A DNA stretch of 64,000 nucleotides from Branchiostoma lanceolatum (lineage: Eukaryota; Chordata; Leptocardii; Amphioxiformes; Branchiostomatidae): assembly GCF_035083965.1 (NCBI RefSeq), contig NC_089739.1, positions 7,800,001 to 7,864,000 on the forward strand, in the 5' to 3' direction. The first letter of the stretch is position 1, and every line of letters begins with the position of its first letter. This document shows, piece after piece, positions 1 to 64,000 of the stretch. The position numbers were made by a program, and so were the translations under genes. The notes under the pieces were generated by a model, which ran no database searches, had not been told where the DNA came from, and saw nothing but the letters and a program-made list of their open reading frames with translations.

Positions 1-1695
1 ATGTCGTGGTCCCCATATGGCTGTTCTATTCAAGGCATTTGTATTGGCCATGAACTGAGCTTGGCAAGGCGAGCTTTTCCATTTGGCTGCTGTTATGCGA
101 AGTGCGACGAGAGGTCCTGTATGCTTATAATCGCATCTGATAGGCGAGAAACTGTGCAAAATGTTGAAATGTGTGTGGAATGCAGACGTACATGTACATG
201 CACATATGTAGACAGTGTACCTCCGACTGGATTTATGTGCTGAACAATTCTTCTATTTGCTACATGCTCATGACCACGCTTCTGCTACTACTGTACTACT
301 TCTACTACTATCGGTCACTTTATACAGACACATAATGCGCAGGCCAAAATTACAAACCAACAAGTGCATAAAAAACAGCTAAAACGGTCGAACCATACAG
401 CTCAATAGTTCATGAAACAGTTATTTTCCAGGAGCCCAGTTTCTGTGACTGTAAACCGTTTGAACGCATCTGTTACAAACCGTGAAATTGATTTTTTTCA
501 AACGAAGATGAACTGGAGTCAACTTCAGTTTGATATGATAGAAGCCAATCTTGTGCGTGTGGACGGAGGTATATTTGGGGTGCGGCCTAGCCTGGGTATC
601 AGCTTGGGGCGTCGCCTGGGCGTTGCCAGGTCATCGGCGGACAGGGGTTTTACATCGTTAGCATAACGCACCACGTGTGTAGCAGCAAGGTCGTGAATTT
701 CTCATACTGCACTGCAGAGAAATGATGCTGTTCAACTTCTCAAGTGTACACGCTAGTAAAAAGGACAAGAATTATTGCAATTTATGTAACTGTATCTTTC
801 CTTGGTGCAGCTCATGGTCTTATTAGCATATTCTCTGATACTACCAAACATTCGAATTCAGTAGAAGACCGAAATCCGGTCGGCAAGGAATGTCACGCTT
901 CTATACTGCTCTTTCGTCAATGCCCTGAATTAGCCTTGACCTTGTAGGAATGAAAAGGCCACTGTGCTTGCGCAAGGCAATAAAGAAAGGACCGGAAATA
1001 AACTTTATGGGGGTTATAGTCGGTCACTGGGTGATCCTAGATCGTAACTATTTCAACGACGCGTCATTCATGCCATGGCGTGAGTTTACGTTTTGACGCA
1101 ATATCATATCATAAATCTATGCAGACCATAGTTGCCAAATATTTCTATTCCTGGTACATACTCAGGGGCTTCCTGGAAGTGTCGTGTATGGTTGTGTAGA
1201 TTGATCCAGTAGATATCTACAGACTGTGGGCGGTAGAATTTAGTGCAGACACGCAACGATAGGGTACACATCTCGGCTGCATTGACATTTGCTATCAACA
1301 AAAAGGGCCAATTTTGTGCTATTATCTCTAGATATTCCGTGAGGTTGTATCATACTAAAAAAAAGTAGTTGCCGCGTTACTGTAAGACAGTGAAGATTTT
1401 GGTACTTTTGTCAGGCAGGGTGTTCTGGAAACGTGTACGTACGTATACTTCACCAGCCTTGTTAGAAAAAAGGCCACTCGAAAATGCAGGATGACATGCA
1501 GGCTTTAACTGCTCTGATGCAGCGTTAGAGAATCTTTATGTTTTTCAAGCCTATATTCCTCCTTGAATTTTTCATCATCCACATCATCGTCTTACAGTAA
1601 GAGACCGCTTCGTATGTACAGGTACCGGTACCTACATGCCAAATCATGTTTGTTTGTTTGTGATGATTAACTCTTTTCTCGCATTACCTACCACA
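1..1695. other. Left-edge intergenic DNA, no gene recognised
   Basis: I see no exon with family similarity here on either strand. Open frames (1-243, 412-666, 744-947 and others) are short, low in similarity to anything I know and lack supporting splice sites. The right end, near 1691-1696, has a plausible splice acceptor (ccacag) just before the 5' untranslated part of the SLC43 exon, so an upstream non-coding exon of that gene may lie in this stretch. It could equally hold the 3' end of an unseen neighbour. Confidence 0.5.
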
Positions 1696-1744
1696 GGAGT
1701 TATTAACCTTGGCGGACAGGGCCACAGACTGCTTCAAGAACAAG

Positions 1745-4700
1745 ATGGCGCCCAGCCTGTTCGAAGCCAGTCGCCGCCGGAAGTTCCTCCTCGGGACCGC
1801 CATCGCTGAGAATCTGCTCTTCTCCTTCATCCTGTTCGGCTGGGGGTCCCTGGTGCTGATGCTGAAGGCACAGGGGCTGTACAGCAAGCTCTGCACGGGG
1901 CCAGGTCAGGCGCTGTTTCTTTCTTTCTTTGTTGGGTTGTTTGTTTGTTTGTTTGTTTTTCTGAAAAAAAGTTAAACTGCAATTTGTAAGACAAGACAAA
2001 AAATCGGACGTCCGACTTACCCAAATTTTGTTGATCTGATCAGCTCCAGTCTTTGTAAAGGAATGAGCAATCCACTGCTTCTGTGAGGTCACGTTATGCA
2101 GATAGAACACGTAACTCATGATTCAGAATGACTTCTACCTCTACCAACAAATATGAATTTTCAAGTGTTGTTTGGTAGTTTTTGGTGTTTGTTTTCTTTG
2201 TCTATTTGTCCATTCCAAGAGTTTGCAAGTGACAGAAACATTAGCTAAAATAAAGTAAGAAAAGTAGTTAATTCAAATTACCAGGAATCAGTGTTGCGTC
2301 AACGTTGCAGTAAGGACAATTGATCAATAAGACTGCCTGCAATGGTTTGAGGTAGAATTAAGTACCCACGTTGTCCTTAATTGCGGTCACATTGCTCTAC
2401 ACATGTCGTGATGATTGTCTAATGAATCACCGCCTTGTTGACCTGAATTCAGCCCACCGGCAGTCGTTTTGATAGATTGGTCGTTGGCAAGGGATTGCTG
2501 AATTAGGTCAGCAAATGTTTTATGGTTTATTTGGGAACTCGATCGCCTGGCTTATTCTCTTCATTCCTCGTTCAATGTCGCCCTATTCTTGACGTATCAC
2601 GTCTAGGCCTACGGGCTAGGGGAATATATGCACCATTCAAGAGATAACACAGTCCTTAAAACGGATTTAAAGAGCGTCGTCCTTCTCGTGAGCATGGCGA
2701 AGGCCTAGCATGTATATAAATAACTACATCCGAGCGTCGTTTGGCCGGCGTGCAGTTCCGAAGCAGTAAAGTCCAGTCTGACATTTCGTTTGAGCAAAGC
2801 GGGAGTCTCGCCAGAAGTTGTTTTGATATGGAAATCCGATCAGCTGTTGTCAAGATGTGTCCTTGATTTCAAGTTTTCGGAATAAATAGTTATGCTGATG
2901 ACTAGGAGCGACATTTCTTCTTTACCAAAGCAGACATCGTACAGGCAACAGAAGGGCCAAGTGGTCACAGCCTGTAGTTAGTCGTAATTGAAAACGAAGG
3001 ACTCTCCAAATTCAGATCTGGAAATCATCCAAGGTCCTTCCTGTTGCTTTGGCTCATCACGCGAAGACCAGTATAATTCAACTGTTGATGAGGAATCGTG
3101 GAAGCAAAACAGCTGCTGAACAACGTTTTATGTTCTTGCTCTAAGTAACCGTGAAACTCATTACCTTTTCGTATCCTTTATATCGATTTCTCATCCATGT
3201 CCATATGCACTTGCATTTGAACATGTGCAAACGAATAAGAGTCTACCTATCTGCAGAATCTGGTTAGGAGGGCCGACAACCCGTCAGGTTAACCTCGACC
3301 AGTGATGGATCACTGTTCAGACGAGCTAAAACGGGTTGACAGTCTGACATACCCGACTCCCGTCTGAAATACTATACCTAATACAATGGGAAAACCTTAC
3401 TAACAATGTTGTTTGCTTGTTTGTCAACATAGCCGGAATAACTACCATACGTAGACTGTTGGGATGTTGGTTGCATCATCATGTGTCCCTGTGTTACCCA
3501 CAGATGGTAACGTCACCGTCACTGCTGCACCCGCCTTGTTCCAGCAGAAAGAGGACAAACAACAGGTCCTCATTGATGAGGTGAGTAGAGCACAGCCAAG
3601 GAACTGCTGATGAAGTCTACTATGTATTTTGTATTCAGGCTCTGGTAGCTCATTTAGCACGGGCACTCACTTGCACACAAAGACACACGATAGATGAGAT
3701 TAGGAGCTATTTTGCAATGTCGTCAAGACTTATCATCGTAAAAGATAATCTAGTTGCTGACTGAGAATTAAAGTTATCGTTCACCTTCTGCACACACACA
3801 CAACTTTAGGGTATAGTTTCTACAGTTTGGGCCAGAGCCAATGACATGATACCCTTCAAACAATAACTAGATGACCCTTGCTGAGTAACAACAATGACCA
3901 TGTACTGTTGTATTCCTCCCCGTGTGCAGTTGTCCGGGTGTGCAGCCCAGGACAGACGGTTGAACTTGGCCTTCACCGTGGGCTCCTTCCTGCTGAGCGG
4001 GATGACCTTTCCCATCGGCATGGCCATGGACAAGTTCGGCTGCAGGTCTCTGCGCATGATCGGCTGGTGAGTTCTTCCTACTTCTTGTCAAAGGCGTGAA
4101 AGACACATACATATTGGTGAAAACTGTGAGGATGTGGTGAAGACAGGAAAGATCTGATACATCAGCTCCCAAATCCCTTCAAAAGGCATGTTTCCATATC
4201 AACTCCGGTACTGAAAATCGGCGATCCTTTGGCAGTAGATGGCTTTGTATGTCGAATCTTCACCAAATGCTCATTGTGTTCGCCTTAACTGGGGAAAAGT
4301 ATGAGGATATGGTAAATGTCCTTCAACTCATTATATCTGACACATCAAATGTGAGTGGAGTGAGCTATTTAGTTGGAGATGTTCGAGACTTGTGATATTG
4401 TGCGGATTTGGATGAAAAGAAGATCCCTTGCTGAGCTATAATGAAACCAAAGAAACCTGATAAGTAAATGGTTACAGAGCAAAGTGAAGGTTATTTGATT
4501 CATAGTTTACGCAAATGATTGATTTTAAAACTCCTTTTTTTCTATTTACGACTTAGGATATATTAGTGTATCATAGCTCTTACCTTTAATGTGTGGTCTG
4601 TGTGATCATTACCAAACGTAGCCGAAATACAAAGGTCTGGGCCAAGGCAGCATTCGACTAGAAATCCTTGCGGCTTGTACAGAAATAGATATTTGCTACT

Positions 4701-7700
4701 CTCAGGTATTTCAGTTTGGCATATTGCTAGGCAATACAAGAGAAAGCATAAGTATAGAATTGCACATGATGCAGGAATAATAACTTTATGTTACCAATAA
4801 AGTTTTGAGTTCTTTTTTTACGAAAACTGAAAACTGCGAAGATGTATGGCTAATTATAGAAGATGACGGGTCCCTCTACGCCGTGTATTACAATATCTAG
4901 CTGCAAGCACGAAATGAGAGCGAAGGGCTACGGTATATTACATTTATGTAAAGCTACAAGCACGAAATGAGGGCGAAGTGACTACGATGTAGATAGTAGG
5001 ATGCAATATCTAGCTACAGGCATCGAATGAAGGCGCGGATAGTAGGATGTATGTAGTAGGATGGACTAACCCCAAGTTTGTTTCTCCAGCGTTCTTGTGG
5101 CCTCGTCATGCATCCTCTTCGCCTGGTCGGACAGAGGTAAAGACGGTTCGCTAATGGTGGCTTGTCCCCGGAACATGGGAGGGGTGTGGGGGGTGTAGAT
5201 ATACATGTAGTAAAAAGAAGTACATATATAAAGGCACTGAATCATTACAAAATTTGCATTGAGTCAGTAGCCTGGTACTATCCCACATGTACAGGTGTGG
5301 CATAGGGGGAGTTTTCCCAGCCCAGCTGATTTAGCTGAGCGGGCCGGTAACACTCCTAGTACCGAGAGGATCACGGGAAGACCACGGTGGGCTGGTACCA
5401 GGCAAAATAAGAAAGGAAATGGTCATGAGATGGGGATTTGTTGCCTTGTGTCTATGATGAGTGTGTACTTATTTTGTGTTGAGTTACTGGTGTCTGTGAT
5501 TGTCATGTATGGTGGGTCAGGTATTGGAGAAAGCTGCCGGAGTTACATAGGTAAGACTTCACAAGTGCCCATTCCAAGACTGGAGTTCTTGAAGCTCTCT
5601 TCCTTGGGACGTCCTCACTGAAGCTTGCTTTGAGCTGACATCTCTAAAAACTTTCAAATTCTGAACACGGGATGACTATGTGGAATTTATCCTGTGGTGT
5701 GGCTCTACCTTCTCACAAAATAGTATCATTTCACACATATCTACAGAAGCATTTTAGTCTCCGCGATATTTCGCAATTCTGCTCCTTTTCTGGCAAGAGA
5801 TTTCTTTTGGCTAGACTGTTGCGTTGCATTTTGGGATGTGCCGTTTATTTTACCGTCTTCCCTCCCTCTGCAGATATGTCCGACCTGCTGTTTTTGGCTG
5901 TTATCTTTAACGGCGTCGGTGGAACCATTATGGTGTACACGTCTCTGCAGGTAGGCTTGTGTTTCTGTGCTTCAACTTATAGGATAACAGTTGTTGGGTC
6001 GATGTTTTTGTCAAGTCACTGTATTCACATGGCAAAGGTGTCTGTCTTCGTCATCAGAAATGTGACGCATTTCCACCAAGAACCATTTTGGCGACGCCTC
6101 AAGGGTGGAGCCGTTAGTGTAGTACTGTGATCGAATTGCCAAATATTCTAAAATTTGCAAGCACGCATTCCCTAGGAAATTCGTTTTGGGCAATACTTTT
6201 TTTTCTTATTTTTTTTCTTATTATCTTCATTTTTGGGATGAAAATACAACTAAGGATAGCCAGTGGCTTGTACTGTACAATTCTAAATACAACAATTATA
6301 CATTACATTACTTTAACATTACTCTAAGAAACTGCCACATGAAGTCGTGGCAATCTTGACAGCAGCTTAACAAAATTCGATTTAGCTACATTTGATTTGT
6401 ATTGAATCTGCCATTTGCTTCTTCGAACTGGATATGTTCCATTTTACGACAGACACTCCAATAAATATATCCGTCATAGTTTATCAGGAAAATTTCAAAT
6501 GATAAACTAGTTCTGAAATTTTTGTGCAACAGACACTTCAAACCATGGGAAAGACAGTGCGAAAGTGACAAAGACAATGACCCCTGGAAGAAGGAACGTT
6601 TCGGGAACCAAACAATTCAAAGTTTAGTGAGCATTGACATGGCCAGTGTTTTATACTTCACAGAGATCTATGTTTGATAACTTGCTAAGATTGCAGGTAA
6701 AGAAACAGCATTACAAGAAACAGCCTCAGAAACAAATACGATTACCTGTGTTGGTTCCCATACGTTCTTTCTGAGCTTCATGTATATTTTTATTTGAGAA
6801 GGAACAGCATAATTTTGAATGCTAAGAATTTTTTTTTCTTGTCATCTGTCAAAGTTGAGAAAAATATAACTATTATTTCTTATTCTTCTGGATTCCTTTG
6901 TGTAATGTTTTGTATCTGTCTAAGATATAGTCCAAAAGTATTGTTTTTATTTCCTTGACAAATTTAGAGAAACTGTTCCTTCACATTAATTGAACGATGA
7001 TTTGATACATATACACATCGCTTGGCTGACGTGGCGCGTAGATAAGAAAGTGATAGCATTTATCCTCTTTATCCAAATTATAGGTGAACTTCAAAAGATG
7101 TCTACACAATGTTTCTTGTTTAACTTTCTGTTTGCTGTACTGAATACATGTACTTGTACAAATTATCTAGATTTCTTGCAGTTGAAAGAAACTATATCCG
7201 GAGTAAGTGAAAAGGCATGTTTTCTTTATGTTTACGTATTGTTCAATCTTATCGTCAGTTCCATGTCAGTCAAGCCTTGTCTGGTCTTCTTGTACACACT
7301 AACAGCTTTTGAGTCCGTACAGTGTCCTGTCCGGTCCCTAGATGGCGTCTAGGTGGGCGCATTCCCAGTTTATGGGTATCTTTCCGTATATATACTAAGG
7401 CATGATAAGTCTTCCTCTTGTATCAAAGCACCTCGGCGAAGTTGATTAAGGAGAGACAGCATATGGTGAACGCTTTGTACCGAATGGTGCATGGCCTATT
7501 CCCCTGCTATGAGAAAAGCGTTCAAAATTGTAGATGGCGAAAAAAAGTTTCACTTGGGTGGCTCGAGCTTTGGCTGACTGGATGAAAAGGTTGCATTGGA
7601 AGCTTGTACAGCGTAGGACCTGGGTGGATCCCAGATAAACCTTTTCACGGATCACATTGCATGCTGGGAGGCGCGGGGCATTATGGGTCTCTTTTGTGGC

Positions 7701-10700
7701 AAACGACATCATTCTCATAACGACGCGTATGCATATGCGTACTGTGTCTCGTAGTGTCGTCATAGTCATGATTTTTGTTTGCCCCCTGAGTTACCCATAG
7801 TACCCCGCGTCTCCCAGCATGCAATATATCCGAGAAGAGGTCTATGCTGACGTTACCGAGATGCTTTGCGTCCTTGTTTCCCTTCATTCATGTGTGAACT
7901 GTGTGCCGTGCACGTGAACAACACTAACGCTCCGCAGGTTTTGAATGGATACCAGCAAGGGACAGAAAGCAAGTACATACGAACATGCTTAACTTTGAGA
8001 ACAAAAAACATCAATCATGCAAATTGCAATTGCATGGGAGTTGCAATCAATCTGAAAATTTACCAACAACATTTTGCTAACTTGTAGTGGGAGGGCTTCT
8101 ATTTGCTCAAAGCAGACAGAAAGCAAGCAATGGCTTAGTTTTGTTTTTATTATCAATGATAGTTTCGGTCCGAATCTAACAACATCGCTCTAGCTTGAAG
8201 ATGTTTCATTACTGTAACTAGGCTTTCTTAACCTATTCTTTTGGACACTTCAATACATACCATTGCTTGATTGAAACTAGCCACAAATTTAACAAAACGG
8301 AGTAAATTCTTATAGATTGCAGGAAGGCTGAGGCCGGCGGCGACAACGGCGACAGCAGTTCTTGTAGTAGACGGGCCGTAAGTCGAAGGAAAACTCCAAG
8401 TAATCAAATTTTAAGAACAAGCAACTCACTTTTCGATTTCGTACAACCCAGTTTTGTGTCGTTTCAGCTGACACGGTCTCGGTGTTAGTCATGCTTTAAA
8501 GACGTTTCTTTTCTATGACTGGGTTATAATTCCAGCTCCTGCCAGCAGGGCTAACCCAACTCTTAATAGTTAATGCTTGTTTCCAGGACTCCTAGCGGAC
8601 CGTCTGCAACTCTAGTTTATGACAGGTCCCGTGCTGAAGCCAATAGAGCACCCGCAGTACGTAGTGGGTGAAGAGATAGGGGTAATGTAAAATGCTTACA
8701 GGTCTCAGCATCGGCTGGGCAAGAGTGTAACTAGACAAATTCAACCTTTTTACACTGTCTTGCTTCCAGCTGCCGGGCCAGCCAATGATAGCTTAGAACC
8801 AGGTTAGGGCTGCTGACGTCATCACAGAGGGCGGGGCTTGAATATATAATGAGATTTACTGGTTCAGGTTAAAGGTTAACGGTTGAAGTTCATTTCCAGA
8901 AGTGAAGACGCAGCAGCATTTGGTACTGGTAATTCCCTCAAATTCCTTTTGGGTAAATTGATGTGAACGTATTCAATACGCTTCCTTTTTGGAATAACGT
9001 CGACTAATTGGAGTTTTGTATAACGAGGCGGGCTTCTTTCCAGACAGCGGAGAAGGAAGAGACGGTAGCAGCAAGCGGGGTATATTCGTTGATACGACAT
9101 TTTCTGTAGTAAATTTGATGTAAAAATCACGAAATTTTGATTCTTTGTGCCCTGGAGGTGTCGAACTTTTTCGGGCATGCGCGGTCGACCATCCTGAGCG
9201 TGATGATGGGGTCGAGCGCCTCCTCTGCTATTGTCTTCCCCGTTATGAAGGTATAAGGGTTATGACCAAGTGACGAAATCTACACAAAATCATTGACAAC
9301 AATGTGTGCATTGTGCTCTATTCAGGGCTAGGGGGCGGGAGTCTTATCATTGCACGTTGTGTGCGAAAACAAAATCACAAATTCAGCAAAATTGAGTATG
9401 GGAATTAATAATGGCAAAAAGCTATATAAGTTTGTTTGCATGGCATCTAAAGGGACAGCGAAAAGAAAGAAATGAGGGTTTGGACTAGGGAATTTGGAGT
9501 TGGCTTTTGGGGTGAGTTGGATGCTGGAATACAAGGAGAATGAATAAGTATGGTGTTAGCGGTGTGTATGTATGTGTGTGTGTGTGTGTGTGTATGGGAT
9601 GATACTTGGGATTGTTGTGCATTTCTAACACTCTGGGTCTTATTGTGTTGCAGGTTCACGACAGTCTCTCTATCCCCGCGTTTTACCCGGCAATTCGAAC
9701 CAAATTCATCCAAACAGCTGAAGAATAGCAACAGCTTTCTAAAAGTTACCTGCCGTTCGACCCATTGCTGATACAAAAATTTCAACAAATATTCTGGTCA
9801 GATTTGACCACTTCATCCGGGGTATAGAGACACTGGTTACAATTCAGAAAAGAGGTATGGCACCAGGTTGACACATGTCCATCACATTCGGATCGAAAGA
9901 AACAAAAATCATTGCATTCTCTTTATATTATTAACACCATCATTCTTGGAAAAAAGGTCATAATTGTTTGCACAAAAGCCATAACGTCTTTTCCCCACTT
10001 GCATTTAATTGTTTTGCCTGCGTTGCTGCCTGCTCCTCCTGCAGGCTTGAGATGGTCAGTTATCAGTCTGGCATCACCAAGCCTGTCAATCATAATCAGG
10101 AGCAGGCAGTAATCAAGAATGATTAGAACGTCGTCCATTATCCGGAAGTGACGTACGATACCTTGTTCTTTCTCATGCAGGCAATCTTTGACCTTGGTGT
10201 TTCCTTCCGGGTCATGATGATGGTGATGGCTGCTGGCAGCCTATTGGCGTTCATCAATTGCGTCAACAACTACCCGTCAGAGCCCGTGCCCGGGCCGGAG
10301 ACCATGGATTTCACCATACACACCGGGCTGCTCTTCGGACGGCAGAACAAAATCAGCGGGAAGAACTTCTACTCTATGGTCACCACTGTCGGCCGGAGGC
10401 TTAGTGTCGGGCACAGCCTGAAAGAGAGTGAAACATACACATCAAAGTAAGGAAGAACTTTCCTTTCCCTGTGTGCGCACCTCGTATATCAGAATTGAAA
10501 CAGAATTGAACTTACGAATAAGACCTATATCTGTGACATTTGTTTGTGGAAAGAGAACAATGTATTTTATGAACGTTGCAAATCTAGTAGTGTCTAGTTG
10601 CCAACAAATAAACGATTCTATCCTCCGTTGTAGTCTCCTTCCGGCTGTTTCCTTTAAGTTACCATTTTCTTATTGCTGGCCAAGAAATAAGGAGGAAAAT

Positions 10701-13700
10701 ATAGCCTGTATTTACACAAGCTCTCGGCCGGAGGTGACTGGCGGTTACAGGACCGGCTGGCCACTAGGAGCGCGATTCGTCAGGCTAGAAGAAAACGTAT
10801 ATAAGAAAATGGTAACTTAAAAGAAAACAGCCGGAAGGAGACTGCAACGGAGGCTAAACGACTCCACAGTGAGTAACATATGGGATCAACCAACTTGAAA
10901 CACTGAAACTTGCCACTAACCGTGTATTGTACCTATTTCAGGCTTGCACTGGACTATGGCGGAAGTGCGGACGTTGCTAATGGAGCTGGTAAGAAGCATC
11001 AGCAATTCCTTTCTTACAGTTACAATTACTGAAGCTTTAGATTGAATCATAAAGAGTGCTAAATGTATTCATATGAAAGTAAAGACTGTTATTTTTTAAA
11101 CATATCTGGCTATGGTTTTATTTGGTTGTCATACATGTCATTCCACAATGTGCTTTTTTTTAATAACTTTTTAGCAAGGTTATCTATTTGAAATGCAAAT
11201 AAAGACATGCACTTAAAGTATAGATCACCTTAAGATAACTGTTGTTGTGCTCTCCCCAGGCCCCTCGGCGTTCCGCCGTGCCATCTGTACCTTTGCCTTC
11301 CTGGGTGCCGCCTTGGTCATGAGCATCACACACCTCCGCCTCATGGTCTTCATCGGAACACTGTCCGAACTTCTGCAGGGACTCACCCAGGACGCTAAAA
11401 TCAGTACGTACAATAATTCCGTTGTTTTTCATGCATTTATGTATTCAATAGTCTGGCCATATTTATTGTACTTCTGGTATACTTCAAATATTTATCTCAA
11501 TTCCGAGTAATGTATATATATAGAGAGAGAGACAGAGACAGAGAGAGAGAGAGAGAGACGGAGAGAGAGAGACGGAGAGAGAAACAGAGAAATAGACCGA
11601 CAGCAGTATAGATTGCTTGCTATACGGTGACTTCACCCGCCTCATCTTTTTCTATAAGCTAGTCAATAACTACATCAATATTAACACAGATAGTCTACTG
11701 AAACCAGCTCAGGGGCGCACCCGGGGGAGCCACACGCTCAAATTTCAACCACTTAACGCCCGAACAGACTCTTACAAACATTCATTCTTCCCCCGCGCCA
11801 TCCCCGAGTGGAACGCCCTGCCTGTAGTCCATGGGCCAGGTCCCTCAAAATAGCCATTTGGTACCAAACAGAGGGAGAAAGGGTGACTTACTTTTTTGAA
11901 AAGGTTAATTCCTCTACTTTATAATTATGCATGATAACAATGTCAAATGTCCAGCTTTTTAGGAATTATCACGTGATATGGTGACGTCATTAGAATAACC
12001 TCGATTTTTGGGACTTAATTCAGAGGACTGGGACAAAATATCAAACATCAATAATCCTCGGTGAAAATCGGTTGTTACGGCTCCCACCGTTGAGTCATAC
12101 CGCGCCAGGCTGGAGACCTGCCCGCCTTAGCCTGGGACCTCCTCCCCCCCTACTTTGCCCATCGCGGGGTTATCTGGGGGTTTAACAAGTTGAAGAAGTT
12201 GAAGATACGGTGACTTCACTTATATAATTATTGATACATTAAGCGTTTTCCTCCTGAGGAGGGCTTCAGTTGAAATATTATAATTTCTATATAATTAATG
12301 AATCATTTTTATGATGTCCTCATAGTTGATGTCTACACCTACATCTTCGGGCTGGTGCAGATCTGCTGTTTAATATCGGCACCTGTGATTGGTGCACTCA
12401 TGGACTGGAAAACACAACCACCAGCAGAAAGCAACCAATCAGATGACGACGTCTTTGCAGATGATCGGTCCATTGCCTCCGCGGAAACCATTCGGTATGT
12501 TTGGTTTTATGTTATCCATAATCAAGAAAACATTACATTTTATACATTCAATCATGTTTAAAAGCATTCTCAATTGATCGACATGTAGCAGGGGTTTGTA
12601 CATTCTGAAGTTTGCCTTAGAGTCATTGGTCAATTTGGGTTTTTGAACTGTTTGATCAATCATTTTTTATCTGTTATTAGAAAACAAATGTCATTTGCCA
12701 TTTACAGATTATTTAATCTAGACTTGTGTCCATATGCATTATCAAAAACGTTTGCCGTCTATTTTTTAACAGCGTCATTACATTCACCGCCCATGTTTTT
12801 TATTATTTATTCTTTTCAATTCTTTTAATTTTTCAACAAACTTTTCTTACAAACTTTCAATAAACAATAAACATGAGCCGGTCTACATCCCTAGATATGT
12901 CTGTATTAAAACAAAACGTCCCTAGATGTCCAAATGTCTCTATAAACTATAGCTAATGCACCGACTTGTCATTCAATAAAAATAACAGCCACCGTCCATG
13001 TTCATAGAACCAGCAGTCTGTGCCTTTAAATGGTAATTGTTTCAACAAAATGCCCACTTGCAGATGCACGTTGTCCAAAGTTGTGTCAATATGCATTAAA
13101 AAATGACAGAACAACTTATTGGCAACCACCAGAACAAGAACAAATAGATTCAAGAACAGTCCAATCCTTTATATGACCCATCTTTTGAATGAACAGTGAC
13201 ATCTAAACTTACGCATATGTTCATTGTTGCGAGTAAGTCTCGCCTTTACACATTAATGCAGACCGTTACTGACCTGACCAGCTGTTCTAACTGCTTAATT
13301 GCCTTTTAGAATCGTACCGTCTCTGCCAATTGAAAGTATTATTTCTATAAGCTGTAAATAGTTAGTTTTTGAATACGACCTGTACAGCAAGTACACAATT
13401 CAGCAAGTTGGCTGCTATGTACTAACTGCTATGTTGTTTTAGCAATAAACCTTTCTATCTACTGTATCTATCTAAAAGACGTTTACCGCCTATTTCCTAC
13501 AGCACCAACAGCACCACTGCCAGCTCCACCGGCTCCACATCCTCCCGCCCGTCCATCAGGTCCAGCATCTCCCTGACGGAGGAGGAGAAGGCCCGCATCA
13601 TGGTGCAGAAGATCTGGAACGCCGCCATGGCCTTCTTCATCACCAACCTCCTCACGCTGCTGTTCGGGGTTCTCGTGCTCATACCAAACTTAGTGGTGCA

Positions 13701-15312
13701 GGTGGGTCAAAGACATCTTATGAACCTTCTCCCTGCTGCCTGACTCTGTTACCAATAGAGAACGGGGTGCCAAACGGCTACAAGGCATTCAGAGAAGGCT
13801 TACACCCTCTTCACGTAGGTCCGAAACACACAAAAAAAGACAGACAAACAGGCTGACATATACAGACACGCCAAACACAGTACAATGTAAATGCTATAAC
13901 TGCCCATTGCAAGAACACCCCTTAGGGGACTGATGGGAAACAAATTGGTCAGTTGGTTGTTGTGTAGAGATGGTCACTTGTATAGGGTTGACTGTATAGA
14001 CAGAGATACCAAGTTATAAGATCTATTGCTTCCACATGTCATGCGAATTTCCATGCCACATATGCGCATGATCACCAACCATTTTACCTTGAGACAGTAA
14101 ACTGACTAGTTGTTTTACCCCTCCTTTCTGCACAGGTCGCCACGTTTGTGCTACACACGGTCATCAGAGCCTTCATGCACACAGCCACGGCGGGGCTTTT
14201 TGCAATCATGTAAGTACATCATTTGATAACCTTCTTTCAGGACAACCTATTATGTTAGGGAATAACTGTAAGCCGGTAGGAAATGGAAAATATAGAAGAA
14301 GAACAATTGTAACGTGTACAAGCTAGTCATGAAATGCATTTAATTGTGTAAATCTTTGTCTCAGCTGTCTACATGCTAAATGTCAACCCTTTTACTTTAG
14401 CCATGCATGAGAAGAACATATTTTGTCAAGTCTAACTTTGCATATGCTAAAGTGCTTCTGACTCTCCATCTGCTACGTACTAGATTCTTTACCCATATTT
14501 TGTTTTCAATAATGATTTGTGTAAAATGATCATTTTCATCATCGTTGATTCTTCCATTTAGGTTCCAAGTGTCCCTGTTCGGGAGTCTCATCGGCCTGCA
14601 GGCGTTCTTCCACGCTGCATTCGCCACGCTGCAGTACCCGCTCTTCATCGCCGTCAACGGACCTCTCGCTAAAGACCCTTTCTGGGTAAGTCATGATCAG
14701 AAATATTATTACTATCTCTTTAAAATGCATATCGTATTTTTCTGGTGTTTGTAAAGTTTTGAGCTTTGATCCAACACAAAAATGGAACTCAGCATATTTT
14801 TCTGGTTGTTGTGGGCGAGACATTTTGTAAACTGCAAAATATCATTCCTAGACAATACTGAGTAGAATAGCCCACTGTACATTGCCATTATTATTCCAAT
14901 TGCACATCCACTAAACACTGAAGATGGTAAAGATGACATTGTCATTGATGCAACTCATTTAGTTGCTCAAGGTATTACTGAAGACAGTAAAGATGACATT
15001 GTCATTTATTTTATTAGCAAATATATGTTCAAAGAATAACATAGTAAAATGGCAAGTGTTTTAAAAGACCCCATGAACCTTTTCATTATATTTGATTTAT
15101 GAATATGAATTTTTGTACTTTCACAGATCAACGTTGGTCTTCTGGTTGTCTCGCTGCTAAACTTCGCCCTTCCTGTCTACCTTCTGAGAAAAAGCAAAGA
15201 AATGGAGAAGGAACTAAGCTGGGAAGACGACATCAAGACCCTTCCCCCCATCCCTACAGAGATCTCCATCCCCATAGAGGGCCCACAGAACGAACCTGTG
15301 GCATACGTATAA
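1745..15312 (+). CDS. SLC43A1/2: SLC43-family large neutral amino-acid transporter (LAT3/LAT4-like), complete, 14 coding exons, 599 aa
   Basis: Coding exons: 1745-1904, 3504-3580, 3930-4066, 5090-5136, 5874-5950, 9158-9250, 10181-10446, 10942-10988, 11260-11403, 12326-12494, 13503-13701, 14136-14209, 14562-14685, 15127-15312 (1800 nt, all phases close). The start [16 protein letters not shown] parallels vertebrate MAPTLQQAYRRR, and helix 1 has the ENLLFS...GWGSL pattern. Other family blocks are [14 protein letters not shown] (exon 3), [20 protein letters not shown] (exon 6), VTTVGRRLS (exon 7), [10 protein letters not shown] (exon 10) and GPLAKDPFW (exon 13). About 12 membrane helices are expected, with a long central loop spanning exons 7-8. 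N56-V-T is a glycosylation sequon in the first extracellular loop. The family carries Leu/Ile/Phe/Met by Na-independent facilitated diffusion at the plasma membrane. Whether this is the SLC43A1 or SLC43A2 orthologue cannot be told; it may predate their split. Introns hold a LINE, fold-back elements and a promoter-like cluster. The small 47-nt exons 4 and 8 are the least certain. Confidence 0.93.
1911..1966. repeat. Low-complexity TTTC/TTTG tract
   Basis: A T-rich microsatellite of TTTC then TTTG units begins 6 bases after the exon 1 donor of the SLC43 gene. It lies within intron 1. Confidence 0.8.
4891..5064 (+). repeat. Imperfect tandem repeat, about 70-bp unit, SLC43 intron 3
   Basis: Three diverged units share the core 'agctacaagcacgaaatga' followed by a gcg-rich run and a 'tagtaggatg' tail. 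The array ends 25 bases before the exon 4 acceptor at 5090. Confidence 0.6.
7648..7832. mobile_element. Fold-back MITE-like element, about 40-bp inverted ends, SLC43 intron 5
   Basis: The left arm 7648-7687 and right arm 7793-7832 are inverted copies with a few mismatches; both contain GCATGCTGGGAG. The centre holds a second weaker inversion (cgacgcgtatgcatatgcgt). No transposase-like frame is seen, so this is a non-autonomous DNA element. No clear target-site duplication was found. Confidence 0.6.
8782..8850 (+). promoter_or_regulatory. Promoter-like cluster inside SLC43 intron 5: CCAAT, CRE, GC box, TATA
   Basis: In order on the + strand: CCAAT at 8782-8786, a perfect palindromic CRE TGACGTCA at 8814-8821, a GC box GGGCGGGGC at 8829-8837 and a TATA-like ATATATAA starting near 8842. 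Order and spacing suit a core promoter with a start near 8875, about 280 bases before SLC43 exon 6. An alternative promoter for a short transcript is an inference; the motifs are short and could be chance. Confidence 0.3.
10622..10853. mobile_element. 232-bp MITE with about 50-bp near-perfect inverted ends, SLC43 intron 7
   Basis: The ends at 10622-10671 and 10802-10853 are inverted copies beginning CCTCCGTTG and ending CAACGGAGG. The interior has no coding frame. A similar word (taaacga) lies just outside both ends, but it is not a clean target duplication. Non-autonomous DNA transposon; superfamily not assigned. Confidence 0.75.
11521..11590. repeat. GA-rich microsatellite, SLC43 intron 9
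   Basis: Interrupted GAGA/GACA tract, just upstream of the LINE insertion. Confidence 0.85.
11637..12204 (+). mobile_element. 5'-truncated LINE (RT C-terminal tail plus 3' end) with exact 15-bp target-site duplication
   Basis: A + strand frame from 11638 to 11853 reads like the C-terminus of a CR1/L2/Jockey-type reverse transcriptase: FYKLVNNY, then [30 protein letters not shown]. The element ends in a short GAAGTT-type tail (ttgaagaagttgaag). It is bounded by the identical 15-mer atacggtgacttcac at 11622-11636 and 12205-12219, the mark of target-primed insertion. The frame stops early and the 3' part between about 11850 and 12085 looks unlike the rest, so it may hold a second small insertion. 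It lies in intron 9 of the SLC43 gene in the same orientation. An exact duplication suggests a fairly young event. Confidence 0.82.
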
Positions 15313-17280
15313 CAGTATGCTGGCAAACATGTTAGATATGGTCACTTGTGTTTCATCAACTAGTATTGTCTGTTTGTATTTTAATAATGAATGAGGACGT
15401 TTATTGTACATATATACAGACTGGTTACAGGTCACAACAAAAGAATAATTGCATACCCGGTAAACCTCTTCATGGTGTAACACACTAGGTCTGTTATACT
15501 GAAGAGTACAAGCTACATATCCGGACAGATGTTGTCAGGTCTTGTAATAAGTTGTACTGACTGTTTGATAAGTCACTATATATATACCTCTTCAACGAAC
15601 ATATATGCGAGTAACCGAATGCTGTATCACTCATTTACAAGTTTTCCCTTCAGGAAACGCGAAGGTGTGCAATTTTGTAGGATCTCATGTTACAAAAAGC
15701 GACTGTTGATGAAACACAATCGACCTTAAAGGTAGTGCACGACATCAGATGTAAACTTTATCCTAGGATGGAATATCCGTGCAATAGTCTGCAGTAGCGT
15801 TAAGATCTTTAAACGGAAGGTCATAACTACTACGAAATCACACACGGCCATTCTCTTTCTAAGAATTAATCAGACATTTGGAAGAAAATACTTAAACCAA
15901 GGAGGTATGACTTGAACATCCATGCTTGAACGCAATATATTCCCTCTTCTACACAAAGACTGGTTAAGTAACTCAGGGGACAGTCACAAGACTTTTCGTT
16001 TGAAATATTTCCAAGGAACAATCTAAGAAAAGCAGGGAAAATGTGATATTCTAACAAGCAAATTCTTTCAGCCTCTGCTTTAAACCTTAGTATGAAATTA
16101 TGCTACTTCTTTTCCATGGTTAACGAGAAAATGTTGGCGTGAAGAAGTGGACAAACGAGAGTGCGAAAGTGAAGAAAGATGTATGTATGTAATATTATGT
16201 ATATATGATGTATTCCAAATTTTTTGGAATCAAAGTGATGTTGAGATACCACTTCAGGGTCTTCGACTCAGATGACATAAAACAACAACAAAAAACATAA
16301 AAAGAGAGAAATAATATTTTGCTTCACGGGAAAGAGAGTACGTATTTTCTATCTTTAAAACTATGGGAAAGAAAACTTACGTAGAAAGAAGTCTCTATTT
16401 TCGGGATGCGTACTAGTACTTGGTTATTTTGAGAGGATATGGAAAGGAAAGTATTTACCTACACTTTCTTTCATGTCCCGTTACATGTTACCATATGATT
16501 TATTTTTATTGCCAGTTCCATGGCAGACTGTTCTTTTGTAGCCTGTGGCTGCGAGAAAGTTTTCATTGCAAGGTAATGGCTGAGACATGATACTGGTGTA
16601 TGCGAGTACGTTATACTCTTTGGGCATTTTGTATGTAAATATTGTTGTAAACGTTATTTGTTGGGCACATGGAAAACAAATTGTTGTGTTGTCCTCTTTA
16701 ACGTCATTTTGCGTGCTTTGTGCTAGTTTTAGTAGCACCAGACACTTGTGAAGTTTCTTATGGTGGGCCGCTATGTATAGGTAATATATAATTTGGGTAC
16801 AAACTGTTTTCAAGGACAGACAATACTCTACGATAAAATGGCTCCTCTCTGACCTCAACTGAGAACACAGAACTGCAAAAATGATGAGCGCATAGCGTAC
16901 TTTTTTTCTGCACTTTAGCACAATTTTGTAATGCTTTTTATGTTAGGAATATAGGGTATCTACTTATCGGTAGAACGTATAGAGCAGAGCTTCTACACAT
17001 TTCATGATTTGCTCAGGGATGACCCGTAGTTTGGACAGACTGATGACAGTTACCCACATTTCCTAGTCGTTGTTTTCATGTGGAGAACACGTGTTGTGGG
17101 TCGTGTCGACGGAAAATAAACGTGGGTGATACGCAAACCTGTTTGAGACTTTGTCATTCATTGTTTACAAATGTTTATGCAAAGCTATGGAAGACTTGTT
17201 AGCATACTGTTGTGCACACACTATTATAATGTCCAAAGGTCAATGCCTCACATTTTAAGTTACGTATTGTTAGTATTGTC

Positions 17281-17369
17281 CTAGGATTTGAACCATGGTC
17301 TCCCCGTTGCCAACTAATAGGAACCAGAAGCTCGTCTGTGAGGATGGTACCAGTCTAGCTACAGGTACA
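17281..17369 (-). mobile_element. tRNA-derived SINE fragment
   Basis: Read on the - strand it has an A-box-like TGTAGCTAGACTGG, then GAGCTTCTGGTTCC and a B box GGTTCAAATCC. The same layout and linker recur at 43871-43967, so it is a dispersed family and not a tRNA gene. Confidence 0.6.
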
Positions 17370-17934
17370 TCCAAGTTCTTCTTCCCAATACTAGTCACAC
17401 TCTTACCACCGCAGCACCACCTATAAGAAAGTCAACCTCGTCTTTAGACCCAGTCTCCGACCGTATGGACTGCCATGAATATAATGTATACCTTTCCTGT
17501 CTTTGTCATACCTGCCTACGTCAGAATCTAGAGCTTTATAGTTGAAATCATATAAAGTAATCAGATGTGAACAGTTGATATGTCATGTCTCCTTTGCTAT
17601 GATAAACTTGAAGGGGATTTTATATTGTTTATAGATGTTGTGATTATCTAAGTCTATCGTACAAAGACAACTCTTAAACTCACAATCACACCCAGACAGG
17701 CAGACACACACACACGCACACACACAATGTTTCCCTCCGGCCCCTGTCCCTCTACCTCTCTCTAGCTCTATCCCTGGTAATAGATTGTGCTATGAGGACG
17801 AGTTTACACTAAACTATTTCTTATTTTGAAGCAGTATGTTTTGTTCACTTTTCTTGGGTATCACTGTTACAACTGTAAGACACGTACACGAGACAGATAT
17901 ATAGAAGCGTCAGACACTTTTTTGGATCATTCGC

Positions 17935-17940
17935 TTTATT
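17935..17940 (-). terminator. PolyA signal AATAAA of the serine protease gene
   Basis: On the - strand AATAAA lies 147 bases past the protease stop codon, a normal distance for a compact secretory enzyme transcript. Confidence 0.65.
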
Positions 17941-18086
17941 GAGCGAAATGCAGACAGCGCCGTTTGAGATCTGGGTCTCTGTCAGGCAAAAATCTGACCA
18001 AATAAACCAGTGAGATGGCTGTGATTGGTCGATGCGGTTTTGGGATTCGACCAATGGAGACCCAGCAGACGGCTTCAGGTGACCAA

Positions 18087-21000
18087 TCAGAAGGTCAGCC
18101 CGGTCTTCTGCTCGATCCAGCCTCTGTAGGCGGCGACACGCGCGAAGACTGTCGGGTAGGAGAGGCTGCAGGAGCTGGATCCCCAGGACACTAGCCCCAC
18201 CACGTCATACGCACCGTTCCTCTCACAGACAAACGGACCGCCGGAGTCTCCCTGGTAGGTACGAAAAAAACAAATTAGTCTCCAAGCAGAGGTTCTATTT
18301 ATGCTGCCCTCTCCCTTGCCCCTCCATGGCGACGCTTCAGGGGTGAGCCTAATGGTAAAGTATTGTGTGCAGTCGGGAAGAATTCTAGGATTTTTTCAGG
18401 AATGTATCCACAGGAATTTCTAGTCCATAGGAATGTCTGAAATGTTAGTCAGCAGCACTAAGGATAAAAATTGGGTCATGCATGCATGAACCATTTTAGA
18501 CCTCGGATTTACAGTAATAGTGTTCTTTTCTAACACAGTGTTTGGCTGTTACAATGTTAAAAAAAGTCTTACCATGCATCCGCTAGAGCCATTGAGCCCC
18601 GCACAGAGCATGCTGGTGGAGTCGTAGTTCCTGCCCCAGGAGCTGCTGCACTGGCTGTCGGTCTTCAGAGGCAGGATGGCCTGCTGGAGGACGGGTGCGC
18701 CATCAGCTGGAGTGATGAGCCGGAGGTTATTTTGTTGATGACAGACATTTTCCTTGATCAAGCACGCCTTTTGAACTCAAAACTCAAATTTGTGGAAGGA
18801 AACTTGCTGCCCTATGTTCCACTAGGAACCATACCGACCATACCACGAGTAGAACTTTACACTTTTTTTCTGCCAGTACTGGCCTGTTCTTCCTACTTCC
18901 GTACATGACCCCGTGGCGCCCTGACAGACAGATGGCAGTGTTATAGTCATGATTTACGTTTCCCGTCACATGTCACAGCCTGGGAAATAAGTGTGCCACC
19001 AGGCACTACAATGGTCTGAACGAACCAGACCTAATCTCCAAGCAGATCCAACGGTTGCAAAGACCGTATCCAACTGGCAGAAGACATTTTTATTACGATA
19101 AAAATGTCTTCTGCCAGTTCACCCCGACCAATGGATCGCATTGAAATAGTTTCTACTACTTTTCTCTAAACGTTAAATCGCGGACGCATTCAATCACTTC
19201 CAAAGTGCCAAAATTGTCAATCTGAAAACATCTTTTGGAAGCTGACACCTTCCACCATCTCACTGGCGAGTTTGTTTTGTCAGATTTAGTCGTTAGCGCA
19301 ACTTAAAAAACGATTTGTCGGGCCATGGCTGATGCGAATCTGAGTTTCAATGCAATACGGTTGGATACGGTCTTCGCACTGACCGTTGGATCTGCTGCGG
19401 TGGTGGCTAGTACGAACGTACCGGTTGAGCTGGTGCGGCCCCAGCCGGTGATCCAGCAGGTCCCGGCGACGTCGTGGTGAGTCTCGTCCTGGTCCGGCAG
19501 GCACGCCACACTGACGTGGTCTCCGAGGGTGGCGGGGGTGGCCAGCTTCAGCAGCATGATGTCATTCTCGATGGTCTGTTGATGGATCAAAGGCGAAGAT
19601 ATCCTGAGTGCCAGGCTTTTTAGCTTCCGTCCGCTACCCTAGCTCCGCTGCGCTACCCAAGCTCCGCTGCGAGGAGCGGAACTTGGGTAGCGTACGGAAG
19701 CTAAAAAGGCTGGCACTCAGGCTAAGACGAAGAATGACCATTAGAATGATTGAATGAATGATTTTTATTTCACAACAATTGCATCAGTAACAATGTATGG
19801 CAATGTACAGATAACATAGTTTACAATCTAGGTCTATTTTACCACAATTCTAATTACTACTTTATAATATCAAATAAGACCTACGATGCTAACTAAAAGG
19901 AATTATTCTAAATATCACATTGCATATTTCTAGGCTACTCTGTGACTTTACATTCGTCAAACCTTATTTAGGAATAGTACAGTTTCTTTTTTTGCATAGC
20001 GTTATGAATGTATTGGCCTATGTGAATAGATAAAAGTACATTGAAAGTATCGGTACTTGAGTATGGCAGGGTAATATTCGACTTACATGCAATTAATTGC
20101 ATCAACTTTTGTCATTCATCATTATAGGTAGGGCATGTCATTATAAAGTGAAATTTGTCTGAACAAAGAAAGTCACCAGTGGGTGATGACGTAATTTCAG
20201 TGTCCAGTAAAGGATGACCCAAATCTACCCTGAGCTTTGTCTTTGTAAGACCTACCCATATACTAGATATCATCACAATCCATCCAAAAGTTCTCAAGTT
20301 ATGCTGACCAAAAAGATGCGGAAACATAAACGTATCGATATACAAACACGCAGACACAAACAATACCTCAATTTTACGGAGGTAAATTGGACCAATTCGT
20401 CATGTTTCAGGTGATATTCATAAATTTTATGAAGCTGTATGAATGGGAATATGTTTCGTCGCGGCATATACATAGGCCTCAACACTTGGTCTATAAAAAA
20501 AGTCAAACTGTCCTTACCCTAGAGCTGTACCGCTCATGAACAATCGCCTGTTCGATGGGGATGATTTGGACGTCTTCACCGTTGCTGCTACGATCGTGCT
20601 CACCCAGGATAACCCTGTGTGTTGCGTAGCTGTCGGTTTAAAGTAGAGAGGTTTTCAGCAATCATCATCACAATCTTTCTTGGCAAATTATAGGCAACCA
20701 ACGTAGAAAGCTTCTTTCATAAATCTACCTTTCACATATCCCCTTTGACAGTATTCCAAAAGACTTCACCAAATGAATCACCGAAGGCAAGATAGCGATT
20801 GTTTAAACTGAAAAAAAGATTGATGAATAGCCACAGGCTCGTAGAGACTCACTCGGATTGGTAGCAGTGAGCAGCCGACAGCACCCACTGGTCACTGATC
20901 AGGACTCCGCCGCAGTAGTGCCACGAGCTCGAGGTTTGCAGCGACGCCTGGTAACAGAATGACAACAGATGCGTCGATAAGGGTTAGACATCTAGGTCAG

Positions 21001-22157
21001 AAGATACACAACGCACAGGTTACTAAAGCAACTGGGTAGATGTTTTAAACATTAAGGCGTTTCAGATAGCATCCACAGTCACTAACGAAAGGTAGCGTGT
21101 GCTACATATGGCTATCCAGTTTCTTGAGTAACTTAGCTCCTATGATATCCCTTTCGTGCCTTTTAATTGCAATGACATTTTGGATATACATCATTGACTG
21201 TATTCAGGAAATACAGTAGACTGAATATACTAGGCGCGTCAGAATTTTTTGGCGCTGTTTTCTAATTGCTCACGTGTTCAACATGGTCCAGGAAGATAGT
21301 GCTTTACCTGCCATGGCCAGCTGTGTGCCAGTGCGTTCTCGCCGTTCACCACGCGGGTCATGCCCACCGTGCGGGGTTGGATAGCCTGGTTGCCGCATCC
21401 TGCAGCAAGGGATTGGTTATCATTGGTAACACTAGCCACTAGTGCAATAGCGTGCAAAACATACCATCAGGAGCTTCCCCGTATCTCAACCGTACTTGGA
21501 GTGTTGTTCGCCCAGGTCTATTAGCTCATGCCCGGGAATCTTACGGCGTTGGTTTTAATCGATTCGCTCAACGGGATGGCAGTACTGAACGGGCGACCGG
21601 AAAGATAGACTGCCCGAAAAAGGCAAATGCTTAGTAGATCCATTGGCAGTCCGGTAAAACAGCTTAACCAGCACGACCTTTTCTTTTTAACAACTTTTTC
21701 TGAAATAAACCGGGGACTTTGACGGCTAGACGAGATCCGATGCCGTCCATGCCTAACGGTAAGCCATCAATACCCCGTAACTATCAGAAAACTGCGCCCA
21801 GTTGTTGCAACGAAAATCACGACGGCGGTTACAACGGAAGCTATAGCAACACTGACTGATTCCTGAGTGTGTGCCTAAGTTTTGTAGATGATTCTTTTCT
21901 ATCCCACCCAGTGCGCAACAGACAACAAAATGCAACAAAACCATTTTGAACTCCAAGTCTACCTTTACATCCTGCCAGTCTCCGGTTACACCATCTTCCC
22001 CCTCTCATCCCATCATCCTACTGTATTCAAGGGATTAAACAAAACATCCAGATACACCGAAAACAAAATCTCCTTACACGGAGGGAATAGTATGAGGATT
22101 GCATGACTCACCATTAGCCACTGCCAGCAATGCCGCGAGAGCCACGAAGATCTTCAT
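18087..22157 (-). CDS. Chymotrypsin-like secreted serine protease (S1A), complete, 7 exons, 265 aa
   Basis: Exons in transcript order: 22157-22112, 21399-21308, 20947-20853, 20629-20518, 19575-19422, 18706-18573, 18251-18087 (798 nt, phases close). Residues 1-15 ([15 protein letters not shown]) are a signal peptide. A propeptide follows that starts CGNQAIQP like chymotrypsinogen, with activation after R31 (R-VVNG). The catalytic triad is H73 (SAAHC), D120 (ENDIMLL) and S214 (GDSGGP); D213 would pair with the new N-terminus. S1 pocket positions in chymotrypsin numbering are S189 (S208), G190 (G209), G216 (G235) and T226 (T245): chymotrypsin-like at 189 and 216 but elastase-like at 190 and 226. 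Length and exon pattern match vertebrate chymotrypsinogen B (about 263 aa). It is expected in gut or hepatic-caecum zymogen cells. Introns hold a LINE tail and two fold-back elements. Confidence 0.95.
19034..19140. mobile_element. Fold-back element with CTCCAAGCAGATC end, protease intron
   Basis: One arm carries the dispersed motif ctccaagcagatcc and 'aaagaccgtatccaactgg'. The core 19074-19117 is a 44-bp near-perfect hairpin around ttacga. The same arm sequence occurs at 32814-32940, showing a shared family. Confidence 0.6.
19600..19724. mobile_element. 125-bp fold-back element, 9-bp flanking repeat (one mismatch)
   Basis: Two long inverted arms share gctttttagcttccgt and gctacccaagct words, so almost the whole element is a hairpin. 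Flanks aggcgaaga (19591-19599) and agacgaaga (19725-19733) differ at one base of nine. Same family as 38511-38631 and 46839-46937. It lies in the intron just 5' of protease exon 5 (19575-19422). A Mutator-like origin is an inference from long arms plus 9-bp duplications. Confidence 0.7.
19741..20300 (-). mobile_element. LINE 3' fragment with cysteine/histidine motif and ATTC-type tail, protease intron 4
   Basis: The - strand frame ending at 20112 contains [10 protein letters not shown] and then [19 protein letters not shown]. This matches the 'C...(D/E)xxHFxxxCPxY' pattern near the C-terminus of many non-LTR reverse transcriptases. After its stop there are about 350 AT-rich bases ending in AATAAAAATCATTCATTC, a typical short-repeat 3' tail. 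The upstream limit is uncertain. Same orientation as the host gene. Confidence 0.5.
20990..21100 (+). repeat. Dispersed repeat fragment (gttactxaagcaactggxta ... gcgtttcagatagcatcc)
   Basis: Shares the words agatac, 'aagcaactggata' and 'gtttcagacagcatcc' with 56998-57110. The inverted form appears at 24150-24235 and a partial copy at 54549-54600. Class unknown; possibly the tail of a LINE or MITE. This copy is the most diverged. Confidence 0.45.
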
Positions 22158-22226
22158 GCTTGTCGTGTTCCAAAGACGTCTTCAACAATCGATGGAAGAA
22201 AGTGCCTCAGTCTCAAGCGAGTCGCG

Positions 22227-22234
22227 CTTATAAA
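22227..22234 (-). promoter_or_regulatory. TATA box of the serine protease gene
   Basis: TTTATAAG on the - strand lies about 70 bases before the ATG at 22157, giving a start near 22200 and a short 5' UTR, as usual for highly expressed digestive enzyme genes. Confidence 0.7.
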
Positions 22235-22964
22235 GGATTTGTGAGCAATTTTTAAGTAACGGTTGCTACCACTGCTGTCATAAGAAATTTTGATGAATGA
22301 CTTGAAGATTTTTACGACGTCCTGTTTCCAGTTCCTTCTCAAGGAGAGCCTCTTAAGTTGAAATGCCTGCAATCATAAAGATGTTTCCTTGAGATAATCT
22401 TGAGTGTTGACAATATCGATCGATCTCGTGTCATGTGTGGCGCAGTGCTTAGTGATGCTGTTTCTGGCCCAGAAGGTTGAAAGTTCTAAATCTATTTTAG
22501 ATCTATTCCCGGTATACAGTTGTCATTCATCTGTCTTACATGCCACTCTGACGGGTTACAATTCTCAGAAGGGGACACAGTCGACGAGCTTCAGCCGTAT
22601 CATACTTTTTGTTCCCGCAAACTGTGACCCTAGCACATTGCATACCACTTTGAATTGCATACACTTCTAAGGAAGGGACATTAAGCTGCGATTCGCTGTT
22701 CTTTGTTGTCTAAACGGCTGGCCAGAAAGCGTTACATTCGGTAAATTGTAATGCTCTCTGGCAACATAAACTTTCTTAGCTGCTTGGAGATTGGTTAAGC
22801 TGGCCTCTATCACTATAAGTATAAATGTATGAAGTCTTTGACATTGAAACTAAATTAAGAAACTAAATAGCAGCAAAAACTTAAGAATCACTTGGGTCGA
22901 ACATCTGCTTGGAGATAACCTGTTACCCGCACAAGGCCGGGACCTTCACATTATAAGAATCTGT

Positions 22965-23440
22965 CCCCTACAGTGTAATTTCTTTATGACTTTATTACAC
23001 GTTTGAGAACGTGAGCACATGTTGGTACTCCAGTACCGGCAGCAAGGAGTCCAAGGGCCTTTTGTGGACAAGTCCCTGCGTTACGGTTGCTACCAACTTT
23101 GTCGAGAAATGTTGATGAATTGCTTTAAGATTTTGTCCTCTATAGTATAGCTCTAATGACCCAATTACACGTTAGAAAACAGGAGCATACATGTATGTTA
23201 GCTATCCAGTACCGGCATCCGGCAGCAAGCTGACAGAGGACCTGGGGCAATCCGAACATAACGTTTGCTTCCATCGTTCAGAAATACTGATGAGTTCCTA
23301 CAAGATTTCTTCCCCTACAGTAAAGTCTTAATGACTTTATTACACGTTAGAGAACAGAAGCACATGTTAGCACTCCAGTATCGGCAGCAAAGAGCCTGAG
23401 GACCTTACACGAGTCCCGCTTATTTTTTTATGATACTTCA
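22965..23440 (-). repeat. Tandem array, about 175-bp unit, derived from the protease promoter region
   Basis: Three diverged units share 'cctacagt...atgactttattacacgtt', 'gagcacatgttggtactcc', 'agtaccggcagcaag' and an 'acggttgctacca...ttgatgaattgctttaagatt' block. That last block also stands at 22256-22320, just upstream of the protease TATA box, and a degraded gagtcccgcttat near 23410 resembles the TATA-flanking sequence at 22220-22231. So the array looks like serial duplication of proximal promoter DNA. Confidence 0.65.
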
Positions 23441-24149
23441 GCGATGAGAGGTGTCCAATTTCCGGGCGAGAGGCTGATTGGAACAGTACAGGTGTCAGTC
23501 CTTGACTCGATTATGATTATGACGGCAGTTTGGAGAAAATTCATAATTCATCTCATATTTCAAACGTTCGATGAGCAAACACTTCACTTTTTAAGTATAC
23601 GATAATTTCAAGTGCAATACATAATTAGAATGAATACGTCATAGTAAATATAAAGTTTATGTATGTTATTGAACATCATGCCAACCAAAGAAAGATGAAC
23701 TTTTACTTTTCGTCCTTAGCGTTGAGATAACTGTTGTAAAGTAGTAGCATATATCCTATTGTTGCTTCAAAATCTTTTTAAGAAGTAACATAAGTAACAG
23801 AAGTAGTATAAGCCGGAACTTTTAAACTATTCGAATTACTCCTTCTAAGTTAGGTCTGTCGCCAGTTTATTATATATTCTAGTTAGTACCATTTTGTATA
23901 CTAGGATTGAAGGATGAAAAGAAAAGAACTGAAAATTTAAGACTTATTCTTATTCTGACAACTGTTATATAACCAGTTTCGTCCTCAATCATAAAAGTCA
24001 AGCAGTTTCATGAGGAAATAACACCTATGTATGTTTCAAGTGCAATCAAGGTTCCACCCGGGATCCGGGAGAGTTAGTGCCGCTCTTGGACAGTTGACGA
24101 CCGGAGTTACACGTCCTCAGCACACGCCAAGTTCTCAGCTGTAAAGACA

Positions 24150-24235
24150 TCAATTTCAAAGTTTTATCCAGTTGCTTGAGTAACTATTTTGGGCGTATCT
24201 TATTACCTGGATGTCTAGCCTTCATCAACGACAAC
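24150..24235 (-). repeat. Dispersed repeat (inverted relative to 56998-57110)
   Basis: Contains 'atccagttgcttgagtaact', 'gcgtatcttattacctgg' and atgtctagccttcat, which are the reverse complement of the words at 56998-57060. Confidence 0.5.
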
Positions 24236-24289
24236 GCATCAATGTCTTATCGCTATACCTAGCTACAAACTCTCGTTCCTTTAAGATCA

Positions 24290-24440
24290 ATCGCTTTGGG
24301 CTTTGGGTGTTGGCCTCAAGCGTCAAACTTCTGCACGTAAAAGAACCCAACACACTTATCCAGAAGAGTAGGGGTGACGCGGTGTGTTCTTAGCTCTAGA
24401 AAGCGAGTCGTAGCAAAGCCGCATTGCGTTATCAGCTACT
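24290..24440 (+). mobile_element. SINE 3' fragment
   Basis: Contains 'aaaagaacccaacacactta', agaagagtaggggtgac and cgtagcaaagccgc. The same chain occurs at 29145-29265 and, inverted, at 56500-56600, so it is a dispersed family. Confidence 0.5.
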
Positions 24441-25230
24441 AAAAAAGCATTGCCCCTTGTCCAAAGCCCACTTCGACGGAAGAAGAAGAAGATCTCAAAT
24501 TTATGATTACGGGGAAATCCCATGCTGATGATGTACTGAATTTCTAGAAAATCTAGAGAAGACATAGGGAGGCTGTTTCTGTCCTTGTTCGTACGAAGCT
24601 TCATCTGTGACGGTGTATTAATAAAATACACGCTATTTCCATACACACAGTGAAGCGCGTACCAACAAGATTGCAATGTAGATTGCAACAATGTAAATGG
24701 CCTATTTCAAAATTCTGACTCTGTCCAAACTCACTGAATGTCCTGGGGACTCAGATGTGTACGTGCCGGGAGACTGAAACCTCTGCTTGGAGATTAGGGG
24801 ATGAGCGCGGCCGGGTTAGTGCCGCTGTGAGGCTTACTAGATGTGTGATAATCCCATGCAGTAAAACGATTAACTCCTAATGATATTTGATGGTTCCCTG
24901 GGAGGAGCACTGACACCTTTTTTAATGGGATTAGTTAGGTTTGCCCCGCCCCGGGATAAGTGCCTAGCCTGCAGGTGTTTGGTTTCGCGACAAAAAGAAA
25001 ATGGGACAAAATAGAATACTAGTAGCCTGGTCATGGAGTCCAGCCTTGTTAGCTTTGTGTTATGTTATGTTACTGAACTGTAGATTCCAGTTCGTTTCTG
25101 ACGTACATTACAGGTGATTCCCGCCGCGGCGTCTGCTAGCCTGTGAAGTGCGCCACCTACCGACTCTTGTAAGAGACGCAGCCGCCACTTCAGGGGTCAC
25201 AAGACCGAACGTCACATGAGACAAAAACAA

Positions 25231-26692
25231 ATGGACGGAACAGGTTCGTCGGGTCACCCGTCTAAAAAGTTTGAAGAGAAAGGTAAGAACCATCTTTTCC
25301 GGTCTTGTATGTTAACTGAATACGTTTCAGACTACACCATGAGCATTTATTAGAAACTTGGCAAGTTGCGAGCGTTGTTTTGCAGCAGACGACAGAGGCC
25401 GGAAGTGATGTGGGGAGGGGGGCGTGCAACGTTGGACTGTGTCCAACAGTTTGCAGCCGGCGTTAGGAGCCTGAAGGTTTGGATAGACACAAGAAAAACA
25501 GAATAACTGATGTGTCTGATGTTAGAGCCTAGCTAGACATTAAACATGCATGATCATCAAAGCACCAGTATTAGTGACTGGTTCTGTTTCTGTGCCGTCA
25601 CAGCATAACCGGTTTTTGCTTGACCCAGAAGCGGCGTTACACAAGTAACCAGTGTTAAAGTCTATTTGCACAGTAGATTACTAGTATGTACAATATACAT
25701 GTGAAGGTCACCTTTGGTTCTCAGTACCTTGTCTTAACTTCATATTTTCAGGGATGGAAGGACAATATCTGAAGAATGGACATTGGTGTTCATTAGTGGT
25801 GTTCATTAATCACACAAACAATGAACAAGTGGAAATTTTCCTACAAAATTCTATATTGTTTGTGATTAACCCACGAAAAAGCCTCTAATCTTCTCAAACA
25901 ATAGAGAATTAGCATTCCCCTTGGACTGCATAGCCAAACGGTGGCCAAACTCCCCTGACAAATTATTATATTCTCCCTATTTGACTATTAAACTTTAAAA
26001 AAATATTTAGTTACACCAAGCTGGCCTGAGTGTAGTTTGTCTGGTGGAGTCTCATACTTTGAGCTCTTTAAGTCTTGTTCCTTTTGTGGTGACCACAAAA
26101 GAACTGAGAGCTCAGTTTACCACTTGGCCCCTTTGGAAACAAACTTCAAGATGTTGAAGAGGCTACCCAGCTGTCTGAATATATGTAAGTACTGTTTACT
26201 TTTCCTTCCAGTTCCGGTATGGACCTCCGCACGATACCTCCTGGCCGTTCTCGGCTCGTTCGGCTTCTTCACCGCGTACGCCATGCGGGTCAACCTGAGT
26301 GTCGCCATGGTTGCCATGGTGAACCACACCCAGAAAGCGGCGCTGAACGGGTCTGAGGACTGCGTGCCGAACGTGAACACCACGGGACAAGATAAGGTAC
26401 ATTTGTTTATCGAGTAATACCTCATTTTGTAGAAGGATTGACATAATACTAGTAGGTCAGATTAACACCTTTACAAGATGTCAACCTGTAGGCCAGACTT
26501 ATATTAAGGTCTGATCGATTACTCACACCAGAAAAGATACCTAGTGATAATCTATTCTATAAGTGTAGTGGATTCTTTGACATGGTGTGGCTCTCCTCAA
26601 ATGCTCCGGACCTCCAGCTGAGAGGATGTCCCTTACTAAAGCTTAGTCTAAGTTTCTCATTTTCACAAGACTTGTCTGTGTGTATCTGTGTC

Positions 26693-26748
<56 letters not shown>

Positions 26749-29700
26749 GTCTGTGTGCAGCAGAGCAGTATGTTACTAGTAGGTAAGGGGGTGAAGTCTG
26801 CCATCTCTGATTACTTTAATGTTTCCATTGTGTGTCTCTATCCCCAGCCCGGAGAGTTTGGGTGGGATTCCGGTGAACAGAGTATCATCCTGGGGGCGTT
26901 CTTCTATGGCTACATCGTCACACAGATCCCAGGGGGCTGGCTCGCAGGTAGGTCAAAGGGCACAAACAAGAGGGTCAGCCTGTGGGTAGGTCAAAGGGCA
27001 CAAACAATCAGGCTGGCTCACAGATAGGTCAAAGGTCACATTCAGAGAAAAGCTGCAAAGGACACAAATAATACTAATGTACTTCACATTTTCTTTAGAC
27101 AGCAATTGTTATGTGACTGAACAAGTCAATATGCAGTTTAACTGTTCACAAGTATGTCACAAGCCTGATATCTTAACATCTACTTGGAGATTAATCTGTA
27201 CGTAAGCTGATACGCAGCTGTAATTCTGTTCCACAGGTCGGTATGGAGGGAAGTTAGTGTATGGGCTGGGGATCCTGTGTACAGCCTTGTTCACCCTGGT
27301 CACACCGGTCGCAGCCAGGGCCGACAAGTATCTCTTCATCGCTGTACGAGTCGTACAGGGACTAGGGGAGGTGGGTTTGTCCGGTTCCTTATAGATAATC
27401 AACATAATATGAATTAGAAGTGGAACAGTTTTTTAATGGCTGATCGTGAAAAGCAACTTGTCATTGCTCATTGGATAACAAAGCTCTTTGTTCACAAGCA
27501 AAGAGTTAATGCCGTTTTTACAAAAAGTCTGTCAGACTACTGAGCTGTGGTATCATACTCTTTACTTTATGCCTCTCCCTCCACCTAGGGTGTGACGTTC
27601 CCTGCCATGCATGCCATGTGGAAGGGCTGGGCTCCTCCCATAGAGAGAAGTAAACTCATCACCATCACTTACTCAGGTGGGTAATTGCTAATTAGTTATG
27701 TCACTTCTGATGAGGGTCTGTGTGCTTTTTTCTGCGAAGTGTAGAGAGCAACTGTAAATGCTTTTAAGTTTGCTGAGATTAAGTTTTGTGGTAAGGAGAA
27801 AATGGAGTGTTGGCAACTTACTATCAAAGAAAAATGCACCTGTTCATCGTGCACCTGTTTCTTAAAATGTTCCAGGTGCCCACCTCGGCACAGTGTTCTC
27901 CCTGCCCATCTCAGGACTGCTGTGTGACCACTTTGGCTGGCCTTCTGTCTTCTACGCATTCGGTAAGACTTCATGTCTTTAAAAGCATAATTTTTTATGT
28001 AGAATAGTCCCTGTTATTGCAGTTATTTGCTCTTTGTGTATTTTGGTTTCAAAGGAATGTACAATTAAACCTGACTGGCTGTCACTTTCTTGGTGCTCAG
28101 GGACCACCAAAAAGTAGCCACAGTGGCCTAGCAATCCTTATGCAGAGGTACAGGTTTGACTGGATCTTAAATCCAAAGCAGGATTGATGTGTGCCATATT
28201 CATAAGTCATTATGTATTTCATATCATATCATCAAATAATGCTTAACAGCGTGAACGTTTTGCCTTCTCCCTTGTGGTCTTGGCTGTAAATGGTTTCATG
28301 TGGATCAAATTGCATGATCCAGAGGGTGTCAAGCCCCACTCGACACGACTAGTATGGTTTGCATGTACCTTACCTTTTACCTTGCCTCCCCTCCCCCTTC
28401 TCCCAGGTGCTCTCGGCTGTGTGTGGTTTGTTCTATGGATGCTGATGGTTCACAATACCCCCGAGGAACATCCACGGATTTCCTACGTCGAACGGGAATA
28501 CATACAGGGGGAACTCAGGAGGGAGGGAACTACTGGGAAGGTTAGACTCTCAGCAATTGTTTAACATGTCATTGGATATGAATTCATTGACAGATGATCA
28601 TAATACAGTATACAGCAATTTCGAATCATCATGAGAGCTCAACTTGTCACACATCTTCCATACCACTTTTCAAAATTGAGGGAATTCTTTCATGATCATT
28701 ACTTTCCTGATATGACTGAATATTTTGATACGTGTATTTGACCTTCTTTGGGTCAATTGATCCCCTTTTTTTGTTTTCTAGAATTCATCTATACCGTGGT
28801 TGACCTTTGCGACCTCTGCGCCAGTCTGGGCGATCGTTCTGTCTCACTTCAGTAACAACTGGGGCTTCTATACTCTCCTCACGGACCTGCCTACGTACAT
28901 GAAGGAGATTCTACTGTTTGATCTCACACAGGTGGGTCTATAAAGTATGGTTTCGTACGTGATGAGTGAGTGCATTCTCCTTACTGACCTACATACATGA
29001 ATGAGATTCCACTGTTTGCACAAGTGGGTTAAAGTATGGTTTGGGACATGATCAGTAACTACCTTGATCCTAGGGTCAGCCCCAGCTCTAGCTGATATTT
29101 CATTCGTCATTTCGGATGTTGACTTAAAGCTGGCATCTCCGTGTATGAGGGAGCTTCAGGCGTAAGCCTTAAGCATCAAACCTCTGCACATAAAAGAACC
29201 GAACACACTAATCAAGAAGAGTAGGGATGACCCGGTATGCAAACCGTAGCAAAGTTGCATGGCACTATCTGTTCCCCCTCTCCAGGCAGGGTTCCTGTCA
29301 GCAGTGCCTTACCTGTGTATCTGGCTGGTCATCATATCTGGAGGTCAGCTGGCAGACTTCCTCAGGGAGAACAAATTTCTCAGCACCACAGCAGTCAGGA
29401 AAGTCTTCAACTGTTTCGGTAAGGACTCATTAAAGATTCAGTCACATCTTTAATTTGATTTGTTTTTTGTTTGATTGTTTCACATAACCGGTAACACACT
29501 TATTACAGTTTACGGACTGTTAAGGTTTGACCCACTCACACCGGGAAGGAGTTTTCGAGAAGTGTGTGAGGTTCTTTAACATGCTCATGTCCTTTAAGTT
29601 AATTGCTTTACGTCCCACCCAAAAAGACAACCCTAAACGAGTTGAGGTGTAAAGTGCCTTTCCCAATGGCACAAGATTGGGGCCTGCCGGGATAGGGTTT

Positions 29701-30792
29701 AAATACCCAAGACCTTTACATTCTCAACAAACCTAACCATAAAACCATCTTGCCTGACCTTACATGTACATTTTGTATTTTATCAGATACTATATGTCTC
29801 CCTCCAGGTTTGGTGTTGCCCGGAGTTTTCATGGTTGCCACGGGATACGTGGACTGCAGTCAACAAGTCCTGGCCATCGTGTTCCTGACGTTGTCGGTGG
29901 CGATGGGGGGTCTGTGCATGTCTGGTTTTAATGTCAATCATCTGGATATTGCACCAAGGTAGGGGAGCCTTGCAGGTTGCATTACTACACACGTTTGGTT
30001 TACATACCTGGCTGTAAGATTTGATACACTCACACCAGGATGGAACCCTACTCTTATCAATAAGTGCAGAGGGAACTTTTACATACTTGAGGTGTGGCTC
30101 TCCTCAAACCCGGGACCTCCATTTAACGTCCTATCCGAGGGATGACCCTAACCGAAGCTCATATTCACTTTCACCTGAGTTGAGTGGGCCATCAAAAAAT
30201 TAATGAAAACTTTTTACAGTGACAAGTTAGCGGAAAATACAGCAGATCAAGTAACATTTGAACATCCCCCTGCAGATATGCAGGCGTACTGATGGGAATA
30301 TCTAACTGTGCGGCCACCATTCCTGGCTTTGCTGGTCCTGCCGTGGTCGGAATACTCACAAAACATGCGGTAAGGACCATTATGAACTGACACTGACACT
30401 GACACATGTACAGGGTTGTAAAGTTTTAAAAATGGTGGATGGATGGATGGATTGTCCAGAACATTCAAATGTAAGCTTCACAGTTATCCAGTTGTAACAT
30501 TTTATTTGTCCGTAAACCTACAACTTACTGACTAGAATTTTTTCTCCAGAATACCTGGATAACTCGCAAGCATCAGTGGCAGATAGTGTTCTACATAACA
30601 GCAGGAATCAACGCTTTCGGCACCATAACCTACCTCCTGATGGGAGATGGTACAGTCCAACCCTGGGCTAAGAACCAAACAGAAGAGAAGAGGACCGTAC
30701 CAACGGATGAAGAAAGGGAGAAACTGGTTGTAAACGAGGAGGATACAGACCCAAGGACTTATGGCTTTGTAGCACATGATCATAATGCTTAA
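25231..30792 (+). CDS. SLC17A5: Sialin-like SLC17 anion/sialic-acid transporter, complete, 12 exons, 516 aa
   Basis: Exons: 25231-25282, 26212-26396, 26848-26947, 27237-27370, 27589-27676, 27876-27962, 28407-28540, 28782-28931, 29286-29418, 29808-29958, 30276-30369, 30550-30792 (1551 nt, phases close). An MFS protein with sialin signatures: SARY (R25), [12 protein letters not shown] in helix 1, [18 protein letters not shown] (K118), [15 protein letters not shown] (H165), AVPYLCIW (P318), [13 protein letters not shown]. Residues equal to sialin R39, K136, H183 and P334, sites of human disease changes, are kept. The family exports sialic acid from lysosomes with protons and can load vesicles with acidic amino acids. 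The N-terminus is short and lacks sialin's lysosomal dileucine DRTPLL, so location is uncertain. An in-frame ATG at 25216 would add 5 residues; 25231 has the better start context. Assignment to SLC17A5 rather than a lineage-specific SLC17 paralogue is likely, not proven. Confidence 0.92.
26500..26645 (+). repeat. Dispersed repeat fragment, SLC17 intron 2
   Basis: Shares actcacacca and ggtgtggctctcctcaaa followed by 'ggacctcca' with 30020-30175 (intron 10). Probably SINE-related. Confidence 0.4.
26695..26744. repeat. (TG)n microsatellite, SLC17 intron 2
   Basis: About 25 uninterrupted TG units. Confidence 0.95.
29145..29265 (+). mobile_element. SINE 3' fragment, SLC17 intron 8
   Basis: Contains 'aaaagaaccgaacacacta', agaagagtagggatgacc and gtagcaaagttgcatggc, the same chain as 24290-24440. 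It ends about 20 bases before the exon 9 acceptor. Confidence 0.5.
29560..29715 (-). mobile_element. SINE fragment, SLC17 intron 9
   Basis: On the - strand it has a degenerate B box (GTATTTAAACCCTATCC) then TTGTGCCATTGGGAAAGGCAC, the same linker as the SINEs at 56155 and 59165. Confidence 0.5.
30020..30175 (+). repeat. Dispersed repeat fragment, SLC17 intron 10
   Basis: Second copy of the ggtgtggctctcctcaaa...gggacctcca family seen at 26500-26645. Confidence 0.4.
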
Positions 30793-31519
30793 TTCATTTC
30801 AATTTTTACTACCAACAGATTATCAAGAGTTTGTGTTTTTGAAAAATATTTCAATTGCTCAAATTGTTCTTGCCATTTGTTGCTACCAAGAAGGTTATAG
30901 GGTTGCTACCTCCTCAACTTTATTTGTATGAGGATTATTTCACTGTGAAAAATGCAAATATCAAATACTGGTTTATCTAGAAAGTCTTCTCACCAAGAAA
31001 CTTTTATAGTCATGCATGTCAGTCTTAATTCTCTATGCTTAATATTGGTTTGTTATAATTAAAACAAAACATGTCAAGTAGACAGGATCAGGTACAGGTT
31101 CAGGTCCGGACCTCAACCTAAATCTATGGACCCGAACCTGGACTTGGACCTTATTAAGTCGAACTGGTATCCTAATGCATAAATTTGTTCAAGAATTATC
31201 CCACTGTGAAAAAAGGAATTTTAAAGTGTATGATGTTTTACTGCTGTTGTTCAGTAAAACATGATAGTAAATATATATATATATATAATATGCATTTTTT
31301 GTATATGACATTTTTAATGTACAGGAGAAATTAAGAAATATATGTGATTTTTAAAGTATAGATGGTGCTGACACTAAACTCTTCTAAAGTTGGCATCTTG
31401 TACATGTGTAGTGACTTATGGTTGTTTCTTCATTCAAGACATGTTTTGTTGTTTCTTCATTCATAGACATTCAAAAGTGTAATTGTTAAACTTAGATGAA
31501 GCTGCAATTTAGCAAGGAA

Positions 31520-31711
31520 CTGGGAAATGGAGTTAGAATTCTAGGAAATGGAGCCAGAATTTTTTTTATATGCAGGATGATGATGTGAAGAAAGAAAACA
31601 CCAAGCTGAAGTAAGAAAACACCAAGTTAGAAGGTATTAGTACTGTAATGTAAGATTCTTCAGATTTCTGGCTCCAGTTCGAATTCCCAGAATTCTGACT
31701 CCATTTCCCAG
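31520..31711. mobile_element. Fold-back MITE-like element, about 40-bp arms
   Basis: The left arm starts ctgggaaatggagttagaat and the right arm ends attctgactccatttcccag, with gagccagaa/ttctggctc inside. Arms match with a small indel. No coding frame and no clear target duplication. Confidence 0.6.
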
Positions 31712-31899
31712 AGTTCTGCAGAACTGGGCTAATCCCCAGGGAGTTATCAACGGCTGCTACATATTTTCAACTTCATCTTTACCTTAGTACCAGATGTGAT
31801 ATTACGCCATTTGGATTTAAGATTGCTAAAATGTGGGAGGTAGTCCTAGATTAAACGGAAATTCCCAAAATCAAGCTGGAGGATGTTGTGACCATATCC

Positions 31900-32400
31900 T
31901 AATTATGCAAATCAGTAGCTAATTTGTATAATCAATGAGGAAAATTTATAAATCCACTGCATCCCATTATAAGACTCTCAAACACAATTTGACATGTCAC
32001 TGAGAAAGACAGGAATATCAAATGAATATACTAGTATATCACTGATGCAAATGACTTTACAATTTGCATATTTTATGACAATGCTATTATATCATAGTGG
32101 TAAATGATGGAGATTTCATTCTTGCAGGATTTGAGAATCAAGTAAATGTGGCCATCACTAAACATAAATCATGCAAATGAGGGTCTCATTTATGTAATCT
32201 ATGAGGAAATCCTGCAATAGCCTTCTTTGCTAAGAGAAGAGTCATCAGAATACTCATACTTTGAACAACTTCTGTTTGGGAGAGAAGATGATCAACTAAT
32301 ATAATTTATGCAAATGAGGTCCTTATGTGCATAACAAATGAGAAACATTTATAATATGTCACTCAAAAGGTTAACACCAGTTGGCAAAGGTATTATAATG
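31900..32400. repeat. Diverged serial repeat with 'aattatgcaaat...tcaatgaggaaa' units
   Basis: Three loosely similar units near 31905, 32165 and 32305 share a tatgcaaat(c/g)ag word, a second half-site about 20 bases on and a 'atgaggaaa' word. A related block starts at 60905. Origin unknown. Confidence 0.35.
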
Positions 32401-32813
32401 AGGTCGTTACACCTCAGCTCTTCACATTTAATTAACTAACTTGCCATTGACAACAACTAACTTGACAAGAAAGAGACAGAGACAATACAATATGATGGTT
32501 TGAACCTTTAAGAATAACACTGTTTACAACCCTATTCATTTCCCTACGTTTATTTCTGTTCGAAGTTGAAGAATCCCAGTTATTAATATTCAACTGTATG
32601 GAAACAAACTATAACGTTATATGCATAAATACTGCAGTAGTGCTCCCTTCAATTGAAGCGCCATATTCTCTTCTAGTGGCCAAAGCAACTACTACTGTGA
32701 CAGTATTTGTGCGCAAGATGTCGTGAGCCATCATTTCTTCTAGCGGTTCAAAATATTACTGCAGTTGCAAGTCCACTCAAATCACAGGAAGCGCCATAAT
32801 ATCTCCTAGCTAG

Positions 32814-32940
32814 TCTCCAACCAGACCCAATGGATTGCAAAGACCGTATCCAACTGGAAGAAGGAGCTCGTAATGCAAACGTACTTCCTCTGCCAGTTTG
32901 ATACGGTCTTTATGCAACCTATAGATCTGCTTGGAGATTA
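32814..32940. mobile_element. Fold-back element, CTCCAAGCAGAT end family
   Basis: The arms (left 'gcaaagaccgtatccaactgg', right its inverse ending atctgcttggaga) pair over about 45 bases with mismatches. Shares its arm with 19034-19140. Confidence 0.6.
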
Positions 32941-33169
32941 TCGCCCGCCCGACGGCCGTTGGAAGGCCGACCAGAGTCGCCGTGGCCAGAGAAAAGATGG
33001 ACAGGATTTAGAATTGGGAACACAAAGTGGACATGGTGAGTTATCGGGTAAACGCTAGGAGTGTCAAACCTTAAGGAGGTAAAACCAAGAAGGTAAAACA
33101 TTGCCCACTTTAGTACTAAGGCTCGCTACACGAAAGTTGAACTTTGAACTTTCAGGGGCTGCCTGAAGT

Positions 33170-33240
33170 GGTGCATGATGGGATAGTGTAACCTCTGACC
33201 CGTAAGTTACTTCCGGCCGAAGCGTGTTGGTCCCCAGTTG
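33170..33240 (+). other. ZNF706: Probable 5' untranslated first exon and promoter of ZNF706
   Basis: A GC-richer stretch with an ETS-type acttccggcc (33211-33220) ends in a strong donor ttg|gtgagt at 33240/33241. A matching acceptor (ttttccccag) lies at 34865, 34 bases before the ZNF706 ATG. The exon's 5' limit is not determined. Confidence 0.45.
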
Positions 33241-34294
33241 GTGAGTCAGTTTTTGGTCATTTTTTGCTCCAATTGTGTCGTTTTTCTCGACTATTCTGAG
33301 ACAAAATGATCTAGATCTACTCCTACATAAATGTGGAAACCAGGAAAGTCATTTTTGGATCAAGACGAGTCTCATTTACGTCATTTTTAGACACAAAAAC
33401 GTCGAACAAAGATGAAAATCGTTGGGCATTTTTGGTCGTCTCGAGTTGATAAGTGGTTGTAAATTATTCATGGTTAATTGATTAAATCTGCTGTTCCACA
33501 ATCAAGTTCAGACCAACATAGAAACAAAATGTAATGTTCATTGTGGCAATATATATTTATATACAAGCCTAAAGCCTTCTAACTCTTCTAAAATCGCGTA
33601 ACACTAACAGCTAGCCTACGTTTACACAAATTTTCAATATGGTGGGAAATACGATTTGCGTCACCAAACGCAAATAAATTTCTATATTTCTACATACTAT
33701 CATCCATCTACTCAGACAATCGAAAAAATCTTCAAAGAAACAAATTGATATCATTTCGACTGTCTACATAGAACATTGGAGATTTTATGAAGTTATCGTG
33801 GTGGTATGTAGAATGAGAAGCATTACATGTATTGTAGTTTCAGCAATAATTTCCTGTATATCTTGCTGACAGTCCAATACTTTATCCCAAATCGTCCGTG
33901 TTGAACATTTTTGATTATGGCTGACAGACTTTCAGCTGTGATCTGATTCACAGTACAGCTTTTTTCAATAACGTCAGCTCATAATCACTCTTTTTTCATT
34001 ATAATAGTTATCATAATTGATTGATTATTGAAGGTGGTTGTAGACTTGATACCAAATCTGAATTTCTTACTTTTCTTGTATATCTATCTGCTTGTTCTAA
34101 CGCAAACTTTGTACAATATCGTAGTTGAACTGTCTTCAAATGCATGTGGTGATCGAATTGTGTTATTATTCTCTAGGTATCTATAACAAAACTGTTTTGC
34201 ATTTAGCCCTGGTTGGGCATAATTATGCAATTAACTTTTTAACATTTTTGTGAATAAGTTATATTCCAGAATAATTTCATCAGGCTGGAAAATC

Positions 34295-34797
34295 ACTGGA
34301 TAACAACTAAACAAGGTTCCTTACTCACAAGCAGGATCTATGTATTTGTTGATGCTGGACAACATTTATTTCTGTACATAATTATGTATGACCAACAATT
34401 CTTCTTGTGTATAAGACAATACTTTATGTTTAGGACAGTATACAGGGGTTTATCTAGAAAAATTAAACAAGAGGGGGCATACACAGGCAAGGGAGCGTAT
34501 TCTATGTACTTATGGAAGAATCGATCGCTGCGGGAAGGCTGTATGCTGTATATTTAGCTAAAATCTGAATTTGACAAGGGGGTGCTGGGCTGAAACAAGA
34601 GGGTGCAGCGCCCCTCTTTCCTGATTAAGATGAACCCCTGGTATATATGACAATACTTAACGTTTGAGACTGCAGTGCAGTGTGGAAAAGAACTAGTCAG
34701 AATTGCCCCGAGGAAGTTGACAGGCCGTCAACGAAACGTCGGCTGTTGATTGTTTATAGATCCTGGCTGTGAATAAAGAACCTTGTTGTTATCCAGT
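34295..34797. mobile_element. About 500-bp TIR element in ZNF706 5' intron
   Basis: Ends 34295-34340 and 34756-34797 are inverted copies (actggataacaac / gttgttatccagt, then aaggttcctta.. and ..aagaaccttgtt, then gcaggatcta / tagatcctgg). The interior includes 'gaggaagttgacaggccgtc' followed by aacgaaacgtcggc. No transposase frame. Non-autonomous DNA element; target duplication not clear. Confidence 0.55.
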
Positions 34798-34899
34798 TCA
34801 CTTTTCTATTTGTTGCTGTTGCTAGGTTTTACCCAATAACTCACCATATCCATTATTTTCCCCAGTCCAGTCTAGTCCAGTCCAGTCCACCCTGCAGTC

Positions 34900-35750
34900 A
34901 TGGCGCGTGGCCATCAGAAGGCCCAGTCTCAAAAGAAGAACGCTGAGAAACAAGCAAAGATGAAGAAGTCGCAAAGTCACGATCAGAAGAAACATGCTGG
35001 AAAGGCCCTCATCTACCAGTGTGGGGTGTGCAAAGTACGAGCCCTCTCCATATTACTGTAAATGCAAAAATGTTTGCGGCGGTTTTATGTTCGCAGTTCC
35101 ACGAACTTAAAAACACCGCAAATTCTTTTGCCCTCCTACCCCATTGTCTACTATTATCTCAAACAAGAACCTAAAACCAACGCAAACACTCCATTTTCTG
35201 ACTACCGCGAAATTAAAACCACACGAACTTCAATGCATTTACAGTACCTCTTCTCAACAAGGAAATTTGTTCCAACTTTACACTTCAAAATACATGTACC
35301 AAACACAATCTTATAGGTAGCCAGTGAAGCCATGGAAAAAACACACTCACTCATTCACCCCCCCCCCCCCCCATTCATTCATTCATCCACTTCTTTGATT
35401 ACTTACTCACTGAGTCACTCACAATATTTTCTTACGAAATTGTGGTATCCATGGCACAGATATGATTGGCTTGTCTGTCCTTGTGTCTATGTCTGTCCCT
35501 ACTATTCTACATTACACAATGCAGCATTGCCATATGTCCTCAGTGATGCTCTTTTTGTCTGAAAGCAGTGTGGGTAAGAAGGTGAAGTCTGCCATCTCTG
35601 AATGCCCTCTTCACTTAAGATTGAATTGTAAACTTGGTTTCCTCTCCCTCACAGACCCAGATGCCAGATCCCAAAACCTACAAACAGCACTTTGAGAGCA
35701 AACATCCAAAGGCACCCATGCCAGAGGAGATCAAGGACGTAGTAGCATAG
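34900..35750 (+). CDS. ZNF706: ZNF706, small C2H2 zinc-finger protein with 4F5/SERF-like N-terminus, 76 aa
   Basis: Exons 34900-35034 and 35655-35750 (231 nt). The length equals the vertebrate protein (76 aa). The N-terminus MARGHQKAQSQKKNAEKQAK is the basic 4F5-type segment shared with SERF proteins. One zinc finger runs from C41 to H62: C41-x2-C44-x12-H57-x4-H62, with TQMPDPKTYKQHFESKHPK almost identical to the human protein. Vertebrate ZNF706 is reported to affect stem-cell differentiation and protein aggregation; the role here is unknown. A non-coding 3' exon is likely: donor cag|gtatgg after 35755 and acceptor ctccag near 36061, with a polyA signal at 36124. The intron contains a polyC run (35360-35374). 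Confidence 0.95.
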
Positions 35751-35769
35751 AACAGGTATGGTATCACAC

Positions 35770-35975
35770 AAATGTTCAGCTTAATTACATGGGTTCATGT
35801 GACATAGTTGGTCTCACGTGACTTTGTCTCACACAGATGTTCATTTGATTTTGTCTCACACAGATGTTCATGTGACATAGTTGGTCTCACACAGATGTTC
35901 ATGTGACTTAGGTGGTCTCAAATGTTCATGTGACTTGAATGGTATCACTCAGATGTTCACGTGACTTAGATGGGT
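35770..35975 (+). repeat. Imperfect tandem repeat in the ZNF706 3' UTR intron
   Basis: About six short units of 'agatgttcatgtgac' with ttggtctcacac spacers of varying length. Confidence 0.65.
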
Positions 35976-36123
35976 CAAACAGAATATTTCATTCAACACA
36001 TCAGAAGTGAATTTTTTGTTAGGCAACTTGAATGAGCTGATCTTTTTGTTGTTCTCCTCCAGGCCATCATGCAGTACCTCTGGGCTTTCACCCCTTCAGC
36101 TCACCGACATGGAACCTTCCACA

Positions 36124-36129
36124 AATAAA
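36124..36129 (+). terminator. ZNF706: PolyA signal of ZNF706
   Basis: AATAAA about 60 bases after the inferred 3' UTR exon acceptor, followed by a T/G-rich stretch. Confidence 0.7.
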
Positions 36130-37018
36130 GTCTATATTTTTCTGTGCAATGGGCCATACTATTCAAGACACTTTAGGGGGAGTTAGCCATTTAGGTTACA
36201 AACAGTCATTCACTAAGATGATCAAGAACTACAATGTAAGAAAAATACATCTGTTAGCATGTGTTGACAAACTGGCTTAAAATAATTCAAGTTCTATACT
36301 GATTACTGATAGTCTTGCACATGTCTTTAAAAGTTAAGATTTTACAGCAGTGTTTCTTGGGGTCCCTGTAAAGTATGGAAGCGGATCCAATTTAAAAAAT
36401 GAGCAAGCTTTTTCACGATGTCAAGTTGATATTCATTTAATAAATGTCAAAGAGATTGATAAGTACTTCAGATTGAGTGAACTGATTGATATTTAGAGAC
36501 ATTTTGGGATGATATGCAAATTACCATCAGTAAATGCAAATTGTATGCAAATCATGGTTGCAAAGCATAGTATCATTTTCATGGAACATCATTGCGAGGG
36601 TTTGTAGATTTCGAGGCACTTCCTATCTTATCATTTCAAGCCATAGCACATAAGCTCTGCAGTGACCTAGCTACTAGCATATGATTATATGCAATGTGTT
36701 CTTCATGTTTTGTTATTCTTCTTAGATTAATATCGACATCACTATTTTAAGTAGTTTCTAAACAGGGAAGAATGTAATGAAAGTACTGAAAGATATGTGT
36801 GAATGTTTCCCCCTGGCCGTTGTTCACACGAAAGCCCACCAAAGTGCAGTCAGTTACAGTAAACCATCGAATTTCAAAGAGCAGATTTATTTTTGGGAAA
36901 GGAAAAATAAGCATGTACTGTACCAGTTTTTAAGTCTTACTGTGTTTGCAAATGAGCAGAGGAGAGTGAGTCAAATTTTACCTAGTGGAATGAGTGGAAA
37001 CTTACACATTGCTAATCA

Positions 37019-37146
37019 CCAAGCAGATGTTGGGTGGAAGATCGTAAAGTTTTCTGACTGCCTGGCTTCGCTGACAGAAAAGCCCAGCTATCAGAGATGA
37101 TTAGCAGTCAGGAAATGTTATGATCTGCCACCCGACATCTGCTTGG
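37019..37146. mobile_element. 128-bp fold-back element with CCAAGCAGATGT ends
   Basis: Ends ccaagcagatgttgggtgg and ccacccgacatctgcttgg are inverted copies, with ttctgactgc/gcagtcagga inside. Shares the CCAAGCAGAT terminus with 19034-19140 and 32814-32940. Confidence 0.65.
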
Positions 37147-37645
37147 ATATTGATATACTGCTGATGATTTTCTTGTGCTTATACATTCTTCAGTCTCTGT
37201 TACACTTTATTTATTTATGTGTAGATTAAATAGTAAAACATGTTCAGATTCTTGTAATACCCTTGTTTTGGTTATGTCAGTGGGCAACATGGGGGTTTTA
37301 GGCAATAATGGTTGTTGAAAAGATGTACTAAAGGCTCAGTGGTTAAAAATAAACCTTCCTCCAAGTTTCTGGTTTGGTATTCCTTTATTTGTTGAATCAT
37401 TGTAGATGAATCCACATAATCTAAGTAGTGTTTGTCATTTATGTCTAGTACAGTATATATAACGTTAACGTTATAGGTACGGACTGCTTTCTCTGCTTAG
37501 CACTCAGCACTTGAGAAATAGTATAGTACTTTTATCATTAGTGGTAGTGCAGTTCAACTTCAAGTGGACTGTTCAATGTAACGTTACAGTGATACATATG
37601 TAGATTTGAGTTGAGCAGACAAAACATGAACAGTTCGTGTTAATT

Positions 37646-37660
37646 CCGCAAGAGGGCGCT
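37646..37660 (+). promoter_or_regulatory. CTCF-like motif in the ACOX1 copy A promoter
   Basis: ccgcaagagggcgct fits the CTCF core (CC.C.AGAGGGCGCT) closely and lies 47 bases before the ATG. Binding is an inference. Confidence 0.4.
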
Positions 37661-37706
37661 ACAGTACAGTGACCTTTTAGCACGAGTGCCCTGACGGCCC
37701 TGAAAG

Positions 37707-40700
37707 ATGGCTGCTAAAATGAATCCAGACCTGAAGAAGGAGAGAGAAGGCGCCAGTTTCGACCCTGAGAAGATCACCAACCTCTTGTACGGCGGTCCAG
37801 ACAGAGTAACAAGCAAGAGAGAACTCGGTGAGAGTTGTTGTACCATTTGTATCGTAAGCTGTCTATGAAAAAGCCTTGTTGTAACGTCAGGGTTGGCAAA
37901 AAGTTGTAAACTTTGTCAGACGGGTGTTTCTTTTATATTGAGGGAATCAACAAGTAAAATGGCATGGAAAATTAAACATAGGCCTCGGTCGAAGTTTTCA
38001 ATTTCTTGTCTTAATTGATACAAGAATAGCCAAGATAAAACCTCCTTGGTAGTGTGTAAGGCCTTACGCAACTTGAATGGCAGGTCAATGTGCTATAGGT
38101 CGTTGACCCCAGTAGGTGCTATATAGTAGCAAGGAGGTTAAAGTAGTAGTATCCGGTATTTTGATTAAAAAAGTCTTATTTTAAAGTCTTATTTTAACCT
38201 CCTTGATAGTAGTGGGCGTGATTGAACATGAGATAATGTTTTAAATTATCTCAATTCTTTTATTCTACATGTATCTCAATATAGAAGTTCAGTTATCAGT
38301 AGGAAAAAGGCACAATTAGATAAAGTACCCCCTTGGTCTGCATGGAGGGACCTGGCAATTCTTGATGATATTAATTATGTACAATTAAAGTGACAAATTA
38401 CTCTTAACCAATTATTTACTGACAAGGCATGTTTTTTTATCAGAGCGTCTGGCCAGGTGAAATAATATACATGTAGCATGCTACGTCTCACAAAAAAAGG
38501 CATGCAGACCTAGCTTCGATTCCAGCCTTCTTAGCTTTAGTCCGCTACCCAAGCTCTGTCCTCGCCAAGTTCTTGGCACGGAGCAGAGCTTGGGTAGCGG
38601 ACTAAAGCTAAGAAGGCTGGACTCCAGGCTAATGCAGACCCTCTATGGAAAGCTGGTACAGAGTACTAGAAAGCATTTTCTTTGCCTGCTTCCCTGTAAA
38701 CAATTTTCAATGCCCCCATTTCTAACTCTACTTTACAACTATGTTTTCCAGAGTCGCTTGCCCTGAATGACCCTGACTACCAACATGAAGACTTGAACTT
38801 TATGTCCAGAGAACAGCAGTATGAGACCCAGCTGAAGAAGAGCATCCTGGTAGTTCAGAAGCAGAAGGAACTTGGGATTGTTGACCAATTTGATTTGCAC
38901 AGCTACAGCTAGTAAGTCTTTATGTTGTTCATTCTATTCCACTGGTTTAATTCAATTGCTTTGATTGACATGTAGCCAAGGCAACTCAGCACTTACTGTG
39001 ATTCACTTTATCTTCATGGTACCAAAATTTCATGGTGTAAGGAAAATGGACATTTTCACTTAAATCAGCAAGTGATCATGAACGAATCATAAATGATAAC
39101 AACAGTTTTTTCACCGTGATGATAATTTCACGGTACAGAGGTGACCGTGAAAACAGTGAACATAAAGTTACAGTGAAAGAAACAAGAATTACAGAAACTA
39201 GCCACAGGTAACCATGGAATTTAAGGGTGTGCCTTTTGAGTTCAAAACAGGTAGAATTTGGCCTTTGAATTGAAAGCTAGGGCGGGTCTCTTCTCTTATT
39301 GGTCAGTGTAGTGGCTTAATGCATCCTATAAAATCCAATGTAATGCATGAAAAGGAGAATTTTTTGCAGTGTTTTTTATGTTTGTGGTTGTAACAATACT
39401 TAAGCACTGAAACACAATATTATTTTGCGGTGTTTTGGTTTCGTGGTCGAGACCATGGCACAAAAATAAAAGCCCATTTCAAGATTTACAGTATTCACTT
39501 CCTTTCCGGCCCCCTTGCAGCAATGGCGTGTTCCAAAGCATGTCAGGACCGTTCGATTTATGACAGCTGATGTTATTTAGCGTTTTATAACTTTGCTTTA
39601 TATATCGTTCCTATCCCCTTTTCTGCAGTGGAGTGTTCAAAATCATGAAAGCATGCCGTTCGAATTATGAGAGCGGACATTATCTAATGTTGTATAACGT
39701 AAGTATTCATTTCCTTTCCTGCCCCCTTGCAGCAATGGCGTGTTCCAAAGCATGTCGGGACCGTTCGGACTCCACACCAGCATGTTCCTCCCCACGCTGC
39801 GAGGGCAGGGGACAGATGAACAGAAAGCAAAATGGCTGAAGATGGCGGAGGAGTACGCTATCATCGGAACATACGCACAGACGGAGATGGGGCACGGTGA
39901 GATATCTTTAAAATGCTGTAGGAGTATCCTCACTAGATACCTTTAAAGACCGCTTGCAGTCAGATGTGCAAAGGATAGGTGTGACAGGTCATTCAGTGTA
40001 ATATAACCAGCTGCTGTGCCGCATTCCTACTGAGGGGCGGTTATATTCCGGCCATACAGATACAGATACAGATGTTTTCAATTTTGGGTTGTGTTTTTGT
40101 TCATTATTTCTCTTATTTCCTTATTGATGACTTTAATATTCGGTTTGCCATTCTGTACAGGGCCTGCCTGTAAAGCTTGAACCCGCCTACCCTGTATAAA
40201 GAAAACAGAAAAAAATAGATAAAGAAATAAATAAACAAATCATAATTTTCATTCCTGCTTGCATCAGGAACTTTCCTCAGAGGCCTGGAGACAACCTCGA
40301 CCTATGACCCTCAGACCCAGGAGTTCATCCTCAACACACCGACCCTCACAGGGACCAAGTGGTGGCCGGGATGCTGTGAGTTTTTGGCAAAGCCTCTGGG
40401 ATGGGGCCTTTTATTTTTATCTCACTCCACCTTTCTAATGAGTCCATGAGGAAGCATTATCATGATATTAACTGTAAATCTTTTGTTGCGGGGACTTGAT
40501 TTGAGGTAGGAGAGAAAAGGACTGGTTTTCATGGTGTTTGATAAGTTTATAGCACATTTTCCCTTACCTTAACCTTCTCCCTTGCTGGGTTAAAGCAAAG
40601 AGAATTTAGGGTCTTTATTGGAAATCAGATTTAGGGATGTAGCTTTAAGTTTAATCTTTTAAGCTGACAGTGGGGAAGACATCTAAGTACTGTATCCTGA

Positions 40701-43486
40701 TGGCCCGGCTGATAATCTGTTCAACTTGTCTTGCTTATGTCTCCTTTAGACTGCCTCCACCCTAAACCTTGTAATCTTTATGTTCTGTCCTTCTCCAGTG
40801 GGGAAGACGTCCAACTACTGTGTCCTGATGGCTCAGCTGTACATCCACGGCAAGTCTTACGGCCCCCATCCCTTCATGGTGCAGATCCGCAGTCTGCAGG
40901 ACCACAAGCCTCTGCCTGGTGAGTTAATGAAGTTGATAGGTTAGCTGGTTAGTTATCAATTAAGCTTCCTCGGGTTCTGATCTTCCAAATACAGGACCCC
41001 AAGCCTCTGCCTGGTGAGTTAAATGAAGTTGATAGGTTAGCTGGTTAGTAATTAATTTAACTTCCTCTGGTTGTGATCTGCCGTATACAGGACCACAAAC
41101 CTGTGCCTGGTAAGTTAATGAAGTTGATCGGTTTTAGCTGGTTAGTTATTAATCAAGCTTCCTCAGGAGCAGATCCGCCGTCTGTAGAACCACAAGCCTC
41201 TGCCTGGTAGGTTGATAAACTTAGCTGGTTAGCAGCTATTGATTAAACTTCCTCAGGTTCTGATCTGCCATCTGGAGGACCACAAGCCTATGTGATATGC
41301 CTGATGGGTTTTGATAGTTTTTACAAGAGTGTCATAGTTTCGTCGTATGTATTGTCACTCACGGTATTTGGTAATGCTGTGGTTGCCCTTTACCTGTACA
41401 GATCTGACAGATAAACAAGTTTAAATGTACAGTCAGGACAGTCACTGGTGAACATTATGTGGCAATATGTGCTATTCGTCTTGGTTATGAATGTCAATGA
41501 GCTTGCCTTGTTCGGCACAAACCAATCAGACAACCTTTTTTTTGTCTCTGATTGGCTGACAGGTTGATAGTGGCCATACCACTAAAAGTAAGACTCTGAG
41601 AGGCCTAAAAACTGTGCAAAAGATATGCAGTGATTTACAAAGTCTGAAAGAAAACAGTGAAGGCTAACTGATTCCACATGATCTGTTGTTGAACGCTAGG
41701 GGTGACAGTTGGTGACATTGGCCCCAAGTTTGGATATCAGGGAAACGACAACGGGTTCCTACGCTTCGACAACGTCAGGATCCCGCGAGACAACATGCTG
41801 ATGAAGTACTCAAGGGTAGGTTTCTTCTTGTTCTTTGTTCAGATACCATTTATGCCGTTAAACCGTGGGGTACTTGTCGAAAAGAGGTAGGGGAATCTTG
41901 CCAGCATAAGAAACCTGTAAAATCTGTCTTCTCTGTCATGACCAGTAAAGAATAGCTCTTCAGTGAGCTAAACTAAATATGTATCATTTTTATCTACTGT
42001 ACTCCCAGGTTGAACCGGACGGTACCTACGTGAAACCGCCCAGCTCCAAACTGGCGTACGGCACCATGGTGAGGGTCAGGTCCATGATCGTCGGCGAGGC
42101 GTCGGAGTCTCTGTCCAAGGCGGTCACCATAGCGATCCGTTACAGCTGTGTTCGTAGACAGTCGGAGATGAAACCGGGGTTAGTAGAACCCTACCGTATC
42201 ACCTATTTCTGTGTTTTTTTCTTGCATGTACGTAATTTCATTATCATTGTTATTTATACAATGCTATTCTCTTATTCATTCTACTTCTGCTTCTGTTAAT
42301 GATTTTCTGCATTTACCTTATTTCACAACGATCTTCGTTTTCCTTTTTAGTCTACCAGTGTCACAGAAAGGCTTACTTTAAAAAACATTGTTTTCCATCA
42401 TATACTTTTTCATCAAAATATTAAACTTGAAATGTTTATATTCTAAATCATCGGTCACTTTTTGCTTGTCATGCAGGTGTCATGTATCCTACCATTTACA
42501 GTTGTACCATTGTCCAAGTTTTCCTTTTTATACTTTCCAACCCTAACTTCCAGCCAACCAGAGCCCCAGGTGTTGGACTATGTGACCCAGCAGTACAAGT
42601 TGTTCCCCTACCTGGCTGCTGCCTACGCCTTCACGTTTGCCTCCCGGACCATGATTTTTGTGTACTTCAGGTCCATGGAGAAGATCAGTCGTGGGGACAT
42701 CACCGTTCTGCCAGAGGTACAAACTGCCTTCATTCAGGAAATAGAGATTTTTAGGAGACTGTTAAGTAAATCTATGCTAAATTAAGTGAGAGAAAAACTT
42801 AATAGCAATTTTAACAGTTTTCAGTGCTTCAAAATAGTTTTCTTTCATGCCTGGTCTGAATAATACTTCATTGTGAATAACATTATTTCATGTGTACATG
42901 TGTTGCTTTTGTCACTATCTGTAATGAGTAAAAGTATTGTGCATATGCAGCTATTGTTTATTCTCTACACTAACAGTCCCAGCTACTGTTTTTGTGGTAG
43001 AGAGAAAGTGGAGTGTTCACGGTGGTTTTAAGTTTGCATTTGAAACAATCAGGATAGTCGGGCAGAAGACCAAACAAGCATTTTTGCAGTGGTTTTAAGT
43101 GGTGGTCTGAGATCACTGCAAAAAAACGCAAACATAAAACTACCGCGAACATAAATGCACCTACAGTAACTGTTGATATTGTGTGGGAAGGCAACTGGCA
43201 AAGGTTTTTATACACCTGTTTTGCCCCCCTTTCACATTTTGATAAATTCAAATAAAAATGAGATTTAAAAATTATTTCCAGCTCCACGCGCTGTCCTCTG
43301 GCCTGAAGTCCCTGTCGTCCTGGGTCATGAATGCTGGGATTGAGGAGTGTCGCATGGCGTGTGGCGGCCACGGCTACTCGCACGCCAGCGGGATCCCCAG
43401 CATCTACATGGAGCACACGCCCGCCGCAACATACGAGGGGGAGAACACAGTACTCATGCTGCAGACTGCAAGGTTGGTCAAGGTTA

Positions 43487-43530
<44 letters not shown>

Positions 43531-46104
43531 TGTGTGTCTGTGTGTGTGTATCATGTATGTGGGTGTGTGACTTTCGTGTGTGTGTTTCTGTTTCTGTGTA
43601 TATCTCTGCATGTGTTGTTTGTATTCACTTGTCAACAGAACTAACTGAAGAAGGTGAACTGATGATTGCATTTCCTCCCCCCAGGTACCTGATGAAGAGT
43701 TATAACCAGTCCCTGCAGGGTGAGAAGCTGGCTGGTTCTGTGGCCTACCTGTCCGGTGTACAGCCGATTCCTGCAGCCGGTAGAACCAGGAACATTCTTG
43801 ACCTTGGGGTCCTGATTGAGGCCTACCAGCACAGGGCAGCCAGGTAGGGAATGTCAAGCTGTTGTTCACCTTGCAAACCCGATTTGAACCTGGGTCTCCC
43901 AGTTATCAACTAATCGGAACCAGGAGCTCAACTGTAAGCAGCTACGAGTTGAGCTACAGGGACATCCCTAGGAAAAGTCATGACTCTATTTTAATGTTTA
44001 TCACAAACAGGTAGACTATCACATGGTTTACACACCACTTCTGTCAGCGGTTGAAGACAGTTCAGACCAGGGATGTCTCCAAGACCCATACCTCTGTCCT
44101 GGGACAAACATTTGCTTGTTGGGACCAAGGAGGTCAACCTCCTTGTTGGGACGGACAAAAATCTCACCCCATCTGTATTTTTGTCAACTTAAAATTACGG
44201 ATTCAACAATGAAAGTTAACAACATAGGCTCCTATACAATGAGTGTGATAGGAAAAAATGTAAGCAACTAAGCATTGTTAAGCAATTCTCAAAATTGTAT
44301 CACTCATGTCCTTTCTACATAAACATATTTCAGTTTAACTTTTCAGTTGAAGAGTGCTGACAAGTACTGTATGTTCTTTTCAGGCTAGTTCATGAGGCCG
44401 CCTTGCAGCTCAGAAATGAAAGGCAGGCTGGGAAGGACCAACCAGATGCCTGGAATGCCGCATCTGTGGATCTTGTCAAGGCAGCCAAGGTTAGAGAACA
44501 CGAGTAACATGAAACATGAACAGTTAAATACTTGATAAGACTTCCTGCATGTTTTATTTCATAATTGCATAGACAATGTATCCAGGGCGTCACATTCATA
44601 CTACATATTAGACTTGGGTGAGTTCGGGTGAAGTGTTTAGGCATACCGTTTGGTAACATTTAGAAATCTACAGACTGGCATTGGATTTTTCAGAGAAGAA
44701 AATGGCAGATAAGCAGATAACCAACAGTTAACCTATTTGTGCTATGACCTGCTTGCTAATCTAAGATAAGGATAAGTTAAACTTGAAAGTTCATCTGCAT
44801 TGGTAAATTGACAATGACTTGATATGTTAAGAATTTGGGTAACTCCAATTTTTAATTACAGAACAACTTTGATCCAGATTAGTATTATGATATTAAGTGC
44901 TGCTCATTTATAAGCAGGGACAAAGGATTTGACTGCAACAGATTTCATCTGAATCATTGGTAATGACTAATTATACATTAATCATTGTCTTGTAACACTC
45001 CTCAGGCCCACAGTCAGTACTTTGTGGTGAAGAACTTTGCAGGGCGGCTGACTGACCCAGCCCTGGACAGCGCAGCGCAAGCTGTCCTGACCAGGCTGTG
45101 TCAGCTGTACGCTCTTCACGGTGTCGTGGACAACTCTGGTGACTTCCTAGAGGTAAAACACTTTCTTTTTTAAAATTAATACATATCTTCACCACCATTG
45201 AACAGGTGTAATTTTAACACCATCTTAATTGGTCATCAATATCAAAGGCTATAGCAATGGAGATTGATGATGAATGGAGATTGACACTGCCCCTGTACAC
45301 CAAAAGGTAGAAGGATTTTAACTAACTTAGTAACTGAACTTAGAGAGCAAAGCATATACTGATATACTGTTTGGTAATGAACAAGACCCATTTTCACACC
45401 TTAGGATGACTACTTGACTGGCACAGACATCCGCCAAGCCAGACGTCACATTAACGCTCTCATGGCCAAGCTCCGTCCTGACGCCGTGGCTCTTGTCGAC
45501 GCCTTCGACTTCCCGGACGGGATCCTGAACTCCGTACTGGGGCGCTACGATGGGAACGTCTACGAACATCTGTTGGAGTGGGCCAAGGCCTCTCCTCTCA
45601 ACAAAACGGATGTGAGTCCAAACAACTGTTAACTTTAAGGTTCCTTGCCAAGCAAATTATCTAGAGTGCTGTAGACCTTTGAACATAAGGGATCTAAATG
45701 GTGCATTAAGTTTGAAAAGTAAGTTCTCCTGTGTATGCTAATGACGCTACTATTATGACTGTAATACAAGAATCACCTTTAAGATTTGAAGCTACCTTAA
45801 GTTAACTTTCTTCCTGTCTCATGTCTCAAGACTACTCCTAGAGAAACAAGACTCTACAAATCTTCTACTTTGTCCCTGATAATGAAATGACTTGTTGGAA
45901 TATGTGGGCTACAAATACAAGTTGTAAAATTCAGTTGAACTGTGCTGTTGATGTTTTGCCAATTGAAAGAGGTACTACATGGTATTACTGTACCAATACA
46001 TGTATCTACATGGATTTGATTTTTGTACATGTTTTCTTCAGGTCCATGAGTCTTACCACAAGTATCTGAAACCCTTCCTGGAGGCCAACAGAGCAAAACT
46101 GTGA
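37707..46104 (+). CDS. ACOX1: Peroxisomal acyl-CoA oxidase 1-like, copy A, complete, 14 exons, 664 aa
   Basis: Exons: 37707-37827, 38752-38911, 39733-39896, 40268-40375, 40799-40918, 41700-41815, 42009-42178, 42554-42716, 43282-43472, 43685-43843, 44384-44489, 45006-45152, 45405-45611, 46042-46104 (1995 nt, phases close). A flavoenzyme that oxidises long-chain acyl-CoA to trans-2-enoyl-CoA with O2, yielding H2O2, the first step of peroxisomal beta-oxidation. [10 protein letters not shown] near the start equals human MNPDLRRERD. Flavin-site blocks are YAQTEMGH (exon 3) and KWWPGC-LGKTSNY (exons 4-5). The catalytic base is E426 in EGENTV (exon 9), and the C-terminus AKL is a PTS1. C184 replaces the second glycine of the usual WWPGGLG. 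Exon 3 acceptor and exon 5 donor regions are locally duplicated in the introns. The ATG at 37719 (MNPDL) is the alternative start. Confidence 0.95.
38130..38205. mobile_element. 76-bp micro-MITE, CAAGGAGGTT ends, 7-bp TSD ATAGTAG
   Basis: Ends CAAGGAGGTTAAA and TTTAACCTCCTTG are exact inverted copies. The element is flanked by ATAGTAG at 38123-38129 and 38206-38212. It lies in intron 1 of ACOX1 A. Confidence 0.8.
38511..38631. mobile_element. 121-bp fold-back element with exact 9-bp TSD ATGCAGACC
   Basis: Long arms share 'agccttcttagctttagtcc' and gctacccaagctc, leaving a short loop. ATGCAGACC flanks at 38502-38510 and 38632-38640. ACOX1 A intron 1. Same family as 19600-19724. Confidence 0.8.
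39500..39732 (+). repeat. Duplicated exon-3 acceptor region of ACOX1 copy A (two degenerate copies)
   Basis: The acceptor plus first 40-70 bases of exon 3 appear three times about 105 bases apart: after 39520 (near-identical for about 40 bases), after 39628 (diverged) and the real exon from 39733. The first copy hits a stop soon after the shared part. The second stays open to a gtaagt donor at 39699, but its 70-nt length would not fit the phase of exon 4. Confidence 0.75.
40890..41300 (+). repeat. Tandem array of the exon-5 end and donor, about 96-bp unit, ACOX1 copy A
   Basis: The exon 5 tail 'gaccacaagcctctgcctg' plus its donor and about 75 intron bases recur at about 41006, 41102, 41199 and 41280. 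Two units (40995-41013 and 41091-41109) have both an acceptor-like atacag and a gtgagt/gtaagt donor and so resemble 19-nt micro-exons. Confidence 0.8.
43489..43549. repeat. (TG)n microsatellite just after exon 9 donor, ACOX1 copy A
   Basis: About 30 TG units with a few TCTG interruptions. Confidence 0.95.
43871..43967 (-). mobile_element. tRNA-derived SINE, ACOX1 copy A intron 10
   Basis: The - strand reads CCTGTAGCTCAACTCG (A box), GAGCTCCTGGTTCCGATTAG and GGTTCAAATC (B box). Same family as 17281-17369. Starts 27 bases after the exon 10 donor. Confidence 0.65.
44126..44145. mobile_element. 20-bp micro-palindrome, CAAGGAGGT ends, 7-bp TSD TTGGGAC
   Basis: CAAGGAGGTCAACCTCCTTG is flanked by TTGGGAC at 44119-44125 and 44146-44152. 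Little more than two abutted ends of the family at 38130 and 59700. ACOX1 A intron 10. Confidence 0.7.
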
Positions 46105-47485
46105 GAACAGTAGCCATCGACTGACCGAGAAAAGGGCAAGATCTTAAAACTGCCATCAAGAGTTAGATGGAAGGACAGTGTTTTATTCCAAAGTAGTCAT
46201 AAGTAATCAAGTCATCAAATACTTGATATTACTACAGTCAAACTTGGATTAAGCAACCAATCAAGGGACTGAGGATGAGAATTACCAACTGTTGCAAAAC
46301 ACATCTGATATATAGATTTTACACCACAGCAAAGATGTTGACTAATGAATTCATGTATGAATGAATAAATAATATATATTATATAATCATAATTATGACA
46401 ATGTGATATCCGTTGTTGTAAAAATTTTGGTGGAAAATTGTATATGGATTCTAATTACCTCTTGAAGATGTTATGAACAGATTATTGTAAAGATTAATGT
46501 GCTAATAATGATTAATAGGAACTTAGTGTCCCTTTTTACACAGACCAATGTTACATGTAACACTATAACGTGATTAAATTGAAAGACTTTCAAGTATTTC
46601 AATCACAATGGATAATAGGTACAGAATGATATAGAAGCTGGTGTATTATTTTTTTATGCCAGAAAGTGATTATTGTCTACAGAATGATACACTGTAGATA
46701 ATGATAACTTCTCAGGACTGATTGGTCCATGCATTGTATAGTCTAAAATGCTTCTAAACACGTAGTTGTTGAGATTATTTTACTTTTTATTCATGATCAT
46801 TTTTAGTTTATCGTTCCCTTCTATGTGCCATTGTCTACATGTAGCCTAGGCCTGGAGTCCAGCTTTGCTAACTTTGGTCCGCTCCCAAAGTGTTGGCGGA
46901 GTAGCAACCAAACCTAACAAGGCTGGAATCCAGACTACCATTGTCTACTTCTCCTGACTATTTTGGTACCACAATAGCTTGGATTTTGTCTGATGAAGCA
47001 AAACATTAAAGTATTGGATCACCAACACCAGGGCTCCTAGTTTTTATGTACATGTACTTTGATCATGCCTCAGGTTGAGATGACAAGCCAAGAATGGTTT
47101 TTAGCTTGGACCTTTCACACATACTTTTCATAGTTTTTCTCAATCTATTATCTAAGGTAGCCAACTACTCTAATTCTTGATTTGTTAACTGTAACTTAAT
47201 TTTAGCAAATTTAACGGTCACTAGTCGACCGCTAAAATTTCATCATCGCTAATATTTGATCACTAATATTTGAGACGACAGTGATGTTTGTTCCCACCGT
47301 TAAAATAAAGTGCTGTGACCTAATCCATTTCCCCCAACCGCTATATTTTCCAGTCGCTATATCAAAGTGATTTACAGTATTGTTTCATAAATTATACAGT
47401 ATATAAAATCATATGCTGTCAATAAATTATAGGATTGCACTTAAACAAACTGTTCCAGTAACATCACAGTTCATTTAGCCTACAT
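46105..47485. other. Convergent intergenic region between ACOX1 copy A and NUDT7
   Basis: ACOX1 A 3' UTR, with an AATAAA at 46364-46369 (260 bases after the stop) as likely polyA signal, then AT-rich spacer holding a fold-back element at 46839-46937. The two genes end tail to tail. No other gene recognised. Confidence 0.6.
46839..46937. mobile_element. Fold-back element, third copy of the TAGCCTGGAGTCC family
   Basis: Arms 'cctggagtccagctttgcta' and 'aacaaggctggaatccagac' are inverted copies, more diverged than in the other two members. The direct repeat ccattgtctac flanks it at 46828-46838 and 46938-46948. Confidence 0.6.
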
Positions 47486-48633
47486 TTACATCTTACTGCT
47501 GTTCCTTGTGGTATACAACTTTCTCCGTGCATCGCGCAAACTTTCTATGTATGAATCTATAGAAATCTCAATATCGAAATCTGGAGTTCTTTCGTAGATC
47601 AAGGCAGCAACCATCATGGCCACCATAGCCGTGAAACCCCATGTGACAAAAGTCTTTCCATTGGTTTTGTACTGGAAGTAGTGAAGTGTTGCAGGAATTC
47701 CTTTCCATGAAATGTCTCCAGCACTATGTCCTTCTGTTTGGAGAAAGTTCTCAAGAGGCATGGTGAAAACATCGGCCACCTCGTTGTTTGGAGTCGGCTG
47801 GAAACTGTCGGGAATGAAACCAATGACCGGTGTTACAAGCATTCCGTCTTTAGCTGGGATAGGAGGTATCCTGGCCAAGACATCAATGTCTTCTGGAGGC
47901 AGTTTGATTTCTTCCTCGGATTCCCTTAAGGCTGTGTGGGTAGAGTCTTTGTCCTCAGGGTCTGTCTTGCCACCTGGGGGATACAAAATAATAACTTAAG
48001 ATGAAATTATCATCATCGGGTTTTTTCTAGAAAAGCAAGGGGGAGCATTACGAGGGAGGGAAGCGACCAAGCGGGGATGAAACCCCCCTTCCATATATAT
48101 AGTGTTTTAGAGTTTAGTCATTCTTTGGCTTCCTGAGGGGCAAAATTACTGTCAGGCAGGTCACAGTTGAAGACTGTGGGCATATATGACCTAGTATCAT
48201 AGCTGAGTCTCGTTGTCGTCTAACGTAATGGAATGAAGAGACTCGGCAGCTATATGATAGATTTGGATACCAGGCAAGATACTTGTAGTGCACACTATAC
48301 AAAACCCAACCAAAGAGTGATCATAATGATGATGATGAAAATGAAGGATGATGTAAAGTGACAGTCTGCGACTTTACCAACCTGAAATGAAGGAAGACAA
48401 CAACAACAAAAATTGTAGTTCTGTTACCATAGCAACGCACCTGGGAAGCACACCTCTCCCTTATGTGACCTGACCTCAGAGGACCGCACAGTCAGGAGGA
48501 CGTGCAGGTCGCCATCTTTGTACAGCAGTGGTACCAGTACCGCCGCAGTACCGAGGGGGTGTCCACGGTACCTGTCACCATCGCTGGTGTTGTACTGCTG
48601 AAGCCTGCTCCTCACTATGTCCTTAGACAGCAT
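47486..48633 (-). CDS. NUDT7: NUDT7-like peroxisomal coenzyme A diphosphatase, complete, 2 exons, 226 aa
   Basis: Exons 48633-48441 and 47973-47486 (681 nt). The CoA-pyrophosphatase signature LLTxRSxxxRxxxGxxxFPGG is fully present across the exon join (residues 46-66). The Nudix box follows at 66-89 with R81-E82 and metal-binding E85-E86, but K88 stands where glycine is usual. After the box, TPVIGFI and EVADVFTMPLENFL match NUDT7. The C-terminus SKM fits a PTS1 variant (NUDT7 in mammals ends SRL). The enzyme splits CoA and acyl-CoA to 3',5'-ADP and (acyl-)phosphopantetheine, tuning the peroxisomal CoA pool used by its ACOX1 neighbours. Start: an in-frame TGA lies 18 bases upstream of this ATG, just after an acceptor (cattacag), so an untranslated upstream exon is likely. 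Only two coding exons, fewer than I recall for mammals. Confidence 0.93.
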
Positions 48634-50049
48634 CTTGGTGAAATGTTCTCACTGTAATGGGTAAAAACATGGGAACAAAGAAAGAAATACAGTTCAGTGC
48701 CAGTAATATCTCATGTAGTCAAATCTGGGCCTGTAAGGCTGTATGAGGGTCCTTTAACAATGCTTTATGTTAAATTCCGGAAGACACGGAAATTTACGGG
48801 GTATATGCAGGCCCCCATGAATGAATATATATATACAACAAGAGGAGGCTGTTTCTATCTTGAAGAAATGGTTCAGAGTGGCTTTCACTTTATAATTGAA
48901 TGAAAGACTATATTTGTTACAGCTAACCTTCTGCCAGTGTCCAACAGTAAATACATATCTTCAATGTGCAAGTTGATAAATACTGATTTAGTCAAGACAT
49001 ACAGCAGAGGAAAAACTCAATAAACTCAAGTTACTCGATCAACTGTAAGGGTAAACTGTGTACCTGGATACCTTTGAAATGGTCCTGCTAAGAGTATATG
49101 CTTAACGTAACGCAGTTCTACAAAACGTAATAGGTCACGTTAATTATTGACCCCTTTCAACGTTATGCAAGGAGGTTTAAATCAAGCATCTAATGTACGT
49201 TACTAGTAGTACCTTTCGGCAAGCTTAGTAACCACTATTCAAACCAAATGATAGGCCGACAGATCAACAACGACAGCAATACACCATATTATAGCGTCAG
49301 CACAAGTATGGTAAAAAAAAAACAGATCACATAACACATTTTCAGAGGCGAAGTACCGGTGCGCTGAAAAATATGGGGAGGGGAGCAAAGTTCGAATTTT
49401 GTTGACCGCACTGTCACGAGATTTTGAAGGTCACTGAGGCAAGACAGCTGTGAGATTAATCTAATCGCGACCTTCTGCTACAATAGAAACACCCTTGAAT
49501 ACAGTATAACACAACGTTACCTTGAAAGATATGGGAGACAACCAGTAAACAGCCATCGGAAGTCTTGTAAATCGCCTTGTATTCAGGAAGCGCCTTTTTC
49601 TCGAGGTAGTTACACAGCTTTCCGCCAGAAGTCGCTGTAGCAGGGTCAAGAAGGGGTCAACATCATCGCGCGAAGCATCGTTTTTAACAGGAAACTTATT
49701 GTGTTTTTTCAAATGAACAATGAAAAGATTAACGACAGTAGATATGGTTACTAACTTTGTGAATTCTAATGATTTCTTTTCCTAATAGCGTTACCTAACG
49801 ACGAAGTTGCAAATGTTGAGAATAACCGTAAGGTCATTGACACAGCCTACAAAAGTCAGTCATATTTGTATGTCTATAATGTGTGACTTTTCCTTTAGAT
49901 TTTGCTGTTGATTTAAATGGGTTTGTTGATGCCGACGGACAGTGATTGGGCTTATTGGTGCGAATTATCATAATTGCTCTTTCCTCTGGTGAACAGAAAT
50001 AACTTAAACTTGGTAGCCTCCATATCAGGCTCTCTGGGCCATCTTTGGG

Positions 50050-50165
50050 GCTTATAATACTTTTTGCTGATGACTTTTCGTACTGGGTCGTTTGTGCAGC
50101 CAGCCCGTAACCATTAGGCCCGGTTCACAATTGCAAAGGACACAGTACAAAAAGTAGTCATCAGC
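50050..50165. mobile_element. Small fold-back element
   Basis: Arms 'cttataatactttttgctga..tactgggtcgtttg' and 'caaaggacacagtac..tagtcatcagcaaaag' are inverted copies with mismatches. Family not assigned. Confidence 0.45.
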
Positions 50166-50216
50166 AAAAGCCCCTCCAAAATACTCTGCTATCTTCTTCT
50201 CGTGTCACCACTTCTG

Positions 50217-50340
50217 CTACACGCTCCCTCTCCAATATTCCGTCACCGCAAGTCCTCTTGGGGTCAGGGCTTCAAGGTCCTCTCTGGTGTACTCTGCTAT
50301 GGAGGCTAGGTACTTGGCGTTGATATGGAACTTGTCACAG
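50217..50340 (-). other. Possible orphan 3'-terminal exon, unrecognised
   Basis: A - strand frame after an acceptor-like ctgtgacaag reads KFHINAKYLASIAEYTRED then LEALTPRGLAVTEYWRGSV and a stop. Its composition looks like real protein, but I do not recognise it. It could be the last exon of a gene whose other parts are lost or distant, or a chance frame. Confidence 0.25.
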
Positions 50341-50944
50341 GTAATATGTGAAGTATGTAACGTTAATAGTATGTCATATGTTAAGTAGGTAGATTCTGAA
50401 GACAAAGAACATGAATCCCCAGCAATGCACTTCAAAAAGCTTTTAATACCATAACTATTTCAGTATTGATTACTGTACATTAGGCAACATTTTGTCAGAA
50501 AACAACATTTGTACAAAATCAAAATATCAAAGTCTTGCAGATTGTTTATACAGATTTTTACATTCTTGATATCTTAAATATTAGTTTGAACATTGTTACT
50601 TGATCACTGGCTTGACGCATGGTCTAAGGTAACATTTGATGCCATCAAAATGCTTCACTACTGTGTTATTGCCCTAATTATCATGACATGCAGATTTCCA
50701 TAGCCAAAACGGGTGTGAACATGAAATGATCTCTATCTGTATATCCAGTATAATTGCCCTTCGGTGTTTAACACCAATTATGCAGGCACGCGGAGCGACA
50801 GCAGCTGGTCATATTACACTGAACGACCTGTCATCTAACTTTGCACAGCTGCAAGTGTTGCTTAAAGCTTTTAATCCACTGTACTTAGTGGTAACAAGTC
50901 CCATGCACTCTACGATAACAACTTAATTCTGGGTTGATAACCTA

Positions 50945-51240
50945 TGATAGCATACAATGATGTAAAATGAGATATGCGCGATTTTGAGGGTCTGGGTCTA
51001 GCAAAAGAATTCTGGAAGCAGCAGTAGCAGTAGAAAATCCGAGTTCATCTGGGAAAAGTTATCAGACGTCTTCACAGCTTGGTCCTGTTGGCTTCAAGGC
51101 ATCATCTAACTGCTAGTACATTTGGTTAGCATTCAATGATCTAAAATTAGATGAGCATGTGTTTTGAGGGTCTGGCCACAGACTGGAAACAGCAGTAGCT
51201 TTACATATGGGGCAACTTTCATCAAGTCTCCCTTGTCATC
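50945..51240 (-). repeat. 177-bp tandem duplication carrying a relic of the last ACOX1 copy B exon
   Basis: 'agacgtcttcacagctt' and nearby words (caatgat.taaaat, gattttgagggtctgg, cagcagtag) occur at offsets of 177 bases. The left copy (about 51064-51099) on the - strand decodes as LEANRTKL and a stop, a decayed echo of the real C-terminus LEANRAKL at 51249-51311. It lies in the copy B 3' UTR. Confidence 0.65.
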
Positions 51241-51248
51241 AGACGTCT

Positions 51249-54200
51249 TCACAGCTTAGCTCTGTTAGCTTCAAGGAACGGCTTCAGGTACTTGTGGTAG
51301 GACTGGTGCACCTGGGGATAAACAGGTATTATAGAATTACAATTTGTAACGTTCGTCACAAGTATTCATGAAAATATGCTGTTGAAAAATTGAATACTAT
51401 TTACTATATAATCGTCAGAGTTGCTTGTTCTGTCAATACAAGTTCATATATATATATTTCACTCGAAATCTTTTTCATCTGAAAAAAATCTAAAAATAGA
51501 TACTTTTGAAGTAGTGCGGGCCAAAATGGGAATAACGTCTAGTGGACACGTGTGCTAGGCAACCCTATACCAAGTTTCAGGTCGTTTAAGTTGAATACCA
51601 GGCCACAGGAGCCAAAATCAATTTGTTTGTACTCACATCTGTTTTGTTGAGAGGAGAGGCCTTGGCCCACTCCAACAGATGTTCGTAGACGTTCCCATCG
51701 TAGCGCCCCAGCACGGACTTCAGGATCCCGTCCGGGAAGTCGAAGGCGTCGACAAGAGCCACGGCGTCAGGACGGAGCTTGGCCATGAGGGCGTTGATGT
51801 GACGTCTGGCTTGGCGGACGTCTGTACCGGTCAAGTAGCCAGCCTGAGAAAGAGTGAGTGAACATTAAGGTCTGCAAGGAACAGGCGACACTATAATCTG
51901 GAAAAGCACTCTAAATCCGGAAAACTAATTAATGTGACATACTTTAAGAAGGAAACTTAATATTCTCGAATATGACTCAGTACATGGTAACAATCACGTA
52001 ACGTTACATGTAGGTAGCATCGATAGGGGAGTAGGTCAGTTCTGCAGAATTCTGAATTTGGATGCAGAATTCTTTACAGTATTCTGTAATTGTGCAGAAT
52101 TCAGCAAGTCATCTGCAGAATTCTGCAAGCCATTGGCTATTTGGTCTATGCGGACAGGTGGTCACTAAAGACAGGATTCTAAATGATTTTGTCTATGGGA
52201 AAATTATTTAAGGGCTTAGGTAACACAAAAAAGCGGTCACAAAGACCAATTGGTCCTTATGTAGGGATGGTAACTTGTACAGGTTTGACTGCATATCCTA
52301 CCTCCAGAAAGTCACCACTGTTGTTCACCAGTCCATGTAGAGCGTGCAGCTGACACAGCCTGGTCAGGACGTCAGAGATGGAGCTGTCCAGTGTGGAGTC
52401 TGTCAGCCTCTCCGCAAAGTTCTTCACCACAAAGTACTGGCTGTGGGCCTGGAAACATAAACGATCAAACTTCTGCAAGGTCCTTACTTCGTCTTATAAT
52501 TCTAAACTTAAATGCAAAGTTGGAACATTTACACACCCATCTATTCATCTACTTACTTAGTGTTCATAAGTTGATAGTTTTGATAGTTTTTGCATGGAGA
52601 AGTAGTTCTTCAATGAGTTTTGATAGAGATTCTCTTACCATAGCAGCCTTGACGAGATCCACAGATGCTGCATTCCAGGCGTCAGGTTGGTCCTTCCCAG
52701 CCTGCCTTTCATTTCTCAGCTGCACAGCAGCCTCGTGCACAAGTCTGTAAAAAAGAATGAGAAGACAAAATGTCATCAAATTTCTTGACTGTTTAATTTC
52801 TCTTCATCATCATCGTCATCATCATCATCACCATTAGTACTTTCAGCAAAAACAAAGGAATTGCAGTCTTTTTACTCTTAGAGAGATAGACTGCACCCAA
52901 GAATGTGACAGAAGACACAGCAACTTGATTTTCAAGTAAATTAATTTTCAATCCCTACCTAGCTGCCCTGTGCCTGTAGGCATCACACAGAACCCCCAGA
53001 TCCAGCATGTTCCTGGTTCTACCGGCTGCAGGAACCGGCTGTACACCGGACAGGTACGCCACAGAACCAGCCAGCTTCTCACCCTGCAGGGACTGGTTAT
53101 AACTCTTCATCAGGTACCTGGGGGGAGGAAAATAATCTGTGTCAGACGTTATGTACATCTAGTACTATTCCTGAAAAGGGTCCAAGTGTTGGTTGAAAAT
53201 TCAATGATTTTACATCTATTTGAACAAAAGATCAAGATTGTAGTAAAAGATTTACACGTTATTTCAGTACACAATACAGTCTTCTAACCCTCCTAGATTT
53301 GAACATTTTCAACCTGAGAATTCGAAGAGGTCGGAGGATCGAGGACTGACCAACATTTTGGTGGTGAGTGCTGTATAAAGTGTATGGAAATAACGTATAA
53401 AACATTTACTACGTCGATCACCGTCACAAATGAACCTTCATACGAATAGAACAAGATTGTGTTGTAGTATTTAGCATCAGTATAGAGAGAATATATCAAT
53501 TGGTTATTGTGTGGGTCAAGTTACCAACAGCATAGAGCTAACCTTGCTGTTTGGAGCATCATGACGGTGTTCTCTCCCTCGTAAGTTGCTCCAGGAGTCA
53601 TGTTGGCGTACAGACGGGGCAGCCCGCTGGCGTGAGAGTACCCATGTCCTCCACATGCCATCCTGCACTCCTCCATTCCCACATTCGCCACCCATGACGA
53701 CAGCGCTTTCAGCCCGGCAGAAAGGGCGTGAAGCTGCAGAAAAACGAGAGATTCAGGCATGGAATTTTTTCAAGACCTCATGTAGTAATGCTACTTACTA
53801 CCTAATCATAACTTATCACCATACAGTAATGATCATATGTTACAGCTTTTGACCTTATTTCAGACTTTTTACTTTTTTACGGCTCTTGGTGGTAAATTTG
53901 CAGATATTTTGCACATTCCAAACAAAAATGATTGGTTTGTGAACAAATGCATTCTTTATATCAGTTTAGATTAGGGCGGTGGATGAGGGATAAATTTTGT
54001 TTACTAGCAGATACAGGTCTGGACCTGGATATAAATTCATTACCTTGTACAAACTAAAGCACTATCAAATATGACTTTAAACCACTGGACCAGTACCTGA
54101 ACCTGATTCTGTGTTAGGTATGCAGCCCATGTTTACATAATTTCAGGTATACCATGGTGCTGTTCAGAACTAGGGTGAGCAGTTTTCAGTACTACCTCAG

Positions 54201-57200
54201 GTAGGACGCTGATGTCTCCCTTAGAAATCTGGCTGGAAGACGTGGTGTAAACGGACATCATGGTTTGTCCTGTCAGCCAGAAGGCGTAGGCAGCAGCCAG
54301 GTAGGGGAACAACTTGTACTGCTGGGTCACATAGTCCAGCACCTGGGGCTCTGGGTGGCTGGGAGTGCGAGATTTGACCATTCAATGGCTTATATATGAA
54401 ATTAGATGATATTGTATATGGGTTTAATGATGCGATTTATCTTATACAATCTAAAGGGATATTAGCATTTCCAACAAGTGGTTGTGATCTTCTTTGTTTT
54501 AAATTTATATGGCCCAATCATTTAATAATGCGTTACGTCGATGAAAGTTAGATATCCAGGTAATAAGATACACAAAAGTAACTGGATGGATCTTTTAAAA
54601 TCTATCCAGTTGCATAAGGAACTTACCAACATTGTTACCGATGCTGGGATATTTCAGAAATGACACAATTTCCAACCATCCAGTTCTTTTCTTCTCATTA
54701 TAAGTACATGTAATTTTTTTAGAAGACATTGAAGTTTTGGCAGTGCAAATATCTTGTTCTTTCAACTCGCTCTTTTAGACTCTCAATTGTCGGGTTCATT
54801 TTTCCAACAAACTAACACGACTAAACTCACCCCGGTTTCATCTCGGACTGTCGGCGAACACAGCTGTAGCGAGTTGCTATGGTAACAGCCTTTGCGAGGA
54901 CCCTGCCAGAGTTCACGACAATGTTTGCTCTCACTTGCACCATGGTGCCGTAAGCCAGTTTGGTACTCGGCGGCTTCACGTACGTACCGTCTGGCTCAAC
55001 CTAAAACATAGGCAAAACCTTGATCTTTAACAGTCAACAAACTTGGTCTCAACAATAAAATTTGGGGTAGTCCAATTTTTGTGTTACCAATTTGCAGTTC
55101 ATCTTTCATTCAGAATGACTTCTGCGAACACAGATGAGCTTTCAATTTAACCACTCAATGGACTGAGAAGAAAATTGGGATTGGGGGTGGTTACTCCAGA
55201 CAAGAGGGTCTTAACTATGGGAATTTGGGCAAGACCGTTTAAATGTGGCCTATGACTGGAGATGGCTGGCTACACCTTGTAGTTGACCTGCCAGTTTAAC
55301 TGCAGTTTGACAGTTTTTCTCAAGACGTAAATAAGTCTGTTACATTTGAATACTTCATGTACGTGCCAGCTGGCTCAACCTGAAGAATAGACGCAGAATG
55401 AATTTCAATATCTGCAGTGAATATGTTAAACAGAAGAAAAATATGGAGACATGAGAAACGAAAACTTTAATATGCAGCTTACCTTTACCCGTCAACAGGA
55501 TTTAATATCGTTTTTCAACAAAATGTGACCGATGAATATTCCAGCACCCGACATTACGTCTTTAACCTAGCTATACATTCCCTATCACAGTTTTCACAAG
55601 GATGGTCAGCAATAAGACGACAAACTTACCTTTGAGTACTTCATGAGCATGTTCTCTCGAGGGATCCTGACGTTGTTGAACGCCAGGAAGCCGTTGTCAA
55701 CAGAACCATACCCAAACTTGGGGCCGATGTCACCAACGGTCACTCCTACAAACGACATGACCACAAGGAAAATTGGTCATCATCACACTTTTGTAACACT
55801 CCTCCTCTGCCATATATGCCAGCATGTATAGCTCTATTTGGAGTTGCCAGTATTTAGAATTCAGCAGGTATGTAGCTCTATGACTGGCTAACTCTTCTGG
55901 AAAATTATTCAGCCTATTGAATTACAGATAAACAAAGTTTAACAAACAAATAAATAAACTCACCAGGTAGCGGCTTGTGGTCCTGCAGACTGCGGATCTG
56001 CACCATGAAGGGATGGGGGCCGTAAGACTTGCCGTGGATGTACAGCTGAGCCATCAGGACACAGTAGTTGGACGTCTTTCCCACTGGAGAAGATCATAGC
56101 ATAAAATGTTATGGACTCACAAGTGAGTTTTACGTATGTTCAAAGCTCATATGTTAGTGGCGTCGTGTGGCGTAACGGCTAGAACATTCGGCCATCAAAC
56201 AAGGGAACCCGAGTTCGAACCCTACTTCCCCGGCCCAGACATGTCTGGACATGCGCCCGGAAGTTGTGCCCTTGGGAAAGGCACTTAACACAAATTTCCT
56301 CACTTCACTCAGGTGTAAATGACTACCTAGCTCCGGTTAGGGACGTCCCTCGGATAGGACTTTAAATTGAGGTCCCGTATCTGGGGAGAGCCACGCCCCG
56401 CGCACGTTAAAGAACCCACCACACCTTTCGAAAAATAGTAGGGGCATGCCCCGTGTGCGATGGTCCAAACCTTACAGTCTGGTCTGGGCTGACATCCCGT
56501 AGGTAACCCGTACCCCTACTCATCTCGATAAGTGTGTTGGGTTCTTTTATCAGCAGAGGTTTAATTTGACGCTTGAGGCTAATGCTTGATATATGAAGCT
56601 CCCACATACACGGGGCCGCTGGCTTTACGTCCCCAAGTACTAATGCAACCCCTGACACTATGCCTGAGTGGGGTACAACAACTGTGGTGGGAAAAGACTA
56701 AATCTTACGTCCTCCAGGCCACCACTTGTACGCTGTGATCGTCGGTGTGTTGATGACAAACTCCTGGGTGGTGGGGTCATAGGTCGCCGTTGTTTCCAGG
56801 CCTCGGAGGAAGGTTCCTGGCAAGATGGGTGATAGAACATAGTATACAATAAATACTTTATTTCTGTTCTTTTACATTTTCTTGGAAGATTTTGGGAAAC
56901 TTTGCTCATGACTCGAAATACATTTTGTGCAACATGTAAGTTTGCGACGAAATCCGTACGTTTTACGAGAGGAAAAGAGGCATTTTATACGATGAAGGTT
57001 AGACATCCAGGTAATAAGATACGCAAAAAATAGTTACTCAAGCAACTGGATAACATTTTGAAACAGTCAGACGTTTCAGACAGCATCCGCTTTCGTCAGT
57101 GACCACGGAAAGATCTGGCAGAACCAGGTTTTATACCAAAGCTCAGGCATTTTATGTTTATTATTACGTTTTCCCACATCTACTGCAATTAATGGCATAT

Positions 57201-59676
57201 ATTTGCTCATATCTTTCGTTTTCAAATGGAGGAAAGTTGATGCGCGCAGATGATACATGCATAATCAAGTCACTGTGTAATTTATATATAACGTATAAGT
57301 CGTTCTGTAAGGTCTTCTGCAGCCTATCACTTATCTTGCATGCAATATTAAGGTGAAGTACGGAAAGTCCTCTTTTATCTTATAGATTCCCCTGCAACCT
57401 GTATGAATTATTCAGAGCATCTCTCACCATGTCCCATCTCAGTCTGAGCGTATGTGCCAATAATGGCGTATTTTTCCGCCATCTTTAGCCACTTGTCCTT
57501 CTGTTCTTGTGTAGCCTGTCCGTACAGGGTGGGGAGAAACATTGCTACGTGTAGACCGAAGGAAAATGAATCCGACCCCGAGACAGCGCTGAATGGGGGA
57601 TAGGAAAAAAACTAAGAACGCTCACTTAGTTTTGAACAACATGTAATCCTTTTTTCTACTAAATAAACATCTAATCCTATTCGTGTTGGTAGAAGAAGTG
57701 AGAAAGCTATTTTTTTGGATCATAGTTACATGTTGAGATCATTGTTTATTGTCGAGTTTTTGATCGTAGATATAGCCTGGGTGCCACCCTAGTTAGTTTA
57801 CCAGGGCTCCCACACTCAAACTCTCAAACAAACTAGTTTGTAAGGAAGAGTGATTATAAGGGAGCCCCACCTAAATGGCGCATTGATGAAAAAATCCTGA
57901 AGGCAAAAGGAACTAGACAGGAAACATTTGCAAGCAAATACTTTATGTTACCTTCACATGGTCTAGCCTTGCAAACTACTGCTATGTTTACTATTACAAA
58001 CCGTGACATTCATATATTAGCTGACCAGCCCTCCATCTCTGTCCTGCCACTTGCTACATAATGCAATCAATTTTTCTTATTACTCTTATGTTGCTTCTTG
58101 TTTGTTACGGGGGAGACAAATAGTAGAGGTGAGAGATCACCTATTTTGTCTCTTCCTCCATTTTTGTAAATGGAGGAGTCTGATAAAGAAACAAATAAAC
58201 ACCACCGGGTGTCTGCTACTTTGCCAGTAACCATAGTGACGGCCGTCTGGCCCAGGTCATTGACCTTATTTGTTTAGAACGGAAAAAGAAGAAGAGGAAG
58301 AGAAAGGAAGGAAAAACAACATGTTTCACTTCTGTGAAGGAAAACATAATAATGAGAAATTGCTGATACACAAACCTAACCTTGTGTAGAAGGACCGATC
58401 TTGCACATCAGTGATCTTCAGTTTCTCACCCTTGGTCACCATCAGGATGCTCTTCTTCATCTGGGTCTCATACTGCTGTTCTCGCGACAGGAAGTTCAAG
58501 TCTTCACTTTGGAAGTCGGGGTCATTCAGGACAAGGGACTCTAGTAGATAAGACGGAGTCAAGTGAACGGTTTCTCAATCATTTCATGTTACAAGATGAT
58601 GCAAGAATTTACAAAGCCTCGAGATAATTCATGAATGTATGGGGTCTCCGAACCATTCTTAAGTCGTGTTTGCCTATATAATCAATACTGGTCTTTTCAG
58701 GACTCGCGTGTGATGTTGATTTTTTATTAACGTTATTAATCAGGGGGAAAAATACACAACAATCAATCTATCAATCAGTCAAGAATGCAGGTTACGTTAT
58801 ATGCAGGCATTATATTTGGATGATACTGGACAAATACAATTGGATTTGACATTGATTTACTACGTGGAACTGTACTTTGACCTGGCCTACGTGTAACGGT
58901 ACATGTAAAAAAATAACCTTCTTGACGAAGGTAACTAGTTCCGTTTAGGATAGTGTAAAATATCGGCAATCTAAAAGTTTATTTTAGCCGCCAGTCTTAA
59001 ACAGGACAAGATATTCTATAGCTTCCTAAGCCCTAAATGATAAGCAAGTTTTATGGCCATCATGGAATAAGTGCACAGGGACATTTTCTGCTTACAATCT
59101 TGCACCAGACAAGGTTAGACAAACAACTGTATCATGATAATCTGTTGTAACGTCAAACCACTTGCGGTGTTGTGCCGTTGCTGAAGCGGTAGAGTGGTGT
59201 TTGGCCCGTAGAGTGGTGTCCTGGGTTCAAATCCCCCGATATGCCACCCATGTTGTGCCATTGGGAAATGCACTTAACACGACTTTCCTCACTCCACCAA
59301 GGTGTAAAATTGGGTATCTGACTTCGGTTAGGGGGGTATAATGTGGTGGAGGGAGAGGGTCGGGCTCCGCCCTCCCCCGTGCCCTATACGCAACCCGCTG
59401 CCCCTAAGACCTGAGAAAATGCTATGGGATTACCTTTACCTTTTTAAACCACTTAACCATTGATCATAGTCGGACCAAGGAGGTTTTATGGACCTCTTTC
59501 TACGGATACGTTTGGCGGTTAAGCGAATCTGCCCTACAACATAATTTAGCCTCACCTAGTTCCCTCTTCCTCTTCACTACTCCCGGACCGCCGTACAGGA
59601 AGTTTGTGATCTTCTCTGGGTGGAAACTGGCGTTTTCTCGCTCCTTCCGCAAGTCTGGGTTCACCGTGCCCGCCAT
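51249..59676 (-). CDS. ACOX1: Peroxisomal acyl-CoA oxidase 1-like, copy B, complete, 14 exons, 663 aa
   Basis: Exons in transcript order: 59676-59556, 58540-58381, 57588-57428, 56816-56709, 56083-55964, 55745-55630, 55000-54831, 54358-54196, 53733-53543, 53117-52959, 52744-52639, 52448-52302, 51843-51637, 51311-51249 (1992 nt, phases close). Same intron positions and phases as copy A; exon 3 is one codon shorter. The start is [18 protein letters not shown]. The flavin motif is the normal WWPGG-LGKTSNY, catalytic glutamate is in EGENTV, and the C-terminus AKL is a PTS1. Exon 7 departs from the family in [19 protein letters not shown], where most members have GEA before the helix. Exons 2, 3, 7 and 8 differ much from copy A while exon 5 is almost identical. 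A micro-palindrome sits 24 bases upstream of the ATG. Confidence 0.95.
54549..54610 (+). repeat. Partial copy of the dispersed 'ccaggtaataagatacg' repeat
   Basis: Shares 'tccaggtaataagatac' and aagtaactggat with 56998-57060. In ACOX1 B intron 7. Confidence 0.45.
56155..56660. mobile_element. tRNA-derived SINE (+) joined to an inverted second fragment, ACOX1 copy B intron 4
   Basis: The forward part has A-box-like TGGCGTAACGGC, B box GAGTTCGAACCC, then 'cttgggaaaggcacttaaca' and a 3' part with 'aaagaacccaccacacct' and agtaggggcatgcc. From about 56490 the same 3' words run in the opposite direction ('gtgtgttgggttctttta', then gacgcttgaggc), so the two copies meet end to end. Confidence 0.65.
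56998..57110 (+). repeat. Dispersed repeat, best copy
   Basis: 'ttagacatccaggtaataag', ctcaagcaactggataa, 'gtttcagacagcatccgc' and tttcgtcagtgacc. Relatives at 20990, 24150 (inverted) and 54549. Confidence 0.5.
59165..59460 (+). mobile_element. tRNA-derived SINE, ACOX1 copy B intron 1
   Basis: tRNA-like head ttgctgaagcggtagagtgg, B box GGGTTCAAATCCC, then the linker 'ttgggaaatgcacttaacac' shared with 56155, ending in tacctttaccttt. Confidence 0.6.
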
Positions 59677-59699
59677 CTTGGTATACTGGTAAGTGTGGG

Positions 59700-59727
59700 C
59701 AAGGAGGTTATATATATAACCTCCTTG
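59700..59727. mobile_element. 28-bp perfect palindrome, CAAGGAGGTT ends, 7-bp TSD GTGTGGG
   Basis: CAAGGAGGTTATAT plus its exact inverse, flanked by GTGTGGG at 59693-59699 and 59728-59734. It starts 24 bases upstream of the copy B ATG, so it is in the 5' UTR or core promoter and brings a TATATATA core. Confidence 0.8.
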
Positions 59728-60879
59728 GTGTGGGCAAGGGTCATGGTCATGCCCGCTAGGTCAATAACCCCACGGACCTAAAAGGGTAACGTCCGCTAGC
59801 TCAACGACCTTGTGGCCTTACAAGTTTTAAAGTTTATTGCAAATACATAACCGAGTACAAACAACACAAATAATGATGATAATTACAATGATATTAAGGG
59901 CTACATCCAACAATTATGCTACGTTCTAAAATGTACATGGTGCTAGTTTTGTTGGGTATGACTACTTCTTTAGGAGGCGGTGGAAGACGAAGTTACAAGG
60001 GTCGTGGCCGCTAGGGCAATGACCCCGGATTGACGCCTTCGGGTCGCGGACGCTAGGATAATGACTTGACGGACTTAATTAACCGTTAACACAAGCCAAT
60101 GTCACTTGTATGTTACCCATAGTCTTGCTACCTACCACTATAACTAGTGCAAATACTCGCTTGGTAACACCGTAGTAAATTAATTAGCATGACCTTGGTA
60201 ATTGACCTCTTTGTTAGGTCTGTGATGTGTTGTGAACGCAAACGCGCTTTGGTGCGAGTAATTTTTTTGCCGTGTGCATTCAGTACAAGTAACCTGAAAT
60301 GTACATTTCCAGCATTGAGCGAAGTCTTCCAAAGTCAAAGCAGATGTGCAACAATGTTAACAAAAGCAAAATAGACTTAAGTAAAGACGACTTAAAATTC
60401 ACGTAATATCGTAATGGTGGTTTAAATCTGAAGTTTTATTTCAAAGCCTAAAACTAAGGTTTAATTCCATACCATTACAGTACATCGTTTTACATGCTAA
60501 AATAAATAACGTTAGAATAGGTTCTACTGACCAAAGACGAAATTTACGGTAAGGTTGGCGTGTTACTACATGTATAAACAAGAGTTTGGAGACCTCCATG
60601 AAAAAATTTCGAGCCTTTGTAGATTTATTGTTTTATCTTGTCTCATTGATTATACAAATAAGACTGTAATTAGCATACTCTATTTTAAATGATGGTCTCG
60701 TAACACAATTGCACATATTGTATGTGTGAAAGTCATTTCTTTGGGCAGCATACCATGTTTACATTTCATCATAAATTATACAAAATAAAAACAAATGACA
60801 CATTTACATAATATATACATAGTGGTGTATACCTTCAACTAACATACCGGTACACATGTTACAAGTATGTAATTCTCAC

Positions 60880-61330
60880 CATTTACCACAAAGGAGCTTT
60901 TGCACTAATTATGCAAATCAAGCCCTTATTTACATTACTGGTATCTGTAAATGTTCTACCTGACACGAATTACATATGTCACATGTACTAAGGTCATATT
61001 ATAGAAAACACTGCAAATATAGATTTTCCTCCTCAATTATGAAAATTAAGTCCTAATTTGAATAACTTACATTTCATTGTGTACATCTTTGTCCAAGCTA
61101 TCTGTATACATAATATCATGGAAATTCGGTGCATTATGGCACTTATGTGAATCTTTCCAGCTCTCCCATATAAGGCCGTTAGAACACAGGAACATTGGGG
61201 AAGGGGGCCCAAACGGCCCGAGATTGTCACACAGGCTACCTTGCACCAGAACAATTATATACACAATTTTCATTGTGTCCATAATAAAACCATATAATAA
61301 AATATCTCATTATGCCCTCATAAGATAAGA
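60880..61330. repeat. Probable interspersed repeat with tatgcaaat-type flank
   Basis: Contains attatgcaaatcaagccctt, 'atatcatggaaattcggtgc' and 'ggaagggggcccaaacggcc'. It resembles a short interspersed unit I associate with this kind of genome, and the flank is related to 31900-32400. Class unknown. Confidence 0.3.
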
Positions 61331-61566
61331 TACCTCATATAATAGATTTCCCTCTAGATCTGGTAGGTTTGTCATGTTCTTTTACTTCATTTCAAATGTT
61401 TGAGAAATTCACATGGTAATACAACATGATGTTTACAGTCAGTGATAGAAAATTTGTTAATTTTAGCAGCAGAAGCAACAGCAAAAGCAGCCGTATAGGA
61501 TGATCTTTATCTTCACTGCCGTCTTGTCTTGGAGCCTTCTTATTAATCTCAAGTTATAAGACGTCT

Positions 61567-63825
61567 TCACAGCTTGGCCCTGTTAGCTTCGAGGAACGGC
61601 TTCAGATACTTGTGGTATGACTCGTGCACCTAGGGATAAAAGTGTGTCCGGTGTTACAACAATTCTTATGGTAAAATCATTACATACCGCCACTACTTAC
61701 ACTCACTTGTGTAAAATCAAAGTGAGAGCCTTACAGCCAGTGACATCAGAGTTTTCTCCATCTATATCTATACACAACTGTCGTCAACAGTTTTGTGCTC
61801 TGTGATTGATCTGTGCTGAAACTACACATGTAACGTACAGGCATAAGCCAAAACCGAATGAAAACTGATTTTTTTAGAGATGTCTGTCCACAATATCTAT
61901 TGCAACATGTCTGTTATTTTTCAAACATGTTTCTTTTGACTCACATCTGTTTTGTTGAGAGGAGAGGCCTTGGCCCACTCCAACAGATGTTCGTAGACGT
62001 TCCCATCGTAGCGCCCCAGTACGGAGTTCAGGATCCCGTCCGGGAAGTCGAAGGCGTCGACAAGAGCCACGGCGTCAGGACGGAGCTTGGCCATGAGGGC
62101 GTTGATGTGACGTCTGGCTTGGCGGATGTCTGTGCCAGTCAAGTAGCCGTCCTGACAGAAAGAATAGTTGACATTAACATCTGAAAAGACATTTCAACCT
62201 GTAGTTTGATGAATGTAAGATTGTTAATAAAAATCAGACAGCTTCTTGTTCCTAACCCCAAAATAGTCTAACTTTCCCACAAAAACAAAACTTGCCATGG
62301 CTGCATGGTCACTACAGGTCCTGGAGATAAAACATTCTGGTAACATAACAGATCTACCATCCAATTTTCTTCTATATTTCTGGTTTGTGTAAAATGTGTA
62401 GCTTTGTGGAGAGGCATGTGGACATTACGAGGTATATCATACCTCCAGAAAGTCTCCACTGTTGGTGACCAGTCCATGTAGAGCGTGCAGCTGACACAGC
62501 CTGGTCAGGACATCAGAGATGGAGCTGTCCAGTGTGGAGTCTGTCAGCCTCTCCGCAAAGTTCTTCACCACAAAGTACTGGCTGTGGGCCTGGTGACATC
62601 AAGGTTAAAGATCTTAATTATTGAGTTCTTCTCATCTATTTATCTACTTGCACAGTGTTCATAACTGTGTATCATATTTAACATCAGAAATAATGAAACA
62701 ATGAGCTTTAATAGAGAGTCATTCCCTAACCATAGCAGCCTTGACGAGATCCACAGATGCGGCATTCCAGGCGTCAGGTTGGTCCTTCCCAGCCTGCCTT
62801 TCATTTCTCAGCTGCACAGCAGCCTCGTGGACCAGCCTTTGAAGAGACAACAAACAAGATGTCTTAAAATCGAAAACTTCTTGACACTTGACCGATTCTT
62901 ACAAGTACACTTTTAGAACTACGGTTCAACTACCTCAGCGCATTTGCGCTCATTTTTGCTCTTAGAGAGATACATCGTATACAAGAGACACCGACAGAAG
63001 ACACAGCAAAAGTTAAAATTTTAAAAGACTTATTTTTCGATCCCAGTAGTACCTAGCTGCCCTGTGCCTGTAGGCATCACACAGAACCCCCAGATCCAGC
63101 ATGTTCCTGGTCCCACCGGCTGCAGGAACCGGCTGTACACCGGACAGGTACGCCACAGAACCAGCCAGCTTCTCACCCTGCAGGGACTGGTTATAACTCT
63201 TCATCAGGTACCTGGGGGGAGGAAAGGATGCCATTTAGAAGTTTAAGGGGGACAGTTTTTTTTTAAGAGGGCCAAATTTTTGGCTGAAAATGCAATGATT
63301 TTACTTCTAGTCATAATCATCTGCATTCTGCCACCATGGCCACTCTTTGCTGATGCACTCTGTCTTTCTTTAATTTGTTCCCTGCGACTTGAATCTTGCT
63401 GGCTCCCTTTGCTCCCTTGCTATTTTTTCTTTCTTACTTCCACTGGAAAAAAACATTATAATACAATTCTTCTGTTACATCTAACCCCATTGGCCAGGGG
63501 AATGGGTAGCAACCCCTCCCTGTAAAAATATACCGTGCTACTGAAGCAGCAAGGAAACTTAGGATGAACCTAGGACGAACAAATTTACCCCATTGGCTAT
63601 TGTACCAATCAAGTTTCCAATAACTCTAACTAACCTTGCTGTTTGGAGCATCATGACAGTGTTCTCTCCCTCGTAAGTTGCGCTAGGAGTCATGTTGGCG
63701 TACAGACGGGGCAGGCCGCTGGCGTGAGAGTACCCATGTCCTCCACATGCCATCCTGCACTCCTCCATTCCCACATTCGCCACCCATGACGACAGCGCTT
63801 TCAGACCAGCAGAAAGGGCGTGTAG
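61567..63825 (-). CDS. ACOX1: Peroxisomal acyl-CoA oxidase 1-like, copy C, partial (last 6 exons; 5' part beyond window)
   Basis: Exons in transcript order: 63825-63635, 63211-63053, 62836-62731, 62589-62443, 62151-61945, 61629-61567, equal in length and phase to exons 9-14 of copies A and B. It has catalytic EGENTV (exon 9), [19 protein letters not shown] (exon 10) and C-terminal AKL (PTS1). Closest overall to copy B ([11 protein letters not shown] shared), yet exon 13 shares several bases with A against B, for example LTGTDIRQ and ILNSVLGRY. Exons 1-8 should lie right of 64000 in the same order. No exon is seen in 63826-64000, which is intron 8. No break is seen in the six exons. Confidence 0.93.
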
Positions 63826-64000
63826 CTGTCAAAAAGCAATAATGATGGAATTCAGTACCCAAAATCAACACTTTTCATTGGTTAATCAACACCGAGTCTT
63901 TAAACTGCTTTGAAACACTTCAAAATTGCTAGTGAAAATTATTTTGTTTTTAATGACAACCACAATTCTCAACCAAAAAAAATGTTGTAAATTATGTATT

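Follow-up and report, generated by a model that had tools for sequence, protein, structure and literature searches.

An unusual feature of P transposase is that it cuts one strand at a point 17 bp into the element (PMC7776569), and P excision leaves donor DNA ends that carry 17-nt tails of the element, which on being joined can form palindromes between the target-site duplications (TSDs), as set out in the passages of PMC2895639 drawn on here. In Table 1 of that study, the join CATGATGAAATAAC(AT)GTTATTTCATCATG, that is, 14+(AT)+14 between intact duplications, is recorded for 14 isolates, from a genotype in which 68 junctions were sequenced, and joins with 1-3 added bases were also found; the same table gives 18 isolates (14 and 4) with long-microhomology joins that kept little of the ends, so that palindromes make up only part of P footprints. 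The palindromic junctions that were measured come from Rad51-deficient flies, and how common they are in a natural germline is therefore uncertain; in wild-type flies, most P excision products reflect repair synthesis followed by joining (PMC2895639).

P ends begin with CA (PMC2895639). Within the P superfamily, 7 bp is the modal TSD length of 1360, at 274 of 279 insertions (table in PMC3276498), and the TSDs of Galileo are mostly 7 bp as well (PMC4168063, PMC2775673); hobo (hAT), hopper (Transib), pogo and the S-element (Tc1) have TSDs of 8, 5, 2 and 2 bp, respectively (PMC3276498). The literature passages on this 7-bp branch of the superfamily do not show a long stagger, and the titles and abstract openings among the matches listed describe no natural footprints with 7-bp duplications, which is no proof of absence.

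Here we describe three short inserts that share an end sequence, each flanked by a 7-bp direct repeat, in a 64,000-nucleotide stretch of Branchiostoma lanceolatum DNA (the window). The window has a eukaryotic appearance, with coding stretches that are split into exons, and between positions 37700 and 63999 it contains three copies of an acyl-CoA oxidase (ACOX) gene in mixed orientation. The features discussed below are as follows.

About 37.7-46.1 kb, plus strand: ACOX copy A
38039-38048, minus strand: single end CAAGGAGGTTTTAT, in intron 1 of ACOX copy A
38123-38129, no strand assigned: left TSD of the 76-bp insert, ATAGTAG, 7 bp, letter-exact
38130-38205, no strand assigned: 76-bp insert with 13-bp inverted ends CAAGGAGGTTAAA
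38206-38212, no strand assigned: right TSD of the 76-bp insert, ATAGTAG, 7 bp, letter-exact
44119-44125, no strand assigned: left TSD of the 20-bp insert, TTGGGAC, 7 bp, letter-exact
44126-44145, no strand assigned: 20-bp insert CAAGGAGGTC/AACCTCCTTG, 10 bp from each element end, mismatched at one base where they join
44146-44152, no strand assigned: right TSD of the 20-bp insert, TTGGGAC, 7 bp, letter-exact
49168-49177, plus strand: single end CAAGGAGGTTTAAAT, between ACOX copies A and B
About 59.7-51.2 kb, minus strand: ACOX copy B
59476-59485, plus strand: single end CAAGGAGGTTTTAT, in intron 1 of ACOX copy B
59693-59699, no strand assigned: left TSD of the 28-bp insert, GTGTGGG, 7 bp, letter-exact
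59700-59727, no strand assigned: 28-bp insert, perfect palindrome CAAGGAGGTTATAT/ATATAACCTCCTTG, 14+14 bp of element ends
59728-59734, no strand assigned: right TSD of the 28-bp insert, GTGTGGG, 7 bp, letter-exact
From the window end to about 61.5 kb, minus strand: ACOX copy C

In ACOX copy A, the 76-bp insert sits in the first intron, flanked by exons 1 and 2, and the 20-bp insert in a later one, flanked by conserved stretches at 43671-43853 and 44374-44498; the 28-bp insert is found just upstream of where the coding exons of copy B (minus strand) begin. Exon stretches of the ACOX copies are up to 97% alike. Between two of the copies there is also a Nudix open reading frame (47486-47995, minus strand), the best solved relatives of which are Nudix hydrolase 11 and the peroxisomal CoA diphosphatase NUDT7; it and the ACOX copies are adjoining genes with a likely role in peroxisomal CoA metabolism.

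With their duplications included, the three structures span 38123-38212 (76-bp insert), 44119-44152 (20-bp insert) and 59693-59734 (28-bp insert), and the perfect flanking repeats that the original prediction had reported for these three elements are exact to the letter. Its further statement that the inverted ends are exact stands for two of the elements, over 10 bp or more, but not fully for 44126-44145, where the ends are exact over only 9 bp and the tenth base of the left arm is C instead of T, the arm reading CAAGGAGGTC. The 20- and 28-bp inserts were rightly described as nearly all end, consisting of 10+10 and 14+14 bp. The interior of the 76-bp insert comprises 50 AT-rich bp, in which a 13-bp unit, AAAGTCTTATTTT, is repeated in tandem, head to tail, adjoining the right end. 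The duplication around the 28-bp insert is composed of G and T only. At the 20-bp insert, the direct repeat amounts to 11 bp (CTTGTTGGGAC, 44115-44125 and 44142-44152) when the last four bases of the element are counted, and we take these four extra bases inside the insert to be a coincidence.

The end shared by the elements is CAAGGAGGTT, and the inverted pairs end in CAAGGAGGT(T); written as a pattern, the pair is CAAGGAGGTTWW on the left and WWAACCTCCTTG on the right. The bases 3' of the 10-mer are W-W-A in all six ends long enough to include them (AAA, AAA, ATA, TTA, TAA and TTA, with the two arms at 38130 tallied separately, 59700 as one entry and both arms at 44126 too short), and W occupies the next base in five of the six. 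The element end is about 13-14 bp long, CAAGGAGGTTWWAW. The single ends that the original prediction had noted near 38041, 49168 and 59474 lie at 38039-38048 (minus strand), 49168-49177 (plus strand) and 59476-59485 (plus strand). A search via their flanking 7-mers returned no partner for any of these three; a decayed right end near 59490, considered by eye as the partner of the single end at 59476, gave a poor duplication. A 16-mer containing a transposon-like end, ATAAAACCTCCTTGGT, occurs in the first intron of both ACOX copy A and copy B (38035-38050 and 59474-59489, plus and minus strand), and it may derive from gene duplication rather than from two insertions.

Counting both strands, the window contains the exact 10-mer eight times, whereas 60 order-3 Markov windows held 0.18 copies on average and never more than 2. 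Among the 56 inverted pairs of the window (arms of at least 9 bp, span of at most 100 bp, arms not extendable outward), three are abutted by a 7-bp direct repeat and the other 53 by 0-2 bp; lowering the arm minimum to 8 bp raises the number of pairs to 139, in which the same three have 7 bp, a single further pair has 5 bp and the repeats of the remaining 135 measure 0-3 bp. Short palindromes with an abutting repeat (arms of at least 8 bp, loop of at most 14 bp, repeat of at least 6 bp) occur in the window only at 44126 and 59700, and each of 15 order-3 Markov windows contained zero. As an outside control, we took 66 CAAGGAGGT...ACCTCCTTG pairs (50 distinct) with an inner distance of at most 30, of which 36 came from IMG/VR viral contigs and 30 from GTDB bacterial and archaeal genomes, the GTDB pairs being defined with 10-bp ends; a flanking repeat of more than 2 bp was present in none. 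In such genomes, AAGGAGGT resembles a ribosome-binding site, a resemblance that has no bearing on this window. From the pair statistics and the outside control, we take the duplications to be genuine, with a length of 7 bp, and hence to indicate insertion. Insertion at the three sites is well supported, and the transposon origin with 7-bp TSDs, as it had first been proposed, is supported as well.

Other inverted structures were observed in the window. At 25800-25827, a 28-bp inverted pair, TGTTCATT...AATGAACA, has an abutting 5-bp direct repeat, AGTGG. Near-palindromes of about 120-210 bp, 69-89% self-inverse, lie at 38511-38631, 19600-19724, 7635-7845, 32811-32940 and 37019-37146, those at 19600-19724 and 38511-38631 being about 77% alike; they may form a foldback or MITE family that has no connection with the elements with 7-bp TSDs.

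As regards superfamily, the duplications are exactly 7 bp at all three pairs, which agrees with the 7- or 8-bp TSDs of the P superfamily and departs from the 8-bp duplication of hAT. The element ends start with CA (CAAGGAGGTT), as those of P and zebrafish Pdre2 do (PMC2895639, PMC10983969); this is a weak marker. The ends of hAT elements also start with CA, and CA/TG ends are not unique to P. Compared with GTANTAC, the published target motif of Galileo, the three TSDs match at 9 of 18 positions (P=0.022, with random 7-mers of the window as the reference), and the TSDs together with the flanks of the single ends match at 17 of 36 (P=0.004); for GTCNGAC, which is the P motif as we shortened it to 7 bp, the corresponding values are 9/18 (P=0.013) and 17/36 (P=0.0016). 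The target preference of the three sites is weakly P-like, and it is not P-specific, because hobo (hAT) also prefers GT...AC targets (PMC3276498). In the three reconstructed empty sites, there was no clear signal of a palindrome extending beyond the duplication.

The original prediction had named a P-like element as one possibility, and the 7-bp TSDs, which are typical of 1360 and Galileo (PMC3276498, PMC4168063, PMC2775673), both of the P superfamily, favour that guess. ATAGTAG, the TSD of the 76-bp insert, is one base off the Galileo flank ATAGTAC (PMC2775673). The comparison with 1360 and Galileo is drawn by TSD and flank only, and the literature passages do not describe the excision products of these elements. 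Zebrafish Pdre2, a P-like element, is similar in its short inverted ends beginning with CA (13 bp), but it has an 8-bp TSD, a length of about 1.1 kb and a different end sequence (PMC10983969).

An autonomous partner with the same ends and a transposase, as had been envisaged, did not emerge from the regions of the window that were scanned. Six-frame translations of 37001-51999 and 49001-63999 (12 translations, E 0.001) contained no transposase domain, nor did 10 of the 68 listed open reading frames (nine from the first 37 kb and the Nudix frame). When ends with at most 3 mismatches each were paired within 12 kb, with an exact 7- or 8-bp duplication demanded, only the three pairs were returned and no longer one. 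For the end 10-mer on either strand, the titles and abstract openings among the literature matches listed contained no such transposon; combined with 'transposable element', the 10-mer led, among the matches listed, only to bacterial conjugative and retrotransposable elements and to a cacao gene family.

We consider it probable, from the arrangement of ends and duplications, that the structures are excision scars of a P-like transposon, with 38130-38205 an internally deleted or filled remnant. A cut-and-paste transposon resembling those of the P superfamily, with ends CAAGGAGGTTWWA, would have inserted at the three sites with 7-bp TSDs and would later have departed from 44126 and 59700. Its transposase would make one of its strand cuts deep within the element end (17 nt in P), such that each donor side would keep a single-stranded tail of the element end beside the TSD; joining of the tails would then yield a short sequence between two intact TSDs, palindromic because the two ends are inverted copies of one another. 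At 59700, such a join would account for the 14+14 bp, in which the central AT run can self-pair, and at 44126 for the 10+10 bp, in which a single base is odd where the arms meet. The 76-bp copy at 38130 would belong to the same family and have undergone internal deletion or fill-in, and the single ends may be sites that lost one side.

Several observations bear on this proposal. At two of the three sites, 44126 and 59700, the kept end lengths of 10 and 14 are shorter than the 17-nt stagger of P; the 76-bp site at 38130 is too long for a simple tail join, and a search of its own flanks for a template of the 76-bp interior gave no significant filler match (478 of 2,000 shuffles were as good). 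The copies share their ends only and differ in their interiors, which suits separate repair events and not the copying of one miniature element. When the 28-bp insert and one duplication are deleted, the alignment to ACOX copy A gains slightly (179.5, versus 176.0 undeleted), this deletion ranking third among 285 of equal size, with the best (180.5) elsewhere; at 44126, the intron alignment of the paralogues is too poor for a judgement. A clear empty site did not come out of these comparisons of the ACOX copies. Counting against P excision, the evidence base is three sites, all within one 22-kb stretch.

The structures resemble the Drosophila P footprints of PMC2895639 (Tables 1-3) in having intact TSDs around an end-derived palindrome, the join of which contains few odd bases or none. 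They differ in that P has an 8-bp TSD and another end sequence, whereas the TSD here is 7 bp, and in that those footprints were laboratory-made in Rad51-deficient flies (PMC2895639), whereas here the genome is a natural one and we infer excision from form, together with the parent element and its superfamily. The match of the palindromes to the P junction form, the unlike interiors and the size limits of P-MITEs, considered below, lead us to take the 20- and 28-bp structures as excision scars.

A different route to the same remains, which we regard as unlikely, is that internal deletion or abortive gap repair, and not tail joining, stripped transposons of this or another superfamily down to their ends. 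The 76-bp copy resembles an internal deletion, and CA/TG ends, being found outside P, leave room for another superfamily. The similar GT...AC preference of hobo (PMC3276498) and the prevalence in wild-type flies of incomplete repair synthesis followed by joining (PMC2895639) fit this account too; however, the TSDs of hobo, hopper, pogo and the S-element, at 8, 5, 2 and 2 bp, are not 7 bp (PMC3276498), and random deletion endpoints should rarely come to lie symmetrically at two sites out of three, about 10 and 14 bp in from either end.

The original prediction had seen in the inserts a new micro-MITE family, that is, true non-autonomous elements of 20-76 bp mobilised in trans by a P-like transposase. 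Although matching inverted ends and intact 7-bp duplications are present at all three sites, we find this very improbable: the three copies have three different lengths (20, 28 and 76 bp) and unlike interiors, sharing the end only, whereas the copies of a MITE family share their interiors. The P-MITEs of Anopheles gambiae are comparable in being non-autonomous, with P-type ends and perfect duplications, but they form consensus families of 205-2450 bp with 8-bp duplications (PMC1562414). In D. melanogaster, the P element cannot do with less than 138 and 216 bp of its ends, although the same study argues from the P-MITEs that about 100 bp of each end may suffice in Anopheles (PMC1562414). Pairing by a transposase of two ends 20 bp apart would, we reason, be impossible. 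Slightly less probable still is the narrower proposition that the 20- and 28-bp palindromes are self-standing mobile units, the ends of which a P-like transposase acting in trans would pair across only 20 bp. Were that true, they would perhaps be the smallest transposons on record, to our knowledge.

That no transposon was involved, and that the structures are local palindromes, regulatory motifs or products of repeat slippage in a duplicated gene cluster, is highly improbable: all three sites do lie in or beside duplicated ACOX genes, the end-bearing 16-mer does recur in intron 1 of both copies A and B (38035-38050 and 59474-59489) and the repeat at 44126 does reach 11 bp when element bases are counted, but one would not then expect the same end to be abutted by 7-bp repeats that are perfect and differ among the three sites, when the remaining 53 of the 56 pairs have only 0-2 bp.

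Collectively, we conclude that all three structures are real, transposon-derived and probably a known kind of trace, namely P-type excision footprints, and that the three inserts are most likely scars of longer P-like elements, and not record-small transposons. If this is right, the element family leaves a readable record of its excision, and genome-wide counts of duplication-palindrome-duplication scars would indicate how frequently a P-like transposon has departed, as opposed to arriving. With nothing but sequence, the longest kept ends would set a minimum for the stagger of the transposase cut in the 7-bp branch of the superfamily. The finding would also serve as a warning that repeat-finding pipelines may take excision scars for miniature transposons.
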